DNA of 62,153 bases from a virus. Where the stretch lies: the IMG/VR virus record IMGVR_UViG_3300025141_000088, positions 1-62,153 of that record, one strand, 5' to 3'. Shown one piece after another: positions 1-62,153 of this stretch (position 1 is the stretch's first letter; each line of letters opens with the position of its first letter). Both the position numbers and the translations under genes were made by a program. The notes under the pieces were generated by a model. That model saw only the letters and a program-made list of their open reading frames with translations. It searched no databases and was not told the DNA's origin.

Positions 1-2133
1 GAAGAGTTGAGGGTGTCTTCAAACTCTTCAAATTCAAATTTCAGAACTTATGCATTCTCAGACATTTGGATTCCAGAAAGCCGCCGCAAAGAAAATAACG
101 GAGTTCGAAGTAACGCCTCTGATGACGCCCAGAAAAAAAACTATGAACAAAGAAAGATCGAAAGCGCAGAAACAAGAATTGAGATTGAATATGGGATTGA
201 CCCGAACAATCAAATTTTTAAAACCCAAGACGGCAAAGAGATCGCGAAGACCCTCAAGTCGTTGAGATTGGTTATAAATCTTTCTATAGCAAAATACGAG
301 ATAGACCTGCGCGACGATGGTTCTGTCGGCATCACTTGTGATTTCATTGGCCGCCTCGACGCCTTGGCAAAAGACCCATCCGCAGGAAATATCCTTCCGA
401 ACCAAGAATTCACTAACGAGCAAAAATCCGCTTTTCTGGGAGAACGCCTATCCGCCGGCACAACAGTGTCCACGATCCAACGAAGGTTAATAAAAATGGA
501 AAAAGAAGAGATGGAGTTTTTACAGCAGCAACACAGAAATCCCCACCGTTATTCTGCTGAAACCATCGCCGAAAGAAAGGAAGGATATCACAAAATGAGA
601 AAGGAACTCATAAAGCAGAGACAAAGGCTAACTAACACTTTTGACCTCAATACCGGCACCAGCGCTGATGCCCAAAACGCATACCTCAAGGAAATGGCCG
701 CAAATGAATTTAGCAAAATAAAGCTTTATCGAACCATCTTGAATGGTCTTTTAAAAAAGGATTGTGTTAACACCATTGTCATTGATCCAAATAATATCGC
801 TTTAACTCATGAAGAATTAAAGACCAAGAGCAGCGCACTGCAAATCGTCCACAATCAGGAAATGACCAACGAAGAAAAGGCCTTCACCCACAGCAACGAA
901 CAAGGCGTTCCCGCCTCAAAGCAGGAGCTGGTTAACGAGTTCGATATCCTCTCCAAGAGGCTTAAAAAAGATATCTTTCCCAAATACACCTCGGACGCAT
1001 ATCTCATAAGGTTCTTCTACTTTGGAGACTTAATAGATGTTGTTTTAGATAATATGTACGAAGGATCCGGAAGAGATCGCAGCCTCGATATCCGCACCAT
1101 TTTGGGCCCGATAGAGATACGCAGAAATGTTTTTGATTCTAGCAAGTTTGAAGGAGTAATACAGTTTCTAAGATCCGGCGCCATCGTAGTTGGTGATAGT
1201 TATGGTACTTATGATCCCACTGCCACCCGCGAGACAAAAGCGGCCATCGATCAAATCGATAACAAGAGTACGTCCAATAACGCAAACCCCACCAAAGCCA
1301 CCCAGACTTTAATTGCAAGCCTCGCAGATATCCCAATCTCCTTAAACCTCTTCCTAAGATGGTTTTCCGAGATTGTCTCAAACAAGGGTATTTTTGGAAA
1401 ATCCTTCAAGAACTTCTTGACTGAGGCAACAAACCAACTTATTGTTGCAGCCCTACAACAAGAAAGTTCCCGCCTTCTTTTGCCAAAGCAGGTGAGAAAG
1501 GTTAAAACAGTAAATTGGGAGTCTCATACAAAGCCCAACATGGCAGACCCTTTTGGGTTCATCAACAAAGAAGATAAAGGCCTCAAGATTGAGGGCAAAA
1601 ACGCGCAGAGGATAAAAAAGTCCAAGAAAGGCACTCATCTGGAGCAACTAAGAGCCGATATAATCAAGAATATTGCCTTCGCCGGCGGCGCCAACACAAG
1701 CGAATACGTCCTCATCTACGCAGAATCAAAGCAATCAACCCGTAAATATAACGGCTCTCCAGATCAATATGCCGCTGACCTTGACGATAACGTCTATCAT
1801 CTGTCCCTCGGACGCGACGTCGGCGTTGTCAAAGACATTAAGTTATCCGCGCCAACATCTGCAGAATTTGAAGCTATGCAGCTCCAAAAAGCATCAAAAA
1901 CCGACGGCACAATTAAGACAAAGAGGATCTACAACGCCACCGTAACCCTGTATGGGGTTACTTTTTTCCGACCAGGTCAAATGATCTTCATTGAGCCGGC
2001 CGCATATGGAGACTTGGACAATTTAAAGGCACACGGCTTGTGTGGTTACTATACTATTACATCCATTTCAAGCAACTTCACAGTGGGGAATTTTGAAACC
2101 ACACTGGTTTGTTCGTGGTTTTCGGAGGGATAA
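1..2133 (+). CDS. Virion structural protein, C-terminal part (5' end outside window)
   Basis: The reading frame is open from the first base, so the true start probably lies upstream and at least 710 residues are seen. The N-terminal part is charged and helical with coiled-coil-like stretches. The last ~80 residues form a glycine/aromatic-rich beta segment (LYGVTFFRPGQMIFIEP) like the C-termini of large virion proteins in T4-like marine phages. No catalytic motif is visible. It sits directly upstream of a second structural gene. Structural role is inferred from that resemblance and context; the exact part (tail or baseplate) is not known. Confidence 0.6.
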   Translation, partial: EELRVSSNSSNSNFRTYAFSDIWIPESRRKENNGVRSNASDDAQKKNYEQRKIESAETRIEIEYGIDPNNQIFKTQDGKEIAKTLKSLRLVINLSIAKYEIDLRDDGSVGITCDFIGRLDALAKDPSAGNILPNQEFTNEQKSAFLGERLSAGTTVSTIQRRLIKMEKEEMEFLQQQHRNPHRYSAETIAERKEGYHKMRKELIKQRQRLTNTFDLNTGTSADAQNAYLKEMAANEFSKIKLYRTILNGLLKKDCVNTIVIDPNNIALTHEELKTKSSALQIVHNQEMTNEEKAFTHSNEQGVPASKQELVNEFDILSKRLKKDIFPKYTSDAYLIRFFYFGDLIDVVLDNMYEGSGRDRSLDIRTILGPIEIRRNVFDSSKFEGVIQFLRSGAIVVGDSYGTYDPTATRETKAAIDQIDNKSTSNNANPTKATQTLIASLADIPISLNLFLRWFSEIVSNKGIFGKSFKNFLTEATNQLIVAALQQESSRLLLPKQVRKVKTVNWESHTKPNMADPFGFINKEDKGLKIEGKNAQRIKKSKKGTHLEQLRADIIKNIAFAGGANTSEYVLIYAESKQSTRKYNGSPDQYAADLDDNVYHLSLGRDVGVVKDIKLSAPTSAEFEAMQLQKASKTDGTIKTKRIYNATVTLYGVTFFRPGQMIFIEPAAYGDLDNLKAHGLCGYYTITSISSNFTVGNFETTLVCSWFSEG

Positions 2134-2137
2134 AGAA

Positions 2138-3322
2138 GTGAAAACGACAAGAGGGAATAATAATTTATCATCAAAATACTCTTATCTTCAGCGAGAGTTG
2201 TACGAGAAGGAAGTAAATGAATTCCTTCAGTCTAACCCACAGATCTCCTTGATCGACCTGCGTTCTAAGACTCTGTATGGTAAGGTTGATCTTGATAACA
2301 AGATTGTTGTACCAAGATTGGAATATCTTGTTTCGTATAACGGAACCACCCACGTCATGCCGTTTGTGTCGAACGCATTGACCGACCTAGCAGCCCGTTT
2401 TCAGAAGAGACAAGAGCGAGGGACCATGCGAAAGTCTGGACCATATGCATCTCTTCAGGTCACACCACGAGAACAGACATGGAAAGAAGAGTATGTTGAT
2501 TATTTGGCAACCTTGAGGAGCGCCTATTTGCAGGAACTGCGAAGCTCGAAGGTTAAGATGGATAAACTTGCGAACTTCAAAGAGTTTGTGCTAGACTTCA
2601 TCGATTTCACGTCGATTGCAAGTCCTCGTTTTCCAACTACATTCTCCAAGTTTTATATTTCCAAGATATCCACAGCATTCTCCTCTGGCTGCATCGTTGA
2701 TCTTAATTCAGAGCAGTATGGTAATGACCACATATCTACTACAAAATATTTTGCTGACGTCAACTTTAAGACGTTTGCACAGGAAGCCCAAAACCACGGC
2801 TTCATCCTTGATCGACACGCCCCATGGCGCCTCGTCGCAAATCTGAAATCTGAGCCAATGCAAGAATACATGAAGGCATCCGGTTACGCGAACATGAAGG
2901 ATGCTTTTGACAATTTATATTTTAATCCCTTTTCTCCCGAATTCTATGAATTGATTAAAATGTTGAACTTTATTTATGCCGAAGCCTTCCAGCCCGGTTC
3001 TACATATGCGGAGATTTGTTACAAGAATGGCAAAACCTCGTATTCTCTCAAGCCCCGCGAACACTTCGATCCAACTCTGTTTAATTCACTCGAAGAGATG
3101 ACCGAATATCTTGGATACCCATTTTGGCTTCGAGTTTATGGCTTCATCAAAGCAAGGGAGATAAATAAAGACTTGACGCAGAGAGAGTTTGATGATATAA
3201 TAAGAGAATCAGTAGTAATTAATAAACACATTGACACAGATTCAGCCCTAGCTTATATTAACAAAAAATTTAACCCGCTTGAAACACCCACCATTGACCG
3301 AAAACCATCATTTGTTTTCTAG
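2138..3322 (+). CDS. Virion structural protein of T4-like marine phage type
   Basis: The GTG start is chosen because GGAGGGA lies eight bases upstream and the previous gene stops at 2133. The 394-residue product resembles a structural family of T4-like cyanophages from memory: a segment ending VMPFV, a long helical middle, an FPTTFSKFYISK region and a PWRLVANLKS segment. No enzymatic motif or membrane segment is seen. It follows another structural gene with a 4-base gap and precedes the polymerase gene by 7 bases, so the three are probably one transcript. The structural call is from family resemblance only. Confidence 0.6.
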   Translation: MKTTRGNNNLSSKYSYLQRELYEKEVNEFLQSNPQISLIDLRSKTLYGKVDLDNKIVVPRLEYLVSYNGTTHVMPFVSNALTDLAARFQKRQERGTMRKSGPYASLQVTPREQTWKEEYVDYLATLRSAYLQELRSSKVKMDKLANFKEFVLDFIDFTSIASPRFPTTFSKFYISKISTAFSSGCIVDLNSEQYGNDHISTTKYFADVNFKTFAQEAQNHGFILDRHAPWRLVANLKSEPMQEYMKASGYANMKDAFDNLYFNPFSPEFYELIKMLNFIYAEAFQPGSTYAEICYKNGKTSYSLKPREHFDPTLFNSLEEMTEYLGYPFWLRVYGFIKAREINKDLTQREFDDIIRESVVINKHIDTDSALAYINKKFNPLETPTIDRKPSFVF

Positions 3323-3329
3323 GTGATAT

Positions 3330-4538
3330 ATGACATATTTCGTCACTTTGGACGATAAAAGAGAATGCGTCGGCATCTACAACGATGGCGAATTGCACTT
3401 CAATGATTTTCCAGCCAGCCTAACGCGAACATGGAAGCCTACATTGTCTTTGGCATCAATATCTGCCGACGATGCAGACTTTGCATATCTATATGGACAG
3501 GGAGGCACACTCTCAGAGTTGTGTCCAGAGGAACTCAAGCCTCAGTGGAAAGATATAAACAAAAGAATGATTGCATACCAAAGTTCCTTCCGAGAAGCGA
3601 AGGTCGACCTGAGTGAAAATTGTTTATTTGACCTCATCCCAATTCGATATTTGACAGAGTTCTGTTACTTGAAGACAGAAATCATTAAGCACGTTTTTAA
3701 AACCCGAGAAAAGCCCCAAAATTACGACTTTATGAGGCAACTCTGTGTGTTGCTCACCGAGATAGAGGGGCAAAAAATAAAGCTTAATCTCGCCACCTTA
3801 GAACAAAAACTTCATTTGAAGCGAGGAAGAGAACTGGCCAAGGATTTACGCCAAGGAAAGAAGGCTGATTATGTCTCCTATGACGCTTTCAAGACAAAGA
3901 CTGGAAGACTTTCGGTCAAAAAGGGTTCCTTCCCGATACTTAATTTAGACAAGGAGTTTCGGTGTGTTGTCGAACCAACAAACGATTGGATATTAGAACT
4001 GGATTATAACGCTGCCGAATTGAGAACACTTCTTGCTCTAGGAGACAAAGAACAACCATCGGAGGACATTCATCAGTGGAATTCAGGCATTCTTGGCGTA
4101 TCCAGAGACGAAGCAAAAAAGTCCGTCATATCTTGGCTGTATGGCTCGAAGATATCCGATATTGGAAAAAGACTTTCCGAGATCTACGCAAGAGAAACGA
4201 TTCTGAATAAACATTATGATCCTGTCCGAGGCACTGTTACAACTCCCTTCGGTAGAGTGATCCCTGCCGACGACCATCATGCACTAAATTATTTGGTCCA
4301 GAGTACCACTGCAGATCTGGTGTTTGACCGTATGATCGCGATCAGAGATCTCTTAAAAGATAAAAAAAGCTTCATTAAATTCTGCCTCCACGATTCTGTG
4401 GTGATTGACTTAGCCCACGAGGAGAGAGCTGTAATTAAAGACATTTTGAGCATCTTTTCAGCCACAAAATTGGGAGAATTCAAGTCCTCTATTTCCGCAG
4501 GGCCCAACTTTGGTGAACTAAAAGACTTTAACATTTAA
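3330..4538 (+). CDS. Family A DNA polymerase, polymerase domain only
   Basis: DNA-dependent DNA synthesis is indicated by the family A palm and finger motifs. A thumb/palm TGRLS element is at 191-195. Motif A is DYNAAELR, with the catalytic aspartate at 225. Motif B-like RDEAKKSVISWLYG is at 259-272 and keeps the lysine and YG. FGR is at 307-309 and an O-helix-downstream ALNYLVQSTTADL at 318-330. Motif C is LHDS, with the second aspartate at 355. The usual HDE is HDS here. At 402 residues it is shorter than Klenow fragment, and I see no 3'-5' exonuclease motifs in the first 180 residues. A second, DnaE-type polymerase lies at 16.2 kb, so its role could be repair, gap filling or replication. 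Confidence 0.85.
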   Translation: MTYFVTLDDKRECVGIYNDGELHFNDFPASLTRTWKPTLSLASISADDADFAYLYGQGGTLSELCPEELKPQWKDINKRMIAYQSSFREAKVDLSENCLFDLIPIRYLTEFCYLKTEIIKHVFKTREKPQNYDFMRQLCVLLTEIEGQKIKLNLATLEQKLHLKRGRELAKDLRQGKKADYVSYDAFKTKTGRLSVKKGSFPILNLDKEFRCVVEPTNDWILELDYNAAELRTLLALGDKEQPSEDIHQWNSGILGVSRDEAKKSVISWLYGSKISDIGKRLSEIYARETILNKHYDPVRGTVTTPFGRVIPADDHHALNYLVQSTTADLVFDRMIAIRDLLKDKKSFIKFCLHDSVVIDLAHEERAVIKDILSIFSATKLGEFKSSISAGPNFGELKDFNI

Positions 4539-4556
4539 TACTACTCGATCTATAAT
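4527..4556 (+). promoter_or_regulatory. Sigma70-type promoter upstream of FtsZ-like gene
   Basis: TTTAAC (4527-4532), an 18-base spacer and a consensus TATAAT (4551-4556). Predicted start is near 4563, about 12 bases before the ATG at 4575. The -35 is weak. Confidence 0.5.
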
Positions 4557-4574
4557 AGATTAACAGGAGATCAC

Positions 4575-5420
4575 ATGATTAACATTATTGGACTGGGCGA
4601 TATGGGCTGTAAGCTCGCCGACGAATTCAAAAAACACGATAACTACGATGTCTACAAGATCGGCATCGATCTGCCAAAGACAAAGAGATCTCGGGGAGTT
4701 AAAAAAGAAAAAAGCCTAGAAAACTACGAGAAGAATGTCCCACCGATGAAACACTTTTTTAAGGAACTCACAGGACGCAGCATCTTCATAGTCAACGGAG
4801 GAGAGCCAATTGCCCTCGCATCCCTCAAGGTCCTAGAGCATGCAAGACCTTGGTCCACAGCAGTGGTATATATCCAGCCTGATCTGTCAGCACTCAACAA
4901 AGAGAGCAAGAATGCAGAAAACCTTGTATTCGGTGTTCTGCAGGAATACGCACGTTCTGGCGCAATTGCAAAGATGATCATTATCAGCGCAAAAAAGGTG
5001 GAAGAAGCAATGGGTCAAGTCCCAATCATTGGTTATGAGGAGACTTTTATTAATTACATCTTCTCTTCCTTGAATTTGATAAACTACTTTGAACATTCCA
5101 CCCCTGTTTTGAGCGTTGATTCTGACGCTGTTAATTGGTCGAGAATCATGACCATAAGCATGGTGTCTTTAACTGACTCTGCAGAGAAGCCATTCTTTGA
5201 CTTGCAGGATGTTCGCGAGAGAATGTATTTCTGCGGAATTAATGAAGATGAACTAAGGAATGATAATAAATTATTAACGAGGTTGAAAGATCTCATAGAC
5301 TCTCAGCGCGAGGGCGACCAGAGAACATCTTATAGGGTGTATTCTACGACTTACGATGAACCACACATCTTCTGTGTCCAGTCTTCTACTGTGATACAGA
5401 AACGATCTGAAAGTACTTGA
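4575..5420 (+). CDS. Divergent FtsZ/tubulin-like protein
   Basis: The 281-residue product follows the order of FtsZ/tubulin GTPase-domain elements. A Rossmann start IIGLGDMGCKLADEF (4-18) matches the FtsZ N-terminal glycine loop. VNGGEPIALASLKVLE (73-88) sits where the GGGTGxG signature loop belongs but is degenerate. Then come VVYIQPD (97-103), a helix NAENLVFGVLQEYA (113-126), a strand-loop MIIISAKKVEEAM (134-146), a helix up to about 172 and VLSVDSDAVNWSRIM (178-192), like the FtsZ INVDFADVxxVM segment. The C-terminal domain is short. An AGGAGA ribosome site precedes the ATG. In FtsZ the signature loop binds GTP, so nucleotide binding here is uncertain. It sits between a polymerase and the SSB gene. 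Roles such as DNA positioning or a host-FtsZ antagonist are speculation. Confidence 0.55.
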   Translation: MINIIGLGDMGCKLADEFKKHDNYDVYKIGIDLPKTKRSRGVKKEKSLENYEKNVPPMKHFFKELTGRSIFIVNGGEPIALASLKVLEHARPWSTAVVYIQPDLSALNKESKNAENLVFGVLQEYARSGAIAKMIIISAKKVEEAMGQVPIIGYEETFINYIFSSLNLINYFEHSTPVLSVDSDAVNWSRIMTISMVSLTDSAEKPFFDLQDVRERMYFCGINEDELRNDNKLLTRLKDLIDSQREGDQRTSYRVYSTTYDEPHIFCVQSSTVIQKRSEST

Positions 5421-5445
5421 CAGTATTGACGATCTGTGGTATAAT
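5417..5445 (+). promoter_or_regulatory. Consensus sigma70 promoter for SSB gene
   Basis: TTGACA (5417-5422), 17-base spacer, TG-n extended -10 and TATAAT (5440-5445): a perfect match to consensus. Predicted start is near 5452, giving a leader of about 55 bases that contains a hairpin. Confidence 0.85.
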
Positions 5446-5461
5446 AATAACAACAAACCAG

Positions 5462-5485
5462 CACTAGGGGAAATTTGCCCTAGTG
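5462..5485 (+). promoter_or_regulatory. Leader hairpin upstream of SSB gene
   Basis: CACTAGGG and CCCTAGTG form a perfect 8-bp stem with an 8-base loop. It lies in the untranslated leader, 5 bases before the AGGAGA ribosome site of the SSB gene, and has no T-run, so it is not a terminator. By analogy with the autoregulated T4 gene 32 leader it could be a translational operator (inference). Confidence 0.5.
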
Positions 5486-5506
5486 ACTTTAACAGGAGAA
5501 AATAAC

Positions 5507-6265
5507 ATGTCTATTGATATGAGCAAAATGCGTGATCGCTTAAACACGCTTCAGACAAAAAGTAACGGAGGATCTTCCGCATTCTGGCGACCATCCGACG
5601 GCAATCAGACAATTCGTATTGTTGCCCCGCAAGATGGTGATCCTTTCAAGGATTTCTTTTTTCATTACAACGTTGGTAACAACTCTGGCTTCTTGTGTCC
5701 CAAGAAGAATTACGGCGAAGAGTGCGCAGTGTGTGACTTTTCAAAGAAGTTGTACAAAGCGGGTGATGACGAGAGTGTGAAAATGGCTCGCGAACTCACA
5801 GCCCGTCAGCGTTTCTTCTCTCCCGTGTTAGTTCGCGGCGAAGAAAACTTGGGCGTTAAGATGTGGGGCTACGGCAAAATGGCTTATGAAACCTTGCTTA
5901 ACCTCGTGTTGAACCCCGAATACGGCGATATCACTGATATCGAATCAGGAACCGACTTGGACCTCCATTACGGTAAGGCTCCCGGTCAGTCATTCCCTCA
6001 AACCAAGTTGACGCCAAAGCGTTCAACCTCTACCGTTTGTGTGGAAGCAACCCCAGAAGCTTGTAAGGAGATTTTGGAAAGCATCCCTGATTTGGATAGT
6101 CTTTTCGACAAGAAAAGTTCTGCCGACGTTCAAGCGTGTCTTGACGAATATCTCTCTGATGACACATCTGCCGAATCCTCTTCTAAAGAGACGGCAAAGT
6201 TCGCTGCCCAGCAGAGTGGTGCAGCGTCTGTAGATAAGTCCTTCAACGACCTGTTGAACGCTTAA
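5507..6265 (+). CDS. gp32-like single-stranded DNA-binding protein
   Basis: Coats ssDNA during replication and recombination. The ATG at 5507 has AGGAGA 6 bases upstream; an in-frame start at 5483 lies inside the leader hairpin and is rejected. The 252-residue protein has a gp32-style zinc site: H-x10-C-x8-C-x2-C, from HYNVGNN through CPKKNYGEECAVC at about residues 54-76. A basic N-terminus (cooperativity arm) precedes the OB-like core. The C-terminus (from ~205) is rich in Asp, Ser and Glu and ends in the hydrophobic FNDLLNA, as expected of a protein-recruiting tail. It has its own strong promoter and terminator, so it is probably made in large amount. Confidence 0.88.
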   Translation: MSIDMSKMRDRLNTLQTKSNGGSSAFWRPSDGNQTIRIVAPQDGDPFKDFFFHYNVGNNSGFLCPKKNYGEECAVCDFSKKLYKAGDDESVKMARELTARQRFFSPVLVRGEENLGVKMWGYGKMAYETLLNLVLNPEYGDITDIESGTDLDLHYGKAPGQSFPQTKLTPKRSTSTVCVEATPEACKEILESIPDLDSLFDKKSSADVQACLDEYLSDDTSAESSSKETAKFAAQQSGAASVDKSFNDLLNA

Positions 6266-6269
6266 CTCA

Positions 6270-6302
6270 AAACACCCCCGGTAAAACGGGGGTGTTTGTT
6301 TT
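6270..6302 (+). terminator. Rho-independent terminator after SSB gene
   Basis: AAACACCCCCG (6270-6280) pairs perfectly with CGGGGGTGTTT (6287-6297) over an 11-bp stem with a 6-base loop, followed by GTTTT. It begins 4 bases after the SSB stop codon and isolates that gene from the tRNA downstream. Confidence 0.9.
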
Positions 6303-6377
<75 letters not shown>

Positions 6378-6406
6378 GAACTTTAAAACTATAATGGAGG
6401 TGCCCC

Positions 6407-7540
6407 TTGGCAACAAATAGAAAAAACGATAAATCAAAACTAGGCATCAAGGGACTTGCCGCCGTCCTCAATAAAAAGATGGGCATGACCGTGGCTCACA
6501 CCATGGGCGACTCCAACCCTTCGGAAGTCGTCGATTGGATCCCCACCGGATGTACGTGGCTCGACGGTATCATTCGTCGCGGCAAAATCGCAGGAATCCC
6601 CGTAGGACGAATCACAGAAATTGCTGGCCTAGAAGGTTCCGGCAAATCTTATATGGCGGCCCAAGTCGCAGCAAGCGCCACAAAAAAGGGGTTTGAGGTC
6701 GTATATTTCGACTCCGAGGCAGCTTTGGACTTTGAATTTTTAAAACAAGCGGGTGTAGAAGAATCACTATTCTTGCGGGTAACACCACAATCAGTTGAAG
6801 ATATGTTCGAGACAATCGATCTCATTCTTTCTCAGGGTGCAGAAAATACTTTATTTATTTGGGACAGTCTGGCTAATACACCAACTAAATCTGATAATTC
6901 TGGTACATTCAATCCTCAAGAAACAATGGCTTTGAAGGCCCGAATCCTTTCGAAGGCAATGCAGAAATTGACCGTTCCCTTGAACGAATCAAACAGTACA
7001 TTCTTGGTGTTAAACCAGCTAAAGACACACATTCCAAAACCTGGCGACCACATCTCAGCTATGATAGACCCCTACGTCACCCCAGGCGGCAAAAGTATGC
7101 AATATGCAGCTTCTTTGAGGATCTATCTTACGGGAAGAAAATCAAAAGCCTCTTACATTCTCGACGATAACGGCTATCGCATCGGTTCGGAAGTAAAAGC
7201 ACGAATTAAAAAGTCTCGCTTTGCATCTGAAGGTCGAGAGTGTTTCTTCAAAATCCTATGGGGCGATGAAGTTCGCATCCAAAACGACGAAAGCATCTTT
7301 GAGGCAATCAGGGGATCCCAACGCCTAAAGAACGCTGGCGCCTGGTACACATTGATTCATGCTGACGGCAAAGAAGATAAGTTTCAATCAAAGATGTGGC
7401 TTGATAAGATGAAGGAAGAGAAATTCCGAGCAACAGCCATGGAAATTTTTGAGCAAGAGATTGTTCTTAAGTTTGCAAACAGAGAAGGCCCTGCATCAGA
7501 GTTTTATGACTTAGATGCTGACGTTGGCGAATCACAATGA
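6407..7540 (+). CDS. UvsX/RecA-like recombinase
   Basis: Strand-exchange ATPase for recombination and recombination-dependent replication. The start is TTG with an excellent GGAGGTG ribosome site 6-12 bases upstream; no nearby ATG fits. Of 377 residues, Walker A is GLEGSGKS (74-81), a RecA-like YFDSEAALD segment follows, Walker B is LFIWDSLA (~150), and a FLVLNQLK strand comes before the PYVTPGGKSMQYAASLRI segment typical of UvsX/RecA L2 surroundings. It overlaps the exonuclease start by 4 bases (ATGA), suggesting translational coupling with that gene and the helicase. Confidence 0.88.
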   Translation: MATNRKNDKSKLGIKGLAAVLNKKMGMTVAHTMGDSNPSEVVDWIPTGCTWLDGIIRRGKIAGIPVGRITEIAGLEGSGKSYMAAQVAASATKKGFEVVYFDSEAALDFEFLKQAGVEESLFLRVTPQSVEDMFETIDLILSQGAENTLFIWDSLANTPTKSDNSGTFNPQETMALKARILSKAMQKLTVPLNESNSTFLVLNQLKTHIPKPGDHISAMIDPYVTPGGKSMQYAASLRIYLTGRKSKASYILDDNGYRIGSEVKARIKKSRFASEGRECFFKILWGDEVRIQNDESIFEAIRGSQRLKNAGAWYTLIHADGKEDKFQSKMWLDKMKEEKFRATAMEIFEQEIVLKFANREGPASEFYDLDADVGESQ

Positions 7541-8631
7541 CGGAACATCTCGTGAAAAAGCAAAAAAGGTTATTGATCATCGATGGCCTAAACATCTACA
7601 TGCGAAGCTACATCGCAAACCCTAGTATCTCTACCAACGGCGACCCCATTGGTGGCTGCAAGGGTTTTCTCATGTCTCTACAAAAGATCGCAAGGAACGT
7701 CAATCCAGACCGAATTGTTGTTGTCTGGGATGGCAATGGCGGATCCGCCAGAAAGAGAAAGCTCTGCCCAGGATACAAAGGAGGTCGAAAGCCAGTTCGA
7801 CTAAACAGGGCCGTCAGAGATTTGCTGACTGAAGCACAGGAGCAAGCGAATAAGGCATGGCAATACACCAACACGGTTGATTATCTTGACCTGATGCCAG
7901 TGACACAAATTTGCATTAATGGCTTCGAAGCAGATGATATTATTTCTTATGTTAACAGCATGTCCTGTTTCCATGGATACACTCGCATTATCGTATCGAC
8001 AGATAAGGACTTCTACCAGTGTGTGAGCAATGACGCCATCGCAGGGCAGACTGCGATTTATCGACCCAAGCAATTAACCAAGAAAGCCAAAGAAGCCGCC
8101 AAAGAAGCAGGCCTGCCTCCACGCGACTACGAGGTCATCACAGAAAAGAATTTGATTGAATCTACCGGCATTCATCCTTCGAATTTTGTTATCGCTCGCA
8201 CGATGGAGGGAGACAAGTCAGACAACCTTCCGGGCATCCCAGGTGTCGGATTAAAGACTGTCGCTAAGAAGTTCCCATTTTTGAGGGAAGACAACGAATA
8301 TTACCTGCAAGATATCTACGAGGAGTGTGAGAAAAACCTTGGCAAAGCAAAAATATATGATACAATATTAGAGAACAAGAGCATCACGGATCTTAACTAC
8401 CAGATGATGCAACTCGCTGCGCCTAACTTATCCGCGCAAGCAGGAAGGCAGATACAATCGAGAATTAAAAGCCCACTTCAATTCAACAAGACCGCAATTG
8501 CCGCATCGATGATCGCCGACGGCTTTGGAACAGGAAATTGGGATGAATTGTACGCCATGTGCCGCCGATTCATAAGCGCACAAAAGACCACAAACACAAA
8601 GAGGACAACCAACACATGCAAAAAGATTTAG
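7537..8631 (+). CDS. 5'-3' exonuclease / flap endonuclease (FEN family)
   Basis: Probably removes RNA primers and flaps, as T4 RNase H or the Pol I N-terminal domain does. The 364-residue protein has LLIIDGLNIYMRSY near the start, VVVWDGNGGSARKRKLCPGYK for the second metal-site aspartate and basic arch, GFEADDIISYV, RIIVSTDKDFYQ, and DKSDNLPGIPGVGLKTV, the helix-hairpin-helix with metal aspartates. All key acidic residues appear present. This supplies in trans the exonuclease domain missing from the family A polymerase at 3.3 kb. It starts at the ATGA overlap with the recombinase and overlaps the helicase by 16 bases. Confidence 0.9.
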   Translation: MTEHLVKKQKRLLIIDGLNIYMRSYIANPSISTNGDPIGGCKGFLMSLQKIARNVNPDRIVVVWDGNGGSARKRKLCPGYKGGRKPVRLNRAVRDLLTEAQEQANKAWQYTNTVDYLDLMPVTQICINGFEADDIISYVNSMSCFHGYTRIIVSTDKDFYQCVSNDAIAGQTAIYRPKQLTKKAKEAAKEAGLPPRDYEVITEKNLIESTGIHPSNFVIARTMEGDKSDNLPGIPGVGLKTVAKKFPFLREDNEYYLQDIYEECEKNLGKAKIYDTILENKSITDLNYQMMQLAAPNLSAQAGRQIQSRIKSPLQFNKTAIAASMIADGFGTGNWDELYAMCRRFISAQKTTNTKRTTNTCKKI

Positions 8632-9986
8632 CAACATTCGCTCACTACGGCAAGTCATTTCAGGAGAAGCTCACAACTTTAATCCTCGATGACCGCCAAT
8701 TTTCCGATCAAATCGGGGAGGTAATGGATGTTGGCTTTTTTGAGACAAAGTATCTACAGGTCTTTAATCGCAAGATCTTTGAATACAAAGAGAAGTACGG
8801 CACACATCCCACCAAGTCAATTATAGAGACAATACTTAGGACAGAGCTTGAAGGCGAGAACGAACTTGTAAAAACTCAAGTTCGTGACTTTTTTGCTAGA
8901 ACTTTTTCTACCGAGGCAGAACTTAAAGATGCAGATTACGTCAAAGAGAATGCTCTAGAGTTCTGTAAGAAACAAAAGCTCAAAGAGGCAATGATCAAAA
9001 GTGTGGAACTCTTGAAAGACAATTCTTTTGAGAAAATCAGAAGTACCCTTGATGACGCACTTAAGTTAGGAACCGATACGGATTTTGGGTATGATTATTT
9101 ACTGGACTTTGAGAAACGTTTTGAGTTGAGGGCCCGAAACCCCGTAACGACAGGTTGGCAAGAGATAGACGGCATCACCCACGGAGGACTTGGTAAGGGT
9201 GAGCTTGGTGTTGTTGTCGCCCCGACAGGTGCAGGCAAATCAATGGCCCTTGTTCACCTCGGAACCCAAGCGATTAAAAAAGGTTGCAACGTCATTCATT
9301 ACACGCTAGAACTTCAGGACACAGTTATCGGCAACCGATACGACTCTTGCATAACTGGCTACGGCCTTAACGCACTGCATGGCTTGAAAGACGAAATTTA
9401 CGAAAAAATTAAAGATATGTCAGGCGGCCTAATAATTAAAGAGTACCCAACAAAGTCAGCATCGACACAGACTTTGCGAGCGCACTTGGAAAAACTCCGA
9501 AAACGCGACGTGCCCATAGACATGATCATCATGGATTATGGCGACCTTCTTAGGCCCGTGTCGACGCAGAAAGAAAAGAGGAACGAGTTGGAATCAATCT
9601 ATGAGGAGTTGCGAGGAATCGCACAGGAGTATGAATGTCCTGTATGGACCGCCTCTCAGACAAATCGATCAGGTATCAGTGCAGATGTGATCACCATGGA
9701 GTCGATTAGTGAGGCTTTTAATAAATGCTTCGTCGCCGACTTCATTTGTTCCATTTCCCGCACAGCCGAAGATAAACAGGCCAACACTGCTCGTATGTAC
9801 GTCGCCAAAAACAGAAATGGTATGGATGGACTGGTCTACCCCATGTATATGGATACCAGAAACATCGAACTTAAAGTGCTCACAAACCAAGGAGATACGC
9901 CAGCATCCATCGCAGTTATCACCGCAAAAGAGCAGAGAGAAAAGATAAAAGAGAAATATAAAGAGTTTAAAGAAGAACAAAAGTAG
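8616..9986 (+). CDS. DnaB/gp41-like replicative helicase
   Basis: Hexameric 5'-3' helicase at the fork. The ATG at 8616 has GAGGA about 10 bases upstream and overlaps the exonuclease end. The product has 456 residues. The N-terminal ~170 are helical. The RecA-like domain begins with TGWQEIDGITHGGLGKGEL and has Walker A APTGAGKS (202-209), YTLELQ, Walker B DMIIMDYGDLL (~305-315), WTASQTNRSG and VAKNRNGMDG (arginine-finger region). Length and motif order match phage gp41/DnaB helicases. No primase gene is recognised in the window. Confidence 0.9.
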   Translation: MQKDLATFAHYGKSFQEKLTTLILDDRQFSDQIGEVMDVGFFETKYLQVFNRKIFEYKEKYGTHPTKSIIETILRTELEGENELVKTQVRDFFARTFSTEAELKDADYVKENALEFCKKQKLKEAMIKSVELLKDNSFEKIRSTLDDALKLGTDTDFGYDYLLDFEKRFELRARNPVTTGWQEIDGITHGGLGKGELGVVVAPTGAGKSMALVHLGTQAIKKGCNVIHYTLELQDTVIGNRYDSCITGYGLNALHGLKDEIYEKIKDMSGGLIIKEYPTKSASTQTLRAHLEKLRKRDVPIDMIIMDYGDLLRPVSTQKEKRNELESIYEELRGIAQEYECPVWTASQTNRSGISADVITMESISEAFNKCFVADFICSISRTAEDKQANTARMYVAKNRNGMDGLVYPMYMDTRNIELKVLTNQGDTPASIAVITAKEQREKIKEKYKEFKEEQK

Positions 9987-9994
9987 GCTATAAT
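9966..9994 (+). promoter_or_regulatory. Possible promoter upstream of ribonucleotide reductase
   Basis: TTTAAA (9966-9971), 17 bases, TATAAT (9989-9994). The -10 overlaps the in-frame ATG at 9993, which supports the later ATG at 10023 as the real start. Confidence 0.4.
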
Positions 9995-10022
9995 GAACAG
10001 TGCACACGAAGAGGAGAACGAG

Positions 10023-12452
10023 ATGTCTAAAGTTGAAACCGTTAATCGAGAAACGAAAGAATATTTTGATGGTGATGAACTCGCCACCAATGTTTTTATA
10101 ACAAAATACGCCCTACGGGACAAGAAGGGGGATTTTAAAGAGACAAACCCCAATGACATGCACATCCGAATAGCCAGCGAATTCTCCCGCATTGAAGCCA
10201 AGTTCGGTGGCAAACAATTGAGCAAGGAAACCATTTTTGACGATATCAAGGGTTTTAAAAAGATTGTTCCGCAGGGATCTCCTATGTATGGTATCGGGAA
10301 CAATTTTGTCAACGTATCTCTCTCAAATTGTGTTGTTGTCGATTCTCCCAAAGATAATATTTCCTCAATCATGGATTCAGGAAAAGACCTTGCTAACCTC
10401 TTTAAGCGCCGTTGTGGTGTTGGACTGGACATTTCGAACCTCCGACCCGAAGGTGCTGCTGTCGGCAATAGTGCGGGAACCACCACCGGTGCATGGTCCT
10501 TTGCTGACTTTTATTCTTATGTCTGCCGAATGGTAGGTCAGAATGGCCGCCGTGGTGCGTTAATGATCACGATGGACGTGCGTCACCCTGACATCGAGAG
10601 GTTCATTGAGATGAAGCATGACCTAACAAAGGTCACAGGCGCAAATATTTCGGTGAAGATCAGTGATGACTTTATGGAAGCAGTCGATGGCGACGAGAAC
10701 TTTACGCTGAGTTATCCTGTCGGCCACCAACGCCCAAAAATCTCTAAAGAGGTCCGAGCAGTTGATGTCTGGAATAAGATTGTGGAGTCTGCAACGAACA
10801 CTGCAGAGCCCGGTATCTTAATGTGGGACAACATCACAAAGAATCTGCCAGCGCACGAGTATCCAGCATACAAGACCATCTGCACGAACCCTTGCGCCGA
10901 GATTCCACTATCGGCTTACGACAGCTGCAGACTCATCTCTGTTAATCTTAAAAATTTCGTCAAGGAACCATTTACCAGCAACGCTTCTTTTGACTTCGAT
11001 GACTTCGGTCACACCGTGAGACACGCAATGCGCTTGTCTGATGATTTGGTTGAGCTAGAAATAGAGAAGATTGAGGCAATCATGGCATCTTGCGACACTA
11101 AGGACGAGAAGGCCCTGTGGCTCAAACTTCGTGACGCTGCATCAAATGGCCGCCGCACAGGACTGGGCACCCATGGCCTTGCCGACGCCCTTGCGTGCCT
11201 GTGCATGCGATACGACAGTGACGAAGCCATTAAGGTAATTGATGTGATCTACAACACGCTTAAGACTGAGGCATATCGAGAGTCTTGCAAGCTTGCAATC
11301 GAACGCGGCCCATTCCCACACTTCTCTTGGGAATTAGAGAAGGACAATGCATTCATTAAAACACTCCCAGAAGAAATTAGGGAGATGATAAAAAAGAATG
11401 GAAGAAGAAACATTTCCATCTTAACAAACGCCCCAACAGGTTCAGTATCAATCATGAGCCAGACAAGCTCGGGGCTTGAGCCAGTGTTCAGAAACTTCTA
11501 CACTCGTCGCCGCAAAATTAGCCACAACGACTCTGAGACGCAGGCTGACTTTGTTGACGAGATCGGCGACAAGTGGCAGGAATATAAGGTATTTCACCAC
11601 AACGTACAGGAGTGGAGAGAAGAAAACGAATTCCACACAGGCGAAACGATAGATGAGATTCCAGACTTCTTTGTTGAATCAGATCAGATCGACTGGCTTC
11701 GCAGGGTGGAAATTCAGGAGACAATTCAGAAACATATCGATCACGCAATATCCTCTACCATTAATCTTCCAGCAGGTACGAAGCCAGAGGTCGTTGGCGA
11801 ACTCTACAGGGAAGGTTGGAAGCGAGGACTAAAGGGGATCACCGTTTATGTTGATGGTTCGCGAACTGGCGTCCTTGTCACAGATGCAAAAGAAGAGTCA
11901 GAAGGGTTCGTCCAGCGCGATGCAGCCACAAGACCAGACTTGGTTGAGTGTGAGATCCACCGTACCACAATCAAGGGAGAGAAATGGGTTGTCCTCACTG
12001 GTCTTGTGGAAGGAAAACCATATGAACTGTTCGCCGGATTATCTTCTAAAATAACTTTGCCCAACAAACATACTCACGGAATCATCGTCAAGCATTCCCG
12101 CAAGACAACCAGATCTATCTACGACTTGGTTCTTGGAGAGGGAGACGACCAGTTGGTTATTAGTGATATCATCAATATATTCGATAATCCCAACAATGCA
12201 ATCTTCACGCGCATGATCTCTCTTTCCCTCCGCCATGGCGCAAATGTTAAGTTTATTGTCGAACAAATGCAAAAAGATCAAGATACAGACTTTACTTCGT
12301 TCAATAAAGTGTTGTCAAGAGTACTTAAGAAGTATATAACTGACGGAGAAAGAGCATCAGATAAAACCTGCCCAAGCTGCGATGCCGACGGACTCATTTA
12401 TCAGGATGGTTGTCTTGCATGTACTCAGTGCGGCTACGCTAAATGTGGATAA
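10023..12452 (+). CDS. nrdJ: Class II (B12-dependent) ribonucleotide reductase
   Basis: Reduces ribonucleotides to deoxyribonucleotides. The ATG at 10023 follows GAGGAG. In the 809-residue chain the redox cysteines are C103 (SNCVVVDSP) and C302 (YDSCRLISVNL). The catalytic loop NPCAEIPL carries C291 and E293, NGRRGALM and MTMDVRHPDI are typical, and NAPTGSVSIM is the phosphate-binding loop. The C-terminus ends in a cysteine-rich ribbon (CPSCDADG, CLACTQCGYAKCG) that re-reduces the active site. The PLSAYDSCRL context and the absence of a small subunit nearby favour the adenosylcobalamin class. The host must supply cobalamin. Confidence 0.9.
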   Translation: MSKVETVNRETKEYFDGDELATNVFITKYALRDKKGDFKETNPNDMHIRIASEFSRIEAKFGGKQLSKETIFDDIKGFKKIVPQGSPMYGIGNNFVNVSLSNCVVVDSPKDNISSIMDSGKDLANLFKRRCGVGLDISNLRPEGAAVGNSAGTTTGAWSFADFYSYVCRMVGQNGRRGALMITMDVRHPDIERFIEMKHDLTKVTGANISVKISDDFMEAVDGDENFTLSYPVGHQRPKISKEVRAVDVWNKIVESATNTAEPGILMWDNITKNLPAHEYPAYKTICTNPCAEIPLSAYDSCRLISVNLKNFVKEPFTSNASFDFDDFGHTVRHAMRLSDDLVELEIEKIEAIMASCDTKDEKALWLKLRDAASNGRRTGLGTHGLADALACLCMRYDSDEAIKVIDVIYNTLKTEAYRESCKLAIERGPFPHFSWELEKDNAFIKTLPEEIREMIKKNGRRNISILTNAPTGSVSIMSQTSSGLEPVFRNFYTRRRKISHNDSETQADFVDEIGDKWQEYKVFHHNVQEWREENEFHTGETIDEIPDFFVESDQIDWLRRVEIQETIQKHIDHAISSTINLPAGTKPEVVGELYREGWKRGLKGITVYVDGSRTGVLVTDAKEESEGFVQRDAATRPDLVECEIHRTTIKGEKWVVLTGLVEGKPYELFAGLSSKITLPNKHTHGIIVKHSRKTTRSIYDLVLGEGDDQLVISDIINIFDNPNNAIFTRMISLSLRHGANVKFIVEQMQKDQDTDFTSFNKVLSRVLKKYITDGERASDKTCPSCDADGLIYQDGCLACTQCGYAKCG

Positions 12453-12464
12453 GGAGACAATATC

Positions 12465-13172
12465 ATGGCGAAAAAGAAAAAAGGTAAAAAAGTGAAACCC
12501 AAGAATAGGGAATTTAACCCGACCGAAGAGGAAGCTGAAAAGATTCTCACCGCACTCAAAGCACTTTACGCAGACGGCTCCGCCCTCTGGTGCGCAGCCG
12601 ATGAAGAGAAGTTCGAAGGGATGCCGACAGTTTCCGAACTCACCAGCGCAAGTACTTATGGCGAGATCACAATGCAAGGCGTAACCACCGTGATGAGAAA
12701 GTTTGCAAAGAAATTTAAAGATCCCGATTGTGTATTTTATGACCTCGGCTGCGGACTTGGGAGGCTGGTTGGACAGGTAGCTCTTCTTTCCAACGCTAAG
12801 AAGTCTATAGGTGTGGAGCTGTGCCCAAATAGGATCGCTGCAGCTAGAAACCTTGCTGACTCCATTACTTTTCCAGCAACAAAGCCAACCTTTATAGAGG
12901 GCAACTTCCTAGAACAAGATTATTCCGATGCTACGATTGTTTATATCGACAACACGATTTACCCGACCAAAGTACTGGAACAAGTTTTGTCTATTCTCCC
13001 TCCCGATTGCATCCTTATCTATCAGTCTGGGTGGCAATCCCACAGCGTACCAGCCTTCCCAGTGGAGACTACATATAATATAAAATACCGCGAATCAGGT
13101 AAGCTTAACACACTTCTTGCTTACCTGGGAACCCACTGCGCATGGCGCCCAGTAAAAGGTTTTGAATTTTAA
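12465..13172 (+). CDS. DOT1-like SAM-dependent methyltransferase
   Basis: A class I methyltransferase fold is visible in 235 residues. A lysine-rich N-terminus (KKKKGKKVKPK) is followed by STYGEITMQGV (~63-73), then the SAM motif I FYDLGCGLGRLVGQVALL, an acidic GVELCPNRIAAARNL (motif II) and IVYIDNTIYPTK near motif IV. The YGEI element plus DLGCGLG plus GVEL matches the DOT1 pattern rather than DNA methylases; there is no DPPY or NPPY. The substrate is unknown and could be host protein lysine residues. It sits 12 bases after the reductase with a clear AAGGAGA site. Confidence 0.65.
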   Translation: MAKKKKGKKVKPKNREFNPTEEEAEKILTALKALYADGSALWCAADEEKFEGMPTVSELTSASTYGEITMQGVTTVMRKFAKKFKDPDCVFYDLGCGLGRLVGQVALLSNAKKSIGVELCPNRIAAARNLADSITFPATKPTFIEGNFLEQDYSDATIVYIDNTIYPTKVLEQVLSILPPDCILIYQSGWQSHSVPAFPVETTYNIKYRESGKLNTLLAYLGTHCAWRPVKGFEF

Positions 13173-13185
13173 CACAGCATTTTAG

Positions 13186-13214
13186 TTGACTTTTATACTA
13201 GAGTGTGATATAAT
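13186..13214 (+). promoter_or_regulatory. Extended -10 sigma70 promoter
   Basis: TTGACT (13186-13191), 17-base spacer, TG-n and TATAAT (13209-13214). Drives the small genes at 13248 and 13356 and the GroES-like gene. Confidence 0.8.
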
Positions 13215-13247
13215 ATGTACAGCCAGACGAGGGTTAAAAATCGCCCC

Positions 13248-13340
13248 ATGACATTCAAAGAAGAGTTGGATACATATGACAAGCTCTCACGAAATTCTAA
13301 ATGGTCTGTTAAAAAAATAGCAGAACAATTCAACAAGTAG
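13248..13340 (+). CDS. Possible 30-residue protein
   Basis: A short frame just after the promoter encodes a basic, amphipathic peptide ending VKKIAEQFNK. A GAGGG lies 15 bases upstream, further than usual, so translation is uncertain. The alternative is that this is simply the leader of the gene at 13356. No function can be assigned. Confidence 0.35.
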   Translation: MTFKEELDTYDKLSRNSKWSVKKIAEQFNK

Positions 13341-13355
13341 GCAAGAGGAGTTATC

Positions 13356-13613
13356 ATGACTACAGAAAATAACGAGAATAAAGTAACAAAAGAAGAACGT
13401 ATTGTAGACTACATTAAGTCAGTTGCTGCAATCGATGATGCACTTGAGCCTTTCAAGGAGCAGAAGAGAGCCTTGAAGACAAATTATGTCGAAAACAACT
13501 GGCTCGACAAGGACGAGATCAAGATGGCTATGAAAGCATATAAGATGATTAAAGATGATGTCGATCTTGATCAGCTTATGGATTTCTACGAGACTGTCGG
13601 GAGAAGCGTTTGA
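13356..13613 (+). CDS. Small helical protein, GapR/DUF2312-like pattern
   Basis: The 85-residue protein starts after AAGAGGAG. It is predicted helical: a helix with RIVDYIKSVAAIDDALEPFKEQKRALK, a turn at the NNWLDKDEIKMAMKAYKMIK segment, and a C-terminal helix LMDFYETVGR. This order resembles GapR-type (DUF2312) DNA-bridging proteins, with a leucine/glutamate helix, a turn and a basic helix, but the identity is low. If right it would bind AT-rich DNA. It overlaps the GroES-like start by one base. Treat as a weak structural suggestion. Confidence 0.55.
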   Translation: MTTENNENKVTKEERIVDYIKSVAAIDDALEPFKEQKRALKTNYVENNWLDKDEIKMAMKAYKMIKDDVDLDQLMDFYETVGRSV

Positions 13614-13885
13614 TGAATATTCTTCCAAAGAACAAGCATATTCTAATTGAGCCAGTACCGGAAGAGGAGCAAGTACAGCCAGCTGTGCTACTCCCATCCG
13701 ACTATCAAAAGAAGGCAGAATACGTCGTCGCTAAAGTACTGAAAGTACATGACTCAGTTAAAAGCGAGATCACCGAAGGTTCTCTCGTCGTCGCAGAGCC
13801 GAATATGGTTAGGGAAGTCTCCATTGATGGCGACACCCACTATTTACTTCAAGCAAACTATGTACTTTGCGAAGTAAAGCTCTAA
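13613..13885 (+). CDS. GroES-like co-chaperonin
   Basis: The 90-residue product begins ILPKNKHILIEPVPEEE, the GroES N-terminal strand. It continues with a mobile-loop-like segment (VQPAVLLPSDYQKKAEYVVAKVLKV), VVAEPNMVREVSIDG and a final ANYVLCEVKL strand. Length and strand order match GroES and T4 gp31 (which caps host GroEL). The ATG at 13613 overlaps the preceding stop as TGATG; the in-frame TTG one codon earlier is not needed. A complete GroEL gene is present at 27.7 kb, so the pair may form a phage-specific folding chamber. Confidence 0.75.
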   Translation: MNILPKNKHILIEPVPEEEQVQPAVLLPSDYQKKAEYVVAKVLKVHDSVKSEITEGSLVVAEPNMVREVSIDGDTHYLLQANYVLCEVKL

Positions 13886-13972
13886 TAACACGGAGATTTC
13901 GCCTACTGGCGTCACGGGCTTTATGGTACACCGCACCAGCATTTCTCAAGTGCCTCTTGAGAAGCCGCCGTT

Positions 13973-14185
13973 ATGCCCAGACAGCCAAAACGAACAAAAA
14001 GAGAAACACTAAAGGTGTTGATGAGCGAGTATGTAATTCCAATTTTGGTTTTGATCATAATCCCATCAGCAATGCTTTCCTCTCTTTTTCTGGCTCCAGA
14101 GATCGTAGACACCATATATGACTCAATCTTATTCCTCACTTCATTACGACCATGTGATCATTGGCGGTTCCTTGGAGGCTCTTGA
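13973..14185 (+). CDS. Possible small membrane protein
   Basis: A 70-residue frame with a basic N-terminus (PRQPKRTKRE) and one strong transmembrane segment, VIPILVLIIIPSAMLSSLF. A second start at 14021 has AAAGGTG just upstream and would give 54 residues beginning MSEYVIP. It overlaps the next gene by 68 bases in another frame, which is unusual here and lowers confidence. The 87 bases before it hold an 8-bp hairpin (13943-13963) without a T-run. Confidence 0.4.
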   Translation: MPRQPKRTKRETLKVLMSEYVIPILVLIIIPSAMLSSLFLAPEIVDTIYDSILFLTSLRPCDHWRFLGGS

Positions 14186-14945
14186 GTTTGCCCATCGAAC
14201 AGGTTTGCCGATCCTATCCATAGGTCAGCCACCACCCGCTATATTCTTCTTTAAGTCTGAAAGGTGGAGGCACCTATCTTTTATGTTGTCTATGACGGGC
14301 CAACTGCCTTTCGCCGATAACATTTCCAAGCTTAGGATTAATGATGATAAGACCATAAGCTGTTTTACTAACAATTCCAGAATTGTTGAAGTTTCGTTTG
14401 AAGTCGCTTACATCGTCGACGATCACAATATCGCCGGCCTCCCACTCCCAATTGAGTCTGCGAAGAAAGAATTTTTGGTGTTGGACTGGGTTAGCGTCCG
14501 ACGTGGCGGAAATCACCCCTACGACTATATCGAGGATGAAGACAGCAATTTTGTAAACAAGTTGGTTTTCTACCCTAGTCGGAGAGTGATGGGAAAGAGA
14601 GCCACGATCAAAGATGCATGTTCCATTTCGGTTCTAACAGACAAACAACTCAGAGATGTTGAATATTCAGAAACATATGTTTTCTTGAAGTCGAGAGATA
14701 TGATGAAAACAGCGGGGATCCGAGGAACAAAAAATGGAACTCAAGCAATTAGCGGAAAGCCAGCATACCTATCACTTAAGCTCGAAGTTGCTGAAAGGGA
14801 TGTGTTCCCTATGCACAAGAACGTTTATGAAAACACTGACTCTCTGCACTTCGATTTTGAACTTTACAACGAACCAAAGTCGGTGTATAATAGAAAATTA
14901 GAAAGGCTTTTAGTTGATGGAAGAGAAGAACCTAGAAGGCGTTAG
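14118..14945 (+). CDS. Unknown protein with Rossmann-like N-terminus
   Basis: Not recognised as a named enzyme. The 275-residue protein opens with YDHVIIGGSLEALEFAHRTG, which looks like the first beta-alpha unit of a nucleotide- or flavin-binding fold, followed by ILSIG. Later segments are YDYIEDEDSNFVNKLVFYPS and YLSLKLEVAERDVFPMHKN. I recall proteins of this N-terminal type in T4-like marine phages without a known role. It overlaps the next gene by 29 bases, so the two probably act together. No strong ribosome site is seen. Confidence 0.6.
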   Translation: MTQSYSSLHYDHVIIGGSLEALEFAHRTGLPILSIGQPPPAIFFFKSERWRHLSFMLSMTGQLPFADNISKLRINDDKTISCFTNNSRIVEVSFEVAYIVDDHNIAGLPLPIESAKKEFLVLDWVSVRRGGNHPYDYIEDEDSNFVNKLVFYPSRRVMGKRATIKDACSISVLTDKQLRDVEYSETYVFLKSRDMMKTAGIRGTKNGTQAISGKPAYLSLKLEVAERDVFPMHKNVYENTDSLHFDFELYNEPKSVYNRKLERLLVDGREEPRRR

Positions 14946-15813
14946 AATCCTCAAGGAAAAGCGCAAATCCAAAAAGGGAAAATATGCTGTTGGAGAATTT
15001 CATCTCGCAGGTATTGTCCCCGTCACTGGCGCAAAGCTTGACTTTAACATGCCTTGGCACGACTCTTTAATGCCCGTTGGCCAAGATTATCTTGCCGTTG
15101 AGCATGCCGTCTTCGAATGCGCTTGTGCAGGTGTTAGCACTATTTGGGTCGTCTGCAAAGAGGGTACAACCCCTCTCATACGTCACCGTCTTGGTGACTG
15201 GGTGTATGACCCTGTGGAGGTAGACAAGGTTGCAAAGAACCCGCGTTCCACACATTCAGATCATATCCGCCGCATACCAATCTATTACGTCAAGATTAAA
15301 CCTATTGACTTTGAAAGACGAGAGAGTCTTGGCTGGTCCACACTTGTTGGCGCAATCAATTCCTTTAGAATGTCCTTTCGGGTAAGCAAGTGGCTCATCC
15401 CTGATAAGTATTTTGTGTCCTTTCCCTATGGACTTTATGATCCCACCACTCTCCGCAAAAAGCGCCACATGCTTAGGTCCAGCAAATCCTATGTTGTATC
15501 CCACAACGGTAAGTCGGTAGCCGACGGCCTCCAGACTGCATTCACTTTCGACCGCGACGTCTTTGTTTATGCTCGACGGGAAGTAAGAAAATATAAAACA
15601 GAGCTTGACGAAATTTTTAAATCTGTTATACTGGATGAGCCAATAGAGATCGAGATACCTTGGTATCACCAAATCGACAGTTGGGAAAACTATAGAGAGT
15701 ATCTAACCTCAGAAAACCAACTGGTAAAACACACGGAGAACGCCAATGGCATCGTCACCTTCCAGAAAAGAGAAGCACAAAGAAATTACAGAGGCGTGGG
15801 CTCCGAGACGTGA
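14917..15813 (+). CDS. Nucleotidyltransferase-like (GT-A fold) protein
   Basis: A 298-residue protein with an N-terminal pattern like sugar-nucleotide pyrophosphorylases. GIVPVTGAKLDFNMPWHDSL is followed by MPVGQDYLAVEHAVFEC and AGVSTIWVVCKEGTTPLIRHRLGDWV, matching the order G-x-x-P-x-x-G, LxPVGx, x-x-E-x-x-V, AGVxxIxVV and lxxxLG of that fold. The basic signature is not classical, so activity is uncertain. The ATG at 14917 is preferred to the TTG one codon earlier. It overlaps both neighbours and probably works with the preceding Rossmann-like protein, for example in modifying a nucleotide, sugar or DNA base. Confidence 0.5.
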   Translation: MEEKNLEGVRILKEKRKSKKGKYAVGEFHLAGIVPVTGAKLDFNMPWHDSLMPVGQDYLAVEHAVFECACAGVSTIWVVCKEGTTPLIRHRLGDWVYDPVEVDKVAKNPRSTHSDHIRRIPIYYVKIKPIDFERRESLGWSTLVGAINSFRMSFRVSKWLIPDKYFVSFPYGLYDPTTLRKKRHMLRSSKSYVVSHNGKSVADGLQTAFTFDRDVFVYARREVRKYKTELDEIFKSVILDEPIEIEIPWYHQIDSWENYREYLTSENQLVKHTENANGIVTFQKREAQRNYRGVGSET

Positions 15814-15997
15814 GTTGCTCTACCGCCGTGGAGATCTTATTCTGGTCCTGTTGGCTATTGACGAGTATTCTCCTTTTGACGAAGTGCCCGGCATCGTAAT
15901 TAGCGACACCCCCAAGACCTACAGCTTCGCCGAGGTGTTTTATAGCGGCCACAAAAAATTTATACACGTTGAGAGGACTTCGAGGTACGTGAAATGA
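15746..15997 (+). CDS. Small KOW/SH3-like protein
   Basis: The 83-residue product has a basic start (SSPSRKEKHKE) followed by RRGDLILVLLAID and VPGIVISDTPKTYSFAEVFYSGHKKFIHVE. This is the G-D-L-V, G-I-V, hydrophobic strand order found in about 20 small proteins of this phage. An SH3/KOW-like barrel is inferred and the function is unknown. It starts inside the previous gene with a CGGAGAA ribosome site. Confidence 0.65.
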   Translation: MASSPSRKEKHKEITEAWAPRRELLYRRGDLILVLLAIDEYSPFDEVPGIVISDTPKTYSFAEVFYSGHKKFIHVERTSRYVK

Positions 15998-16149
15998 AAA
16001 CTCTCAGCCTACTCGTTGCACTTTTTACCTCCACGGCCAACGTGCCTGAAAAACCCAAGCCGGACAAGCAGGAGCTTAAGAAAAAACAAAAGCTCAAGGA
16101 TATCAAACAGGCACCAAGAATATCCCCCAACAATTCAGTTGACAAATAA
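15994..16149 (+). CDS. Small secreted lysine-rich protein
   Basis: A 51-residue frame starting in the ATGA overlap with the previous gene, with CGAGGT upstream. Residues 1-16 (KTLSLLVALFTSTAN) look like a signal peptide with a possible cleavage site after TSTA. The rest is rich in Lys and Pro (EKPKPDKQELKKKQKLK). It may act in the periplasm. Its last codons overlap the -35 of the polymerase promoter. Confidence 0.55.
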   Translation: MKTLSLLVALFTSTANVPEKPKPDKQELKKKQKLKDIKQAPRISPNNSVDK

Positions 16150-16167
16150 ATGGTTTTCGATTATAAT
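16139..16167 (+). promoter_or_regulatory. Consensus sigma70 promoter for DnaE-type polymerase
   Basis: TTGACA (16139-16144), 17-base spacer, TATAAT (16162-16167). The predicted start near 16174 gives a 27-base leader with AGGAGA before the ATG at 16201. The -35 overlaps the end of the previous gene. Confidence 0.85.
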
Positions 16168-16200
16168 AAAAAGATGCTACAGAAAAGTTCAGGAGAAAAA

Positions 16201-19200
16201 ATGACAGAAGTTAAGCGAACAGCACCGAAAGTAAAATACGTTGGACTCCACGCTCACAGTGTTGCCGGCTCCCCGTTCGATGCCCTTGGCTACCCACAAG
16301 AGCATATGGAATCTGCATATAAAAGCGGCATGGATGCCCTCGCCTTGACGGACCATGGCAACATGAATGGACTCGCTTATCAGGTGCTTCACGCAAAGAA
16401 GATGCACTCCCAAGGTAAAGATTTCAAGCCGATCTATGGTTGCGAAGCATATTTTGTTCCTAGTTTGAAAGAATGGCATGCCGAAAAGGAAGCCGCCGAA
16501 CTAGATAAGAAGAGGGCAAAAAAAGATGCCGAAGCAACTGGAACAACAGTCGAGGATGAAGAAGCTAGTAAGAGTGCTGTTAAAGACATTCTTTCTCGTC
16601 GCAGTCATCTTGTTCTTATTGCCGCTAACCAGAAAGGTCTAAACAACCTCTTCAAGATGATCTCAGAATCATACACGCCCGAAAATTTTTATAGATATCC
16701 GAGGCTAGACTTCGAAACACTTGCGACCCACAGCGAAGGAATTATAGTTTCCAGCGCCTGCATGGGCGGCGTCTTCGCTAGTGACTACTGGAAGAACCGC
16801 GAGCAGGGCGAGGAGGCTGTTCTTGAAGCCATGCATAAGACCGCAACGCGCTTCAAAGAAATCTTCGGTGACAACTTCTACGGAGAAGTTCAGTGGAATG
16901 CAATCCCCGATCAACACGCCATCAATAAATTTGTAATCAAGGTTTGTGAAGAGTTGGGCATTGAGCTTGTCTCCACGTCTGACAGTCACTATCCGAACAA
17001 GGAAGCCTGGAAGGATAGGGAACTTTATAAGAAGCTCGGCTGGCTCCGCAAGGGCCTTGAAGAGGCGACCCTTCCTGACTCAATTGATGAGACTCGTTGT
17101 GAACTCTATCCAAAGAACGGTGACGAGATGGTTGAAGCTATTCGCAAATACTCCAACCCAGACAGTTGGATCTACCGCGAGAATGACAAGCCTGTATTTC
17201 CCACAGGCGTTGAGTATGATGAGGCACTGATGATTAGCAGCGTCGAGCGCACACACCAGATCGCCCACGAGAAGGTCGAAGCGTTCTTCCCAGACAGCAC
17301 AGTACGACTCCCAGAATTCGTTGTCCCTGCAGACTGCACTGCAGAAGAGGCTCTCCTCTCTTTCGCGCAGGAAGGACTACGAACCAGAGGCTTCGCAGGA
17401 AATAAAACATATGAAGAAAGACTTCTTCAAGAATTCGATGTCATCTCCTCCCGTGGCTTTAGCAAATACTTTTTAACTATGAAGGCAATCTCGGACAAGG
17501 CCCAAGAGGTTCAACTCGTCGGCCCCGGCCGCGGCTCTGCTGCAGGTTCCCTCATCGCATACTGTCTCAACATTACTCAGATTGATCCCATCAAATACAA
17601 CTTGCAGTTTGAGAGATTCTTGCGTAAGGATGCGGTTGATTATCCAGATATCGATTATGATGTCGCCGACCCAATGGAATTAAAAGACATGCTCATTGAC
17701 GAGTGGGGAGACAACGTGGTCGTCCCAATCTCGAACTGGAACACCCTTCAATTAAGATCGCTAATCAAGGACATCTCCAAGTTCTATAGCATCGACTTTT
17801 CCGAAGTGAACAACGTGACGAGTCGCATGCTGAGCGAGGCAACTCCAAGAGCAAAAGAGGCCAATGGTATCGCCTCCGGTGTTTACACCCCAACGTTCCA
17901 TGAGGTGATGGAGTATTCAGACAGCTTGAAGCACTTCCTAGTTAAGTATCCACACGTCAAGACTCACGTTTTGCGTATCTTCGGAAGCGTTCGCTCATGT
18001 TCCCGTCACGCTGGTGGTGTCCTTGTCGGTGAAAACCTTGACAAGCATATGCCACTCATCGCCTCTGGCGGTGTCCGACAGACCCCTTGGTCCGAAGGCA
18101 TGAACGTTCGTCACTTAGAGCCGATGGGATTTATTAAGTTTGATATCCTTGGTCTGGCCTCTCTCCGAATGATTGAAGGTGCAATCCGCCACATCCTCAA
18201 GAGACACCATGGTAACACAAGCCCTTCTTTCGAGGATGTAAAAAGTTATTATAATAAACACCTCGACCCAAGCACAATTGACTTCGAAGACCAATCGGTA
18301 TGGGAGAAGATCTTTCACAAGGGAGCTTGGGCTGGAGTCTTTCAGTTCACTCAGCAGGGCGCCCAGAAGTTCTGTCAAGAAGTCAGGCCTCAGAACCTTG
18401 TTGACTTGGCAGCAATCACAGCAATCTATCGTCCTGGACCTCTGGGTGCAGGCGTCGCAAAGAAATACGTCAAGGCCTTGGAAGACCCTGATTCTATAGA
18501 ATACGGACACCCTGTCATCAAAGAGTGTCTCGAGGAAACTCACGGATTCATCATCTTCCAAGAACAATTAGCTCTTTTGGCTCACAAGCTTGGGCGTGAT
18601 GTCTCTCTTGACGAGGGCAACCTCCTGCGTAAGCTTCTAACCAAGAAGGGAACAGGTAAGGGGGCAGAGACTCTTGAGGTGATTCGTCTTAAGTTTGTGG
18701 ATGGCTGTGTCGATAAGGGAATTACGGGACAGCAGGCGATGGAGATTTGGGAGAGAATGGAATACTTCTCAGGCTATGGCTTCAATGCATCTCATGCTGT
18801 TTCTTATGCAACACTGTCTTATCAGTGCGCATGGCTCCTTCGCTACTACCCTGTAGAATGGGTCGCAGCCTTCCTTGACAAGGAACCTGAAGGACGCAAG
18901 GAAGCAGCCATCAATCTCACCAAAAGCCTTGGCTTTACTCTCGAACCTCTCAACATAAATACCTCTGGAAAAGTTTGGGAGATTTCCGAAGATGGATCAT
19001 CACTGATTCAACCTCTGACTTCAATCAAGGGCCTCGGAGATGCAGCCATCGAACAGGTCTTCAATGGGCGCCCATACAATAAGATTGAGGATTTCCTTTT
19101 CAGCGAGAAGATAACATACAGCAAGCTAAATAAGAAAGCTCTGGATGTTCTTGTTCGAAGTCAGGCTTTAAATTCTCTCATGGACGACAGGTTTACTGGA

Positions 19201-19671
19201 CTCAAGCACTATTGGTCTTCTGTCGCAGTTAACCGACCGAGAAAAGAGAAAGATTTGGACGACAACATCGCGACCTATGGACCAGAGGGTGACTTTTCTA
19301 TCGAGGAGAAAATCGAGTATCTCACCACCCTAACGGGCGTGTTTCCAATGCATCTCGTCGTGGATGAAAAAGTCCAATCTCGTTTGCGAGACTATAGTGT
19401 ACCGGCAATTTCTGAGTATGATCCTGATTTGAACTTGGTGTGGTTTATTCCACGCAAGGTTATCTCAAGAAAAACGAAGAACAACAAAACCTATTGGATT
19501 GTGGAGGTCATTGACGAGAACAGCGTGTTGACTAAAATTAAATGCTGGGGCGTCAAGCCGGGCAAGGATAACATCCACCTGAATCGGCCCTATATGGCGA
19601 AACTAGACTATAGCGAACAGTGGGGCTTCTCATCGAGAAGTATTTACCACAACTTCAGGCTGCTGGGATGA
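16201..19671 (+). CDS. dnaE: DNA polymerase III alpha subunit (DnaE-type, family C)
   Basis: Replicative DNA polymerase of the bacterial type, 1156 residues, close to E. coli DnaE length. The PHP domain has intact metal motifs (GLHAHS at 15-20, LTDHGNMNG at 49-57, YGCEAYFVP). The palm has VGPGRGSAAGSL (~440-451) and catalytic PDIDYD (D483, D485) with KFDILGL giving the third aspartate (D648). Fingers show YRPGPLGAGVAKKY, FIIFQEQ, LLRKLLTKKG and GYGFNASHAVSYA. A C-terminal OB-like region follows. The ATG at 16201 is chosen over 16150, which lies upstream of the transcription start. The intact PHP site may give proofreading or pyrophosphatase activity. Full DnaE genes are uncommon in phages. 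Confidence 0.93.
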   Translation: MTEVKRTAPKVKYVGLHAHSVAGSPFDALGYPQEHMESAYKSGMDALALTDHGNMNGLAYQVLHAKKMHSQGKDFKPIYGCEAYFVPSLKEWHAEKEAAELDKKRAKKDAEATGTTVEDEEASKSAVKDILSRRSHLVLIAANQKGLNNLFKMISESYTPENFYRYPRLDFETLATHSEGIIVSSACMGGVFASDYWKNREQGEEAVLEAMHKTATRFKEIFGDNFYGEVQWNAIPDQHAINKFVIKVCEELGIELVSTSDSHYPNKEAWKDRELYKKLGWLRKGLEEATLPDSIDETRCELYPKNGDEMVEAIRKYSNPDSWIYRENDKPVFPTGVEYDEALMISSVERTHQIAHEKVEAFFPDSTVRLPEFVVPADCTAEEALLSFAQEGLRTRGFAGNKTYEERLLQEFDVISSRGFSKYFLTMKAISDKAQEVQLVGPGRGSAAGSLIAYCLNITQIDPIKYNLQFERFLRKDAVDYPDIDYDVADPMELKDMLIDEWGDNVVVPISNWNTLQLRSLIKDISKFYSIDFSEVNNVTSRMLSEATPRAKEANGIASGVYTPTFHEVMEYSDSLKHFLVKYPHVKTHVLRIFGSVRSCSRHAGGVLVGENLDKHMPLIASGGVRQTPWSEGMNVRHLEPMGFIKFDILGLASLRMIEGAIRHILKRHHGNTSPSFEDVKSYYNKHLDPSTIDFEDQSVWEKIFHKGAWAGVFQFTQQGAQKFCQEVRPQNLVDLAAITAIYRPGPLGAGVAKKYVKALEDPDSIEYGHPVIKECLEETHGFIIFQEQLALLAHKLGRDVSLDEGNLLRKLLTKKGTGKGAETLEVIRLKFVDGCVDKGITGQQAMEIWERMEYFSGYGFNASHAVSYATLSYQCAWLLRYYPVEWVAAFLDKEPEGRKEAAINLTKSLGFTLEPLNINTSGKVWEISEDGSSLIQPLTSIKGLGDAAIEQVFNGRPYNKIEDFLFSEKITYSKLNKKALDVLVRSQALNSLMDDRFTGLKHYWSSVAVNRPRKEKDLDDNIATYGPEGDFSIEEKIEYLTTLTGVFPMHLVVDEKVQSRLRDYSVPAISEYDPDLNLVWFIPRKVISRKTKNNKTYWIVEVIDENSVLTKIKCWGVKPGKDNIHLNRPYMAKLDYSEQWGFSSRSIYHNFRLLG

Positions 19672-19892
19672 CAAAGAGGTTCAACTCAGTGGTGGTTATC
19701 CACAAAACAAAATTAAAGATCGCCGAGAGAAGGACTCTGCGAACTGCGAAAGAAACAGAAGAAGCTCGCGAAGAGTTGCAAGAAAAATACAAAGATTCAG
19801 ATTATGACGTTATTGTAACATATGGTGGCCCATTTGATGTGTTGAATTGGATGCAGCTACGCGAACTCAAAACGCTAGAACTAAACGAATAA
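19668..19892 (+). CDS. Unknown 74-residue protein
   Basis: Starts in the ATGA overlap with the polymerase stop, so it is probably translationally coupled to it. It is charged and mostly helical (ERRTLRTAKETEEAREELQEKY) with a C-terminal DYDVIVTYGGPFDVLNWM segment. No known motif. The coupling suggests it could be a small polymerase partner, but this is only positional. Confidence 0.6.
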   Translation: MTKRFNSVVVIHKTKLKIAERRTLRTAKETEEAREELQEKYKDSDYDVIVTYGGPFDVLNWMQLRELKTLELNE

Positions 19893-19901
19893 GGAGAATT
19901 T

Positions 19902-20180
19902 ATGAAAAAGAAATTAAAACTAAAAGCCGCGAACACAGCCGGCACTGCAAAGTTTAAAAAAGGTGCAGACCGTGAGAAAATCAAGGCCCTATGGGGCACC
20001 ACGGGCACCACAGACGAGGAGATCATCACCAACATGATGGAGAGGAACCTAGAAATTTTCCTTGACAAACTCGAAGACGAAGAGTATTCTAAGAGAGTGG
20101 CCAAGAGAAGGCAACAAAAAGATAGAGAACTTCTCAAAGGTAAGTTTTTAATTCACACAGATCCAAAAGATATCAACTAA
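19902..20180 (+). CDS. Unknown 92-residue basic protein
   Basis: AAGGAGAATTT precedes the ATG. The first 27 residues are lysine-rich, then a helix-turn region KIKALWGTTGTTDEEIITNMMERN is followed by a charged helix EEYSKRVAKRRQQKDRELL. DNA or RNA binding is possible from the charge but is not shown. It lies between the DnaE-type polymerase and the dUTPase. Confidence 0.65.
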   Translation: MKKKLKLKAANTAGTAKFKKGADREKIKALWGTTGTTDEEIITNMMERNLEIFLDKLEDEEYSKRVAKRRQQKDRELLKGKFLIHTDPKDIN

Positions 20181-20190
20181 GGAGAACGAT

Positions 20191-20670
20191 ATGATGTTAG
20201 AATACAGTAGAGTACGCAAAGGCGTCCACCCACCAGAACGAGCAAACCCCTCAGACGCAGGTCTGGATCTATTCTTTAACCCCGAGGACGGTGACTCCAT
20301 CACTATCGAACCCGGCACAAGCGCAGTCCTTCCGACTGGCTGTCGTTTCGGTGTGCCCCACGGTTACATGCTGGAGATTAAGAATCGCAGCTCTGTTGCG
20401 GCTAAGAGAAGTCTGGTTGTCGGAGCATGCGTTGTCGACTCCGGCTACGATGGCGAGGTCTTTGTGAACCTCCACAACATCGGCAAAGAATCACAAACCC
20501 TCAAAGCGCACGACAAGATCGCACAGACAGTAATGATCCCAGTCGTACACTTCAGAGCGTTAGAAACTCACAATGGTGACTTATACGATTGGTATCCAAT
20601 CACAATTAGCGACCGCGGCGATGGTGCTTTGGGCTCAACAGACGGAGGAAACAATGAGACGAGAAAATAG
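20191..20670 (+). CDS. dut: dUTP diphosphatase
   Basis: Hydrolyses dUTP to dUMP, which limits uracil in DNA and feeds dTMP synthesis. The 159-residue protein has the five trimeric dUTPase motifs: SDAGLDLFF (21-29), NRSSVAAKRS, VVDSGYDGEVFV (motif 3), and DRGDGALGSTDGG (motif 5). GTSAVLPTGCRFGVPHGY lies between motifs 1 and 2. The start is the first of two ATGs, spaced well from AAGGAG. It follows nucleotide-metabolism logic with the RNR at 10 kb. The end overlaps the next gene by 17 bases. Confidence 0.93.
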   Translation: MMLEYSRVRKGVHPPERANPSDAGLDLFFNPEDGDSITIEPGTSAVLPTGCRFGVPHGYMLEIKNRSSVAAKRSLVVGACVVDSGYDGEVFVNLHNIGKESQTLKAHDKIAQTVMIPVVHFRALETHNGDLYDWYPITISDRGDGALGSTDGGNNETRK

Positions 20671-21043
20671 ACAAATCCAAGGAGAGCGAATTTGGCAGAG
20701 AATCTTAAACGATGACGTGTCTGATTGCCAAGCATTCAGCGGCATCCTCTCCAGCTTCAACGAGATGACTGACTTTTTCACAGCTGACTACTCGGTGGCA
20801 GAAGTGAACGATGAGCTGTTTTCAGAGTTGCTTTACAAGTCTTCTACTGACGAGGAGTCTCTTTCAAGACTTGAGGCTGTCTTCGCTGATATCGCAGAGA
20901 TGGCAACTAAAGCTTCGGAGGAGTACAACAAGATTTCTGATGATGATGCAGCAGACGAATATTCAGACAAGGCAGTAGCAATTCTTGAGCGTTCTTTGAC
21001 TGACTCTCTGGAGAATCTTTGTCGTAAGGAGATAGCACAATGA
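20654..21043 (+). CDS. Unknown 129-residue acidic protein
   Basis: The ATG at 20654 has GGAGGAA upstream and lies inside the dUTPase end. The product is helical and acidic (NDDVSDCQAFSGILSSFNEM, SLSRLEAVFADIAEMATKASEEY, DDDAADEYSDKAVAILERS) with no recognised motif. It overlaps the methylase start by 4 bases (ATGA). Function unknown. Confidence 0.65.
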   Translation: MRRENRQIQGERIWQRILNDDVSDCQAFSGILSSFNEMTDFFTADYSVAEVNDELFSELLYKSSTDEESLSRLEAVFADIAEMATKASEEYNKISDDDAADEYSDKAVAILERSLTDSLENLCRKEIAQ

Positions 21044-21519
21044 AAAAGCACGATGCAAAAGTACTATTCAGCAGCAAGAGCATGGAGTGGGCAACCCCGC
21101 GAGAGTTTTTTCGTAAGCTGGATAAACAGTTCGGGTTTGATTTAGATCCCTGCGCCCAAAGCCATAACGCAGTCTGCAGTAAGTACTACACGTCAGACGA
21201 CGATGGCCTTATCCAAGACTGGAAGGGTGCAACTGCGTTTGTTAACCCCCCATATGGTCGAGGAATTAAACACTGGGTCAAGAAGGCATACGAAGAAGGA
21301 TGCAAAGAAGACACCACTGTTGTCATGCTCATTCCAGCCCGAACGGATACCCGCTACTGGCACGACTATGTTATGAAGGCAGATGAGATTCGTCTCATTA
21401 AAGGGCGCCTTAAGTTTGGAGGAGGAAACAACTCAGCTCCATTCCCTTCTGCCCTTGTTGTCTTCGGCAGCGACACCCGCGATCCCGTGGAAAACCCACC
21501 AGACTTGGCGGTGATGTGA
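21040..21519 (+). CDS. Dam-type N6-adenine DNA methyltransferase
   Basis: Belongs to the short phage N6-adenine methyltransferase family (as in PF05869). SSKSMEWATPREFFRKLD is followed by FDLDPCAQSHNAVCSKYYT, the catalytic NPPYG (about residues 69-73) and DTTVVMLIPARTDTRYWH, ending with GRLKFGGGNNSAPFPSALVVF. At 159 residues it is the usual compact size. It probably methylates phage DNA to resist restriction. It is one of three DNA methyltransferase genes in the window. Confidence 0.88.
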   Translation: MKKHDAKVLFSSKSMEWATPREFFRKLDKQFGFDLDPCAQSHNAVCSKYYTSDDDGLIQDWKGATAFVNPPYGRGIKHWVKKAYEEGCKEDTTVVMLIPARTDTRYWHDYVMKADEIRLIKGRLKFGGGNNSAPFPSALVVFGSDTRDPVENPPDLAVM

Positions 21520-21806
21520 TGGTTCGCAAAATAAAGAGCGACAAGAAAAGTAACAAACAGGTGCAGAAGGACTTGAAACAGAAGATGGGACTTTTTGACC
21601 AGCTTCCCGAAGAGTGTCTTGCCTGTGATGAACCCTTTGATAGAAAAAACAGAGAACAAGTGATGTCTTGGAACGTGGTCGTGAAGAGGAACCCCGACGT
21701 CGTAAGATTATACTGTCCAGCCTGTTGGCAGAAGGCGGTTAGTGTTGTTGAAGACTTCGACAAGATGATTCGCAAAAGAGGAGAAGAGAATGGCCACACG
21801 TCATAA
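21519..21806 (+). CDS. Small zinc-ribbon protein
   Basis: 95 residues. A basic N-terminus (RKIKSDKKSNKQVQKDLKQK) is followed by CLACDEPF and, about 35 residues later, LYCPACWQKAV: two C-x2-C pairs that could bind zinc. The ATG at 21519 overlaps the methylase stop by one base (TGATG). Function unknown. Confidence 0.65.
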   Translation: MVRKIKSDKKSNKQVQKDLKQKMGLFDQLPEECLACDEPFDRKNREQVMSWNVVVKRNPDVVRLYCPACWQKAVSVVEDFDKMIRKRGEENGHTS

Positions 21807-21978
21807 GAACAAATTTGATGCGAAGGACAAGCTTAACATTCCATACATCTATTGGCTTCTTAATGAAGTGAATTTATGTATTCACGAGAACAAGTTCAGT
21901 AGTTTTGAGATCTCCAAGTTGATACCAAAACTGGAAGACGTTCTCAATCATGTTTGTGATGATTCTGGGAGATACTAA
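21790..21978 (+). CDS. Unknown 62-residue protein
   Basis: GAGGAGAAGAGA gives a strong ribosome site inside the previous gene. The product is helical (NIPYIYWLLNEVNLCIHENK, FEISKLIPKLEDVLNHV) with no recognised motif. It ends two bases before the IMPDH-like gene, so the two are co-transcribed. Confidence 0.6.
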   Translation: MATRHKNKFDAKDKLNIPYIYWLLNEVNLCIHENKFSSFEISKLIPKLEDVLNHVCDDSGRY

Positions 21979-21979
21979 G

Positions 21980-23017
21980 ATGAGAAAAGTATTAACGTTT
22001 GATGATGTTTCTTTGGTTCCAAAGTATTCTGATATAGCAACCAGAGAGCAAGTGGATATATCCGTCGACCTAGATGCCCTATTATCGCTCGATATTCCAA
22101 TAATTGGTGCACCCATGGATACTGTTGTCGGCGCAGATATGGCCACAGCCCTCGCCGACGCAGGAACCTTTGGGGTTCTACACAGATACAACACCATAGA
22201 AGAGCAAGTGGATATGATAACTCAAGTCATTTCATGCGCAGCCGATCCAACTTGCGACCAAAGCCCCATTGCTGCAGCCATTGGAGCAACAGGAGATTTT
22301 TTGGAACGTTCTGCAGAGCTTATCGGTGCAGGCGCAGAAATTCTATGCATCGACGTCGCCCATGGGCACCACATACACGTTAAGCGAGCAATTGGAATTT
22401 TGCGAGGAAAGTTCGGATCGGAGATTCATATCATGGCCGGCAACGTCGCAACCGAGGAAGCGTTCATCGACATTTCCAACTGGGGTGCCGACAGCATCCG
22501 CGTCGGTGTCGGTGGCGGCGCCGCTTGCAGCACTCGAGTTCGAACTGGCCACGGAATACCGGTGCTGGAATCGATCCGCCGCTGCTCAGAATCAGAAGCT
22601 TCAGCCCTTCTCATCGCCGACGGAGGCATGCGACATAGTGGCGACATTACAAAGGCATTAGCTGCTGGCGCAGATTTGGTAATGGTGGGATCGCTATTAG
22701 CCGGAACCGACGAGACTCCCGGCGTCATCATCACCGACGAGAGAACCAAGAACAAGTATAAGGTCTACAGAGGCATGGCGTCAAGAGATGCTCAGGCCTC
22801 ATGGCGCAGCAAAGTCTCTGTAGTTGAGGGCGTTTCTACAACCGTTCCGTATAAAGGCCCCGTGTTTGATACGCTCGATGACCTGACTGCAGGGATTCGC
22901 AGTGGCCTCTCTTACAGTGGCTGTTCGAATCTAAACGAATTGAGACTAACGGCCACGTTTGTTCAGCAAACTCCTGCAGGACTCAAAGAGGGGAGCCCGC
23001 ACATCTTGGGAAATTAA
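21980..23017 (+). CDS. IMP dehydrogenase / GMP reductase family enzyme without CBS domains
   Basis: A 345-residue TIM-barrel enzyme of purine interconversion. Landmarks: LTFDDVSLVPKYS at the start, IIGAPMDTVVGADMA, IDVAHGHH, MAGNVATEEAF and the active-site loop GVGGGAACSTRVRTGHGIP with the catalytic cysteine. Then come IADGGMRHSGDITKALAAGA, VMVGSLLAGTDETPG, the YRGMASRDAQ flap and GIRSGLSYSG. The CBS pair normally between catalytic halves of IMPDH is absent. IMPDH and GMP reductase are hard to separate by eye; GxxxxSGDIxKALAAGA and YRGM favour IMPDH. It could push host purines toward GTP/dGTP for replication. Confidence 0.85.
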   Translation: MRKVLTFDDVSLVPKYSDIATREQVDISVDLDALLSLDIPIIGAPMDTVVGADMATALADAGTFGVLHRYNTIEEQVDMITQVISCAADPTCDQSPIAAAIGATGDFLERSAELIGAGAEILCIDVAHGHHIHVKRAIGILRGKFGSEIHIMAGNVATEEAFIDISNWGADSIRVGVGGGAACSTRVRTGHGIPVLESIRRCSESEASALLIADGGMRHSGDITKALAAGADLVMVGSLLAGTDETPGVIITDERTKNKYKVYRGMASRDAQASWRSKVSVVEGVSTTVPYKGPVFDTLDDLTAGIRSGLSYSGCSNLNELRLTATFVQQTPAGLKEGSPHILGN

Positions 23018-23018
23018 T

Positions 23019-23384
23019 ATGACGGATGAAAAAGAAAAAAAGATACATGAGTATGGGTGGCTCAACAGGAGAGTCTATCCGAGTCTATACTACGACTCAA
23101 CCGACACCGTGTATGTGAATTTGATTATGAAACTGGAGTACGAGAGGTTAAAGAAGACAGAGTTCTTCAGAGCAATCGTCGATGGCTTTATAAATGATAA
23201 CAAACATATCGCCGCTTTTGTAGAAGAATACAAAGAGGCGAAGCAAATTGATCACAAGAGGAGCAGAAGAATGATTAAGAAAGAGAGGGAGAAGGCAGAA
23301 GAAATTGATAAAAGATTTTCACTTTCGCCCGAGGATATTGAAAACATATTTGATTTAATAGATGGAGGTGAGGTTGATGTCTGA
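23019..23384 (+). CDS. Unknown 121-residue charged protein
   Basis: Starts one base after the IMPDH-like stop. It is strongly charged and helical (EYERLKKTEFFRAIVDGFIND, KRSRRMIKKEREKAEEIDKRF) and ends with FSLSPEDIENIFDLIDGG. The short N-terminal part YGWLNRRVYPSLYYDSTDTV is hydrophobic and aromatic. No known motif. It overlaps the sigma-like gene by 8 bases, so it may be a partner of that protein, but this is position only. Confidence 0.6.
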   Translation: MTDEKEKKIHEYGWLNRRVYPSLYYDSTDTVYVNLIMKLEYERLKKTEFFRAIVDGFINDNKHIAAFVEEYKEAKQIDHKRSRRMIKKEREKAEEIDKRFSLSPEDIENIFDLIDGGEVDV

Positions 23385-23667
23385 TGCACTAAACATATAT
23401 ATGGACGCCCCACCAGCCGAGCGAAAATGCGTCAGCGCATGCAAAGAGTACGGCGTATCATGTCCCAACACTTCTTGCCGCAGTTGGCTGGATTTTGCGG
23501 AAGACTTGAACTGTACCCATGTGGCGGTCGACAAGAACGAAGAGGGCCTAACTCTTCGAGAAATAGGAGAGCGACTGGGAATCAGCTTTGTGCGAGTTTG
23601 TCAAATAGAAAAGGCCGCCCTGTCCAAATTAAAGAAGAAGATGAAAAATCCCGTTTCAGGTAAATAA
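23377..23667 (+). CDS. Sigma-70 region 4-like protein with N-terminal cysteine cluster
   Basis: The last ~40 of 96 residues carry a sigma region 4.2-type helix-turn-helix: GLTLREIGERLGISFVRVCQIEKAALSKLKKK, given here in parts as LTLREIGERLGIS and VRVCQIEKAALSKL. The N-terminal half has five to six cysteines (CVSACKEYGVSC, NTSCRSW, LNCTHV) that may bind metal. Regions 2 and 3 are absent, so it is not a full sigma factor; it may act like a T4 gp55/gp33-class late factor or an antagonist. The ATG at 23377 has GGAGGTG upstream. Confidence 0.75.
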   Translation: MSDALNIYMDAPPAERKCVSACKEYGVSCPNTSCRSWLDFAEDLNCTHVAVDKNEEGLTLREIGERLGISFVRVCQIEKAALSKLKKKMKNPVSGK

Positions 23668-23769
23668 AAGGGGTTTTTCAAAAACGTAACACTAATTATA
23701 AACGTTATTCCACGTTATGTGGAGTATTCTTGAAAAATCGATTTAAAAATATCAAGAGGAGATAGTACT
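23668..23769 (+). promoter_or_regulatory. Leader region of acidic scaffold-like gene
   Basis: 102 bases without a gene. It contains an inverted repeat TTTTTCAA / TTGAAAAA about 47 bases apart, a TCCAC-GTTAT-GTGGA hairpin and three CGTTA-type repeats, then AAGAGGAGA before the ATG. No good sigma70 promoter is seen, so this may hold a late promoter or operator (inference). Confidence 0.35.
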
Positions 23770-24468
23770 ATGACTAAGAAACTTTTAAACGAATCAACAA
23801 TTCGTCGTTTCATGACAATGGCTAATCTTTCTCCACTTTCCGAGTCCTTCTTGGACGAGAAGGTGAACGAGGAAGAAGAAATTACTGAAAACGAAGAAGT
23901 AGTTGAAGAAGCTGCTGAAGCTCAGAATGAAGGCGAAGACGCCATCGATGAAGCTGCAGAAGCAACCAATGAAGACGCAGAAGCAACTAACGAAGCTGCT
24001 GAAGTTCAAGAAGAGTCTTTAGCTCTCGCTGAAGAAGACGAAGAACTCATGGGTGACGAAGAAGCAGAAGAAACTATCGATGGCGACATCGAAATGGCTG
24101 ACGCTGAAATCGACACTGACATGGACGGCGAAATGGACGCTGAACTCGACGCTGAAGAAACTGGCGAAGAAGATTTAGCTGCTCGCGCACAAAGCATCTT
24201 GACTGACTTAGCTGACTTGCTCACAAGCGCAGGTATCGAAACAACTGTTACTGATACCGAAGACGACGTGGAAGCTACTGACGACATGGAAGCTGCTGAC
24301 GATATGGAAGCTGCTGACGATATGGAAGTCGCTGCCGATATGGAAGCAGACGCTGACGCCATGGGTGCCGAAGAAGAAGTAGAAGAACTCGAAGAAACTG
24401 CTGGATCATCGATTGATCAGTTGGTTCAGGAGATTTCTGCTAAAGTGATCGAACGCTTAAACAAGTAA
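23770..24468 (+). CDS. Highly acidic scaffold-like / prohead-core-like protein
   Basis: 232 residues. The N-terminus KLLNESTIRRFMTMANLSPL resembles the conserved start of acidic head-associated proteins of marine T4-like phages (LNESTxRRFMKLA). The middle ~150 residues consist almost wholly of Glu, Asp and Ala, with repeats such as EAADDM, EAAEA and DAEID. The C-terminus SSIDQLVQEISAKVIERLNK is an amphipathic helix. A scaffold or prohead core role fits the acidity and flanking ordered ends, but it is inferred. No capsid or protease gene is in the window to confirm. Confidence 0.6.
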   Translation: MTKKLLNESTIRRFMTMANLSPLSESFLDEKVNEEEEITENEEVVEEAAEAQNEGEDAIDEAAEATNEDAEATNEAAEVQEESLALAEEDEELMGDEEAEETIDGDIEMADAEIDTDMDGEMDAELDAEETGEEDLAARAQSILTDLADLLTSAGIETTVTDTEDDVEATDDMEAADDMEAADDMEVAADMEADADAMGAEEEVEELEETAGSSIDQLVQEISAKVIERLNK

Positions 24469-24482
24469 TCTTGTTTTAATCC

Positions 24483-24511
24483 TTTACAAAAGCACTGCAA
24501 TGTTGTATAAT
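24483..24511 (+). promoter_or_regulatory. Promoter embedded in a terminator
   Basis: TTTACA (24483-24488), 17-base spacer, TATAAT (24506-24511). The -10 lies in the loop of the terminator hairpin at 24491-24525 and the predicted start (~24518) falls in its 3' arm. It serves the membrane protein and amidase genes downstream. Confidence 0.7.
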
Positions 24512-24530
24512 AGACTTGCAGTGCTTTTTT
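24491..24530 (+). terminator. Rho-independent terminator overlapping a promoter
   Basis: AGCACTGCAA (24491-24500) pairs perfectly with TTGCAGTGCT (24516-24525), followed by six T. The 15-base loop contains TATAAT. It ends transcripts from the acidic protein gene 23 bases upstream. Because the stem spans the spacer and start site it could also be an operator. Confidence 0.85.
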
Positions 24531-24544
24531 GTATGGAGTAAAAT

Positions 24545-24955
24545 ATGACTGTTGTATATATAATCGTAGCCTTTATCGCTGGTATCGCTTTTCACAAAGT
24601 GTACAGTGCCCTCGCAATTATCTTCGGCCTCAAGAGCAATCTCTTGATGGTAGTGGAGAACGAACTATTAGAGTTTACACTCAATGTTTATAGCCGACTG
24701 ATCATGTCACTGGAAACAGGGTATATCACCATGCAGTCTACGGGCGTAAGCGAAGAGACTATTAAGAGAGTGAAAAACGAAGATGCGCACGATCTTCAAA
24801 CGTGGAAGAAAGAAGTGATTCAGAAATTTGTTGAATCATACCCCACGGTCTATAAAGAACAACTACAATTTGACAACTGGGAAGGTGCAATGCAGCAACT
24901 GTCTGCGTACAAGAACTTCCCAGAGGAGGTAACGAGAGATGAAAGCTCTAGTTGA
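24545..24955 (+). CDS. Membrane-anchored protein of unknown function
   Basis: 136 residues with one N-terminal transmembrane helix (VVYIIVAFIAGIAFHKVYSALAI within 3-27) and a soluble helical remainder (LLEFTLNVYSRLIMSLETGY, DLQTWKKEVIQKFVESYP). It is directly upstream of, and overlaps, the amidase gene by 17 bases, so a role in lysis (holin-like or anchor) is possible but not shown. ATGGAGTA precedes the start. Confidence 0.6.
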   Translation: MTVVYIIVAFIAGIAFHKVYSALAIIFGLKSNLLMVVENELLEFTLNVYSRLIMSLETGYITMQSTGVSEETIKRVKNEDAHDLQTWKKEVIQKFVESYPTVYKEQLQFDNWEGAMQQLSAYKNFPEEVTRDESSS

Positions 24956-25793
24956 AATAATCCAAATGATCCTCTCCCTACTCTTTGGGAGCAAGAAAGA
25001 AAAACTATTACAACCGAATGTTGAGTATAAAGAACTCGGCATCGACAAAGAGGGTGAAGAGGTGGGAATTACAGCTCCCCTCTCTGACGAAGACCTCGAA
25101 CACGCAAGAGAGCAGTTCGAGATAGACAACGCTCCAGCCACAAGTATTGTATGCAACAATCACGACGTCACAATCGACTGGGAAGACACGATCCTGTGGA
25201 CTCAGCCAGACGCACTAATGTGTAAATCAAATCAATACAAGCCAGTCAAGGGCAGCCGCGCCCAGACAATTGATAAGATTGTCGTTCATTGGGATGGCTG
25301 CTTGAATTCAAAGCAGTGCGCCAAAGTCTTAGCAGACCGTGGACTCTCAGCCCACTTCTGCATCGACAACGACGGCACGATTCACCAGCTCATGGATACG
25401 AACCATGTTGCATGGCATGCCCGTGGCGTTAATTCTAAGAGCATTGGCATCGAAATAAGCAATGCCGTCTACATGAAATACATGAAGAAATACACCCCAC
25501 GCCGACCCATTGTTAAGGCCATGAAACTCCATGGAAAGACTTTTAAGAGCCACTTGGGATTCTACGATGTTCAGGTCGATGCGTTAAAAGAACTATTAAA
25601 ATCACTTTGTGGGTTTTATAATGTGCCTTTAGAGTTCCCAAACCGCAATGGCGAACTAATTAAAGGTGTAATTAAATCATCTTCGTTCGAGGGAGTGATA
25701 TGTCACTACCATGTTACGGAGAATAAAACCGATCCTGCGTGTTTGGATCTGGCTAAAGTAATCGAGGAAATTAAAGATGACAAAAAGTTATGA
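24939..25793 (+). CDS. N-acetylmuramoyl-L-alanine amidase (endolysin)
   Basis: Cleaves the amide bond between muramic acid and the peptide of peptidoglycan. The Amidase_2/T7-lysozyme-like domain spans about residues 108-275 of 284. Zinc and catalytic residues visible are H117 (IVVHWDG), GTIHQLMD and HVAWHARG, SIGIEISNA, H256/H258 (VICHYHVT) and K263 with C268 (NKTDPAC), as in T7 lysozyme. The N-terminal IIQMILSLLF segment is hydrophobic and could act as a signal-anchor. A lytic transglycosylase at 36.9 kb may cooperate. It overlaps both neighbouring genes. Confidence 0.85.
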   Translation: MKALVEIIQMILSLLFGSKKEKLLQPNVEYKELGIDKEGEEVGITAPLSDEDLEHAREQFEIDNAPATSIVCNNHDVTIDWEDTILWTQPDALMCKSNQYKPVKGSRAQTIDKIVVHWDGCLNSKQCAKVLADRGLSAHFCIDNDGTIHQLMDTNHVAWHARGVNSKSIGIEISNAVYMKYMKKYTPRRPIVKAMKLHGKTFKSHLGFYDVQVDALKELLKSLCGFYNVPLEFPNRNGELIKGVIKSSSFEGVICHYHVTENKTDPACLDLAKVIEEIKDDKKL

Positions 25794-27624
25794 TGATTGG
25801 TTAACAGAAGAATTATTGGAAGTGTTGTTGGAATCAGCAGGAGCCTCCACAACGATTATTCAGACCCCGGCTGTAGGTGGTTCTACTTTTGGAGCCGCTT
25901 CTCCTTACCTCGATAGCGATATCACCGAGCCAGACTTGCTTCCCGAGGATGAAGAAGGGGCAGGAAAAAACGTCGACATGGCCAAAGCCGAAGAATTTGT
26001 TTTGGTATTACCCAAGTATGTTCCAACGGAGGCATGGGGAGATCCGAACTCACTCGAACGGAAGCAGGTCCAAGAAATTTTTAACACTATTGGCGGCGCC
26101 GCAACCATTGACGCCAAATTAGACTTCATCACTAATACCATTAATAACCCCACCGGCAAGATCACTGGTGTCCGAAGAATTCTTGGGACCATCATTCTCT
26201 TGGAATCCTTTGCCGCAGTAATCAGAAGCTTCAACGAGGCTTCAGCCGGTTTTGTTTTCGAAGGCTTCTTAGCAGCCCTCCTTAGAGGGTCACAAAAATC
26301 AGAACGTTCAGAGAAGGGGAACCTTCCCATTGAGGATTTGATAGCCTTCAGCGAACTGCCTGGCCATCAGGGAACGCCCGTTAGTTTGAAATTGCTCAGC
26401 AACAAGACCAATGTTGAGGGCAGCTATACTAACCTCGTCGACGCCCTGTTTGTTGATTATGCAAAAGAAGGTATGTTGTATATTGTCGCCAGAAAAGACG
26501 GCCAACAAATCGCGCTGGAACAGTTCCACTTGGATAGAAACAATTTCCTTAACGCCATCGCTCGCCTTCCCAATGGCGAATTAAAAGAAGGTGCCGAAAA
26601 ATTACTTGCAACAGATAAGTTGAGTGCAGCACAGGTTGCTCAAGCATTCAACAAACTCCCGTCTAACGCAAAGGGTTACAAAGCCAGATACAAACTCCTT
26701 CAACAGACAAAGGGTTATAGTCGCAGAAGCGCAGCTGCCTCACAAACAACAGGCGCCGGCGAAGAAGGCGAAACAAAAATAAACTGGGATGATGCCAATG
26801 CCGCCTTCCGCAACCCATCTAGGTGGGGCGATGAAAAGTTTGAAAAATTCTTTAATGAAGTAGAGCCTCTACCCGATGACCTCAAGCATGTATGGAACAC
26901 AAGCAAAGAGCAAATGGATGCTACGTTCTTGCAGGTCGTGAGAAAGCTTGGCAAAGTTTTGAGAGGCAAAGATGATACTAAGGAACCCACTGCTCTGATG
27001 GATCTTGTTACTCGGGAAATTCCCAAGTGGCTCGAAGCTGGTGCAGGCAAGATAAAACACCCAGAGTCTTACATGGGTGGAAAAACAAGGGTTGATTATT
27101 TATCCAAAGTAGACGGCGGCGAAGACAAGATCATGAAACTGCGGGACGCCCATAAAGTAGGTGCTATTGTAAGGTTGTTTGTCAAGGCTATTGCCAAAGC
27201 CGAGGGCGACATCGCCGAATCTCGACGCCTAGCAGGCCCCTACACAGTGGAAGAGAACAAGGTAGCATGGCAAAAAATGGCTGAAGAAAGAGGCTTGCTC
27301 TGCGAAGCTGCCGGAGGCCACGGAACTCAATGGACTATCTCACCCACTCAGCTAGATCAAATTCAGGGAATTGACTACAAGGTGTTGGGAACCCTGCCAT
27401 ACTCTTCCGATGCTGCAGCTAAAACCGCAGAGCAGTATATGGATGTTCTTTATGATGATTTGTATTTGTTCTTCAAGAGCGCACAGGACATGTCCGAGAA
27501 TGCTAACGGATACTTCTTTACCAAAGAGCGAGGCTCCGGTATCAGCAAGGGCAGGCAGGCCATCAAAGATGCAACTCAAGCAGAAGCTGAGCTTACTACG
27601 CAGGTAGACAAAGAAGATAAATAA
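25777..27624 (+). CDS. Unknown 615-residue protein with nuclease-like motif
   Basis: No family is recognised with confidence. Residues 140-230 contain E162 (FVFEGFLAALLRG), D187 (IEDLIAF) and SLK with K205 (TPVSLKLLSNK). This spacing recalls PD-(D/E)xK nucleases, though SxK is atypical. The rest is helical with an acidic N-terminal linker (LPEDEEGAGKNVD). The start KSYDDWLTEELLEVLLESA is amphipathic, like virion-associated proteins of this phage. It lies between lysis and chaperonin genes. Alternatives are an internal head protein or a structural protein without enzyme activity. Confidence 0.55.
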   Translation: MTKSYDDWLTEELLEVLLESAGASTTIIQTPAVGGSTFGAASPYLDSDITEPDLLPEDEEGAGKNVDMAKAEEFVLVLPKYVPTEAWGDPNSLERKQVQEIFNTIGGAATIDAKLDFITNTINNPTGKITGVRRILGTIILLESFAAVIRSFNEASAGFVFEGFLAALLRGSQKSERSEKGNLPIEDLIAFSELPGHQGTPVSLKLLSNKTNVEGSYTNLVDALFVDYAKEGMLYIVARKDGQQIALEQFHLDRNNFLNAIARLPNGELKEGAEKLLATDKLSAAQVAQAFNKLPSNAKGYKARYKLLQQTKGYSRRSAAASQTTGAGEEGETKINWDDANAAFRNPSRWGDEKFEKFFNEVEPLPDDLKHVWNTSKEQMDATFLQVVRKLGKVLRGKDDTKEPTALMDLVTREIPKWLEAGAGKIKHPESYMGGKTRVDYLSKVDGGEDKIMKLRDAHKVGAIVRLFVKAIAKAEGDIAESRRLAGPYTVEENKVAWQKMAEERGLLCEAAGGHGTQWTISPTQLDQIQGIDYKVLGTLPYSSDAAAKTAEQYMDVLYDDLYLFFKSAQDMSENANGYFFTKERGSGISKGRQAIKDATQAEAELTTQVDKEDK

Positions 27625-27633
27625 ACAAAACAC

Positions 27634-27661
27634 TTTACAAATTCCAGATAGTGGTTATAAT
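27634..27661 (+). promoter_or_regulatory. Promoter for GroEL gene
   Basis: TTTACA (27634-27639), 16-base spacer, TATAAT (27656-27661), with a second overlapping TATAAT at 27661-27666. Predicted leader is about 30 bases before the ATG at 27699. Confidence 0.7.
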
Positions 27662-27698
27662 ATAATAGTACCTAGTAAAACCTCGAAAGGCAATTTCA

Positions 27699-29270
27699 AT
27701 GAAGAAATATAATAACGGTAATGATCTTAGTGAAAAGATTCTTGCAGGCGTGAACAAGCTTGCAGACAATGTGGCATCCACAATGGGGCCAGGAGGAAGA
27801 AACGTAATCCTCCACCAGAAGGGCGGCAACCCCATCATCACAAAAGACGGCGTAACTGTCGCCAAGTTTGTGGAGTTCGAAGATCCCTTTGAAAATGCCG
27901 CAGCACAAATTATTAAGCAAGCATCTGAGAAGACCAACACTGTTGCCGGCGACGGTACAACAACCGCCACAGTACTTGCTCGCGCAATCTTAACGAGCGC
28001 ACAGAAATATCTCAAGGCAGGTTCTAACCCTGTGGAGCTTAAACGAGGTATCGACACAGCTGTTGACGTAGTAGTTGACGCAGTATCAGAACAAGCAAGG
28101 CCAATCTCCAGCGAGGAAGACATTGCAAACATCGCAACTATCTCTGCAAACGGAGATACCAGTATTGGCGACTTAGTTGCCAAGGCTGTTGATTTGGTTG
28201 GTAAAGACGGCGCCATTACCATACAAGATGCTCGCTCTCATGAGACATCACTGGATGTTGTCGAGGGTTTCCGATTCGACAGTGGCATCTGCGCCACGGC
28301 TTTTATCAACGATGAACGACGCGGAGTGTGCAAGCACGAGGATGCACTGATTCTCGTTACCGACTCAGCCATCGAAACCGTGGAAGAAATTTTTCCAGTC
28401 TTAGAACTCGCCGCGAGAGAGAGTAGGCCCCTCATCATCGTTGCCGAGAACGTTGAAGGCCAAGCCCTCGCTGCACTAATCATGAACTCCGTAAGGGGAA
28501 CTATGAAAGTGTCTGCAATCAAGGCACCGCGCTACGGGGAAGAGAGAAGAAATATTCTTAAAGACTTGGCCACATCAGTTGGAGCTACATATGTATCCCG
28601 CGAAAGCGGCATGCAGCTTTGCGAAACTAGGCTAGAACATCTCGGCCGAGCAAAGACTGTCGAAGCAAGCAAACATAACACCACCATCGTCGGCGGCTTT
28701 GGCGCACAAGACGAGATCGACAAGCGTATTGAAACACTGAAAGCGGAAATGTCTCAGACCGATGCCCTACATGAGTGTGAGAAGATTCAAGAGCGCATCA
28801 CTAGGCTGTCTAGCGGCATCGCAATTATCCACGTCGGCGGCGCCACAGAGGTTGAGATGATCGAGAAGCGCCACAGAGTCGAAGACGCACTCTCGGCCGT
28901 TGACTCAGCACAAGTTCAGGGCATCGTCGCCGGCGGAGGTACAGCCTTGGTTCGCGCAACAAAATCCCTCAAGGGAATCAAGCTTCAGAGCGAAGACCAG
29001 ATGCTTGGTGTTGAGATCATCAAGAGGGCAATTGAAGAACCACTGCGACAAATGGTGACGAATGCAGGTCAATCGGCAGATGTCGTGATTGAGAAAGTTA
29101 AGTCTTTCACGTCCTCCACAAAGGGTTACAACGTGGCCACTTCAAAGTATGAAGACCTTATTTCCACCGGCGTACTTGATCCAGCCAAGGTAACAAAGAC
29201 GGCACTAAGAAACGCTGCCTCTGCTTCTTCTGTTTTGCTCACCGCAGACTTCGCAATTATTGAAAGTTAG
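27699..29270 (+). CDS. groEL: GroEL-type chaperonin (HSP60)
   Basis: ATP-dependent protein folding chamber. The 523-residue protein has TMGPGGRNVIL and ITKDGVTVAKFVEFEDPFENAAAQ, the ATP-site AGDGTTTATVLARAI (~80-95), apical-domain APRYGEERRNILKDLA, VGGATEVEMIEK, RVEDALSAVDSAQVQGIVAGGGTAL with the catalytic-domain aspartate, and a C-terminal equatorial half. It lacks the GGM-repeat tail. It is only modestly shorter than host GroEL (~548) and appears complete. With the GroES-like gene at 13.6 kb the phage carries both parts. It has its own promoter and the start follows AAAGG. Confidence 0.95.
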   Translation: MKKYNNGNDLSEKILAGVNKLADNVASTMGPGGRNVILHQKGGNPIITKDGVTVAKFVEFEDPFENAAAQIIKQASEKTNTVAGDGTTTATVLARAILTSAQKYLKAGSNPVELKRGIDTAVDVVVDAVSEQARPISSEEDIANIATISANGDTSIGDLVAKAVDLVGKDGAITIQDARSHETSLDVVEGFRFDSGICATAFINDERRGVCKHEDALILVTDSAIETVEEIFPVLELAARESRPLIIVAENVEGQALAALIMNSVRGTMKVSAIKAPRYGEERRNILKDLATSVGATYVSRESGMQLCETRLEHLGRAKTVEASKHNTTIVGGFGAQDEIDKRIETLKAEMSQTDALHECEKIQERITRLSSGIAIIHVGGATEVEMIEKRHRVEDALSAVDSAQVQGIVAGGGTALVRATKSLKGIKLQSEDQMLGVEIIKRAIEEPLRQMVTNAGQSADVVIEKVKSFTSSTKGYNVATSKYEDLISTGVLDPAKVTKTALRNAASASSVLLTADFAIIES

Positions 29271-29313
29271 TACTTGTAGTTACTACTTATTCTTGTGAAT
29301 AGGGAGATAAATT

Positions 29314-29598
29314 ATGGAAGATAATCAGATTCAAATATTAGTGACGGAAGTTAAAGCAAGCTTTGATGTATTGTCTATAAAGATGGATGATATAAAGGAA
29401 AAGCAAGAAGAGATGACTTCCATAATTAACCGTGTAGAGAAGTCATTATACGAACCGGACGCTGGACTGTATGCTCGGGTGCGAGACTTAGAGCAGTGGA
29501 AGAGAAACCAGTCAAAGATGATGGCTATGGTCGGAACTGCAACCCTAACTATGGTTATCTATTTTATAAAGACAGCAGTTGAATTCATAATACAGTAG
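29314..29598 (+). CDS. Coiled-coil protein with C-terminal membrane segment
   Basis: 94 residues. A heptad-like region (VKASFDVLSIKMDDIKEKQ) and EPDAGLYARVRDLEQWKRNQ are followed by one transmembrane helix, MVGTATLTMVIYFIKTAVEF. This layout and the GLYARVRDLE motif are common in small phage membrane proteins of the XhlA/holin-associated kind. A lysis role is inferred. AGGGAGA precedes the ATG. Confidence 0.6.
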   Translation: MEDNQIQILVTEVKASFDVLSIKMDDIKEKQEEMTSIINRVEKSLYEPDAGLYARVRDLEQWKRNQSKMMAMVGTATLTMVIYFIKTAVEFIIQ

Positions 29599-29609
29599 AG
29601 AGGCTTGAT

Positions 29610-29987
29610 ATGTCTGATAAGTTAATTCCCCAAAGAGTTTATATTAAATACAGTGTTGATTTCAAGGAGGTTCCAGACCGAGTATCCATCATGCTCAACG
29701 AACTATCCAACAACCTTACCTCCTTGAGTGGCTATTTCCAAGCCGCCGCCTTGGATGCACCCACTAAACCAGCGATTGTGATGAATAATCTGGCGGAATA
29801 TAATAGCTTGGTGCAAAAGATATTAATTAGGATAGGAGATACCCACGAGATACTGGCGAATTATATGGAGATCCTTCAAGCAGCTGCCAAGATAGACGCT
29901 GAACACAGGAGGCAAGCACAGGAGCAAGAACAAGAAGGCACACTCAAGGTGGTAAAGAGAGTTACCACCGTTGTGAAAGGTATCTAA
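29610..29987 (+). CDS. Unknown 125-residue protein
   Basis: Helical product with YSVDFKEVPDRVSIMLNELS near the start and a C-terminal charged helix (KIDAEHRRQAQEQEQEG) ending VVKRVTTVVKG. No recognised motif. It lies 11 bases after the membrane protein gene and one base before the next, so it belongs to that transcript. Confidence 0.6.
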   Translation: MSDKLIPQRVYIKYSVDFKEVPDRVSIMLNELSNNLTSLSGYFQAAALDAPTKPAIVMNNLAEYNSLVQKILIRIGDTHEILANYMEILQAAAKIDAEHRRQAQEQEQEGTLKVVKRVTTVVKGI

Positions 29988-29988
29988 T

Positions 29989-30432
29989 ATGATAGAGTGT
30001 TCACTCCGCCCAATCCCTAAGAGTTCCTTTAAAAATTCACCAGAAGAACCCACCAAACACGGCCGATATTCATCATCCGTTTTCCACATCAGCGGCTACG
30101 GTGATAGCAAGTGGGTGGTGGGATGTTATCTGGACGTGGATTTTGATAACCACCTTAAAGAGATGACGGAACAACAGTTCATAGATTCATGCGTTGCATT
30201 TTTGAATGAGCCGCCAAAGCGACAAAAGTTCCAGCGACAAAAAAAGAAGTCCCTCTATGGAAAGCTTGGTGTTCACGCTTACAAATTAAAAGAGCGCAAT
30301 GGCCACCGTTTTGTCGAATTGCTGCTAATTACTGATGATCCTAAGAATGATAATTTCTGGGGCGAAGGTGTTAGCTATGCAGGGAAGCCAACTAGAAGAA
30401 GATCTTCAAAAGATCAAAACATTTCTCTCTGA
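29989..30432 (+). CDS. Unknown 147-residue basic protein
   Basis: Contains a beta-rich start (HGRYSSSVFHISGYGDSKW) and a strongly basic middle (EPPKRQKFQRQKKKSLYGK), then FVELLLITDDPKNDNFWGEG. No family recognised. It overlaps the metallopeptidase gene by 56 bases in another frame. A nucleic acid-binding role is possible from the charge only. Confidence 0.55.
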   Translation: MIECSLRPIPKSSFKNSPEEPTKHGRYSSSVFHISGYGDSKWVVGCYLDVDFDNHLKEMTEQQFIDSCVAFLNEPPKRQKFQRQKKKSLYGKLGVHAYKLKERNGHRFVELLLITDDPKNDNFWGEGVSYAGKPTRRRSSKDQNISL

Positions 30433-30733
30433 TAATGGGATTAAGCTCCTGTTCTCATCTGACGCCGAAAACTACATTGACCACCACACCTCCGAAATTG
30501 TCATCGGTTGCCGCCAAACCCCCAAACATGTTGTTTACACAATCCTTCACGAAATAGGTCATTACTTCTTGGACATCCACTTTGATAGTGAAACCAAATC
30601 ATCCATTGTTATCGAGGAGGTCCTTGCCTGGGATCGCGGGTACGACATTGGACAGACTTTGCAGATTAATATTGACGATGAAGATTGGAAAGAAATTATG
30701 GAAGACTGCATCCGCCAGTATATAGAACAATAA
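30377..30733 (+). CDS. Small HExGH metallopeptidase-like protein
   Basis: 118 residues. The zinc motif is ILHEIGHYFL, followed after ~20 residues by VIEEVLAWDRG, which supplies a third ligand. A paralogue with the same order (LLHECGHAL, EEHDAWQRG) is encoded at 55.5 kb. The arrangement recalls ImmA/IrrE-type peptidases but no HTH is attached. The ATG at 30377 follows GAAGGTG; an upstream in-frame ATG has no ribosome site. The substrate is unknown. Confidence 0.7.
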   Translation: MQGSQLEEDLQKIKTFLSDNGIKLLFSSDAENYIDHHTSEIVIGCRQTPKHVVYTILHEIGHYFLDIHFDSETKSSIVIEEVLAWDRGYDIGQTLQINIDDEDWKEIMEDCIRQYIEQ

Positions 30734-30772
30734 AATTCCATTACCCTTCTCCTCCACTACTTACAATAAGGT

Positions 30773-30958
30773 ATGGAAAACAAACTATATATAAAGGTTA
30801 AGTGCTCTATCTGCCGAGGGCAGAAACCATTTTCCTGCATGTATTGTGACGCCATCGGGGAGAGTTATATCGAAGCCTCTGATAGGACCATCATAAGAGT
30901 CGTCAAGGCCATTATCCCCTCCGAGATACTAGAAAAACTCATGGACGAAGGAGAATAG
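30773..30958 (+). CDS. Small DnaJ-type zinc-finger protein
   Basis: 61 residues with CSICRGQKPFSCMYCDAIGE: two C-x2-C pairs in the C-x2-C-x-G style of DnaJ zinc fingers. No ribosome site is present. A TACAAT hexamer ends 5 bases before the ATG, so the mRNA may begin at or next to the start codon. Function unknown. Confidence 0.6.
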   Translation: MENKLYIKVKCSICRGQKPFSCMYCDAIGESYIEASDRTIIRVVKAIIPSEILEKLMDEGE

Positions 30959-30962
30959 CAGC

Positions 30963-31256
30963 ATGTTTGACGACAAAGAAGAGGAAGGAAGATTGATGGA
31001 CGAGGCCTACACGGTATATTCAGAACTACTGGCTCGCGCCATAAGATCTGGTGCTATGGAGGACCCCATAAAAATGGTAGGGCTATTCTTGGGCCTCAAC
31101 ATCGCCGAGAACATTATGTACCAAAAGCTTCTCGACAGTGGTTGTACGATTGGAGATATCGAGGAATCAAAGAAGAAAGTGACCACCGTTAGTCAGAGAA
31201 TTATAGCTCAAGTAAAGGGAAAATTGGTCCTTCCTGACTCCGAAGAGAACTTTTAA
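30963..31256 (+). CDS. Unknown 97-residue helical protein
   Basis: Acidic start (DDKEEEGRLMDEAYTVYSEL) and a helical body (MVGLFLGLNIAENIMYQKLL, SKKKVTTVSQRIIAQVKG). No recognised motif. GGAGAATAG lies upstream in the end of the previous gene. Confidence 0.6.
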   Translation: MFDDKEEEGRLMDEAYTVYSELLARAIRSGAMEDPIKMVGLFLGLNIAENIMYQKLLDSGCTIGDIEESKKKVTTVSQRIIAQVKGKLVLPDSEENF

Positions 31257-31265
31257 ACAAATTCC

Positions 31266-31294
31266 TTGAACAATCTTTGAAAGTATGGTATAGT
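31266..31294 (+). promoter_or_regulatory. Extended -10 promoter giving a leaderless transcript
   Basis: TTGAAC (31266-31271), 17-base spacer, TG-n and TATAGT (31289-31294). The predicted +1 is 31301-31302, the A of the ATG, and no ribosome site precedes the gene. Confidence 0.7.
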
Positions 31295-31301
31295 TATATA
31301 C

Positions 31302-33224
31302 ATGGGTAGATTATTTATTTTACTACTAATGCCGCTCTTTCTTTCCTGCAATGGCTGCGAAGAGAAGCTAACAAAAGTGTGTCCTCCGCCTGTAGGTTGC
31401 ATCATCAACGAAGACGGTAACGTTGAAACTTTAACGAACATCGTCGGCCTCCACACCAGCGTTGGAGAATGTAGCATAGGTCACACGACGTGTGATGAGG
31501 ATATGAACATTCTATGCGAAGGCTACATAACACCAGCTCTTGAAGAGTGTAACGACAAAGATGATGACTGCGATGGCTTAATAGATAACGGCATCTCGTG
31601 GGACAATGACGGCGACGGTTTTAATTCGCTGTCCTCATGCCTTAACCCGCTGGACTGTGACGACAACGAAGAGTCCGTCAACCCAGAACATCGAGAAATT
31701 TGCGATGGCCTCGACAACAATTGCGACGCCATCATTGACGACATCCAGCCCGTAGAGTGTTGGACGGGCGGCACCGATGCGATACTTGACGACACCACAC
31801 CCTGCAAAACGGGGGTAATGGAATGCACCGATAGCGCATGGACCAGCTGTCAAGACCAAGTTCTTGACGAGCTTGAACGCTGCGATGGTGTAGACAACAA
31901 TTGCAACGGCGTGATCGACGAAGACCCAATTGAACTGCAGTCCCTCAATCAAAGAACCTGCGGCTACAACGACATAGGAATATGTGCCTATGGTTTGAAG
32001 TATTGTGTAGAAGGCGACGTCAAATGTTTTGATGCGGTCATGCCCCAGAACGAGACTTGCAACGATTTAGATGATGACTGCGACGGCGCCAAAGATGAAA
32101 ATTTATTTCAACCATGTGAATCTATCTGCGGTCCAGGAATGGAGACTTGCGTCAATGGCCGATGGACCCAGTGCAACGCCCCTGTACCCTCCACCGAATT
32201 GTGCGACAACATCGATAACGACTGCGATGGAGAGATCGACGAGGGGTGTCTTTGTGTAAGAGACGATACGCAGGTATGCAGAGAAGATATTTACGACTCC
32301 TATGGAAACATAATGAATTGCGGGTACGGAATTCAAACTTGTGATGAGTGGGGAATCTGGGGGACATGCATCTATCAGGGCATTGAGGAAGAAGTCTGCG
32401 ACAACTGGGACAACGACTGCGATGGAGAAATCGACGGCCTTGTGTCCATGTGTGGAAACAACCCGAACCTCCACGGCATTGGCCAGTGTCTCTTGGGAAC
32501 GACCTCTTGCGAAGCAGGCGATTGGGGCGATTGCATTGGCGAGGTATTGCCGGAAGAAGAGATTTGCGACTTCATAGACAACGATTGTGATGGAGAGGTC
32601 GATGAGGACTTAAACGCCTATGACCAAGTGGATATGATATTCGTCATAGATACATCAGGATCTATGTGCCCATACATTGAGGCACTCTACGAAGGTATCT
32701 TGGCGTACATTGCAGACTTTGAAGAGACAGACCACCGTTTCGGACTAATTATTCACCCAAGTCAGGATCATTCCAATCCATATGGCAACGCCGTGAACGT
32801 GACCATGGGGGGGCTGGTAGACGCACCAACATTTTCAAACCTCTTGTCCGGACTGGGATGCAATGGTGGCGGCTGGGAGAGGACTACCGACGTGGTTGCT
32901 GCCGTTGTTGATCCATCGAATCCCCTAGCTATCGACTGGAGAAGCGATTCATATCCTTACGTCATAAGTATTAGCGACGAGGGCCCACAGACATCGTATG
33001 GAACACACCCGTATGATGTTGGAACATTAGCATCCAACTGTCAAATCGCAGGCTGCACCAACGGCGACGAGGTAGAATTGTATTTTATTGATGCCCTAAA
33101 TTACCTAAGTTCATGGATGTCTGCAGTCTTCGCAGATCCAGATAGAACTATTGATATTCACCCACCTTCAGGAAGCAGATACACGCAAATCCTGAGAGAC
33201 ATTTTTCAAGATGTATGTTTCTAG
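31302..33224 (+). CDS. MopE-like calcium-binding repeat lipoprotein with VWA domain
   Basis: 640 residues. The N-terminus RLFILLLMPLFLSCNGC looks like a lipoprotein signal with cleavage before the cysteine in FLSC. Residues ~70-430 contain seven copies of a MopE-type metal-binding motif, such as CDNIDNDCDGEIDE, CDGVDNNCNGVIDE and CNDLDDDCDGAKDE, plus many other cysteines. A von Willebrand A domain starts near 440 (DMIFVIDTSGSMCP, an intact MIDAS DxSGS). Such proteins are typical of myxococcal, deltaproteobacterial and methanotroph cell surfaces. Here it may be displayed on the infected cell, for example for exclusion or aggregation (speculation). It may have been taken from a host. Confidence 0.8.
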   Translation: MGRLFILLLMPLFLSCNGCEEKLTKVCPPPVGCIINEDGNVETLTNIVGLHTSVGECSIGHTTCDEDMNILCEGYITPALEECNDKDDDCDGLIDNGISWDNDGDGFNSLSSCLNPLDCDDNEESVNPEHREICDGLDNNCDAIIDDIQPVECWTGGTDAILDDTTPCKTGVMECTDSAWTSCQDQVLDELERCDGVDNNCNGVIDEDPIELQSLNQRTCGYNDIGICAYGLKYCVEGDVKCFDAVMPQNETCNDLDDDCDGAKDENLFQPCESICGPGMETCVNGRWTQCNAPVPSTELCDNIDNDCDGEIDEGCLCVRDDTQVCREDIYDSYGNIMNCGYGIQTCDEWGIWGTCIYQGIEEEVCDNWDNDCDGEIDGLVSMCGNNPNLHGIGQCLLGTTSCEAGDWGDCIGEVLPEEEICDFIDNDCDGEVDEDLNAYDQVDMIFVIDTSGSMCPYIEALYEGILAYIADFEETDHRFGLIIHPSQDHSNPYGNAVNVTMGGLVDAPTFSNLLSGLGCNGGGWERTTDVVAAVVDPSNPLAIDWRSDSYPYVISISDEGPQTSYGTHPYDVGTLASNCQIAGCTNGDEVELYFIDALNYLSSWMSAVFADPDRTIDIHPPSGSRYTQILRDIFQDVCF

Positions 33225-33273
33225 CCGAGTAACAAATCAAGACGTTACGCTATTCTCTCCTCTATTTACTTTT

Positions 33274-33621
33274 ATGAAAAAGACGACGATGCAGAGGGGA
33301 GACTTGGTATGCTTCGAGGGCGATGAGCATGAACTTTTGCTCGGCGTAGGCCTTGTGGTAGATATAAAAGGAAACATTGATGACTTAGCCGATTTCGAAA
33401 GCGCAATCAGAGATTTCTATGACGAGGACGAGTACTGGAAGATGTCTCACATCCTACCTGCCGCCCCAATGATCTTGGTGTTGTGGACAAAATCACCAAC
33501 ATACGAAGAAAGCAACTTTAACCTTTACAATATGGAAAAACTAGGTTATTCTTTTATGTGGGTATATCCCACGGAAGTTAAGGTGATCTCACCGGAGTCA
33601 CTAGAAAAGATAGGAGAGTAG
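33274..33621 (+). CDS. KOW/SH3-like protein, 115 residues
   Basis: Begins KKTTMQRGDLVCFEG and continues LLLGVGLVVDIKG, then an acidic insert and PMILVLWTKS, ending GYSFMWVYPTEVKVISPESL. It is the longest free-standing member of the G-D-L-V family of this phage. The ATG has no ribosome site but is directly preceded by CTATTTACTTTT, which is almost identical to the sequence before the tail-fibre gene at 60708. Function unknown. Confidence 0.65.
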   Translation: MKKTTMQRGDLVCFEGDEHELLLGVGLVVDIKGNIDDLADFESAIRDFYDEDEYWKMSHILPAAPMILVLWTKSPTYEESNFNLYNMEKLGYSFMWVYPTEVKVISPESLEKIGE

Positions 33622-33622
33622 A

Positions 33623-33859
33623 TTGGAAGAAGAAAAACAACCACTTGTTGATAGAAAGACTTTAAACACTTTACAGTTCATGGCCATCATCGCCATGCTG
33701 CTTACGCTCATCACCGGAAACCGCTTGGGTTTCGCCATCGGTACTGGTATGATGTGCGCACTGAAGCTTTTAGCCATGGCCACCTTTGAAGATTCAAAGG
33801 AAGCCATTTTTGCTGCAATCTATGCCGGCCTAACCATTTACTTTTTTATGGAACTATAG
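33623..33859 (+). CDS. Small integral membrane protein
   Basis: 78 residues starting at TTG with AGGAGAG eight bases upstream. Two to three hydrophobic helices: FMAIIAMLLTLITG, LGFAIGTGMMCALKLLAMA and IFAAIYAGLTIYFFM. A holin-like size and layout, but it lies 8 kb from the amidase, so lysis is only one option. Confidence 0.6.
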   Translation: MEEEKQPLVDRKTLNTLQFMAIIAMLLTLITGNRLGFAIGTGMMCALKLLAMATFEDSKEAIFAAIYAGLTIYFFMEL

Positions 33860-33861
33860 AT

Positions 33862-34506
33862 ATGATGAGTCTGTTGAAGAGTCTAGTGAGAATTGGCCTA
33901 CTATTGGCCATACCAATTTCCATACCTGCGAGCAGTTCAGAGATCGCTGACCAATGGCCGGAGACATCCATATTCCACAAGCAAATCACAAGCAAAACCT
34001 GCTCGTCAGTACCAGCCAACAAACTCAACAAGGTGCCCGGATATGATAACACCTTTCAACTCACGGACGATTGCGATTACTTCTACCCTTCTCACACCTC
34101 GTTAGCCCTACATGTTTTTTACATTGAGTGGGTTAATAAATTCAGAGATGATGACGAAGCACTACTCAGGGCCATCAACGATTTGGAGATTGAGTACGGA
34201 ACTTACCAGAGAGTGATCTCTAGAGTCTTCAGCATGGACGGAACCTATCGTCCCAAACAAACTATAATAAACGGCTTGACAGCCCGAGGCGGCAAGTATA
34301 TATTTGTTTGGATTGGAACCGGCGCACACCCAAAGTTAAGTAAAACGTCTCTTGTGCATGAGCTTATACATGTTGCGATCTACGCAGCTAACTGTGGAGA
34401 GCATGGCGACCCCGATCATCTTGGAAATAAGTATGCCGGCTGGACTCACATGCATGTAAAATTGATAGAAGACACGAATGAAATTTTAAAGAGTATGGAC
34501 CTGTAA
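33862..34506 (+). CDS. Secreted zinc metallopeptidase-like protein
   Basis: 214 residues. A signal peptide-like start (LLKSLVRIGLLLAIPISIPASSS) is followed by a domain with KTSLVHELIHVAIYAANCGEHGDPDH. HELIH is the HExxH zinc site, and the downstream H/E/D residues may add the third ligand. It is probably exported to the periplasm or medium. Peptidoglycan peptide or surface protein cleavage is possible. The ribosome site is weak. Confidence 0.65.
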   Translation: MMSLLKSLVRIGLLLAIPISIPASSSEIADQWPETSIFHKQITSKTCSSVPANKLNKVPGYDNTFQLTDDCDYFYPSHTSLALHVFYIEWVNKFRDDDEALLRAINDLEIEYGTYQRVISRVFSMDGTYRPKQTIINGLTARGGKYIFVWIGTGAHPKLSKTSLVHELIHVAIYAANCGEHGDPDHLGNKYAGWTHMHVKLIEDTNEILKSMDL

Positions 34507-34524
34507 GTTAAGGAGGAGGTTAAA

Positions 34525-34803
34525 ATGCAAAAAAACATTGTTTTAGGCGTTAACGACGCCATGGCCCAAGAGCAGACAAAAAACGATAAACCGGTGAATA
34601 CTGCCCACCGTAGCGAAGAATTCTTGGCTTTGAGAGATGATATCGCATCACTCAAGCAAGAGAACTCTCTTTTTGCGGCCGCAGTAGAGGAAATGCGACT
34701 GCAGAACGAAGAATTGAAGAATAAAATTGATAAATTAATTTCTAGCTCTTCTGTAAGAAAGAAAAAAAAGAAGACCAATAACAAGCAAGAAACGGGAAAA
34801 TAA
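34525..34803 (+). CDS. Coiled-coil protein with lysine-rich tail
   Basis: 92 residues with a leucine-heptad region (LRDDIASLKQENSLFAAAVE, MRLQNEELKNKIDKLI) and a tail RKKKKKTNNKQ. AAGGAGGAGG is a very strong ribosome site. A DNA- or RNA-binding dimer is possible from composition; no family recognised. Confidence 0.6.
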   Translation: MQKNIVLGVNDAMAQEQTKNDKPVNTAHRSEEFLALRDDIASLKQENSLFAAAVEEMRLQNEELKNKIDKLISSSSVRKKKKKTNNKQETGK

Positions 34804-34805
34804 AA

Positions 34806-35099
34806 ATGAGTATCAAAACGCTGCTTTCAGAGAAGGCTAAAGAATCACAGAAAAGAACAAAAGAGATGCAGGGCATGACCGAAGCAGCCTCCGCACTTTC
34901 TGAAAAGATCGTGGAGGAATACTGCACCAAAGTTTACGACGTCGCAAGCGCCGGCGCCGAATGTTATTTTTTTGATATGAAAGATTATAATCAGGCCACC
35001 ATATCGAAAGTGTCTATCGACATGAAGACTAAGTTGGGCGATGTGTTGGTTATAGTTTCCCCTCGAGGCATTGAGGCGAACTGGAAAATGACTGATTAG
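34806..35099 (+). CDS. Unknown 97-residue protein
   Basis: Helical N-terminal half (LLSEKAKESQKRTKEMQGMT) and a C-terminal half that may be beta (KLGDVLVIVSPRGIEANWKM). No known motif. Two bases after the coiled-coil gene, so co-transcribed. Confidence 0.6.
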   Translation: MSIKTLLSEKAKESQKRTKEMQGMTEAASALSEKIVEEYCTKVYDVASAGAECYFFDMKDYNQATISKVSIDMKTKLGDVLVIVSPRGIEANWKMTD

Positions 35100-35108
35100 G
35101 GGTTTGCA

Positions 35109-35327
35109 GTGCTAGAGAGAGGAGATCTCGTTCGAGGAGTGAAACCTTGGAACGAGGGCACAATCATAGGTATTGTACTGAGAGAGAAGAAATTACTTTC
35201 CCTTGGAGGACCCTCGTCCTTTAAGGTGCATTGGATAAATTCTTCGGACAACAAAATGACACAAAAGCCAACATTCTTAACTTGGGAAGTGGCCACATCA
35301 GTGGAGAAGATTCAAAATGAGTACTAA
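35109..35327 (+). CDS. KOW/SH3-like protein
   Basis: 72 residues from a GTG start with AGGGG upstream. LERGDLVRGVKPWNEG, TIIGIVLREKKLLSLG, FKVHWINSSDNK and a final WEVATSVEKIQ follow the G-D-L-V family pattern. It overlaps the next gene by 11 bases. Function unknown. Confidence 0.65.
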   Translation: MLERGDLVRGVKPWNEGTIIGIVLREKKLLSLGGPSSFKVHWINSSDNKMTQKPTFLTWEVATSVEKIQNEY

Positions 35328-35610
35328 AGAAGATGACGAGATTCTTAGAATAAACGTGGAAAAAATAGCAAACGATCCCGGCGAATGGGTTGCATCCCCA
35401 AAGAACGATCTTATTATATTACAGAGCGCAATATTCCAGTCAATTTTCAACTATATCAATATGGCCGCAGAAGACAGCAAACTTGATGTTGCTTATGACA
35501 TGAGCCCAGAGAGGATCATTAACGCCATGCTCAAAAAGACGGAGATCGAAGTGGTTGATGCACTCATAAAGTCTTATAATAAAAGGATTTCCTCACTTTC
35601 CGAGGATTAA
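35317..35610 (+). CDS. Unknown 97-residue protein
   Basis: Helical and acidic (LRINVEKIANDPGEWVASPK, IILQSAIFQSIFNYINMAAE, IEVVDALIKSYNKRISSL). No recognised motif. Starts inside the previous gene. Confidence 0.6.
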   Translation: MSTKEDDEILRINVEKIANDPGEWVASPKNDLIILQSAIFQSIFNYINMAAEDSKLDVAYDMSPERIINAMLKKTEIEVVDALIKSYNKRISSLSED

Positions 35611-35612
35611 GG

Positions 35613-35641
35613 TTGACGGGACTCAAAAAGTGTGTTAGAAT
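35613..35641 (+). promoter_or_regulatory. Extended -10 promoter
   Basis: TTGACG (35613-35618), 17-base spacer, TG-n and TAGAAT (35636-35641). Predicted start about 22 bases before the ATG at 35670, which has GGAGGGA. Confidence 0.7.
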
Positions 35642-35669
35642 CTTACTCGGACGACAAACAGGAGGGATC

Positions 35670-36290
35670 ATGACCAAGGACCGCTTAGACAAACTCATCG
35701 AAGAGAAGAAGAAGGACGCAGACGAAGGTGCATTAGAGTTTCTTCAATCCCTTCGAACCAGCTTGGAGAAATGGGGCGAACTCACAGCCAAACAAACTGC
35801 AGCCTTCGAAAGGATCGAATACCTCTCCTCTGCAGAGGGAAAGGACTATGCAGCAGCATGGCAGAGAGAATTCACCGACGCACTCGCGGACAATGCAAAG
35901 ATTTGCGCTCGATATTACTTAGCGAACCCTCCCTATTTCAACGACCTTGCATCCAAGATTTTATCTAATGATGGTTTTGTCCCAACCGAGAACCAATATC
36001 GCGCCATGTGCGAGAATAAATATACCACAAAAGTCATTAAAGAATATCACAGACCACCAGAGTTTTTAAATGGGGACATTGTGCAGGTGAGGGACAACAG
36101 GTCGATGCCCTACCACCTTTATAGCATCAAGGGGAAACCCTGCGTAGTGATAAACAACAACAGTGGCCACATCACCACTCACGCCAAGGGAGCCAAAATC
36201 TACAAGATCCTCCCATTCGGGCAGCCAAAGCTTTTTGAATGTCAAGAGAGATACTTAAAAAGTCTAAAGCCTCAGAAGAAAAGTGCTTGA
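35670..36290 (+). CDS. Two-part protein with C-terminal KOW/SH3-like domain
   Basis: 206 residues. The N-terminal ~125 are helical (EEGALEFLQSLRTSLEKWG is close to the visible segment; KQTAAFERIEYLSSAEGKDY) and end in a phage-typical ENQYRAMCENKY. The C-terminal part, FLNGDIVQVRDNRSM then GKPCVVINNNSGHITTHAKG and FECQERYLKSL, matches the small G-D-L-V family. This is a fusion form of a domain otherwise free-standing here. Function unknown. Confidence 0.65.
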   Translation: MTKDRLDKLIEEKKKDADEGALEFLQSLRTSLEKWGELTAKQTAAFERIEYLSSAEGKDYAAAWQREFTDALADNAKICARYYLANPPYFNDLASKILSNDGFVPTENQYRAMCENKYTTKVIKEYHRPPEFLNGDIVQVRDNRSMPYHLYSIKGKPCVVINNNSGHITTHAKGAKIYKILPFGQPKLFECQERYLKSLKPQKKSA

Positions 36291-36315
36291 CACTATCTGC
36301 AGACCGTGATATAAT
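36287..36315 (+). promoter_or_regulatory. Consensus extended -10 sigma70 promoter
   Basis: TTGACA (36287-36292), 17-base spacer, TG-n and TATAAT (36310-36315). Nearly identical in layout to the SSB promoter at 5417, including the ATAATAACA downstream. Confidence 0.85.
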
Positions 36316-36343
36316 AATAACACACAAAAAAAAGGAGACTGTT

Positions 36344-36469
36344 ATGAACAGCGAAACAATGAAAGCAGTAAGAGAAGCCGCAGTAACTACTTTGTCCAAA
36401 GGCGCAGACTTAGCGTTCAAGACAACCGTCGTTGTACTTACTCTAAGATTGATGGGAATTTTACAGTAG
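36344..36469 (+). CDS. 41-residue protein behind a strong promoter
   Basis: AAAGGAGA and a consensus promoter make expression likely. The peptide (SETMKAVREAAVTTLSKGAD then LAFKTTVVVLTLRLMGILQ) has an amphipathic first half and a hydrophobic second half that may associate with membrane. Function unknown; strong early expression suggests a host-directed role. Confidence 0.65.
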   Translation: MNSETMKAVREAAVTTLSKGADLAFKTTVVVLTLRLMGILQ

Positions 36470-36498
36470 TAAAGGAAACTACAAAGGAGGAAAAAGAA

Positions 36499-36723
36499 AT
36501 GACTGAAGAAAAGACAAGATTGTTCACAATCACCAGTGTCAAACGTGTCGACAATGGCCTTGAATTCGAATTCGACCTCTCAGACGAATTCGTTGAAAAG
36601 TTCAAAGAAGAGCAGGGACTGAAGAAATGGTCACAGAAACGTTTTGACGCATGGGTAACAGAAAATATTGATGCTATCTCGCAGCTCGCAGGGCTCACGT
36701 CAGCCGAGCCGCCCGTAGAATAG
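36499..36723 (+). CDS. Unknown 74-residue protein
   Basis: Strong AAAGGAGG site. Beta-alpha order: TRLFTITSVKRVDNGLEFEF then EFVEKFKEEQGLKKWSQKRF and ENIDAISQLAGL. No recognised motif. Shares the promoter at 36287. Confidence 0.65.
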   Translation: MTEEKTRLFTITSVKRVDNGLEFEFDLSDEFVEKFKEEQGLKKWSQKRFDAWVTENIDAISQLAGLTSAEPPVE

Positions 36724-36760
36724 AACACCAACCCAACCCATCTTTAGAAGGGGCCCCCAA

Positions 36761-36937
36761 GTGAAGATAGCAGAACAGGCATTGCTTGATGAGATGATCA
36801 CGCACAGCATTAAAGCATTTACGGAAGAAGATACCGGCAAGAGAGAATATCACAGAGAAATGTATCAGGTTACAAAGCGTGTCTTGTGGGAGTGTGTCGA
36901 AGAAAACCGGAGAGCAGGAAATGACAAAGACTCTTGA
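36761..36937 (+). CDS. Unknown 58-residue protein
   Basis: GTG start with AGAAGGGG upstream. Charged helical peptide (EQALLDEMITHSIKAFTEED, YHREMYQVTKRVLWECVEEN). It overlaps the transglycosylase gene by 17 bases in another frame. No recognised motif. Confidence 0.5.
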   Translation: MKIAEQALLDEMITHSIKAFTEEDTGKREYHREMYQVTKRVLWECVEENRRAGNDKDS

Positions 36938-37370
36938 ATATGGTGCAATTACGATTCTGCTGGCCTTCACAAGCGTTCAGGAGCGGCTGATAAAACAGAT
37001 TACGCCCATCATCGTCAAGGAAGCCCAAGCACAAGGGCTTGAGCCAGAGATGGTTGCCGCAGTTATTCAGGTGGAGTCCAGTTGGTATCCGCGAGCAGAG
37101 AGCGAAGCTGGAGCATGCGGTCTTATGCAAGTGATCCCTAAATGGAACCCCAAGCCAGATGGTACACTCTACACCTGCGAGGAGCTTAAAGATCCAGCAA
37201 CGGGGATCAAAGCGGGGACAACAGCCCTGCGCCGCTGGCTAGACAGAGCTTCAGGAGACATGCATCTTGCCCTCTGCGCCTACAACGCCGGAAACACCTG
37301 TTTTAAGAAGATGCGAACAAATTATGTACGGCGCGTTATGAATGTTTACCACACCATAACCGAAAAATGA
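36921..37370 (+). CDS. Lytic transglycosylase (SLT domain)
   Basis: Cleaves peptidoglycan glycan strands. 149 residues: an N-terminal hydrophobic segment (YGAITILLAFTSV) that may be a signal-anchor, then the SLT core AAVIQVESSWYPRAESEAG with the catalytic glutamate in VESSW, GACGLMQVIPKW, GTTALRRWLDRASGD and the ALCAYNAGNTCF motif. The ATG at 36921 follows GCAGGA. It may act at DNA entry or help the amidase at 24.9 kb in lysis. Confidence 0.85.
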   Translation: MTKTLEYGAITILLAFTSVQERLIKQITPIIVKEAQAQGLEPEMVAAVIQVESSWYPRAESEAGACGLMQVIPKWNPKPDGTLYTCEELKDPATGIKAGTTALRRWLDRASGDMHLALCAYNAGNTCFKKMRTNYVRRVMNVYHTITEK

Positions 37371-37378
37371 ACACAAGC

Positions 37379-37407
37379 TTGACTTATTTTTGGTTTCATG
37401 ATATAAT
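37379..37407 (+). promoter_or_regulatory. Extended -10 promoter of the restriction-modification pair
   Basis: TTGACT (37379-37384), 17-base spacer, TG-n and TATAAT (37402-37407), giving a leader of about 56 bases before the ATG at 37470. Confidence 0.8.
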
Positions 37408-37469
37408 GGAAGAAAGTGATCCCACGCACCCTGCGCGGTAATCTTTTCAACACCTTAGAGGGAGTATTC

Positions 37470-38273
37470 ATGGGATATGCAACGGATGGAAGAAGTCACG
37501 CAAACGGCACTGGAGGAGAAGCAAGTGTTATTAAACAGATTAATAACAACAAGCTCCTTAGTGATCACCTCGGTGGAGGCACAGCAATTCAACTGGGAGG
37601 GACAAAGAACGTCGCAGACATAATCGTCTCAGGGATCAAAAAAGAGGTCAGTGTCAAGACATATACCGGCGCCTCGGGCACCACCGACATTATAAACACT
37701 ACTCGATTTGAAGATTACATCGAGTCATACCCTGAGTTAAACGAACTCCGATTTTACATTGACCTCGTGCGAGGCGCCTACTCCGACACTGAAATGTCGA
37801 AGGCTGAAGCCAGACCAGTCATCGACAGTGTTCGCAAGGTAATACAAGAAAAGTCTAACGCGGCACTCGAAGCCCTTAATTCAAGATTGGCCACTGCACT
37901 GTTGCATCGAGCTATCAAGACTAGACTTCCCATGGGGCTGGAGACTATTGTAAATCACATACCATCTGGAAAATTATATGCATACGACTCAGGCAATCAC
38001 CCCGTTCACAACGTGGCTGCTGTTTATGCTAAGCGCGTCAGGGCAAAAGGATCTCGCATGTTGATGGAATCTTCAACGGACGAATACACAGGATTCCGCC
38101 TCCGATTCGCTTTGAACAATGGTGTCGGCGCCCTTCTTGCAGGAGAGAAGTGGTCATCCAATAAGTCTAGCTCTCTAACTTTCAAGCTTCAGTATGAATC
38201 TAATGATAAGGTATTGGAGACTCTTGAGCAACAGGGGCTTTTGAAAACATTCGAGGTAATAAAGAATGATTAA
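37470..38273 (+). CDS. Putative PD-(D/E)xK restriction endonuclease
   Basis: 267 residues. The order E17 (GGEASVIKQ), GGTKNVADIIVSG with D50, and KKEVSVKTY with K63 resembles the nuclease core of phage endonucleases with a GGTKN-xxDI-VSxK pattern. The remaining ~200 residues show no further motif. It overlaps by 8 bases a DNA methyltransferase of the beta class, the layout of a type II restriction-modification system. Such a system in a phage could cut competing or host DNA. The ATG has GAGGGAG upstream. Activity is inferred. Confidence 0.6.
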   Translation: MGYATDGRSHANGTGGEASVIKQINNNKLLSDHLGGGTAIQLGGTKNVADIIVSGIKKEVSVKTYTGASGTTDIINTTRFEDYIESYPELNELRFYIDLVRGAYSDTEMSKAEARPVIDSVRKVIQEKSNAALEALNSRLATALLHRAIKTRLPMGLETIVNHIPSGKLYAYDSGNHPVHNVAAVYAKRVRAKGSRMLMESSTDEYTGFRLRFALNNGVGALLAGEKWSSNKSSSLTFKLQYESNDKVLETLEQQGLLKTFEVIKND

Positions 38274-39249
38274 ACAAGGAAACGCACTCGAACTCTTACA
38301 AGAGCTAGAAGAATCTTCTATCGCAACCGCTTACTTTGACCCTCCCTTTAATACGGGGAGGGACTTTGCCCTCGACTCTTCAACCGATGGGAAGAAAGTA
38401 AAGTTCTCAGACAAATGGGACAGTGACGAAGCTTACCAGCAGTTCATTGATCCTGTCGTGTCTGAGCTTGCAAGAGTCTTGAAGCCTGACGGTTCTTTGT
38501 TTTTTCATATCTCTGCTGCCGAGATGTTCATTCCTGAGTTGGTTTGCAGGAGACATTTTAAAAACGTAAAGCCCATCTTCTGGAAGAAGTCACGCTCAAA
38601 GAACAACGTGAAGAAGAAGTTGGGAGCAACCATCGATGTTATCTTCCAATGCTCCGCAGCTAAGGAGCCAAAGTTTAATCCAGTCTATCAACCACTGGAC
38701 GCATATTACTTAGAGAATTCATATAAGAACAAAGATGACCGAGGTTACTATGCCCTTGGACACCTTGTCAACGGTCGCACTCGAACCATCGACCCTGCAG
38801 ACGACAGCGCAAAGTCAGAAGATAAGCAGCGCCTGTATTCCTACGAACACACCGACGGTCGTGTGTGGACCCCACCCAACGGCTGGAGATTGTCGAAGAC
38901 CTCTCTCTTAGAGTTGATCGAGGTGAAGCGAGTTCATTTTCCATTGGGAAAAGGAAATTTATATAGAAAGATTTATAAACATGAATCGAAGGGCAAGCCA
39001 GCAACAGACTTGTGGGATGATATCCATTCAATAGCGCAGGGAAGTGAAAGGTTCTACCCAACACAGAAGCCAGACAAGCTACTAGAGAGAATCATAGAGA
39101 TGTCCTCAGACCCCGGCGACACAGTACTAGATCCTATGGCTGGTTCTGGGACAACACCTGCAGCTGCCCGACGTTTAGGTCGAAAGTATATTGCATTCGA
39201 TCTCAGCGAAGAGGCAATCAGGGTCATGAAAGAAAAGAGAGAACTGTGA
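38266..39249 (+). CDS. Beta-class DNA methyltransferase (N6-adenine or N4-cytosine)
   Basis: 327 residues. The catalytic motif AYFDPPFNTGRDF comes first (DPPF at ~25-28). A large target-recognition region follows (NNVKKKLGATIDVIFQ, GYYALGHLVNGRTRTI, WTPPNGWRLSK). The SAM motif VLDPMAGSGTTPAAARRLG is near the C-terminus, then YIAFDLSEEAI. Motif IV before motif I defines the beta group. Pairing with the preceding nuclease suggests it protects phage DNA from it. Confidence 0.88.
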   Translation: MIKQGNALELLQELEESSIATAYFDPPFNTGRDFALDSSTDGKKVKFSDKWDSDEAYQQFIDPVVSELARVLKPDGSLFFHISAAEMFIPELVCRRHFKNVKPIFWKKSRSKNNVKKKLGATIDVIFQCSAAKEPKFNPVYQPLDAYYLENSYKNKDDRGYYALGHLVNGRTRTIDPADDSAKSEDKQRLYSYEHTDGRVWTPPNGWRLSKTSLLELIEVKRVHFPLGKGNLYRKIYKHESKGKPATDLWDDIHSIAQGSERFYPTQKPDKLLERIIEMSSDPGDTVLDPMAGSGTTPAAARRLGRKYIAFDLSEEAIRVMKEKREL

Positions 39250-39332
39250 TGTTGGATATTGTGATCTGGTTTGTATCGGCTTGCTTTATAACAGGAATGT
39301 TCCTGCTATCCTTGAGCACTTACGTTCAGTAG
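39249..39332 (+). CDS. 27-residue membrane micro-protein
   Basis: Starts in the TGATG overlap with the methyltransferase stop. Almost the whole peptide is a transmembrane helix (DIVIWFVSACFITGMFLLSL). Function unknown. Confidence 0.5.
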   Translation: MLDIVIWFVSACFITGMFLLSLSTYVQ

Positions 39333-39340
39333 GAATTGCT

Positions 39341-39517
39341 ATGATTGCCTGTATTTGCAATGGGTTGAAAACCAGCGACATAAAAGATATTTGTGATTCG
39401 TGCCAGACCGAAGAAGAGTTTACGGAGTGTCTGAATCTAAAGCTGCGATCAAAGAGTTGCCTTACCTGTTATCGTAACCTAGTTGAGAGCTATGAGAAGA
39501 AAAAGACGAATGAATAA
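39341..39517 (+). CDS. BFD-like [2Fe-2S] ferredoxin domain protein
   Basis: 58 residues. IACICNGLKTSDIKDICDSC begins with C-x-C-N-G, as in bacterioferritin-associated ferredoxin, and KSCLTCYRNLVES gives C-x2-C about 35 residues later, the BFD spacing. The intervening helix-turn-helix length fits. Bfd passes electrons to bacterioferritin to release iron, so a phage copy could mobilise host iron or redirect redox. The ATG at 39341 follows AGGAAT. Binding of a cluster is inferred. Confidence 0.6.
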   Translation: MIACICNGLKTSDIKDICDSCQTEEEFTECLNLKLRSKSCLTCYRNLVESYEKKKTNE

Positions 39518-39556
39518 TTCACAACTCGTAAATTTTAGACTTGCAGCATATTTACC

Positions 39557-39585
39557 TTTACAGAGTCTGAATTCTGTGATAGGAT
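39557..39585 (+). promoter_or_regulatory. Extended -10 promoter giving a leaderless transcript
   Basis: TTTACA (39557-39562), 17-base spacer, TG-n and TAGGAT (39580-39585). Predicted +1 falls on 39592, the first base of the ATG. The motif TATTTACCTTTA at 39549-39560 overlaps the -35. Confidence 0.6.
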
Positions 39586-39591
39586 AGTGTT

Positions 39592-39879
39592 ATGGAAGAT
39601 AATAAATACTTTTACGAAGGAGAGTATAAAGAGGCAACTCAGCGAGCCACCTCCTTAGAACGACAATTAGTAAAAAAAGATGAAGAAATTAGAAAACAAG
39701 AACTGCTCCTCGAAGAGTTATACAAGCTCGTATATCATAAGAGAGCATGGCTTACCTTGAGCGACGACAACATACTGGGGCTACAGAAGGTCGTGGGAAA
39801 ACTCCCACCGGAGGATCAGCATATAATGCCAAAGACTTCAGGAGAATACGACACCACCGACGATCCCTGGGGAATTTAA
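39592..39879 (+). CDS. Unknown 95-residue coiled-coil protein
   Basis: No ribosome site; the promoter places +1 at the ATG, so it is probably leaderless. Charged helix (EYKEATQRATSLERQLVKKD, EEIRKQELLLEELYKLVYHK) then an acidic tail ending DDPWGI. No recognised family. Confidence 0.6.
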   Translation: MEDNKYFYEGEYKEATQRATSLERQLVKKDEEIRKQELLLEELYKLVYHKRAWLTLSDDNILGLQKVVGKLPPEDQHIMPKTSGEYDTTDDPWGI

Positions 39880-39880
39880 T

Positions 39881-40021
39881 ATGACAATGAACGACATTAT
39901 CGAAGCCATCACCAGTTTGATGGTGGTCACAATAATTAATTTTGTGGTTGTAACCAGTGTGACAATTGGTATTCTCTATACGATTGACAAGATCAGGGAC
40001 TCTAAAGAGAAAGAGGAATAA
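39881..40021 (+). CDS. 46-residue membrane protein
   Basis: Starts after the preceding TAA. One long transmembrane helix (LMVVTIINFVVVTSVTIGIL) and a charged C-terminus (DKIRDSKEKEE). Function unknown. Confidence 0.5.
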   Translation: MTMNDIIEAITSLMVVTIINFVVVTSVTIGILYTIDKIRDSKEKEE

Positions 40022-40027
40022 TTTTAG

Positions 40028-40102
40028 GCTGGTGTGGCTCAACGGTAGAGCTTCTGTTTTGTAATCAGAGGGTTGTGGGTTCGATTCCCTCCGCCAGCTC
40101 CA
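40028..40102 (+). tRNA. tRNA-Thr (TGT)
   Basis: Acceptor GCTGGTG pairs with CGCCAGC (one G-T). D-arm GCTC/GAGC is intact. The anticodon loop TTTGTAA gives TGT. The T-loop is TTCGATT, and TCCA follows with encoded CCA at 40100-40102. A T-T mismatch closes the anticodon stem and another lies in the T-stem, so it is slightly degenerate but probably functional. Confidence 0.85.
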
Positions 40103-40107
40103 TTTTT

Positions 40108-40167
40108 GGGGGAACCGTAGCGGGTACGACGGTACTTGTATTGCCGGTTCAATTCCGGCATCCCCTT
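40108..40167 (+). pseudogene. Degenerate tRNA remnant, probably tRNA-Thr (TGT)
   Basis: About 60 bases, too short for a tRNA. Acceptor strands GGGGGA/TCCCCT, a D-arm-like CGTA-GCGGG-TACG, an anticodon arm CGGTA-CTTGTAT-TGCCG (TGT) and a perfect T-arm GCCGG-TTCAATT-CCGGC can be drawn, but the anticodon 3' strand and T-stem 5' strand share the bases GCCG. A deletion between GCCG repeats that removed the variable region explains this. No CCA is encoded. An unusual functional RNA is the alternative. Confidence 0.5.
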
Positions 40168-40214
40168 TGTTTTTGTGTGTAAATTCCTAGCGTTCCTGCT
40201 ATTTATAAACGTGC

Positions 40215-40290
40215 GGGGGATTAGCTCAGCTGGGAGAGCGTCGGCTTTGCAAGCCGGATGTCGTCGGTTCGATCCCGACATCCTCCACCA
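40215..40290 (+). tRNA. tRNA-Ala (TGC)
   Basis: Acceptor GGGGGAT with ATCCTCC (one G-T), D-arm GCTC/GAGC, anticodon loop CTTTGCAAG giving TGC, T-arm GTCGG-TTCGATC-CCGAC and encoded ACCA end. All stems are intact. It ends 18 bases before the lipoprotein gene. Confidence 0.93.
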
Positions 40291-40308
40291 TTTCCGAAAG
40301 GAAAACAA

Positions 40309-40581
40309 ATGTTAAATAAAATACCTATGGTTCTGTTGCTGCTGTTATCATCATGCGGCGCCGAACTGTTCGTTGCTGATGACGAAGATCCTCGATACTG
40401 TGCCCATGAATACCCTGTCGATGCAGCTCCTGACTTCTGCGAATCCTCTTCGTGGGGTGACTGCTGCAGCTGGGAAGATGTAGAGACTGACGATGGCGTT
40501 TGCCGTCTTGATTACTGCGTAGCATATGAAGATCCAAAGTGCAACTGGAGTCTTCAGTATCAAGATTGCGTAGAGGAGTAG
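40309..40581 (+). CDS. Small cysteine-rich lipoprotein
   Basis: 90 residues. A lipoprotein signal (MVLLLLLSSCG, lipobox LSSC) is followed by an acidic region with eight or nine cysteines (YCAHEYP, DFCESSSWGDCCSWED, VCRLDYCVAYEDPKCNW), probably disulfide-bonded in the periplasm or on the surface. Phage lipoproteins often block superinfection; that role is inferred. GAAAGGAAAA gives the ribosome site. Confidence 0.75.
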   Translation: MLNKIPMVLLLLLSSCGAELFVADDEDPRYCAHEYPVDAAPDFCESSSWGDCCSWEDVETDDGVCRLDYCVAYEDPKCNWSLQYQDCVEE

Positions 40582-40585
40582 CGGC

Positions 40586-40960
40586 ATGGCAACACACAAC
40601 GACAGCAGATCCTTCAAGAAAGTCTGTGACAAATTCAACTTAAGATATAAATTAAACGAAGCAGGTGAGCCAATCTCGCCAACTCGCAAGAGGGTATTCC
40701 CGCTGGACCATCTCTACGACCTGCACGATGGGAGCGTCGGAGTTCACATCTCAAGGGATTCAAAAAAGAAATACACATTCATCAAGAACAAGCTCGTCAA
40801 GTTAGGATGCAAGCTTCTTCAGGGTGGAGACTTAGAGGGAAACTTTTCTGTAGCAAAAACCAATCTGCTTGAGGTTGCTAAAGAATTATCATGTGTTAAG
40901 AAAAACCGCACTTTCTCTGCTGAAGAGAGGGCTGCAATAAGAGAAAGACTAATAGGATGA
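40586..40960 (+). CDS. Unknown 124-residue basic protein
   Basis: Basic protein with FKKVCDKFNLRYKLNEAGEP, RKRVFPLDHLYDLHDGSVGV and a KNKLVKLGCKLLQGGDLEGN segment. No recognised family. It overlaps the winged-helix gene by 4 bases (ATGA), so they may act together. Nucleic acid binding is suggested only by charge. Confidence 0.6.
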   Translation: MATHNDSRSFKKVCDKFNLRYKLNEAGEPISPTRKRVFPLDHLYDLHDGSVGVHISRDSKKKYTFIKNKLVKLGCKLLQGGDLEGNFSVAKTNLLEVAKELSCVKKNRTFSAEERAAIRERLIG

Positions 40961-41172
40961 ACCGAGAAAATATGACTCCAAGTGAGCTTTTTAAAGACAA
41001 TTTTATTACAATTGATGGCTTCATGTCCTTTTTTAAATATAAGACAGTACATGAGCTTGCAATCGAATCTGGGCTTGAGAGTAAGCATGTGTCCAAAGTT
41101 ATTAAAAAGATGCTAAAAGATGGTGACGCAATCAAGCGCGGCCGCGCATACAAATACCCGAACGGAAGATAA
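40957..41172 (+). CDS. Winged-helix DNA-binding protein
   Basis: 71 residues with a clear helix-turn-helix and wing: HELAIESGLESKHVSKVIKK then MLKDGDAIKRGRAYKYPNG. It is likely a small transcription regulator. Its start overlaps the preceding gene and it ends just before a KOW-like gene. Target sites are unknown. Confidence 0.65.
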   Translation: MNRENMTPSELFKDNFITIDGFMSFFKYKTVHELAIESGLESKHVSKVIKKMLKDGDAIKRGRAYKYPNGR

Positions 41173-41173
41173 C

Positions 41174-41377
41174 GTGAGAAGAGTTAAGAACGGAACAAAA
41201 ATAAAAGTCCCCACCGCATTGGGCATAGATTTCGGAACAGTTCTTTTTCACGAGCCATCGCTACACTCTAAGGACGTATATCTTATAAGGTGGTTTGATG
41301 GCACTCAGACATTGTTTGAAATAAAGAAAGAAAACGTGGTAAAAGATGGCCAAACGCCCAAGAAGAAAACTAATTAG
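41174..41377 (+). CDS. KOW/SH3-like protein
   Basis: 67 residues from GTG with GGAAGA upstream. Basic start (RRVKNGTKIKVPTALGID), FGTVLFHEPSL, DVYLIRWFDGTQTLFEIKKE and ENVVKDG follow the beta pattern of the small barrel family, with a GTV in place of GIV. Function unknown. Confidence 0.6.
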   Translation: MRRVKNGTKIKVPTALGIDFGTVLFHEPSLHSKDVYLIRWFDGTQTLFEIKKENVVKDGQTPKKKTN

Positions 41378-41480
41378 AATAGTAATGGATGCTGTAATTG
41401 CAGCTGGACTAATACTGATACTGAGAGGGGAGGAGAAAGCCCAAGTACTTAAAAACAAAGCGAAATCAATTTTCACGTAA
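41346..41480 (+). CDS. 44-residue membrane micro-protein
   Basis: Basic start (AKRPRRKLIRI) then a transmembrane segment VMDAVIAAGLILIL and a charged tail. It overlaps the previous gene by 32 bases in another frame and its ribosome site is weak, so expression is uncertain. Confidence 0.4.
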   Translation: MAKRPRRKLIRIVMDAVIAAGLILILRGEEKAQVLKNKAKSIFT

Positions 41481-41487
41481 AAGATAC

Positions 41488-41516
41488 TTGACTTGATCCC
41501 AACTATGGTGTATAAT
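41488..41516 (+). promoter_or_regulatory. Sigma70 promoter for MoxR-like gene
   Basis: TTGACT (41488-41493), 17-base spacer, TATAAT (41511-41516). Predicted leader about 30 bases, with CGGAGA before the ATG at 41553. Confidence 0.8.
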
Positions 41517-41552
41517 GGATAGGGATCACAAAAACAACGGAGAATTACCAAA

Positions 41553-42656
41553 ATGGCCATCGACTTCAAAACATTCAGCTCTACCGCACCTCTCGTTCTA
41601 GAATCTAAATACCCTGTCCTCCTACGTGGACGCCACGGCATCGGTAAATCTCAAGTGGTTTATCAAGTAGCCACCACAATGCGCCTTCCTGTTGTCGAGC
41701 GCCGCGCCTCTCAAATGACCGAAGGTGATCTTTTGGGTATTCCGTCACCGGATGGTATAAGTATAAACGGAGAACAAGCCTCTAAGTTCCGACCCTTCGA
41801 GTGGCTAGTTCAGGCTTGCACCGAACCAGTAATATTATTCTTTGATGAGGTTGATCGCGCAACAGTAGAAGTTCGACAGGGCATCTTTGAATTGACCGAC
41901 TCACGCAAACTCGCCGGCTGGCACTTGCATGAAGATACGGTCATCTGTGCTGCTATTAACGGAGGGGAACACGGATCCCAATATCAGGTAGGTGAGATGG
42001 ATCCAGCAGAATTAGATCGCTGGACAACATTTGATGTTGAGCCAACGGTTGAGGATTGGTTAGACTGGGCAAAGGACGGTATCGACGAGTTAATCTGGGA
42101 TTTCATTAACCAAAACAGAAAACACCTTGAACATCTGGATGACTTCGATCCCGGCAAAGTATATCCTTCACGCCGATCATGGGATCGATTAAACCAAACT
42201 ATGGCACAGGCAGGACTCTTTAAGGAGCCGCGCACACCAGCAGTTTTTAGCCTAGCTTCAGTCTTTGTTGGCTTTGAAGCTGCTGTCGCTCTTTGTGATT
42301 TTATTAAAAACTATGCAAAGATCGTAACCGTTGAGGACATACTCTCTGATGGTAAAATTGAGCTGACTGAAGAGTTCGGTATTAACGACCACTCAGCATT
42401 GGTTGAGAAGATGTCCACACACAAGGTTTTCAACGGCGTGATGAAGAAGAAGGAACTCAAGAATCTTGCGTCCTACTTTAAGACATTACCATCTGAGGTT
42501 GCTATGAAGCTTTGGTATTCTCTCACTGTTAACGGTGGCGATAGCGCAAACGTTTTAAACTTGCACCCCCTCATCCGCGAGGATTTAGTTACTATGCTCA
42601 CATCTCTTGATGATGAAGATGACTTGAAACAAGAGCAGGAAACAGAGAAAGAGTAG
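41553..42656 (+). CDS. MoxR-family AAA+ ATPase
   Basis: 367 residues. Walker A is LRGRHGIGKSQV (~26-33), Walker B is VILFFDEVDRA (~92-100), sensor-like ICAAINGGEHGSQY follows, and ELDRW supplies an arginine-finger type segment. It belongs to the MoxR class that remodels or loads cofactors with VWA partner proteins. The gene directly downstream encodes such a partner. Target in the phage cycle unknown. Confidence 0.85.
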   Translation: MAIDFKTFSSTAPLVLESKYPVLLRGRHGIGKSQVVYQVATTMRLPVVERRASQMTEGDLLGIPSPDGISINGEQASKFRPFEWLVQACTEPVILFFDEVDRATVEVRQGIFELTDSRKLAGWHLHEDTVICAAINGGEHGSQYQVGEMDPAELDRWTTFDVEPTVEDWLDWAKDGIDELIWDFINQNRKHLEHLDDFDPGKVYPSRRSWDRLNQTMAQAGLFKEPRTPAVFSLASVFVGFEAAVALCDFIKNYAKIVTVEDILSDGKIELTEEFGINDHSALVEKMSTHKVFNGVMKKKELKNLASYFKTLPSEVAMKLWYSLTVNGGDSANVLNLHPLIREDLVTMLTSLDDEDDLKQEQETEKE

Positions 42657-42664
42657 GCTAAGTA

Positions 42665-43846
42665 ATGTCGAAAAAGAAATTTGATCTCAATAGGCATACC
42701 GCACGTCTGCTGATGAATGAGCCATTCTTTGCATCTCTTAGTCGGTGTGTGGATAAGGTGCAAACAACTGCAATCCCCACCGCAGCTATGAAGCTCGATG
42801 ATGATGGCTTCTTCACACTCTTGTATAATCCAGACTACTTCGCGAAGCTAACCGATGAAGAAATGGCCGATGTGCTTAAGCATGAGTTCTATCATGTTAT
42901 ATTTGATCACGTCACAGGTCGACTTCCAGACAAGACTGTTACAATGTTGTGGAATTTTGCAACCGACCTTGCTATCAACAGCCACCTGAAGAATCTTCCT
43001 GAAGGTGCCCTTGTACCTGGCGAAGGGGATTTTGAGGAACTACCGAAGTATCTTTCTGCCGAACAGTATCACGCAGAGTTGAAGAAGAGAAAGAAGAAAG
43101 AGAAATCAAAAAGTAGCAAAGAATCAGTCAAGAAACTATCAAGTGTTGGTGAGTTCGACGACCACAGTGGCTGGGGAGAAAGCAACTCAGGAAACAGAGA
43201 GTTGGCGAAAGAGAGATTAAAAGGAATCTTAAAGGAAGCATCGAAAGATGCCCAACAGGGCGGAGGCTGGGGCTCCGTACCAGAGAACATTAAGAGAGAT
43301 ATACTTTCCAGAGTCGATACCTCTGTAAATTGGAGAACAGTTCTCCGTTATTTCATTAAGACATCTCAGAAGGCTCACAAGTCCTCAACTGTTAAACGCA
43401 TCAACAGGCGTTATCCCTATTTACATCCGGGCCGCAAGACCCACCGTCAGGCTCGTGTTGCTATCAGTGTCGACCAAAGCGGCAGTGTTGATGATGGTAT
43501 GTTAACCGCTTTCTTTGCTGAACTTGCAAAGCTTTCCGAGATAGCAACGTTCACGGTTATCCCCTTTGATACAGAGGTGAGCGAAAAGGACGTGTTCGTC
43601 TGGCGCAAAGGGCAGCACGTCCAGCCTAAGAGGTTTTTAACAGGAGGGACGTGTTTTGATGCCCCAACTGCATATGTGAATGACCGTGATTTCGACGGGC
43701 ATATTGTTCTTACTGATATGTATGCCCCAAAGCCACGATCAAGTAAGTGTCAGAGAATGTGGATGACTACGCCATCCTGTGCAAAGAGCCCATACTTTGA
43801 GACAAAAGAAAGGGTTGTGGCCATCAATTATGATTCAGGGTATTAA
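42665..43846 (+). CDS. VWA-like metallopeptidase-type partner of MoxR
   Basis: 393 residues. The N-terminal domain has LKHEFYHVIFDHVTG, an HExxH zinc site of DUF2201 type. The C-terminal part is a VWA-like fold with VAISVDQSGSVDDGML (MIDAS DxSxS), then FTVIPFDTEVSE and FLTGGTCFDAPTAYVN. A lysine- and serine-rich linker joins them (~135-165). MoxR plus VWA genes normally act together as a chaperone-like pair. It overlaps the next gene by 17 bases. Confidence 0.8.
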   Translation: MSKKKFDLNRHTARLLMNEPFFASLSRCVDKVQTTAIPTAAMKLDDDGFFTLLYNPDYFAKLTDEEMADVLKHEFYHVIFDHVTGRLPDKTVTMLWNFATDLAINSHLKNLPEGALVPGEGDFEELPKYLSAEQYHAELKKRKKKEKSKSSKESVKKLSSVGEFDDHSGWGESNSGNRELAKERLKGILKEASKDAQQGGGWGSVPENIKRDILSRVDTSVNWRTVLRYFIKTSQKAHKSSTVKRINRRYPYLHPGRKTHRQARVAISVDQSGSVDDGMLTAFFAELAKLSEIATFTVIPFDTEVSEKDVFVWRKGQHVQPKRFLTGGTCFDAPTAYVNDRDFDGHIVLTDMYAPKPRSSKCQRMWMTTPSCAKSPYFETKERVVAINYDSGY

Positions 43847-44129
43847 AAGTTTTACATTAGGATTTCTGGTTGCAGGAGTCCTTTTTTGTTTTACGCCAGT
43901 GGTTGCAAATGTCTTTGAAGTTGAGAAGAAGATAGGCCAATTTATAGGTTCTTTTAAGTGCCGCACAGTTTATGTGCAAGACGTTGATCTCTTTGGAGGC
44001 AGAGTTCTGGTAACGGCTCAAGAACTAGGCATCAGCTTTGTGATGATTGCCAAGGATAGCTCCACCTACGACATCTGTCCTGTGGGTGTAGGTGTGACAA
44101 CCTTTCAAACACTAGACAAAAAGAAGTGA
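43830..44129 (+). CDS. Small exported or membrane protein
   Basis: 99 residues with an N-terminal hydrophobic helix FTLGFLVAGVLFCFTPVVAN (possible signal peptide), then a beta-rich domain (FKCRTVYVQDVDLFGGRVLV, LGISFVMIAKDSSTYDICPV) with two cysteines that could pair. Function unknown. Confidence 0.6.
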   Translation: MIQGIKSFTLGFLVAGVLFCFTPVVANVFEVEKKIGQFIGSFKCRTVYVQDVDLFGGRVLVTAQELGISFVMIAKDSSTYDICPVGVGVTTFQTLDKKK

Positions 44130-44345
44130 TCCCTAATTCCCCTTTAAAAACAGCTACTTACCTAAGTGCTTGATTTTAAAGGGTTTTTAATTTGCCCTGC
44201 GTGATGCCGATGGATCTCCTGTCCATTTTGAGATCCACGCAAGTGCCCGTAAGCCAGTGTAAGTCCAGCAACTACATGTAAGTGCCCGAATGTCGTTTTA
44301 TCCCTAAGTAGCTGTTTCTAAAGGGAAAGAAAGTGAAAATAATCC
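44130..44345 (+). other. Gene-free structured leader region A
   Basis: About 215 bases with no credible gene. A 21-base arm at 44140-44160 pairs with 44305-44325 at 20 of 21 positions. Three AAGT-containing repeats start at 44241, 44261 and 44280. The 18-mer ATGTCGTTTTATCCCTAA (44290-44307) reappears inverted at 54127-54144. The left edge, AAGTGATCCCTAATTC, resembles AAGTGATCTCTATTTC at 53895. A terminator lies inside (44140-44188). It may be an attenuator, a structured RNA or a protein-binding site. Function unknown. Confidence 0.7.
44140..44188 (+). terminator. Terminator-like hairpin in leader region A
   Basis: CCCTTTAAAA (44140-44149) pairs perfectly with TTTTAAAGGG (44174-44183), followed by TTTTT. 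The loop is long (24 bases). The same left arm can instead pair with 44305-44325, so the terminator is conditional in principle. Confidence 0.65.
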
Positions 44346-44373
44346 TTGCTATTTCTGTCAATGTTGGTATAAT
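44346..44373 (+). promoter_or_regulatory. Extended -10 promoter of accessory block
   Basis: TTGCTA (44346-44351), 16-base spacer, TG-n and TATAAT (44368-44373). It starts right after leader region A and drives the gene run from 44426. Confidence 0.7.
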
Positions 44374-44425
44374 AAGGACATATTTTGAAGCAGAGAAAAA
44401 CGAAACTTTTAAAGGAGTAAATAAT

Positions 44426-44752
44426 ATGCCAAACATTCACAAGCCATTCATCTATACTCGCAAAGACTATATGAACAACACGATAGATCATAAAACATTC
44501 TACAGTCAATTGGTTCGCCCATCATTGGTTCAGTTCATTAAAGATACTTTTGGTATGAAATTGTTAATGAGCAAGAAAAATGACGGACACTTCAATCACA
44601 TTCCGCTTAAAAAATGGGATATGATTAATGGTAACATTCACATGCCCAAGAAAGCTGATTGGGATATGGTTGAAGACTACCCCACAATGGCAGGTTTAGT
44701 CTGTGTATTGAAAGCAGCCGCACGAATGGCTGTAGAACAGGAGCAACAATAA
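44426..44752 (+). CDS. Unknown 108-residue protein, first gene of accessory block
   Basis: AAAGGAG precedes the ATG. The product has FIYTRKDYMNNTIDHKTFYS, VQFIKDTFGMKLLMSKKNDG, HMPKKADWDMVEDYP and a final helix. No family recognised. It overlaps the next start by one base. Confidence 0.65.
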   Translation: MPNIHKPFIYTRKDYMNNTIDHKTFYSQLVRPSLVQFIKDTFGMKLLMSKKNDGHFNHIPLKKWDMINGNIHMPKKADWDMVEDYPTMAGLVCVLKAAARMAVEQEQQ

Positions 44753-44940
44753 TGGATTGGGATAAGCAATACAAAATGTTAGACAAGCAAAATGAATGCC
44801 CCTCATGCGGGGAGCAAAAGAAAACTGTTATCACAGGCACTGATCATAGTGCTTGCCCTAAATCATTGCCTGTAACAATGACAACTAGAGGCTGTAAAAC
44901 CGAAGACTGTAAAGACTTCATCGAAGGGGAGGTATGGTAA
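44752..44940 (+). CDS. Small zinc-ribbon protein
   Basis: 62 residues with ECPSCGEQKKTVITG and later GCKTEDCKDF, giving C-x2-C and C-x4-C pairs that could bind zinc. Starts in the TAATG overlap. Function unknown. Confidence 0.6.
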   Translation: MDWDKQYKMLDKQNECPSCGEQKKTVITGTDHSACPKSLPVTMTTRGCKTEDCKDFIEGEVW

Positions 44941-45200
44941 TGAAATTTAAACCGAATGCGACAGCAACAAAGAGAACCAAGAACCGATTCAGTGAACACA
45001 CAATCATCCGCATTGCCGATGAAGGTGGGCTGATGTCAGAACACTTTGATAGAGAATTCGCTGAAAATGTTAGTGGATTTGTTGGTAGAACCTGCAGAGC
45101 TTTCTGTAGTATTGAGCGAAATAGCAAAGATCCACAATGGCCGCGATGGTTCGGCTGGATTCCAGTTGATGAAATTGAAGAAGTAGAAGGGGAAGATTAA
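44940..45200 (+). CDS. Small beta-rich protein
   Basis: 86 residues. The second of two in-frame ATGs (44940) is chosen because GGGGAGG is then 7 bases away. Segments SEHTIIRIADEGGLM, GFVGRTCRAFCSIE and WFGWIPVDEIEEVE could be a divergent form of the small barrel family, but the G-D-L-V start is missing. Function unknown. Confidence 0.6.
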   Translation: MKFKPNATATKRTKNRFSEHTIIRIADEGGLMSEHFDREFAENVSGFVGRTCRAFCSIERNSKDPQWPRWFGWIPVDEIEEVEGED

Positions 45201-45397
45201 TGCCAGCAACAAAAGAAGAATTAAAAGTATACAACCGTTATGAGGTTGTAACCGTGAGCCCCCACTTCGGCCAATCGACTGTGGGGATATATCAGACACT
45301 TAAAGAAGCACAAGATTATAGAGATCTCCTTTTTAGATCTCAGGACTTACCATTATTTATTTACGATACAATTAAACAAGAAAGAGTGAAGCTATGA
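45200..45397 (+). CDS. Unknown 65-residue alpha/beta protein
   Basis: RYEVVTVSPHFGQSTVGIYQ, TLKEAQDYRDLLF and LPLFIYDTIKQE. It is similar in order to the product at 55281 (RYEVRSINAHGQTI, TLDEAQEHAKV, VVVVYDAELEE), so the two look like paralogues in the two accessory blocks. Function unknown. Confidence 0.6.
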   Translation: MPATKEELKVYNRYEVVTVSPHFGQSTVGIYQTLKEAQDYRDLLFRSQDLPLFIYDTIKQERVKL

Positions 45398-45621
45398 ACC
45401 CAACAACAGAGAACACAAAGACAGGCACCTTTTCAACATGGACGACCACCGATCTGGATGGCACCTACAAAGAAGTGGGCCTGTACCGTACCAACAGCGG
45501 CCAAGTGGAGCGTAAAATGTTTGATACCGTTCGAGCAGCACTAGATTATGGTTTTGCTAATGGTTATCACCATCGCAGTCACATCCGTTACAGCGATTTC
45601 CTAGCGGGAAAAGGAGAATAA
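45394..45621 (+). CDS. Unknown 75-residue protein
   Basis: FSTWTTTDLDGTYKEVGLYR, DTVRAALDYGFANGYHHRSH. Beta then helix with a histidine-rich end. Overlaps the previous gene by 4 bases. No known motif. Confidence 0.55.
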   Translation: MNPTTENTKTGTFSTWTTTDLDGTYKEVGLYRTNSGQVERKMFDTVRAALDYGFANGYHHRSHIRYSDFLAGKGE

Positions 45622-45622
45622 A

Positions 45623-45769
45623 ATGACTGAACAACAAGAATTAGAAGCAGTGTGTAAATATCTCAAAGTAACTGAAGAAGAATTCTTCAAGATTATGGAA
45701 GTAGCCTACAAAAAGGTTATCAAAAAGCGAGTAGCCAAAGACAGCCCACCACCGATTGGAAACCTATAA
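45623..45769 (+). CDS. 48-residue protein
   Basis: AAAGGAGA precedes the ATG. Helical, charged (ELEAVCKYLKVTEEEFFKIM, AYKKVIKKRVAKD) with a proline-rich tail. Function unknown. Confidence 0.5.
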   Translation: MTEQQELEAVCKYLKVTEEEFFKIMEVAYKKVIKKRVAKDSPPPIGNL

Positions 45770-45770
45770 C

Positions 45771-45974
45771 ATGGATATTCAGAAATACCATCAAGTGATT
45801 AGAGACTTAGCCCGTTTTGAATTCGGCAGTGGATATTACACGCGCCCGTCTAACCCTTCGCAGGAAGTTCAGGTTGAGAACCTGCAGCTTAGGATAGCTG
45901 AACACTATCCTGATTTGGAGTCTGCTCAACTGGCGCTTAAAGAAGTACAGAAAAACAAAGAAAGGATGCTATAA
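45771..45974 (+). CDS. Unknown 67-residue protein
   Basis: DIQKYHQVIRDLARFEFGSG then QVENLQLRIAEHYPDLESAQ. Helical. One base after the previous stop and overlapping the next start by one base. No known motif. Confidence 0.5.
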   Translation: MDIQKYHQVIRDLARFEFGSGYYTRPSNPSQEVQVENLQLRIAEHYPDLESAQLALKEVQKNKERML

Positions 45975-46165
45975 TGTTCAAAGTAGATATTAAGTATTGC
46001 CCTTGGGCATCTCTTACACCATCTTGGGAAGTGCTGAAAGAGGATATTGCCTCTGAAGAAGAAGCAAGGGCGTTTGCCAATGAAGTAGCATCTGAACATT
46101 CACAATGCACCGTTCGCATCACAGATGATGATGATGCTTATTATGAAACCACTATTGAGTCATAG
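45974..46165 (+). CDS. Unknown 63-residue alpha/beta protein
   Basis: FKVDIKYCPWASLTPSWEVL, IASEEEARAFANEVASE and CTVRITDDDDAYYE. The strand-helix-strand order recalls the products at 45200 and 55281. Overlaps the previous stop by one base. Confidence 0.55.
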   Translation: MFKVDIKYCPWASLTPSWEVLKEDIASEEEARAFANEVASEHSQCTVRITDDDDAYYETTIES

Positions 46166-46174
46166 GAGACAACA

Positions 46175-46435
46175 ATGATTATCAGCCCATCCATTAAATC
46201 CATCCGTATTGACAACCATCTTAAAAACACCTTTGGTGTTGACCGCGAAGAGGCAATCCTTGATGAAGTGTGCGTACCTGCACCCATTGGTTGCGGCCAA
46301 CCTGTTGTCAAGTTTCGCACCGAGGCAGACGCGAAGGAATTTACAATCTCAGGACTTTGCCAGTCCTGCCAAGACGAACTTTTTGAAGATACCAAGATTG
46401 AAAAATGGTGCTTTGACGCAGATGTAGGAGAGTAG
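46175..46435 (+). CDS. Unknown 86-residue protein with cysteine motif
   Basis: Segments SIRIDNHLKNTFGVDREEAI, VPAPIGCGQPVVKFRT and ISGLCQSCQDELF. The C-x2-C and earlier cysteines could bind a metal. AGGAGA precedes the start. Function unknown. Confidence 0.55.
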   Translation: MIISPSIKSIRIDNHLKNTFGVDREEAILDEVCVPAPIGCGQPVVKFRTEADAKEFTISGLCQSCQDELFEDTKIEKWCFDADVGE

Positions 46436-46436
46436 C

Positions 46437-46715
46437 ATGGAAGATAGATTGAACACAATTTTAAATATTTTTGAACGAGCATTGGTAGAGAACTTCAAAG
46501 GAGAGAAGTCAGACTACTCTCTAAAGAATGATTACATTGATATGAAGTACGAATTCTTGAAATTGCTTCTTGAGGCAACCCACAAGGAACCAACCAACTT
46601 TAGCTTTGACTTGTTTCAAGAAAAGGTCAAATCAACCAGCCCCCTTATGCAAGACAATTTCAAGAGATTTGAAAACACCGAAGCATTTTCCCTTACCAGA
46701 ACCATCAACGATTAG
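46437..46715 (+). CDS. Unknown 92-residue helical protein
   Basis: Helices RLNTILNIFERALVENFKGE, DMKYEFLKLLLEATHKE and FSFDLFQEKVKST. No recognised motif. One base after the previous gene. Confidence 0.55.
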   Translation: MEDRLNTILNIFERALVENFKGEKSDYSLKNDYIDMKYEFLKLLLEATHKEPTNFSFDLFQEKVKSTSPLMQDNFKRFENTEAFSLTRTIND

Positions 46716-46723
46716 GAGTTACC

Positions 46724-47200
46724 ATGGCAAGAGCAGAAGAAACAATTAGAGTATCCACTGAAACAGAAAAGTGTTTTGTGACAATCAAAGAATTCAAAAC
46801 TCGATTGCACAGAGGCGAGTTCCCTAACATCTTACAACGCTTGCAGTCTCGCCACGGCCGGCTCAACACAAAAGCTCTTCGTGCCGCAATCGCATACGGG
46901 CGAAAGTCTTACAAGTTGAGAAGCGGCAAACTGCGAACCAGGTCATGTGATCCGTATGGTGCAATATTGAAGCAAAAGAACGCTTCAAAGCATTGGGAAA
47001 TTGACCTGATCTCTGCAGCAAAAGAAGACAAGAGGTTGAGGATGGCTAGAAAAGTAACGGAAACATTGAGGAGCAACCCACTGGTTCAGGAACTAAGAAG
47101 AATCGAGGAAGCTCAAGAGAGGCAGCTTACAGAGCTTAGAGGTAGAATTGAAGCTATTATTGAAGAACAGCGCAGCGCACTCATGAACGAAGTACAGTAA
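46724..47200 (+). CDS. Unknown 158-residue basic protein
   Basis: Strongly basic middle (LHRGEFPNILQRLQSRHGRL, AIAYGRKSYKLRSGKLRTRS) and a C-terminal coiled-coil-like helix (LRRIEEAQERQLTELRGRIE). DNA or RNA binding is plausible from charge; no family recognised. AGGAG precedes the ATG. Confidence 0.6.
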   Translation: MARAEETIRVSTETEKCFVTIKEFKTRLHRGEFPNILQRLQSRHGRLNTKALRAAIAYGRKSYKLRSGKLRTRSCDPYGAILKQKNASKHWEIDLISAAKEDKRLRMARKVTETLRSNPLVQELRRIEEAQERQLTELRGRIEAIIEEQRSALMNEVQ

Positions 47201-47211
47201 AAGGAGTTACC

Positions 47212-47418
47212 ATGATTGAAATCAACAACCTTACCACTAAAGTATTAATGGCATCACGCCCACACTGCCCTGACGTAAGCCTGTTAGCTTTCCTGTCCGA
47301 GCTAGGGCGCTTGGACGATAATCAGCGCGAGCAAGTCTTGGAGACTGCTCGTATTGCTTATGAAGATTATGACAAGCGAAACAACTTTGAATGGGACCAC
47401 GGATGTTACAGGGACTAG
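47212..47418 (+). CDS. Unknown 68-residue protein
   Basis: AAAGGAG upstream. DVSLLAFLSELGRLDDNQRE and QVLETARIAYEDYDKRNN form two helices. No known motif. Overlaps the following frame by 16 bases. Confidence 0.55.
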   Translation: MIEINNLTTKVLMASRPHCPDVSLLAFLSELGRLDDNQREQVLETARIAYEDYDKRNNFEWDHGCYRD

Positions 47419-47567
47419 AACTGCTTTCAAAGGTTTTTGATGGCAAGTCTTATAAGCGTGTTAACATGAAACCTCTCCTAAAGTTCTGGCTTGTTCTGCC
47501 GGAGAGGTGGTCGCGATATAGAGGCAAAAAATCACCACACAAGAAGGTGAGAAAGTTAAAGCAATGA
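47403..47567 (+). CDS. Possible 54-residue basic protein
   Basis: Hydrophobic first part (LQGLELLSKVFDG), then KPLLKFWLVLPERWSRYRGK and a lysine-rich end. The ribosome site is weak; a shorter start at 47466 is possible. Function unknown. Confidence 0.4.
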   Translation: MLQGLELLSKVFDGKSYKRVNMKPLLKFWLVLPERWSRYRGKKSPHKKVRKLKQ

Positions 47568-47701
47568 ATTTTCTTGACATATGGAGTGAACTAGGTTATA
47601 TTGATGGTATGATATTTTCCCTTTGGGTAGGGATCATGTACTATGGTAAGTGCCGAATCGACCACAAATTTAAGTGCAAGGAGAATAAAAATGAAGTATG
47701 A
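47564..47701 (+). CDS. 45-residue membrane protein
   Basis: ATGA overlap with the previous frame. One transmembrane segment (YIDGMIFSLWVGIMYYG) after DIWSELG and a basic tail (HKFKCKENKNE). Overlaps the next gene by 11 bases. Function unknown. Confidence 0.45.
   Translation: MNFLDIWSELGYIDGMIFSLWVGIMYYGKCRIDHKFKCKENKNEV
47574..47602 (+). promoter_or_regulatory. Possible promoter inside a small gene
   Basis: TTGACA (47574-47579), 17-base spacer, TATATT (47597-47602). It lies inside the 45-residue frame, so it may be chance or may serve the gene at 47691. Confidence 0.45.
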
Positions 47702-47888
47702 TAATTTTAATTCCATTGTGGATAAAATGATGCTCTACGAAGGTGGAGATATGAACGAAGAAGAGACAGTAGAATTCTTTCAGGAACTACTTGACCGCAG
47801 ACTTATCAACAGTCTTCAGGGCCACTACCAACGAACTGCAGAACTCTTGCTGGAGCTTGGTCACATCGATTTGCGAAAGGGACAATAA
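47691..47888 (+). CDS. Small conserved phage protein (DUF7417-like)
   Basis: 65 residues with NEEETVEFFQELLDRRLINS, LQGHYQRTAELLLELGHI. This FQELIDxxLxxxLQGHYxRTAxxLIExG pattern recurs in many phages (recalled, not searched). AAGGAGAA precedes the ATG. No function is known. Confidence 0.65.
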   Translation: MKYDNFNSIVDKMMLYEGGDMNEEETVEFFQELLDRRLINSLQGHYQRTAELLLELGHIDLRKGQ

Positions 47889-48250
47889 TGAGAGCAGCAG
47901 ACTTTTTAAACCAAGACATGGTGAATGACATCATGTCAAACATGCACCCTGACAGCAACTCAATTGAGTGTGTCATGTTGCAACAAGTAAACGGTGTCAA
48001 CTCGTTCAAGACGGGCGACAGAGAAATTAACCCCTTTATTCTTGCTGAGATTACAAATGGTAACAGTTTTTCTCAGTACCCCAAGGGTTCTATCGTGCTT
48101 GTTCCAAGGAACAACTGTCACTTCTTGCCTAGCAAAGTTGGGCAAACAACTGTATGGTTCCGCTTCTTCATTGCAGAGAAGCATGTCAAAGGCATCGCCC
48201 ACAACAACGGCAAGTGGAACATCTCAGAAGCCAACAGGTGGGGCTCTTAA
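47888..48250 (+). CDS. Unknown 120-residue protein
   Basis: Beta-rich after residue 40: INPFILAEITNGNSFSQYPK, GSIVLVPRNNCHFL, TVWFRFFIAEKHVKG. A small barrel is possible. Starts and ends in one-base stop/start overlaps. No known motif. Confidence 0.55.
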   Translation: MRAADFLNQDMVNDIMSNMHPDSNSIECVMLQQVNGVNSFKTGDREINPFILAEITNGNSFSQYPKGSIVLVPRNNCHFLPSKVGQTTVWFRFFIAEKHVKGIAHNNGKWNISEANRWGS

Positions 48251-48450
48251 TGACGTTCTTGGAGTGGGAGATATACTATCGCTACGAACTAGAGCAAGCC
48301 AACAAAGCGACTGAGGAATTTCTGTCTGCTGCCGTTGGTATTCTCAACCAAGAACACATTGATGCCATCAAGATGCTTCTCGATGTATCCAAGCATGTTG
48401 TGGAGAATGGCTCACTGGATGAGGATACAAACAAGTGGAAGGTCGAATAA
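48250..48450 (+). CDS. Unknown 66-residue protein
   Basis: TAATG overlap with the previous gene. Helical (WEIYYRYELEQANKATEEFL, HIDAIKMLLDVSKHVVENG). No known motif. Overlaps the next start. Confidence 0.5.
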   Translation: MTFLEWEIYYRYELEQANKATEEFLSAAVGILNQEHIDAIKMLLDVSKHVVENGSLDEDTNKWKVE

Positions 48451-48677
48451 TGATTGTTCCCGGCGACTTAGTGAAGCACGCAGATTGGGAATTCAACCCT
48501 GTTAACTGCAAGCGAGAAGGAATAGGGTTTGTTGCAAGTTACGACAAGCAAAAGTGGTACGACTCTGGAAAGAATCACCACCAGTGGGTCATTGTCCATT
48601 GGATACCATTCGCCCCAAGCACCTCTAATGCGGTATACCATGTCGATTCGCTGGTGAGAGTGTCTCATGGAGATTAA
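48450..48677 (+). CDS. KOW/SH3-like protein
   Basis: 75 residues: IVPGDLVKHADWEFNP, REGIGFVASYDKQKW, HHQWVIVHWIPFAPS, YHVDSLVRVSHGD. Clear member of the G-D-L-V family with the W at the fourth strand. It overlaps the next family member by 11 bases: two paralogues in tandem. Confidence 0.7.
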   Translation: MIVPGDLVKHADWEFNPVNCKREGIGFVASYDKQKWYDSGKNHHQWVIVHWIPFAPSTSNAVYHVDSLVRVSHGD

Positions 48678-48936
48678 GGTTGGCGACTTAGTGAGGTACG
48701 ACCCGAAGGTGTTTAGAGATCCGACCTTAACTCAGACACACCAAATGCCCTTCGGCTGGCTCAGGGACGACTATGAAGGTTGCGAACCTGAATGGCTCGG
48801 TATCATTTCCAAGGTCGATAAAAAGATGTGGGGCACCCATGGCGGCATGGGATATGAGGTTTTATGGAGTCACGGTTATGTGGAGAAGGTTTATGCCTTT
48901 GAACTAGAGAGAGTAGAGGTAGAGAAGGATGATTAA
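48667..48936 (+). CDS. KOW/SH3-like protein
   Basis: 89 residues: EIKVGDLVRYDPKVFR, PEWLGIISKVDKKMWG, MGYEVLWSHGYVEKVYAFEL ending ERVEVEKDD. Clear member of the family. Starts inside the previous paralogue and overlaps the methylase by 8 bases. Confidence 0.7.
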   Translation: MEIKVGDLVRYDPKVFRDPTLTQTHQMPFGWLRDDYEGCEPEWLGIISKVDKKMWGTHGGMGYEVLWSHGYVEKVYAFELERVEVEKDD

Positions 48937-49705
48937 AAAAGAATTTAAAAACGGAGTTGTTTATCTTGGAGATTGTCAGGAGGTAATGGAAACACTAGAC
49001 AGAAACTCAGTCGAGGTGTGTGTTACATCACCACCTTATAATCTTAACAAGAGATACTCTAACTATGAGAACTCAAAGACTAGCAAGTCTATGACGGAAA
49101 AGTACGACAAGTGGTATGCTGATGACATGCCCGAATGGGAATACCAAGGTTGGCAGCAATCAGTCATTCACTCTCTGATGAGAGTCTGTGCAAGTAGCAT
49201 CTTCTATAACCACAAGGTTCGCTTCGCTTGGCACAACCGCAACATCTTTCGTTCTGAGAGCAACCTGCATCATCCGATGCAATGGCTGGCCAAGTTCCCC
49301 ATCTGGTGTGAAATTATATGGGACAGGTGCGGCATTGGCAACCCTTCAAGGCGTTACCATATTCAAGAGGAGCGAGTCTACCAGATTCAGAAGCCTCGCA
49401 AGTGGAGCAATGACTTGGGGCTCACAAACATATGGAAGATACCACCATCAAGAAACGATGGGCACGTCTGCACTTTCCCTGAGAAGCTGGTTGAGAACTG
49501 CATCTTACCCACCACAGAAGAGGGTGACACGATTATCGATCCTTTCTTGGGCGCCGGCACCACTGCAGTCGTAGCCATCAAACACAACCGACGCTTCATC
49601 GGTATCGAAAAGGATGAAGAGTATTTCAAGCTGGCCTGTGAGAACATTGCGAAGGCAGAAGAAAATAACACGCAAAAAGTGCTTGACATATCTTCAAGGG
49701 TGTGA
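48929..49705 (+). CDS. DNA methyltransferase (TSPPY type)
   Basis: 258 residues. Catalytic CVTSPPYNLNKRY (~32-42) precedes the SAM-site IIDPFLGAGTTAVVAIKHN (~205-220) and FIGIEKDEEYFKLA: the beta order. TSPPY is common to both N4-cytosine and N6-adenine enzymes. It is the third DNA methylase here and has no nuclease next to it, so it is probably protective. Confidence 0.87.
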   Translation: MIKKEFKNGVVYLGDCQEVMETLDRNSVEVCVTSPPYNLNKRYSNYENSKTSKSMTEKYDKWYADDMPEWEYQGWQQSVIHSLMRVCASSIFYNHKVRFAWHNRNIFRSESNLHHPMQWLAKFPIWCEIIWDRCGIGNPSRRYHIQEERVYQIQKPRKWSNDLGLTNIWKIPPSRNDGHVCTFPEKLVENCILPTTEEGDTIIDPFLGAGTTAVVAIKHNRRFIGIEKDEEYFKLACENIAKAEENNTQKVLDISSRV

Positions 49706-49711
49706 TAAAAT
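49683..49711 (+). promoter_or_regulatory. Extended -10 promoter
   Basis: TTGACA (49683-49688), 17-base spacer, TG-n and TAAAAT (49706-49711), starting inside the end of the methylase gene and serving the small genes from 49762. Confidence 0.7.
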
Positions 49712-49761
49712 GTTAACAAGAGAGGGATCATCCTCACTTAAACAACAGAAGAGGTAATACA

Positions 49762-49836
49762 GTGTTTGAATTCTTAATTTTATTTGGTATTTTTTATATT
49801 TGTCTGTGTCAGACTAAGGAGTATAATCGTGACTAA
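49762..49836 (+). CDS. 24-residue membrane micro-protein
   Basis: GTG start with GAGGTAATACA upstream. A hydrophobic helix (FEFLILFGIFYICLC) and a charged tail. Overlaps the next gene by 8 bases. Function unknown. Confidence 0.4.
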   Translation: MFEFLILFGIFYICLCQTKEYNRD

Positions 49837-50149
49837 AATTAATCCCTATGATTTACCAACAACAGAAGAGCGAAACATCCGTATCGTCTTGAAGAACATC
49901 AGTTGGGACACCGATCTGCAGGAAAGAGAGATAAGACTCCCCAGCTCAATGAGTATCCCTGTGGACAGCAGTCTACCAGAAGAGGAGATGATTTCCAGGG
50001 CAATCGATGCTGCATCTGACGCTTGGGGTTATTGCATCAATGATTGTGACATCAGCCCTGTTGATTACGGTTCACCGAATCCTCCCACCCCCTTAACATG
50101 CGACACCTCCCTATCAGATACCCTTGATTATGAGGGGGAGATATTCTAA
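49829..50149 (+). CDS. Unknown 106-residue acidic protein
   Basis: GTG start with AAGGAG at the right distance. NIRIVLKNISWDTDLQERE, EEEMISRAIDAASDAWGYCI then a proline/aspartate-rich tail. No known motif. Confidence 0.55.
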   Translation: MTKINPYDLPTTEERNIRIVLKNISWDTDLQEREIRLPSSMSIPVDSSLPEEEMISRAIDAASDAWGYCINDCDISPVDYGSPNPPTPLTCDTSLSDTLDYEGEIF

Positions 50150-50202
50150 TGGCACCTACAGACAAGGAATACATAGAATATCAGTGTCGCTTGTTGTCTT
50201 AG
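50149..50202 (+). CDS. Possible 17-residue peptide
   Basis: GGGGGAG upstream and a one-base overlap with the previous stop. Sequence APTDKEYIEYQCRLLS. Too short for a function call; may only couple translation. Confidence 0.3.
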   Translation: MAPTDKEYIEYQCRLLS

Positions 50203-50217
50203 GAGCTAGTTATATGT

Positions 50218-50322
50218 ATGGATATGGATGGCTTTGCAGGAATTTTTTTATATATGATGCTTCTTATTTCGGGATGCATGATGGTGTGGTTCCTGCTCAC
50301 TCACACAACAACACCTCTGTAA
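50218..50322 (+). CDS. 34-residue membrane micro-protein
   Basis: AGGAG lies about 12 bases upstream. Hydrophobic segment FAGIFLYMMLLISGCMMVWF followed by LLTHTTTPL. An overlapping frame from 50214 also exists but is less protein-like. Function unknown. Confidence 0.45.
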   Translation: MDMDGFAGIFLYMMLLISGCMMVWFLLTHTTTPL

Positions 50323-50338
50323 CTACGGGGAAACATCA

Positions 50339-50455
50339 ATGGGCTTAGCTCCCTATTTCGACAAAGACTTGAAGGGCGAGTGGTTCCTTGTTTATGTTGT
50401 AGATATGCTTGTATGGTTTGCCATCGGATACATAACCGCCGGAGGAACATTGTGA
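50339..50455 (+). CDS. 38-residue membrane protein
   Basis: GGGGAAA upstream. Transmembrane segment FLVYVVDMLVWFAIGYITAG after a charged DKDLKGEW. Overlaps the next start by 4 bases. Function unknown. Confidence 0.5.
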   Translation: MGLAPYFDKDLKGEWFLVYVVDMLVWFAIGYITAGGTL

Positions 50456-50772
50456 AGAAAAAACCAATACCAGACGTTTCAGACATACTGGAAGCCTTTG
50501 ATAATAAGAACAAGTTCGCTATTAAACACCCAGCTATCGCAAAGGAAAAAGCAATGGAAGATTTAAGAAACAGAGAAGAAGACATAAACGCCATGGCCGC
50601 CAGAGATTTTAATACCATCACTCTTGGAGATTATATTAGTGCAGCGCACGTTTACAATCGAGAGATAATGGGCGGAACCATCGATGCAGAACAGCGTTCT
50701 GCTTACTTTACCCTCTTCGCCTTTGAAGAACGGGCAAAGAGAATCTGTGAACACTTTAGCTATATTCAATAG
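50452..50772 (+). CDS. Unknown 106-residue helical protein
   Basis: GTG start with GGAGGA upstream. DVSDILEAFDNKNKFAIKHP, EKAMEDLRNREEDINAMAAR and YFTLFAFEERAKRICEHF. No recognised motif. Confidence 0.55.
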   Translation: MKKKPIPDVSDILEAFDNKNKFAIKHPAIAKEKAMEDLRNREEDINAMAARDFNTITLGDYISAAHVYNREIMGGTIDAEQRSAYFTLFAFEERAKRICEHFSYIQ

Positions 50773-50784
50773 AGGTTGAGAATT

Positions 50785-50970
50785 ATGAGCGGTTCTAGTA
50801 GTGTTGTCCTTACCATTGGGGAGTTAACCTATATTTATGAGACTCTACATGAGAGGAGAACATCTGGCGTGGATTCCAAAAAAGAGAAGAAATTGTGCAA
50901 GAGCGTCATGAAGACTATCGAAGAAGAGATGTTCAAAGTAGAAGAAGAGGGGGGTGATAAAGATGAGTGA
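50785..50970 (+). CDS. Unknown 61-residue protein
   Basis: GAGGTTGAG upstream. VLTIGELTYIYETLHERRTS then a charged helix SKKEKKLCKSVMKTIEEEMF. No known motif. Overlaps the next gene by 8 bases. Confidence 0.5.
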   Translation: MSGSSSVVLTIGELTYIYETLHERRTSGVDSKKEKKLCKSVMKTIEEEMFKVEEEGGDKDE

Positions 50971-51247
50971 GGATAATCCGGACTTCTTGTATGAGGTTGG
51001 CGATTTGGTGGAATTGGCTCGCTTTGGGTTCTCCCCTCAACATGCAAAAGACAGAGTATATGGACTTGTAATCGGAGTGATAGGCCCCGTCGATTATTTT
51101 GTTCCTCGTTATAGAATTCGCATTAACTATAGGCCCGATGGTGATGAGGCACACTTAGACGATTTCGTTGTATCGCGAAACGAGAAGGTAATAACGGTCA
51201 TGGAATATGACATCGTAGAACGCACCCAAAACGGCGGGAGAGAATAG
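50963..51247 (+). CDS. KOW/SH3-like protein
   Basis: 94 residues: YEVGDLVELARFGFSP, RVYGLVIGVIGPVDYF, RYRIRINYRPDGDEAHLDDF, VMEYDIVER. GGGGGGTGA precedes the start. Family pattern is clear; function unknown. Confidence 0.68.
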   Translation: MSEDNPDFLYEVGDLVELARFGFSPQHAKDRVYGLVIGVIGPVDYFVPRYRIRINYRPDGDEAHLDDFVVSRNEKVITVMEYDIVERTQNGGRE

Positions 51248-51301
51248 AAGGACCTCAGAGGCAAAGGCGAAGCCGCGCAGAAACTTGACGGAATTTTTTT
51301 T

Positions 51302-51637
51302 ATGAAAGAAGAACAAAAGCAGTTTAAAAATGGTGATTTAGTGCTAGTCCAGCCAATGAGGTATTGCTTCACCATCACCGAAGGTGGTATTGAGGTGCTA
51401 AATGAGGAAACTCCGCAAGCCAAGCTCATGCACCATTGGACCGCAGACGGATTCAAAGCTCGCGTCCTAAGCTCAATCACCCTACATGGATCCCAAAACA
51501 CAGAGGAATACCTTGAAGTGAAGCTTTTCGGCAAGGGCCGTAAGCACTTTGTGAACCGCAATGAAGAAAAAACCAAGGTTGTTTGGATCCAAGAGCGCCT
51601 AGTTACTAGATGTAAGGACGGCAAGAAAAAGGAATAA
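51302..51637 (+). CDS. KOW/SH3-like protein
   Basis: 111 residues: FKNGDLVLVQPMRYC, an insert, then FKARVLSSITLHGS, EYLEVKLFGKGRKHFVNRNE, VVWIQERLVTRCKDG. No ribosome site is seen; an 8-T run directly precedes the ATG. Function unknown. Confidence 0.62.
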   Translation: MKEEQKQFKNGDLVLVQPMRYCFTITEGGIEVLNEETPQAKLMHHWTADGFKARVLSSITLHGSQNTEEYLEVKLFGKGRKHFVNRNEEKTKVVWIQERLVTRCKDGKKKE

Positions 51638-51645
51638 ACAACCCA

Positions 51646-51921
51646 GTGAGCGAAGACATCTTAGGACCAGATCAGTTGAGGGTAGGCGACATTGTTAAGC
51701 TATACAACTACTACTGTGGGTACGATGAGTTCACAAGAATGGCGCCAGAAATTACCGGCATGCTAATTAAAATAGGTAGAGAAACTCAATTCGAGTTCTA
51801 CGAGATAGCAGTAATGAAAGACGAGTGCGGCAATGGCGGATATGTCCAGAGATACTTAACAAGCGATTTCTTTGTAATAAAGATAAGCAGCAAATACGAA
51901 AGAGAGGTCAGTGATGGCTAA
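51646..51921 (+). CDS. KOW/SH3-like protein
   Basis: 91 residues from GTG: LRVGDIVKLYNYYCGYDEF, ITGMLIKIGRETQFEFYEIA, VQRYLTSDFFVIKISSKYE. Member of the same family with a tyrosine-rich insert. Confidence 0.62.
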   Translation: MSEDILGPDQLRVGDIVKLYNYYCGYDEFTRMAPEITGMLIKIGRETQFEFYEIAVMKDECGNGGYVQRYLTSDFFVIKISSKYEREVSDG

Positions 51922-52123
51922 GGGAAGAAAGAAAAAAGAAAAGTATAGTACAAAGCAAGATAACGTTCCAAACGATGACGCATTACGAAAGTCGTTGATT
52001 GAAGAGTTTATCGCAAGCAACTCGAAGGACGAAGAGATGTACCAAGAGTTTGAAGCAGTGCCTTATGAAGCAGGACAAATTGTTCGCTCAACTGCAGGTA
52101 GCAAAGGCAAGAAGAAATCTTAA
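51914..52123 (+). CDS. Unknown 69-residue charged protein
   Basis: ATG at 51914 with AGAGAGG upstream. Basic start (AKGRKKKEKYSTKQ), acidic helix and basic end (GSKGKKKS). No known motif. Confidence 0.5.
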   Translation: MAKGRKKKEKYSTKQDNVPNDDALRKSLIEEFIASNSKDEEMYQEFEAVPYEAGQIVRSTAGSKGKKKS

Positions 52124-52134
52124 GGAGATTCAAA

Positions 52135-52815
52135 ATGAAAAACAAAAACATTACAATAAAGGTCTTGATGGAGACAATGAGAAAGTTGAATCAAGAGGGT
52201 TATGAAGACATTGGGTTAGCCCACAGAGATCCAAAGACAGGCAAGTTGAAGCCACCAACAAAGAACATATCTTTAGAATTCCCAGACCCAGAAGGTGGCC
52301 ACTTATCACAGAAAGATTTGCTAAAAATTCAACAAACTAATGCCCCCACAAGCGGTACAGCAGACGACCAGCTTGACGCAACTGCTTTCCACAAGGGGAA
52401 CAAGGAAAAGAATAAACCAAAGGGTGAGTTCGCTAAAGACCTACCAGCACATGCAAGCTCACTAATAAGCGCCGATGAAGAGGATGAGGACTTGTCCAAC
52501 GCTTTTCCAATGCCGTCCAGTGCAACGCTAATGAGGGCCAATGAAACAGCAGTCGTCTTGGATGATCCAGACAGCAATCCCTTTTCAACAAACGAACCAA
52601 CGCGAACAATGGCTTACGATCTTGAAGACACTGTTCCAGACGCAGAGTCAGAGACAGAAGAACTTGTTGATAGACTAAGCGATCAAGTGGTCACAACCTT
52701 AGAACTCAACGGACCATTCGACCCATCAAGCGAAAAGGCAAGAGCAGCCATCGAAGATGCAATAATGACTGTACTAAAAGACATGGATAGAGCAGACCCA
52801 TATGATAGGAGCTAA
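52135..52815 (+). CDS. Unknown 226-residue acidic protein
   Basis: Start KNKNITIKVLMETMRKLNQ is amphipathic, then RDPKTGKLKPPTKN, long acidic low-complexity regions (ISADEEDEDLSNAF, DLEDTVPDAESETEELVDR) and a C-terminal helix EKARAAIEDAIMTVLKDMD. The layout of ordered ends and an acidic middle resembles the scaffold-like protein at 23.8 kb, but similarity is only compositional. AAGGAGA upstream. Confidence 0.55.
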   Translation: MKNKNITIKVLMETMRKLNQEGYEDIGLAHRDPKTGKLKPPTKNISLEFPDPEGGHLSQKDLLKIQQTNAPTSGTADDQLDATAFHKGNKEKNKPKGEFAKDLPAHASSLISADEEDEDLSNAFPMPSSATLMRANETAVVLDDPDSNPFSTNEPTRTMAYDLEDTVPDAESETEELVDRLSDQVVTTLELNGPFDPSSEKARAAIEDAIMTVLKDMDRADPYDRS

Positions 52816-52817
52816 AG

Positions 52818-53084
52818 ATGTCAAAGTCATGGCTAGATATTGAGAAAGAAGTGGAGCAAGAAATGTTGGAAAGATTCAACAGTGTTCCTATCGAACAAAG
52901 AGCAAAGCTTGGACTCGAAGGCCCAAGCACAAAGGCCCATGATAATAGGCAGTGGGTCCAAGCTTATGTGCGACTATTAGCATGGAAGAATAAGTGTCGT
53001 GAATTGCACGAACTAGCATACCCCATCGCAGCCAACAAGAGTTCTGCGGGGAATAAAAAAATAAAGTTAAAAGAAGTAAAGTAA
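52818..53084 (+). CDS. Unknown 88-residue helical protein
   Basis: WLDIEKEVEQEMLERFNSVP, WVQAYVRLLAWKNKCRELHE and a lysine-rich end. Two bases after the previous gene, one-base overlap with the next. No known motif. Confidence 0.5.
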   Translation: MSKSWLDIEKEVEQEMLERFNSVPIEQRAKLGLEGPSTKAHDNRQWVQAYVRLLAWKNKCRELHELAYPIAANKSSAGNKKIKLKEVK

Positions 53085-53323
53085 TGCCCTTAAGCAAGAG
53101 TTATATAGCAGAGCTTAATAAAGAGATAGCACACTGGACATACTTGTATGAAAGGGGCTGTATAACTCAGGATACATATTTGGTTGAGAGAGCTACACTT
53201 ATAAGAGATTACTATATGAAGTATTATGATGATGAAATGAATTGCCTACTAGACTATGAGAAGGATACTGAACCTAAAGGTCTAGTTGGTATAGCCCTTA
53301 AACTTGTGAGGAAACTATTTTAG
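53084..53323 (+). CDS. Unknown 79-residue protein
   Basis: KSYIAELNKEIAHWTYLYER, YLVERATLIRDYYMKYYDDE and a C-terminal VGIALKLVRKLF. Helical, tyrosine-rich. TAATG overlap with the previous gene. Confidence 0.5.
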   Translation: MPLSKSYIAELNKEIAHWTYLYERGCITQDTYLVERATLIRDYYMKYYDDEMNCLLDYEKDTEPKGLVGIALKLVRKLF

Positions 53324-53327
53324 TATA

Positions 53328-53633
53328 ATGGCGGCATCCAAGTTACTATATAAGGTTGGTGATTTAGTGAAGGTTAAAGAGGCAACCTATCACTACATGG
53401 ATATTTCTGAGACTTTCCCCGGCGGCATGGGTCTGGTTGTGGGCAGGACAGATAGTTGGTATGAAGCATATGAGCAAACCAAGCAACAGCCCGATCTTAG
53501 CAAAACCCACTATTGGGATAATGTTAATTATTCCCCCTATAGAGTGTTGATGTGTGGTAGCCATGAAATGGAATGGATAAGCCCCGAACACATGGAACCT
53601 GCATACGACCAGCAAAACAAAGACGATGAATAA
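53328..53633 (+). CDS. KOW/SH3-like protein
   Basis: 101 residues: LYKVGDLVKVKEATYHY, GGMGLVVGRTDSWYEAYEQT, YSPYRVLMCGSHEMEWISPE then HMEPAY. A clear family member with a longer second loop. It is the last gene before leader region B. Confidence 0.7.
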   Translation: MAASKLLYKVGDLVKVKEATYHYMDISETFPGGMGLVVGRTDSWYEAYEQTKQQPDLSKTHYWDNVNYSPYRVLMCGSHEMEWISPEHMEPAYDQQNKDDE

Positions 53634-53639
53634 ATTGAA

Positions 53640-54161
53640 GGTCTGCCGTTTAGCAGTTTAACGCGGTGGTGCCTAACATATAATATTTTATGTAAAGACG
53701 TTCATATTTATTATATAATATGTGCCGTCTGTAGTGCCTATTTAATATATAATAAATGGTGATGGTGTATTAAATAGCCTGTTTTATATATTAATGCAAG
53801 GGGCATAGTGTATTTAAGGGGGCTTTGGTGGTATCTAGTGGATCAAGGTGGTTAGCCCTAGCACGTTGGTGCTAACTAGATCCCATCGCTAAAAAGTGAT
53901 CTCTATTTCTCCTTATTAAACGCCCACTTGCAACACTGCGACATGCCGCTACACCTGCCTAACCCCCCGTACTTGCTAACCTTTCTACCCCTTGCACTGC
54001 GCCAATCCGATGCAGATCCGCCATCCCTACCATTTAGCCGATCCGCATAAGTCCAGCAAACCCGCATAACTCCAGCAATCCTACGCAAGTACCACATATC
54101 GATTAATCCCCTGCGTTTTCGAGGAGTTAGGGATAAAACGACATAAACACAGGCAAAGGGC
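53640..54161 (+). other. Gene-free region B: AT-rich stretch plus repeats, candidate origin
   Basis: More than 500 bases without a credible gene. 53676-53800 is very AT-rich, with many TATAATAT-like runs. 53833-53881 can fold into nested hairpins (ATCTAGT/ACTAGAT, AGCAC/GTGCT). From 53890 it parallels leader region A: AAGTGATCTCTATTTC at the left, AAGTCCAGCAA (54049), AACTCCAGCAA (54068) and CAAGTACC (54086) spaced 19 bases apart, two inverted ACTTGC copies (53926, 53971), and TTAGGGATAAAACGACAT (54127-54144), the exact inverse of a region A 18-mer. AT-rich DNA beside iterons fits a replication origin (inference). Confidence 0.6.
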
Positions 54162-54189
54162 TTGACTTCTCTATCCAGTGTGTTATAAT
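54162..54189 (+). promoter_or_regulatory. Extended -10 promoter of second accessory block
   Basis: TTGACT (54162-54167), 16-base spacer, TG-n and TATAAT (54184-54189). Placed after region B exactly as the 44346 promoter follows region A. Confidence 0.8.
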
Positions 54190-54224
54190 GGGGACACACA
54201 GAACGAACCCAAAAGGAAGTAAGC

Positions 54225-54593
54225 ATGCAAAAAACATATTTAAACATCCCCAACACAGGCACAAATCAAAACATGGTACGTCAAGCCGTATCTCAATTCA
54301 TGGTTGAACAAGTTTTAACCAAAGATGAGATAATGGAGCTTGCCATGTCGCACCTTGAAGAAACCTATGAGGCAGCAGGGCATAGCATTGGCGACCTTGC
54401 CAAAATGGTTAAGCAAACCAACATCCCAAGCCAAATTAACTTTGACGGCACAGAGGGTCCATCACAGCCTAATCACATGCTTTGTCATGGCTCTATTCCA
54501 GGCTACAACGGCGATGGTCCACAATACTATTTTTTCACTAAAGAACAAGATTACGAATACTCCGCAATGGAAGTAAAGGAAGAGGTGCAATAA
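54225..54593 (+). CDS. Unknown 122-residue protein, first gene after region B
   Basis: AAAAGGAAG before the ATG. YLNIPNTGTNQNMVRQAVSQ, FMVEQVLTKDEIMELAMSHL and a C-terminal part with DGPQYYFFTKEQDYEYSAME. Helical then aromatic. No family recognised. Confidence 0.6.
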   Translation: MQKTYLNIPNTGTNQNMVRQAVSQFMVEQVLTKDEIMELAMSHLEETYEAAGHSIGDLAKMVKQTNIPSQINFDGTEGPSQPNHMLCHGSIPGYNGDGPQYYFFTKEQDYEYSAMEVKEEVQ

Positions 54594-54594
54594 T

Positions 54595-54918
54595 ATGCAA
54601 TTAAGTAAAGACGAAGTAACGAACGAAGCACAATCCGCCATCATGACGGTATTCGCAGAGCATTTCAAAGATATGCTCGCAGAAGATAGCGGCAATCACA
54701 TCTATACAACCAAGGCAGACAAGCTAATATGCAACAGTGTTGTTAATGCTGATGATGATGCAGGTGAATGGAGCCGTGAAGCTATGGTTATCATCTATCA
54801 TGTCAATGGTATGCCTTCCATCAACCGCATTGAAGAGTGGGGTAAGGTGTCTGACATCCTTGATGACTATTATGTAGAAGCAATCAACCCTGAAGTATCA
54901 GCAATCTATTCTTTATAG
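54595..54918 (+). CDS. Unknown 107-residue acidic protein
   Basis: SKDEVTNEAQSAIMTVFAEH, NHIYTTKADKLICNSVVNAD, AMVIIYHVNGMPSINRIEEW. Mixed alpha/beta, one base after the previous gene. No known motif. Confidence 0.55.
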   Translation: MQLSKDEVTNEAQSAIMTVFAEHFKDMLAEDSGNHIYTTKADKLICNSVVNADDDAGEWSREAMVIIYHVNGMPSINRIEEWGKVSDILDDYYVEAINPEVSAIYSL

Positions 54919-54927
54919 GAGCCTCGA

Positions 54928-55251
54928 ATGAAATTAGAACCATTAGGTAAGAACCAAACTCGCGTAATCACTCAACTCAAGGATGCAAAGGAGAATTTCA
55001 CTTGGGATAAAGACATCTACTTCTCTTATGGGGTGCCTGTGCTTATCATTAACTATCGTGATGCAGAAATCCACGAAACCGCAGAGAAGTATTCTTCAAC
55101 CACTAGCAAGCACCTCAATTCATTCAAGCGGATGAGTAACCGCTATGATGATCGTGGTGGCCCTATCGATACTGCTGTGTTGCATGGGCGTGAATGGCAA
55201 GTCTTCCTAGCACCTGAGTCTCGAATGCATACCGTTGCGGGGCAATGCTAA
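54928..55251 (+). CDS. Unknown 107-residue protein
   Basis: TRVITQLKDAKENFTWDKDI, YFSYGVPVLIINYRDAEIHE, HLNSFKRMSNRYDDRGGPID, WQVFLAPESR. Alpha/beta with many charged residues. AGGAG precedes the ATG. No known motif. Confidence 0.55.
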   Translation: MKLEPLGKNQTRVITQLKDAKENFTWDKDIYFSYGVPVLIINYRDAEIHETAEKYSSTTSKHLNSFKRMSNRYDDRGGPIDTAVLHGREWQVFLAPESRMHTVAGQC

Positions 55252-55280
55252 TGAATTATTCAAAAGATAAGGAAACCACA

Positions 55281-55502
55281 ATGACTGATAAACCCGACCT
55301 ATACTTGGCCGTAGACAACACCTGGGCTCGCTATGAGGTCCGTTCTATTAACGCGCATGGCCAGACCATCCTATCCTGTCACATGACCTTGGACGAAGCG
55401 CAGGAGCATGCTAAGGTCCATGCTGCAAGCGGTTCGGTGGTGGTTGTCTACGATGCAGAACTGGAAGAACCAATCGGTGGCGTACATCGCAGGGGAGAAT
55501 AA
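55281..55502 (+). CDS. Unknown 73-residue alpha/beta protein, paralogue of 45200 product
   Basis: ARYEVRSINAHGQTILSCHM, TLDEAQEHAKVHAASGSVVV and VYDAELEEP. The ATG at 55281 is chosen for its AAGGAA site; an in-frame ATG at 55251 overlaps the previous stop. Shares strand-helix-strand order and the EAQ helix with the product at 45200. Confidence 0.55.
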   Translation: MTDKPDLYLAVDNTWARYEVRSINAHGQTILSCHMTLDEAQEHAKVHAASGSVVVVYDAELEEPIGGVHRRGE

Positions 55503-55506
55503 AATA

Positions 55507-55923
55507 ATGATTGAAGACTACATTAACTTAATAACAGCATGGGCAAAGACTCGCGGGTATAGCGTGTTCGGCAAATGGGATGAAGATGCATTCTACGACA
55601 AAGACAAAGAAATTGTATATAGTCTCAGGACTAAAGAGAAGAAGTATCAAATGTATTCTCTGCTCCACGAGTGTGGGCATGCGCTTGCATTCGAGAGCAA
55701 AAGCTACAAGAACCGTTTTCCTACCATGTCTAAGCGAAGGTTCAAGACTGCAAAGGTCAATTCAAGAACGAATACCTTTAAGGTTGAACAAATCGTTGAA
55801 GAACACGATGCATGGCAACGAGGGCTCAAGCTCGCATGCAGACTCGGTATTGAAATAGATAAAGAAAACTACAACAAGTATGCATCACGTTATGTGATGT
55901 CTTATATTCGAAAGGCAAAGTAA
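55507..55923 (+). CDS. Small HExGH metallopeptidase-like protein
   Basis: 138 residues with YSLLHECGHALAFESK and, after a basic insert, VEQIVEEHDAWQRGLKLACR. The zinc site and the E-x-x-AWxRG helix match the product at 30377, so the two are paralogues. The insert NRFPTMSKRRFKTAKVNSRT is the main difference. GGGGAGAA precedes the start. Substrate unknown. Confidence 0.68.
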   Translation: MIEDYINLITAWAKTRGYSVFGKWDEDAFYDKDKEIVYSLRTKEKKYQMYSLLHECGHALAFESKSYKNRFPTMSKRRFKTAKVNSRTNTFKVEQIVEEHDAWQRGLKLACRLGIEIDKENYNKYASRYVMSYIRKAK

Positions 55924-55924
55924 T

Positions 55925-56023
55925 ATGTTTAAACACTGGAACAAGAAACTCTTGGCAGCTCACCTCGCAGACGTCGCATGCTGGTTCACCCTCGGCATCA
56001 TCATCGGCTCATACTGTTTATAA
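55925..56023 (+). CDS. 32-residue membrane protein
   Basis: Starts right after the previous TAA. FKHWNKKLLAAHLADVACW then a hydrophobic FTLGIIIGSYCL end. Function unknown. Confidence 0.45.
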   Translation: MFKHWNKKLLAAHLADVACWFTLGIIIGSYCL

Positions 56024-56034
56024 AGGATAACATC

Positions 56035-56283
56035 ATGCGTAAATTCACACAATCAATCTTGGGTAAAGGCGTTACATTCACAAAGCTCTGCAAGGTGCGG
56101 GATGCTCGTGGCCGTGTCGACTATGCTCGCAAAGACATCGACGGCATCGTCACAGAGAACGATGGCTATCTATGCACCGTTCGCGGATGGGACGGAACCA
56201 TGCACACCAACGTGGAAACAACTGAACTGGTAACATGGGCAGAGGCAGACGAGCCAACCCAAGACATGCCATGCTTAGACTAA
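56035..56283 (+). CDS. Possible small barrel protein
   Basis: 82 residues: VTFTKLCKVRDARGRVDYAR, DIDGIVTENDGYLCTVRGWD then NVETTELVTWAEAD. It has the DGIV and W of the small barrel family but an arginine-rich start instead of G-D-L-V. AAAGGATAA upstream. Function unknown. Confidence 0.55.
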   Translation: MRKFTQSILGKGVTFTKLCKVRDARGRVDYARKDIDGIVTENDGYLCTVRGWDGTMHTNVETTELVTWAEADEPTQDMPCLD

Positions 56284-56432
56284 TCCTCATGGGGCTGTTC
56301 ATCATTCTGGTGGCTGCTCACGAACGGCTTGAACGCAAGCATGAGCTTATGCTCGAGTGCTATGTAGAATCAAGCTATTCGTTAACAGAGTGCATCGCAC
56401 TCGTAACACTAACCAACACCCACATCCGCTAA
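56271..56432 (+). CDS. 53-residue membrane protein with paired cysteines
   Basis: Transmembrane LRLILMGLFIILVAA, then KHELMLECYVESSYSLTECI. A paralogue at 57256 has the same order (GIILVALVA, LFMECNTQSAHTISECVI). The two conserved E-C motifs could form a disulfide outside the membrane. Overlaps the previous gene by 13 bases. Confidence 0.55.
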   Translation: MLRLILMGLFIILVAAHERLERKHELMLECYVESSYSLTECIALVTLTNTHIR

Positions 56433-56473
56433 GACAACTTCGCGGGAACATAAAAATAAAAAGGTAAAAACAA

Positions 56474-56770
56474 ATGAACACAACAGTAGCAAAGATATTA
56501 GTAGATAACAATAACATCCTATGGAACATGGAGTATGATGAGATGGATAACTCAGTAACTATAGTAAGTGATAGAGCAACCCACGGAGGCTATGCAGTCC
56601 TTAGCCAGTATAGCATGGACAATGCATTGGGTCATGACGTCCCTATGTCTATACAGTATAGCGCAGAGGATATGATAGCGCAAGACAATGACGACCTGCT
56701 CTCGCTCGACGCCATCATTGAAACCTACACAGAAGAAGAGTGTAATGAATCTAAGCAGTACTACGCTTAG
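56474..56770 (+). CDS. Unknown 98-residue acidic protein
   Basis: AKILVDNNNILWNMEYDEMD, VTIVSDRATHGGYAVLSQYS, LLSLDAIIETYTEEECNESK. Acidic alpha/beta. AAGGTAAA upstream. No known motif. The 186 bases after it hold no gene but a run of seven G followed by C-rich DNA. Confidence 0.55.
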   Translation: MNTTVAKILVDNNNILWNMEYDEMDNSVTIVSDRATHGGYAVLSQYSMDNALGHDVPMSIQYSAEDMIAQDNDDLLSLDAIIETYTEEECNESKQYYA

Positions 56771-56956
56771 GCCGAGCGTGAGCGAGGCTACGCTTAAAGC
56801 ACAGTCCATTGCAGAACCGTTGAAGGGGTAATGGGGGGGACACCCCCCTCCCCCCCTAGCCGGAATCTGGGTGTCTACTGGGAGGGTGGTTTTCAACCTA
56901 AGTACATTCACGCGCTACACCCCCAAAAAAATAGCCAGAGAAAAAAAGGATAGATT

Positions 56957-57109
56957 ATGAAAATTGGTGATTTAGTTGAAAGAAGAATGGACAATACAAT
57001 ATGGTTGGTGCTAGACATCTACTTCAAGCACTCGCTTCTAGTGAGTGCCAAAACAGGCAGACGACGTTGGGAACACAAAGACGCTTGGAGGAACTATGAA
57101 ACAAGGTGA
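56957..57109 (+). CDS. KOW/SH3-like protein, 50 residues
   Basis: KIGDLVERRMDNTIWLVLDI, YFKHSLLVSAKTGRRRWEHK. The shortest complete family member. AAAGGATAG precedes the ATG. It overlaps a remnant of another family member at 57096. Confidence 0.6.
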   Translation: MKIGDLVERRMDNTIWLVLDIYFKHSLLVSAKTGRRRWEHKDAWRNYETR

Positions 57110-57131
57110 TTTGGTAAAGGAGACAAGATAA
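57096..57131 (+). pseudogene. Remnant of a KOW/SH3-like gene
   Basis: An 11-codon frame, MKQGDLVKETR then stop, has the family start G-D-L-V-K and nothing after it. It looks like a truncated paralogue, although it may survive because its AAAGGAG serves as the ribosome site of the next gene. Confidence 0.45.
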
Positions 57132-57247
57132 TGAAACTAGAAGTAGCAGGTGATATATTCGCAGGACTCATCGCAGCATCGGTGTTCTTGTTTTCGGCAT
57201 TGATGCTTAAACCAGCAGAGAAGAAAGAAGATAAGAGTGAAGACTAA
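57131..57247 (+). CDS. 38-residue membrane protein
   Basis: AAAGGAGA upstream. Transmembrane helix IFAGLIAASVFLFSALML and an acidic-basic tail (EKKEDKSED). First of five consecutive tiny membrane genes. Confidence 0.55.
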   Translation: MKLEVAGDIFAGLIAASVFLFSALMLKPAEKKEDKSED

Positions 57248-57255
57248 TTATATAC

Positions 57256-57402
57256 ATGAAGATAGGGAAACTAACTCTCGGGATTATATTGGTAGCATTG
57301 GTAGCAAAAGTGCTTGCAGAGAAGTTTGCCCTATTCATGGAATGTAACACACAGTCGGCACACACAATATCAGAATGTGTTATCATTGGTGTGCTTTACT
57401 AA
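57256..57402 (+). CDS. 48-residue membrane protein with paired cysteines
   Basis: IGKLTLGIILVALVAKVLAE then ALFMECNTQSAHTISECVII. Paralogue of the product at 56271. No ribosome site; TTATATACATG around the start also occurs at 31302, where the mRNA seems leaderless. Confidence 0.55.
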   Translation: MKIGKLTLGIILVALVAKVLAEKFALFMECNTQSAHTISECVIIGVLY

Positions 57403-57421
57403 AAACCCACAGGTGAAAATT

Positions 57422-57520
57422 ATGAAAAGAACAATTCAATTTATTGGAGTTGGTATTGTGTTTGCAGCACTAACCATAGAGACTATTAAAGATAAAATAA
57501 AAGGAGAATCAAAACGATGA
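57422..57520 (+). CDS. 32-residue membrane protein
   Basis: AGGTGAAA upstream. RTIQFIGVGIVFAALTIETI then a basic tail (KDKIKGESKR). Overlaps the next start by 4 bases. Confidence 0.5.
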   Translation: MKRTIQFIGVGIVFAALTIETIKDKIKGESKR

Positions 57521-57606
57521 GCGTAGAAGAGATATTGATTTTGTGGATTACAATGAGCACAGTTTTAGGATTGTTGCTGTTCGTTGAAGGAACAAAAAAG
57601 AAATGA
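57517..57606 (+). CDS. 29-residue membrane micro-protein
   Basis: AAGGAGAA upstream. VEEILILWITMSTVLGLLLF then EGTKKK. Overlaps both neighbours by 4 bases (ATGA). Confidence 0.5.
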   Translation: MSVEEILILWITMSTVLGLLLFVEGTKKK

Positions 57607-57725
57607 AGACTTTTGTAGGGTTTATAATCAGTTCAATAGTCGTGTTTGCAATGGGATGCATGTTGTTTAAAAACTTCGTGCTTATGTGTTATAATATAGG
57701 AAAGAAAAGTGATGAGCAAGAATGA
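57603..57725 (+). CDS. 40-residue membrane or lipoprotein-like peptide
   Basis: KTFVGFIISSIVVFAMGCML is a hydrophobic segment with AMGC, a weak lipobox. A charged tail follows. Starts in an ATGA overlap and ends within the next gene. Contains the promoter at 57666. Confidence 0.45.
   Translation: MKTFVGFIISSIVVFAMGCMLFKNFVLMCYNIGKKSDEQE
57666..57695 (+). promoter_or_regulatory. Extended -10 promoter
   Basis: TTTAAA (57666-57671), 18-base spacer, TG-n and TATAAT (57690-57695). Predicted start close to 57702, just before the ATG at 57712. Confidence 0.5.
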
Positions 57726-57942
57726 CGACAAAATAAAGGGTTATACACTCAAGCCATTCTACATCTTAGAGATTGGTGATTTGGTTCAAGTCAAAGAGTG
57801 GGACTTGTATTATCCGGGCCAGTTAGGAATCGTCATTGGAAAGAAGGGCACTTACGGTGTCGCTTGTGACGTCATGTTATCATCGGGTGAGAAAAAGACC
57901 ATGATGAATTTTGTTTTGGAGAGAGTTGATGGAGAAAAATAA
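57712..57942 (+). CDS. KOW/SH3-like protein
   Basis: 76 residues: LEIGDLVQVKEWDLYYPG, QLGIVIGKKGTYGVACDVML, SGEKKTMMNFVLERVDGE. A model family member: GDLV, GIV, basic loop and a final V-L-E-R-V. AGGAAAG precedes the ATG. Followed directly by three more members. Confidence 0.7.
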   Translation: MSKNDDKIKGYTLKPFYILEIGDLVQVKEWDLYYPGQLGIVIGKKGTYGVACDVMLSSGEKKTMMNFVLERVDGEK

Positions 57943-58192
57943 CAAACGGCCTGCACGAAAATCGCAGGAAAAAAAACGGCGCTTTAACGTTGGTGACTTA
58001 ATCAAGATTAGGCCCAATGCGCATTTTATTGAAGATGAGTTCATGGGCGCACACGGCTTAATTGTGGCGTTCAACAAGACGGGCTACCCTAAAGGCTTCA
58101 GTGGTCGCGAAAACGACGGCACAATGTATACAGTGGCCGCACAGGGCAGGAATATTAAACTATTTGAAGATGAAATGGAGAAGATCAGATGA
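57929..58192 (+). CDS. KOW/SH3-like protein with basic N-terminus
   Basis: 87 residues: a basic start (NNKRPARKSQEKKRR), FNVGDLIKIRPNAHFIEDEF, AHGLIVAFNKTGYPKGF, GTMYTVAAQGRNIKLFEDEM. The basic tail suggests nucleic acid binding. Overlaps both neighbours. Confidence 0.68.
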   Translation: MEKNNKRPARKSQEKKRRFNVGDLIKIRPNAHFIEDEFMGAHGLIVAFNKTGYPKGFSGRENDGTMYTVAAQGRNIKLFEDEMEKIR

Positions 58193-58425
58193 TTGAAGTT
58201 GGGAATGTTGTCGAAGTATGCTTGAACACGAAGGCTTCCGTCTTCTTGGGCATAGTCTTAGACACAAACAGTAACATGGATTGGAAAAATCATATGTGGT
58301 ATAAGGTGCAGCCACTATCCAAGAAGGATATGCCGGGAATTTTTTGGTTTAAAGAGAACAAAGTTGAGAAAATTGCCAATACACCGAGCTTCTTGTCGAT
58401 AGACGGAGGCAAATGTGACGACTAA
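58189..58425 (+). CDS. KOW/SH3-like protein
   Basis: 78 residues: IEVGNVVEVCLNTKASV, FLGIVLDTNSNMDWKN, MWYKVQPLSKKDMPGI then FWFKENKVEKI. GNVV replaces GDLV. ATGA overlap with the preceding paralogue. Confidence 0.66.
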   Translation: MIEVGNVVEVCLNTKASVFLGIVLDTNSNMDWKNHMWYKVQPLSKKDMPGIFWFKENKVEKIANTPSFLSIDGGKCDD

Positions 58426-58666
58426 ATATCCAGCAAGGTACGATTTCGGTGCCAAGCCCGTAACATTTGGTTATAATACGACGTTTGGACCGGGCGGCTA
58501 CACTGTTTATCGGGTATTGACCGACTCGGCAGGTGATATTTACAATTCAAGCATCGCAGATTTCGCGCATCGAACACATGCAGAGCTGTTTTTGCGAGCT
58601 TTGAGGGAAAATAATGAGCAAAAAACCAAGACTACCAAGAAATCCGCTAGTCCCAAAGCTAAATGA
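58415..58666 (+). CDS. Unknown 83-residue protein
   Basis: GTG start with GGAGG upstream. FGYNTTFGPGGYTVYRVLTD, FAHRTHAELFLRALRENNE and a lysine-rich end. Strand-helix order recalls the 45200/55281 type. Function unknown. Confidence 0.55.
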   Translation: MTTKYPARYDFGAKPVTFGYNTTFGPGGYTVYRVLTDSAGDIYNSSIADFAHRTHAELFLRALRENNEQKTKTTKKSASPKAK

Positions 58667-58745
58667 TCACAAGAATCAAGTTTTCAAGGACAAGAAAAAA
58701 GAAAAAAGCAAAAACATTTGCAGGGAGAAGGTAAAAAATGATTAA
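58614..58745 (+). CDS. Possible 43-residue basic protein
   Basis: GAGGGAA upstream. SKKPRLPRNPLVPKLNDHKN and a very lysine-rich tail. It overlaps the previous gene by 53 bases and the next by 8. Expression uncertain. Confidence 0.4.
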   Translation: MSKKPRLPRNPLVPKLNDHKNQVFKDKKKEKSKNICREKVKND

Positions 58746-58962
58746 ATTACATAGTGACGTAGAAGAGCAATTATTTTATTACGAAAGAGACAATGATATT
58801 TACAAACTTATGCGCTGCATGGGCGAAGATGACAAAGATTTCTTCGTTGTTAGAGATAGAGAAGACAATCCTTTGCTAATGTGCTTGGAAAAAGAACCAG
58901 CAATGAACTTTTTCTTCTATAAGTGCAAACTTGCAGAGGCTAAAGACGCTCCAGACACATAA
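58738..58962 (+). CDS. Unknown 74-residue acidic protein
   Basis: SDVEEQLFYYERDNDIYKLM, DKDFFVVRDREDNPLLMCLE, AMNFFFYKCKLAEAKD. Two strands and helices, acidic. GGGAGAAGG precedes the ATG. No known motif. Confidence 0.55.
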   Translation: MIKLHSDVEEQLFYYERDNDIYKLMRCMGEDDKDFFVVRDREDNPLLMCLEKEPAMNFFFYKCKLAEAKDAPDT

Positions 58963-58985
58963 TTATAAGCACCAAAGGTGTTTGT

Positions 58986-59177
58986 ATGTCCGATAATAGA
59001 AAAGCAATATTTAAGAAAGGTGATTTAGTTAATGTTCTTAGCAATTATAGAGAGATAATAGTTGCGTCAGGCCTATACATGGGATTAGACATTAACGAAA
59101 TGTATGTAAAAGTTTTGACTGAGAATGGAAAATTAAGGGAATTTGATTTAACCTTCTACTACTTAGAGAGACTTTAA
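58986..59177 (+). CDS. KOW/SH3-like protein
   Basis: 63 residues: IFKKGDLVNVLSNYREI, ASGLYMGLDINEMYVKVLTE, LREFDLTFYYLERL. Clear family member. AAAGGTG upstream. Confidence 0.66.
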   Translation: MSDNRKAIFKKGDLVNVLSNYREIIVASGLYMGLDINEMYVKVLTENGKLREFDLTFYYLERL

Positions 59178-59197
59178 GTTTGGCGGGTGATAATTCA

Positions 59198-59584
59198 ATG
59201 ATATGTTATGTAGATAAGAAGGTGTTTGAACACCAAGAGGAGTGGTATGAGCAAAGCGTTCATATATACCAAACACTACCAAAGAACGATGAATGGTTTG
59301 GAGACTATACCGTTACACAGACTCACGATAGTTTGAGGTTTCAGGGAAAATACCATGTGTCTGAATATACCGAGCGACCTGATGATGTTGTTGACTTTAC
59401 TATTATATTTTCAAAAGACCCCGAAAAGCATTTCGCTTTACAGTTCAATGGTTCCAAGTCTCAACGTCTCGCTCGAAAATTTCACTTAAGAGGGTATCTG
59501 GAAAATGAAATAATAGAGAGCCTATATAATCTAGGCGGTTTTCCGGATTTTGTATATTCCCTAACCCTTGGGGATTTAATGTAG
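59198..59584 (+). CDS. Unknown 128-residue protein
   Basis: The ATG at 59198 with GGGTG upstream is preferred over a TTG at 59180. VFEHQEEWYEQSVHIYQTLP, TQTHDSLRFQGKYHVSEYTE, VDFTIIFSKDPEKHFALQFN then helices to the end. No recognised motif. Confidence 0.55.
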   Translation: MICYVDKKVFEHQEEWYEQSVHIYQTLPKNDEWFGDYTVTQTHDSLRFQGKYHVSEYTERPDDVVDFTIIFSKDPEKHFALQFNGSKSQRLARKFHLRGYLENEIIESLYNLGGFPDFVYSLTLGDLM

Positions 59585-59598
59585 AAAGGAGTTTACTT

Positions 59599-59814
59599 AT
59601 GGTAAAGCTCGAGAAAGGCGAATTAATTTCGTATAAGAAAAGTTCTAATTTTAAGAAGCGTCTTGGTATCGTTGTGTCCGAGCCGTATATGTCTAAGTCT
59701 GGCTGGAAGGTCAAGACCTATTGCGATGGCAATGTTTATAGTAACACGATAGAGAGTATCGGAAGGGTAGGCGATGATGTTGAAGTTATTAAGCCGAACA
59801 TTTCGGGATATTAA
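59599..59814 (+). CDS. KOW/SH3-like protein
   Basis: 71 residues: KLEKGELISYKKSSNFKK, RLGIVVSEPYMSKSGWKVKT, NTIESIGRVGDDVEVIKPN. GEL replaces GDL. AAAGGAG upstream. Overlaps the next gene by 41 bases in another frame. Confidence 0.63.
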   Translation: MVKLEKGELISYKKSSNFKKRLGIVVSEPYMSKSGWKVKTYCDGNVYSNTIESIGRVGDDVEVIKPNISGY

Positions 59815-60385
59815 AAGATTCTTTATAAAGATGACCATTCACTTTATTCCCCTCGTTAAACTGTGGTATGGAATTACCATGAGAGTAACTAAATTGAGTT
59901 CTACGCGGGTGAGTAAATTTGATTCTTTGGACGATATTGCAAGTTCCTATGGAAGAGGCGCGAGATATAAACGTGACCCGTTAAACGGCTTGCTAGACAA
60001 TTTAACGCATCCAAGCCGATTGGCATTCAACGCAGCTAACGAGCTGCCGTTTGGTGATTGTGATGATCACGCTATCTATTGGTGTGTGGCCCTGCTCAAG
60101 AGCGGGTTCGCAAGTCGTGCGTGGTTCTGCATTTATCAAATGGAAAAAGAGGATGGCTGTTTTAGTGGTCATGCAATCTGCGTGTATCAAGCAGTGGACA
60201 GCGATATGTATTATTGGACTGACTATGGCTCTGTCTTATTCTTGGATGAGTATCGAGATAAGTGGATTTACCGTTCTGCAGAGGTCTACGGTGCTACACC
60301 TCTATGCGGTTCTATGATAGAGGTTGTTGATGTCAAGGAAGATGATACACCTGTGTTTGGTGAAATCACCGTTTTAAAGCTATAG
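59774..60385 (+). CDS. Transglutaminase/papain-like cysteine protease fold protein
   Basis: 203 residues. A Cys-His-Asp series is visible: LPFGDCDDHAIYWCVALL (Cys on a helix), CFSGHAICVYQAVD (His) and MYYWTDYGSVLFLDEY (Asp). This is the order of transglutaminase-like enzymes. The first ~45 residues are basic and hydrophobic (FFIKMTIHFIPLVKLWYG), perhaps membrane-associated. GAAGGG precedes the first ATG. Activity and substrate are inferred from residue order only. Confidence 0.55.
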   Translation: MMLKLLSRTFRDIKRFFIKMTIHFIPLVKLWYGITMRVTKLSSTRVSKFDSLDDIASSYGRGARYKRDPLNGLLDNLTHPSRLAFNAANELPFGDCDDHAIYWCVALLKSGFASRAWFCIYQMEKEDGCFSGHAICVYQAVDSDMYYWTDYGSVLFLDEYRDKWIYRSAEVYGATPLCGSMIEVVDVKEDDTPVFGEITVLKL

Positions 60386-60473
60386 GGCCCAATAAAAAAT
60401 TTACGGACGAATCCTGCGAGCTTTGCGAGTTATAAAAAATTTCCCGTTTTGCATGCGCGGGATAGTTATATTC

Positions 60474-60689
60474 ATGCACCAACCCATCGAAACAAATAAA
60501 AATTTCTCGCTCGGCGATATTGTTGAACTCGACAATGGCATGCCTGAGTTCGAAGATCTTATTGGGGTTGGCGTTATCATCTCTGTTGATGGGGAAGACA
60601 TCGAAGTCCACTGGCATAGTGACGTCTGGCTACAAGGTAGAACACAAAAAATGAAGGCATGCGAAATAAGACACGCTAATCTTCTTTAG
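60474..60689 (+). CDS. KOW/SH3-like protein
   Basis: 71 residues: NFSLGDIVELDNGMPEFEDL, IGVGVIISVDGEDIEVHWHS then MKACEIRHANLL. No ribosome site. ATAGTTATATTCATG at the start is 14/15 identical to the sequence at the leaderless gene 31302. The 88 bases before it hold no gene but a direct repeat ATAAAAAATTT (60392, 60432). Confidence 0.65.
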   Translation: MHQPIETNKNFSLGDIVELDNGMPEFEDLIGVGVIISVDGEDIEVHWHSDVWLQGRTQKMKACEIRHANLL

Positions 60690-60707
60690 AGCCTACTATT
60701 TACCTTT

Positions 60708-62153
60708 ATGGCAAAGAAGACCCGAATACCCGAACTCGTTGTTGGTAAGATTTATATTGACGATGGTCGAGGCAATAATGTATATACCCTTGACGTAGAC
60801 AACAATAACGGCGGTGCTCTTCGCATTGGAGATAACAAGAATGGCTCCGTTGCAACAATCAACCAAAACACTGGTGAGATTTCTGCCACAAAGATTCGCG
60901 GTAGTTCCTTGCATGGTGATGGTTCTGAAATTGAAGGACTGACACAGCAGGAGTTACAAGAGATAGAGAGTGCCAAGCTCGTTACTATATCTTCTGATAG
61001 GTTGTTCTTTGTTTTTAAAGAGAACGGTCTTCCTTACAATTCCGGAGAGAAAGCTACAATAACTGCAAACGTACAGAACATTGACGATCCGATTGTGTGG
61101 TCAGCCGCTGATGGATTTACAGCGTATACGACAGTAGGCAATGAGCTTGAGATTCAAGCCAGTGCATTGAATAGTTTGAACTCTGTAACGATAACAGCAA
61201 CTGCAGGAAATCTATCTGATAGTACAACGATTGGTAAAGTAACCAATGGTGCTACAGGTAAGAGTGCTGTTACGATACTGATGCCTAACGACACTGTTAA
61301 TTTTCAATCTTCTGCCGATGGGAGTCTAGTTGACCTGAGTGCAGGTAAATCAGACATTGTTGTTTTATATGGTTCCGATCAGTTGGTTCCCACAACAGAG
61401 GCACCAGCGAACGGAGAGTTCAGAGTAACTGTTGCACCCGGCGCAGGCGACGAGAACATAACCGTCGGTAGTATTGAGAACAAATCGTTTAAAGTTACTG
61501 TTGGCGACACAACCAATCACTCAAGCATGGTTGCCGACAGCGCATCCATTACTTATACCATAGAAGTTAAAACCACCGACGGTGATGCACACACGTTTGA
61601 GAAGGTGCAAACCTTTACTAAATCAAAAGATGGTTGGGATGGCTCAGCTGGTAAGACACTAAAGCTTACCGCAGACGATTACCAAGTAGCATACAACCAG
61701 ATGGGCGAATCGCCAGACCCGCAAGTCATAAACGTCACCGCAACACCTGGCGGTACAAGCGAAACCCTAGAATACAAATTCTATAAAAACAACGTAGCTG
61801 TAACTGGATGGCAGACCAGCAACACGCACCAGTTTACACCTTCCACGTCACATGACACGTTTGGTAAGATGACTATCAAGGTCGAAGCAACAACGAATTC
61901 AACTGAAGATCCTGCGGAGATATACGCTCATGATAGCATATCTGTTATCGGAACAAAAGAAGGAGAGAATGTTGTAAGAATCAGTGCTGACAATCCTTCT
62001 CACTCTTTTACTGTCGACGCTGACGGCACTATCTCTGCAGAAGACTATGACGTTGGCGCAATAAACTTTAATTTATATTTTGGAAATACTGAACTCTCTC
62101 CGAACGTAAGTGCAGTGTTTGATCCGGAAGACAGCGAAGAAGAACTTCTTGAC
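60708..62153 (+). CDS. Tail-fibre-like adhesin with Ig-like domains (3' end outside window)
   Basis: Open to the last base, 482 residues seen. The start KKTRIPELVVGKIYIDDGRG leads into a beta-rich segment (ATINQNTGEISATKIRGSSL) as in fibre-attachment regions. Then come repeated Ig-like units, for example VTITATAGNLSDSTTIGKV, QVINVTATPGGTSETLEYKF and GKTLKLTADDYQVAYNQ, rich in Thr, Ser, Val and Gly. Likely a host-binding fibre or tail adhesin. The start lacks a ribosome site and is directly preceded by CTATTTACCTTT, as at 33274. Confidence 0.75.
   Translation, partial: MAKKTRIPELVVGKIYIDDGRGNNVYTLDVDNNNGGALRIGDNKNGSVATINQNTGEISATKIRGSSLHGDGSEIEGLTQQELQEIESAKLVTISSDRLFFVFKENGLPYNSGEKATITANVQNIDDPIVWSAADGFTAYTTVGNELEIQASALNSLNSVTITATAGNLSDSTTIGKVTNGATGKSAVTILMPNDTVNFQSSADGSLVDLSAGKSDIVVLYGSDQLVPTTEAPANGEFRVTVAPGAGDENITVGSIENKSFKVTVGDTTNHSSMVADSASITYTIEVKTTDGDAHTFEKVQTFTKSKDGWDGSAGKTLKLTADDYQVAYNQMGESPDPQVINVTATPGGTSETLEYKFYKNNVAVTGWQTSNTHQFTPSTSHDTFGKMTIKVEATTNSTEDPAEIYAHDSISVIGTKEGENVVRISADNPSHSFTVDADGTISAEDYDVGAINFNLYFGNTELSPNVSAVFDPEDSEEELLD

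Follow-up and report, generated by a model that had tools for sequence, protein, structure and literature searches.

Control regions in which GATC sites lie inside an upstream protein-binding region are found at phage Mu mom and E. coli pap. An upstream array at whole-turn distances, combined with a weak -35 hexamer and a short spacer of 16 bp, is how activator-dependent promoters are laid out. In phage T4, oriE carries evenly spaced direct repeats by an early promoter, which are syntenically conserved and whose role is undefined, and some T4 origins are also without a switch in base composition or transcription direction (PMC3016281). T4 early promoters have a good -35 match and need no viral factor; at the middle promoters, the MotA box replaces the -35 element and lies 12 +/- 1 bp from the -10 (PMC2988021). 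The kind of system described below is already known, and our literature search found no description of its motif.

We analyzed a viral contig 62,153 bases long (the window, or G0), which is probably a fragment. An initial annotation had pointed to two related gene-free leaders at 44130-44345 and 53640-54161, flanking a 10-kb block of small genes. The relatives used for comparison were G1 (64 kb), G2 (190 kb), G6 (158 kb), G7 (191 kb), G8 (45 kb, truncated), and G9 (119 kb); all except G1 were located via protein and pattern searches. A DNA search of the window against named phages gave no match, the best identity of the DNA polymerase to those of named phages was about 31%, and an operon-2 protein matched them only marginally. 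Judged by these comparisons, the phages of this group are only distantly related to named ones. We label it T4-like because it has a match to the T4-type late sigma factor (phrog_234, E 2e-7).

The features of the two leaders, in window coordinates, are as follows.

44140..44189, + strand: intrinsic terminator of the upstream operon (arms 44140-44160 and 44163-44183, then a T-run)
44199..44236, + strand: GCGTGATGCCGATG, then the GATC inverted pair GGATCT...GAGATCC, kept in leader 1 of six genomes with 9 or 18-19 bp from GATC to GATC
44239..44252, + strand: direct repeat copy 1, GCAAGTGCCCGTAA
44259..44272, + strand: direct repeat copy 2, GTAAGTCCAGCAAC (spacing 20)
44278..44291, + strand: direct repeat copy 3, GTAAGTGCCCGAAT (spacing 19)
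44291..44317, + strand: block TGTCGTTTTATCCC and repeat copy 4 (start 44304, spacing 26); holds the 18-mer
44346..44373, + strand: promoter of leader 1 (TTGCTA-16-TATAAT, TGG), its -10 lying 77 bp from the block start
44426..44752, + strand: opening gene of operon 1 (the listed ORF begins at 44333; the ATG at 44426 comes after a Shine-Dalgarno-like GGAG)
53634..53985, + strand: upstream stretch without coding sequence, holding the GTGATCTC edge and inverted repeats rich in A/T; a related stretch is present in G2
54000..54044, + strand: CGCCAATCCGATGCAGATCC...GATCC pair
54047..54098, + strand: three direct repeat copies of leader 2, at 54047, 54066, and 54085 (spacing 19, 19)
54097..54110, + strand: leader 2 putative degraded forward block TATCGATTAATCCC (11/14 matches; 87 bp from the -10)
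54117..54144, - strand: leader 2 inverted block, made of the 18-mer (54127-54144) and an inverted repeat-like extension; only in the window genome
54162..54189, + strand: leader 2 promoter, TTGACT-16-TATAAT with TGT
54225..54593, + strand: opening gene of operon 2, encoding 122 aa, then tiny genes

Read 5' to 3', leader 1 consists of the terminator, GCGNSATGCCGATG, GATC half-sites (consensus GGATCT...AGATCC), direct repeats, a block running into repeat 4, an A/T-rich stretch that is A-rich just 5' of the promoter, and the -35, 16-bp spacer, and -10, followed by tiny genes. Each module holds three to four copies of the direct repeat (consensus TAAGTnCCnGnAA), and the block follows the consensus TGTCGYTTTnTsCsTAAGT. 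Because the terminator, which has equivalents upstream of leader 1 in the relatives, precedes leader 1, the array is upstream DNA and not part of an mRNA. Leader 2 is a shorter version of the same module. The element AAGTCCAGCAA occurs at 44261 and 54049, each time with relatives spaced by 19 to 20 nt, in agreement with the spaced repeats that the initial annotation had described in both leaders. The shared left edge that it had described, AAGTGATCCCTA in leader 1 and AAGTGATCTCTA in leader 2, is also real; its AAGTGA in leader 1 belongs to the end of the upstream ORF 43779-44129 (stop TGA at 44127-44129). The two edges are related, since in G2 they are alike at 31 of 42 bases (manual count). 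We likewise confirmed the extended -10 promoter proposed after each leader (at 44346 and 54162, both with TGn) and the tiny genes that follow. GATC was not concentrated in the leaders, and GATC clusters were therefore discarded as a genome-wide signal.

The exact 18-mer TTAGGGATAAAACGACAT, reported once per leader in opposite orientation, was found at 44290-44307 (-) and 54127-54144 (+). The rest of the record holds no further copy, even with up to three mismatches allowed in the window, where shuffles give 0.05 matches. Outside the window, the exact sequence was present in one viral contig, G1. The 18-mer is only a core of the longer conserved block and repeat; both in window leader 1 and in G1, it makes up the forward block. 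In leader 2 of the window, the perfect inverted block sits just downstream of the degraded forward block. Matches of the 11/14 type to the forward block occur nine times across the whole window; thus, it is position and not similarity that argues for a degraded forward block at 54097. Past the 18-mer, the likeness of the inverted copy is weak (8 of 14 further bases, which about 1% of window 14-mers equal). The inverted 18-mer looks like a lineage-specific local rearrangement of one leader 2 block, beside its decayed forward original.

As the initial annotation had implied, the leaders are related, paired, and at control positions before two small-gene operons; they are also kept in relatives. 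A weight matrix for the block, made from sites of G0, G1, G2, and G6, found exactly two sites in each of the G0, G1, G2, G6, and G7 contigs and one in the truncated G8. Because G7 contributed no sites to the matrix, it serves as an independent test; its blocks scored 30.0 and 21.2 bits versus 14.9 for the next best site, as compared to 33.1 and 24.5 versus 13.2 in the window. The gap to the next best site was 16 to 20 bits in G1, G2, and G6 and 6 bits in G7 and G8. The two blocks lie 11.4 (G1), 10.1 (G2), 8.7 (G6), 10.8 (G7), and 9.85 kb (window) apart. They have the same orientation in G1, G2, G6, and G7, the second being inverted solely in the window. The leaders adjoin homologous genes across the relatives, and the gene order around them in G1, G2, G6, G7, and G8 is that of the window; some genes have switched operon, such as the 54928 gene, a member of operon 1 in G7 and G8. 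Leader 2 of G9 is seemingly the same as that of G6. A block-pattern search of bacterial and archaeal genome contigs gave matches in unrelated contexts, and the array was absent from the matches listed. L121, L075/L079, L078, and L080 were discarded as chance pattern matches.

The internal geometry of the modules is rigid. In leader 1, the repeats are spaced 20/19/26 in G0, G1, G2, and G6 (copy 4 of G0 being read from the sequence), and in leader 2 about 20/36 in G1, G2, and G6. The GATC sites of leader 1 lie 9 bp apart in G2, G7, and G8; in the other modules the distance is 16 to 19 bp, with the exception of leader 2 of G2, which is without the pair. The two spacings differ by about one helical turn. 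Identity between leader 1 arrays is 61 to 82% over 88 ungapped nt. Between G0 and G1, it is 72% over the 88 nt with no gap, versus 32%, near saturation, at fourfold-degenerate sites of the neighboring genes.

The distance from block start to -10 is 77 bp in leader 1 of G0, G2, G6, G7, and G8, 67 bp in leader 1 of G1 and in leader 2 of G1, G2, G6, and G7, and 87 bp in leader 2 of G0 when measured from the degraded forward block. Because the 11 modules give 67, 77, or 87 bp, the steps are only 10 and 20 bp; the distance to the promoter thus shifts in whole helical turns, through few independent changes. If net changes of -20 to +20 bp are taken as equally likely, a multiple of ten has a chance of about 1/10. 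Three independent changes would therefore be so phased about once in a thousand by chance, the number of events itself being an estimate (about three, in related genomes). The -35 hexamers match TTGACA at only three to four of six positions in 10 of the 11 leaders; the exception is leader 2 of the window (best -35 TTGACT), where the array is disturbed. Among the other TGnTATAAT sites in these genomes, 29 of 57 match TTGACA at five to six positions, 23 of those with a 17-bp spacer, and the remainder may be chance sites. Repeated sequence-specific sites lie upstream of a recognizable promoter, the arrangement of an upstream activator or operator array.

Like T4 oriE, the leaders have even direct repeats at an early-type promoter, in the same place in relatives and with small early genes nearby (PMC3016281). 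They differ in having two copies 10 kb apart, a periodicity of about 20 bp, the GATC pair, and the 10-bp phasing to the -10, with no compositional sign of an origin. The likeness drawn here is one of layout. With T4 early promoters, they share a sigma70-type extended -10, A/T-rich upstream DNA, and many tiny genes (PMC2988021); however, the -35 is poor, the spacer is 16 bp, and a long array lies upstream. In joining a phage-specific element to a weak -35 and a strong -10 of the sigma70 type, the leaders recall the T4 MotA middle promoters (PMC2988021), but here, the conserved elements lie about 50 to 150 bp upstream of the -10, and no MotA box at 12 +/- 1 bp from the -10 was seen in the leader promoters when their sequences were read by eye. 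As in Mu mom and pap, GATC sites lie within an upstream array, here a putative binding region, in a phage that carries DNA methyltransferases; that these enzymes act on GATC, or that methylation has a part here, would be speculation.

Two copies per genome share one anatomy, are conserved with rigid spacing, and keep a 10-bp phasing to their promoters. We think it probable that the leaders are paralogous cis-regulatory modules, that is, upstream operator or activator arrays that co-regulate two early-type tiny-gene operons through a helix-face-dependent contact with sigma70 RNA polymerase. A sequence-specific protein, either phage-coded or from the host, would bind cooperatively to the three to four direct repeats, to the block, and to the two GATC half-sites. 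Once bound, the assembly would touch the polymerase on a fixed face of the helix. Both operons, which run in the same direction, would then be switched together by the common array protein. Given the poor -35 hexamers and the 16-bp spacer, this protein would most likely be an activator. A weak -35 is no proof of activation, as an upstream repressor or nucleoid-type complex would leave the same trace. For large uncultivated T4-like phages of about 190 kb, with regions rich in unknown tiny genes, such a module would offer a testable regulatory signature. It would mark two co-controlled operons and yield a bait sequence with which to isolate the regulator. The module is also relevant to an open question in T4, the purpose of the conserved direct repeats that adjoin an early promoter at oriE.

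In the main alternative, the same repeats would be iterons that bind an initiator at two replication origins, with the promoter making a primer or an activating transcript, as proposed for T4 oriE. The T4-type late sigma match and the evenly spaced direct repeats kept at a syntenic place speak for origins, which we regard as unlikely but worth weighing. The leaders show neither a base-composition skew nor a transcription switch, nearly all genes being on one strand, although this absence is not decisive. Furthermore, no A/T-rich unwinding stretch appears to be conserved across the modules (one is present only in the window's second leader, at 53674-53795), phasing to the -10 is explained more directly by contact with RNA polymerase, and even for oriE, the link between iterons and replication is not established (PMC3016281). 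Because T4 early promoters need no phage activator, an array by an early-type promoter may nevertheless serve replication. In a combined form, which would be a new kind of two-site control locus and which we consider speculative and very unlikely, the twin arrays would bind one initiator/activator that couples transcription of the two early operons to the start of replication, perhaps by bridging the 10-kb block; such bridging would account for exactly two arrays, always 9 to 11 kb apart. Conservation and phasing would fit equally well if an early protein, perhaps a product of these operons, bound the repeats and shut both promoters, and paired early promoters with common operators are frequent in phages. 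Operators that block initiation usually overlap the -35 or -10, however, and here the conserved sites stop well short of these elements, the block starting 67 to 87 bp before the -10; a weak -35 is also unusual where a promoter needs repression alone. Repression is, in our judgment, quite unlikely.

The initial annotation had suggested that the block might be flanked by the inverted pair as sites of recombination or of bidirectional control. Neither of these two suggestions was borne out, although the exact inverted 18-mer of the window would suit sites for inverting or excising the 10-kb block, or the ends of a mobile element. The blocks are direct in G1, G2, G6, and G7, with gene order and segment orientation as in the window, and none of this indicates inversion. 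Both members of the pair sit within promoter regions, at a fixed distance from the promoter, and no recombinase or transposase was found among the block proteins scanned, which were part of the set. We find recombination sites hardly credible. Transposon ends, for which inverted arrays of about 20-bp sites were considered, were rejected because of the direct orientation in relatives. Bidirectional control is not supported, since both promoters face the same direction and, in the relatives, almost every gene does likewise. A riboswitch or other structured RNA leader, which a gene-free region with inverted repeats might suggest, is highly improbable: the promoter is downstream and the terminator upstream of the conserved elements, GATC spacing shifts in about whole helical turns, and an Rfam search of the leaders matched no family.

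Promoter type and gene size suggest that the genes after each leader form operons and would be expressed early. The tiny genes of operon 1 continue to about 53633. Homologs of its first gene are present in G1, G2, G6, G7, and G8, and in the large relatives both operons keep their first gene and several others. The genes at 45200 (operon 1) and 55245 (operon 2) are related (30% identity, E 9e-6), a likeness that fits, weakly, an old duplication of promoter and genes. Among ten operon proteins scanned, the methyltransferase alone scored above the curated Pfam cutoff, and the proteins scanned, part of the gene set, included no candidate for binding the repeats.

The phage encodes DNA methyltransferases, and the one in the small-gene block (48929-49705) is 93.5% identical to its G1 counterpart, as compared to 30 to 75% for most other genes; recent exchange or unusual constraint are possible reasons. 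Directly 5' of leader 1, the window encodes a MoxR-type ATPase beside a DUF2201/VWA-like protein (41553-43846), kept in large relatives. The protein encoded at 31302-33224 (640 aa; 67% identity to that of G1) has several metal-binding repeats of the MopE type (PF11617) and represents unusual phage cargo. A phage GroEL is located at 27699-29270, and G2 carries a ribosomal protein S21 homolog (64084-64305).

In G1, a candidate small RNA lies 5' of leader 2 (36198-36345, reverse-complement coordinates; L025/L031), where an extended -10 promoter is followed by a strongly folding stretch of ~135 nt and an intrinsic terminator. A like arrangement is found upstream of leader 2 in G6 (L033, about 1310-1460 after reverse complement), with compensating stem changes between the two. 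Within this candidate, GGCATGTCGC complements GCGACATGCC of the leader module. Last, GTGATCCC was tried as a shared operator and rejected, being mildly enriched without specificity. The element GTGATCCC/GGGATCAC is mildly over-represented and lies at the start or within the spacer of several TTGACA-17-TATAAT promoters (window 41500-41535; also in G1, G2, G7, and G8), where it is possibly the operator of a second regulator.
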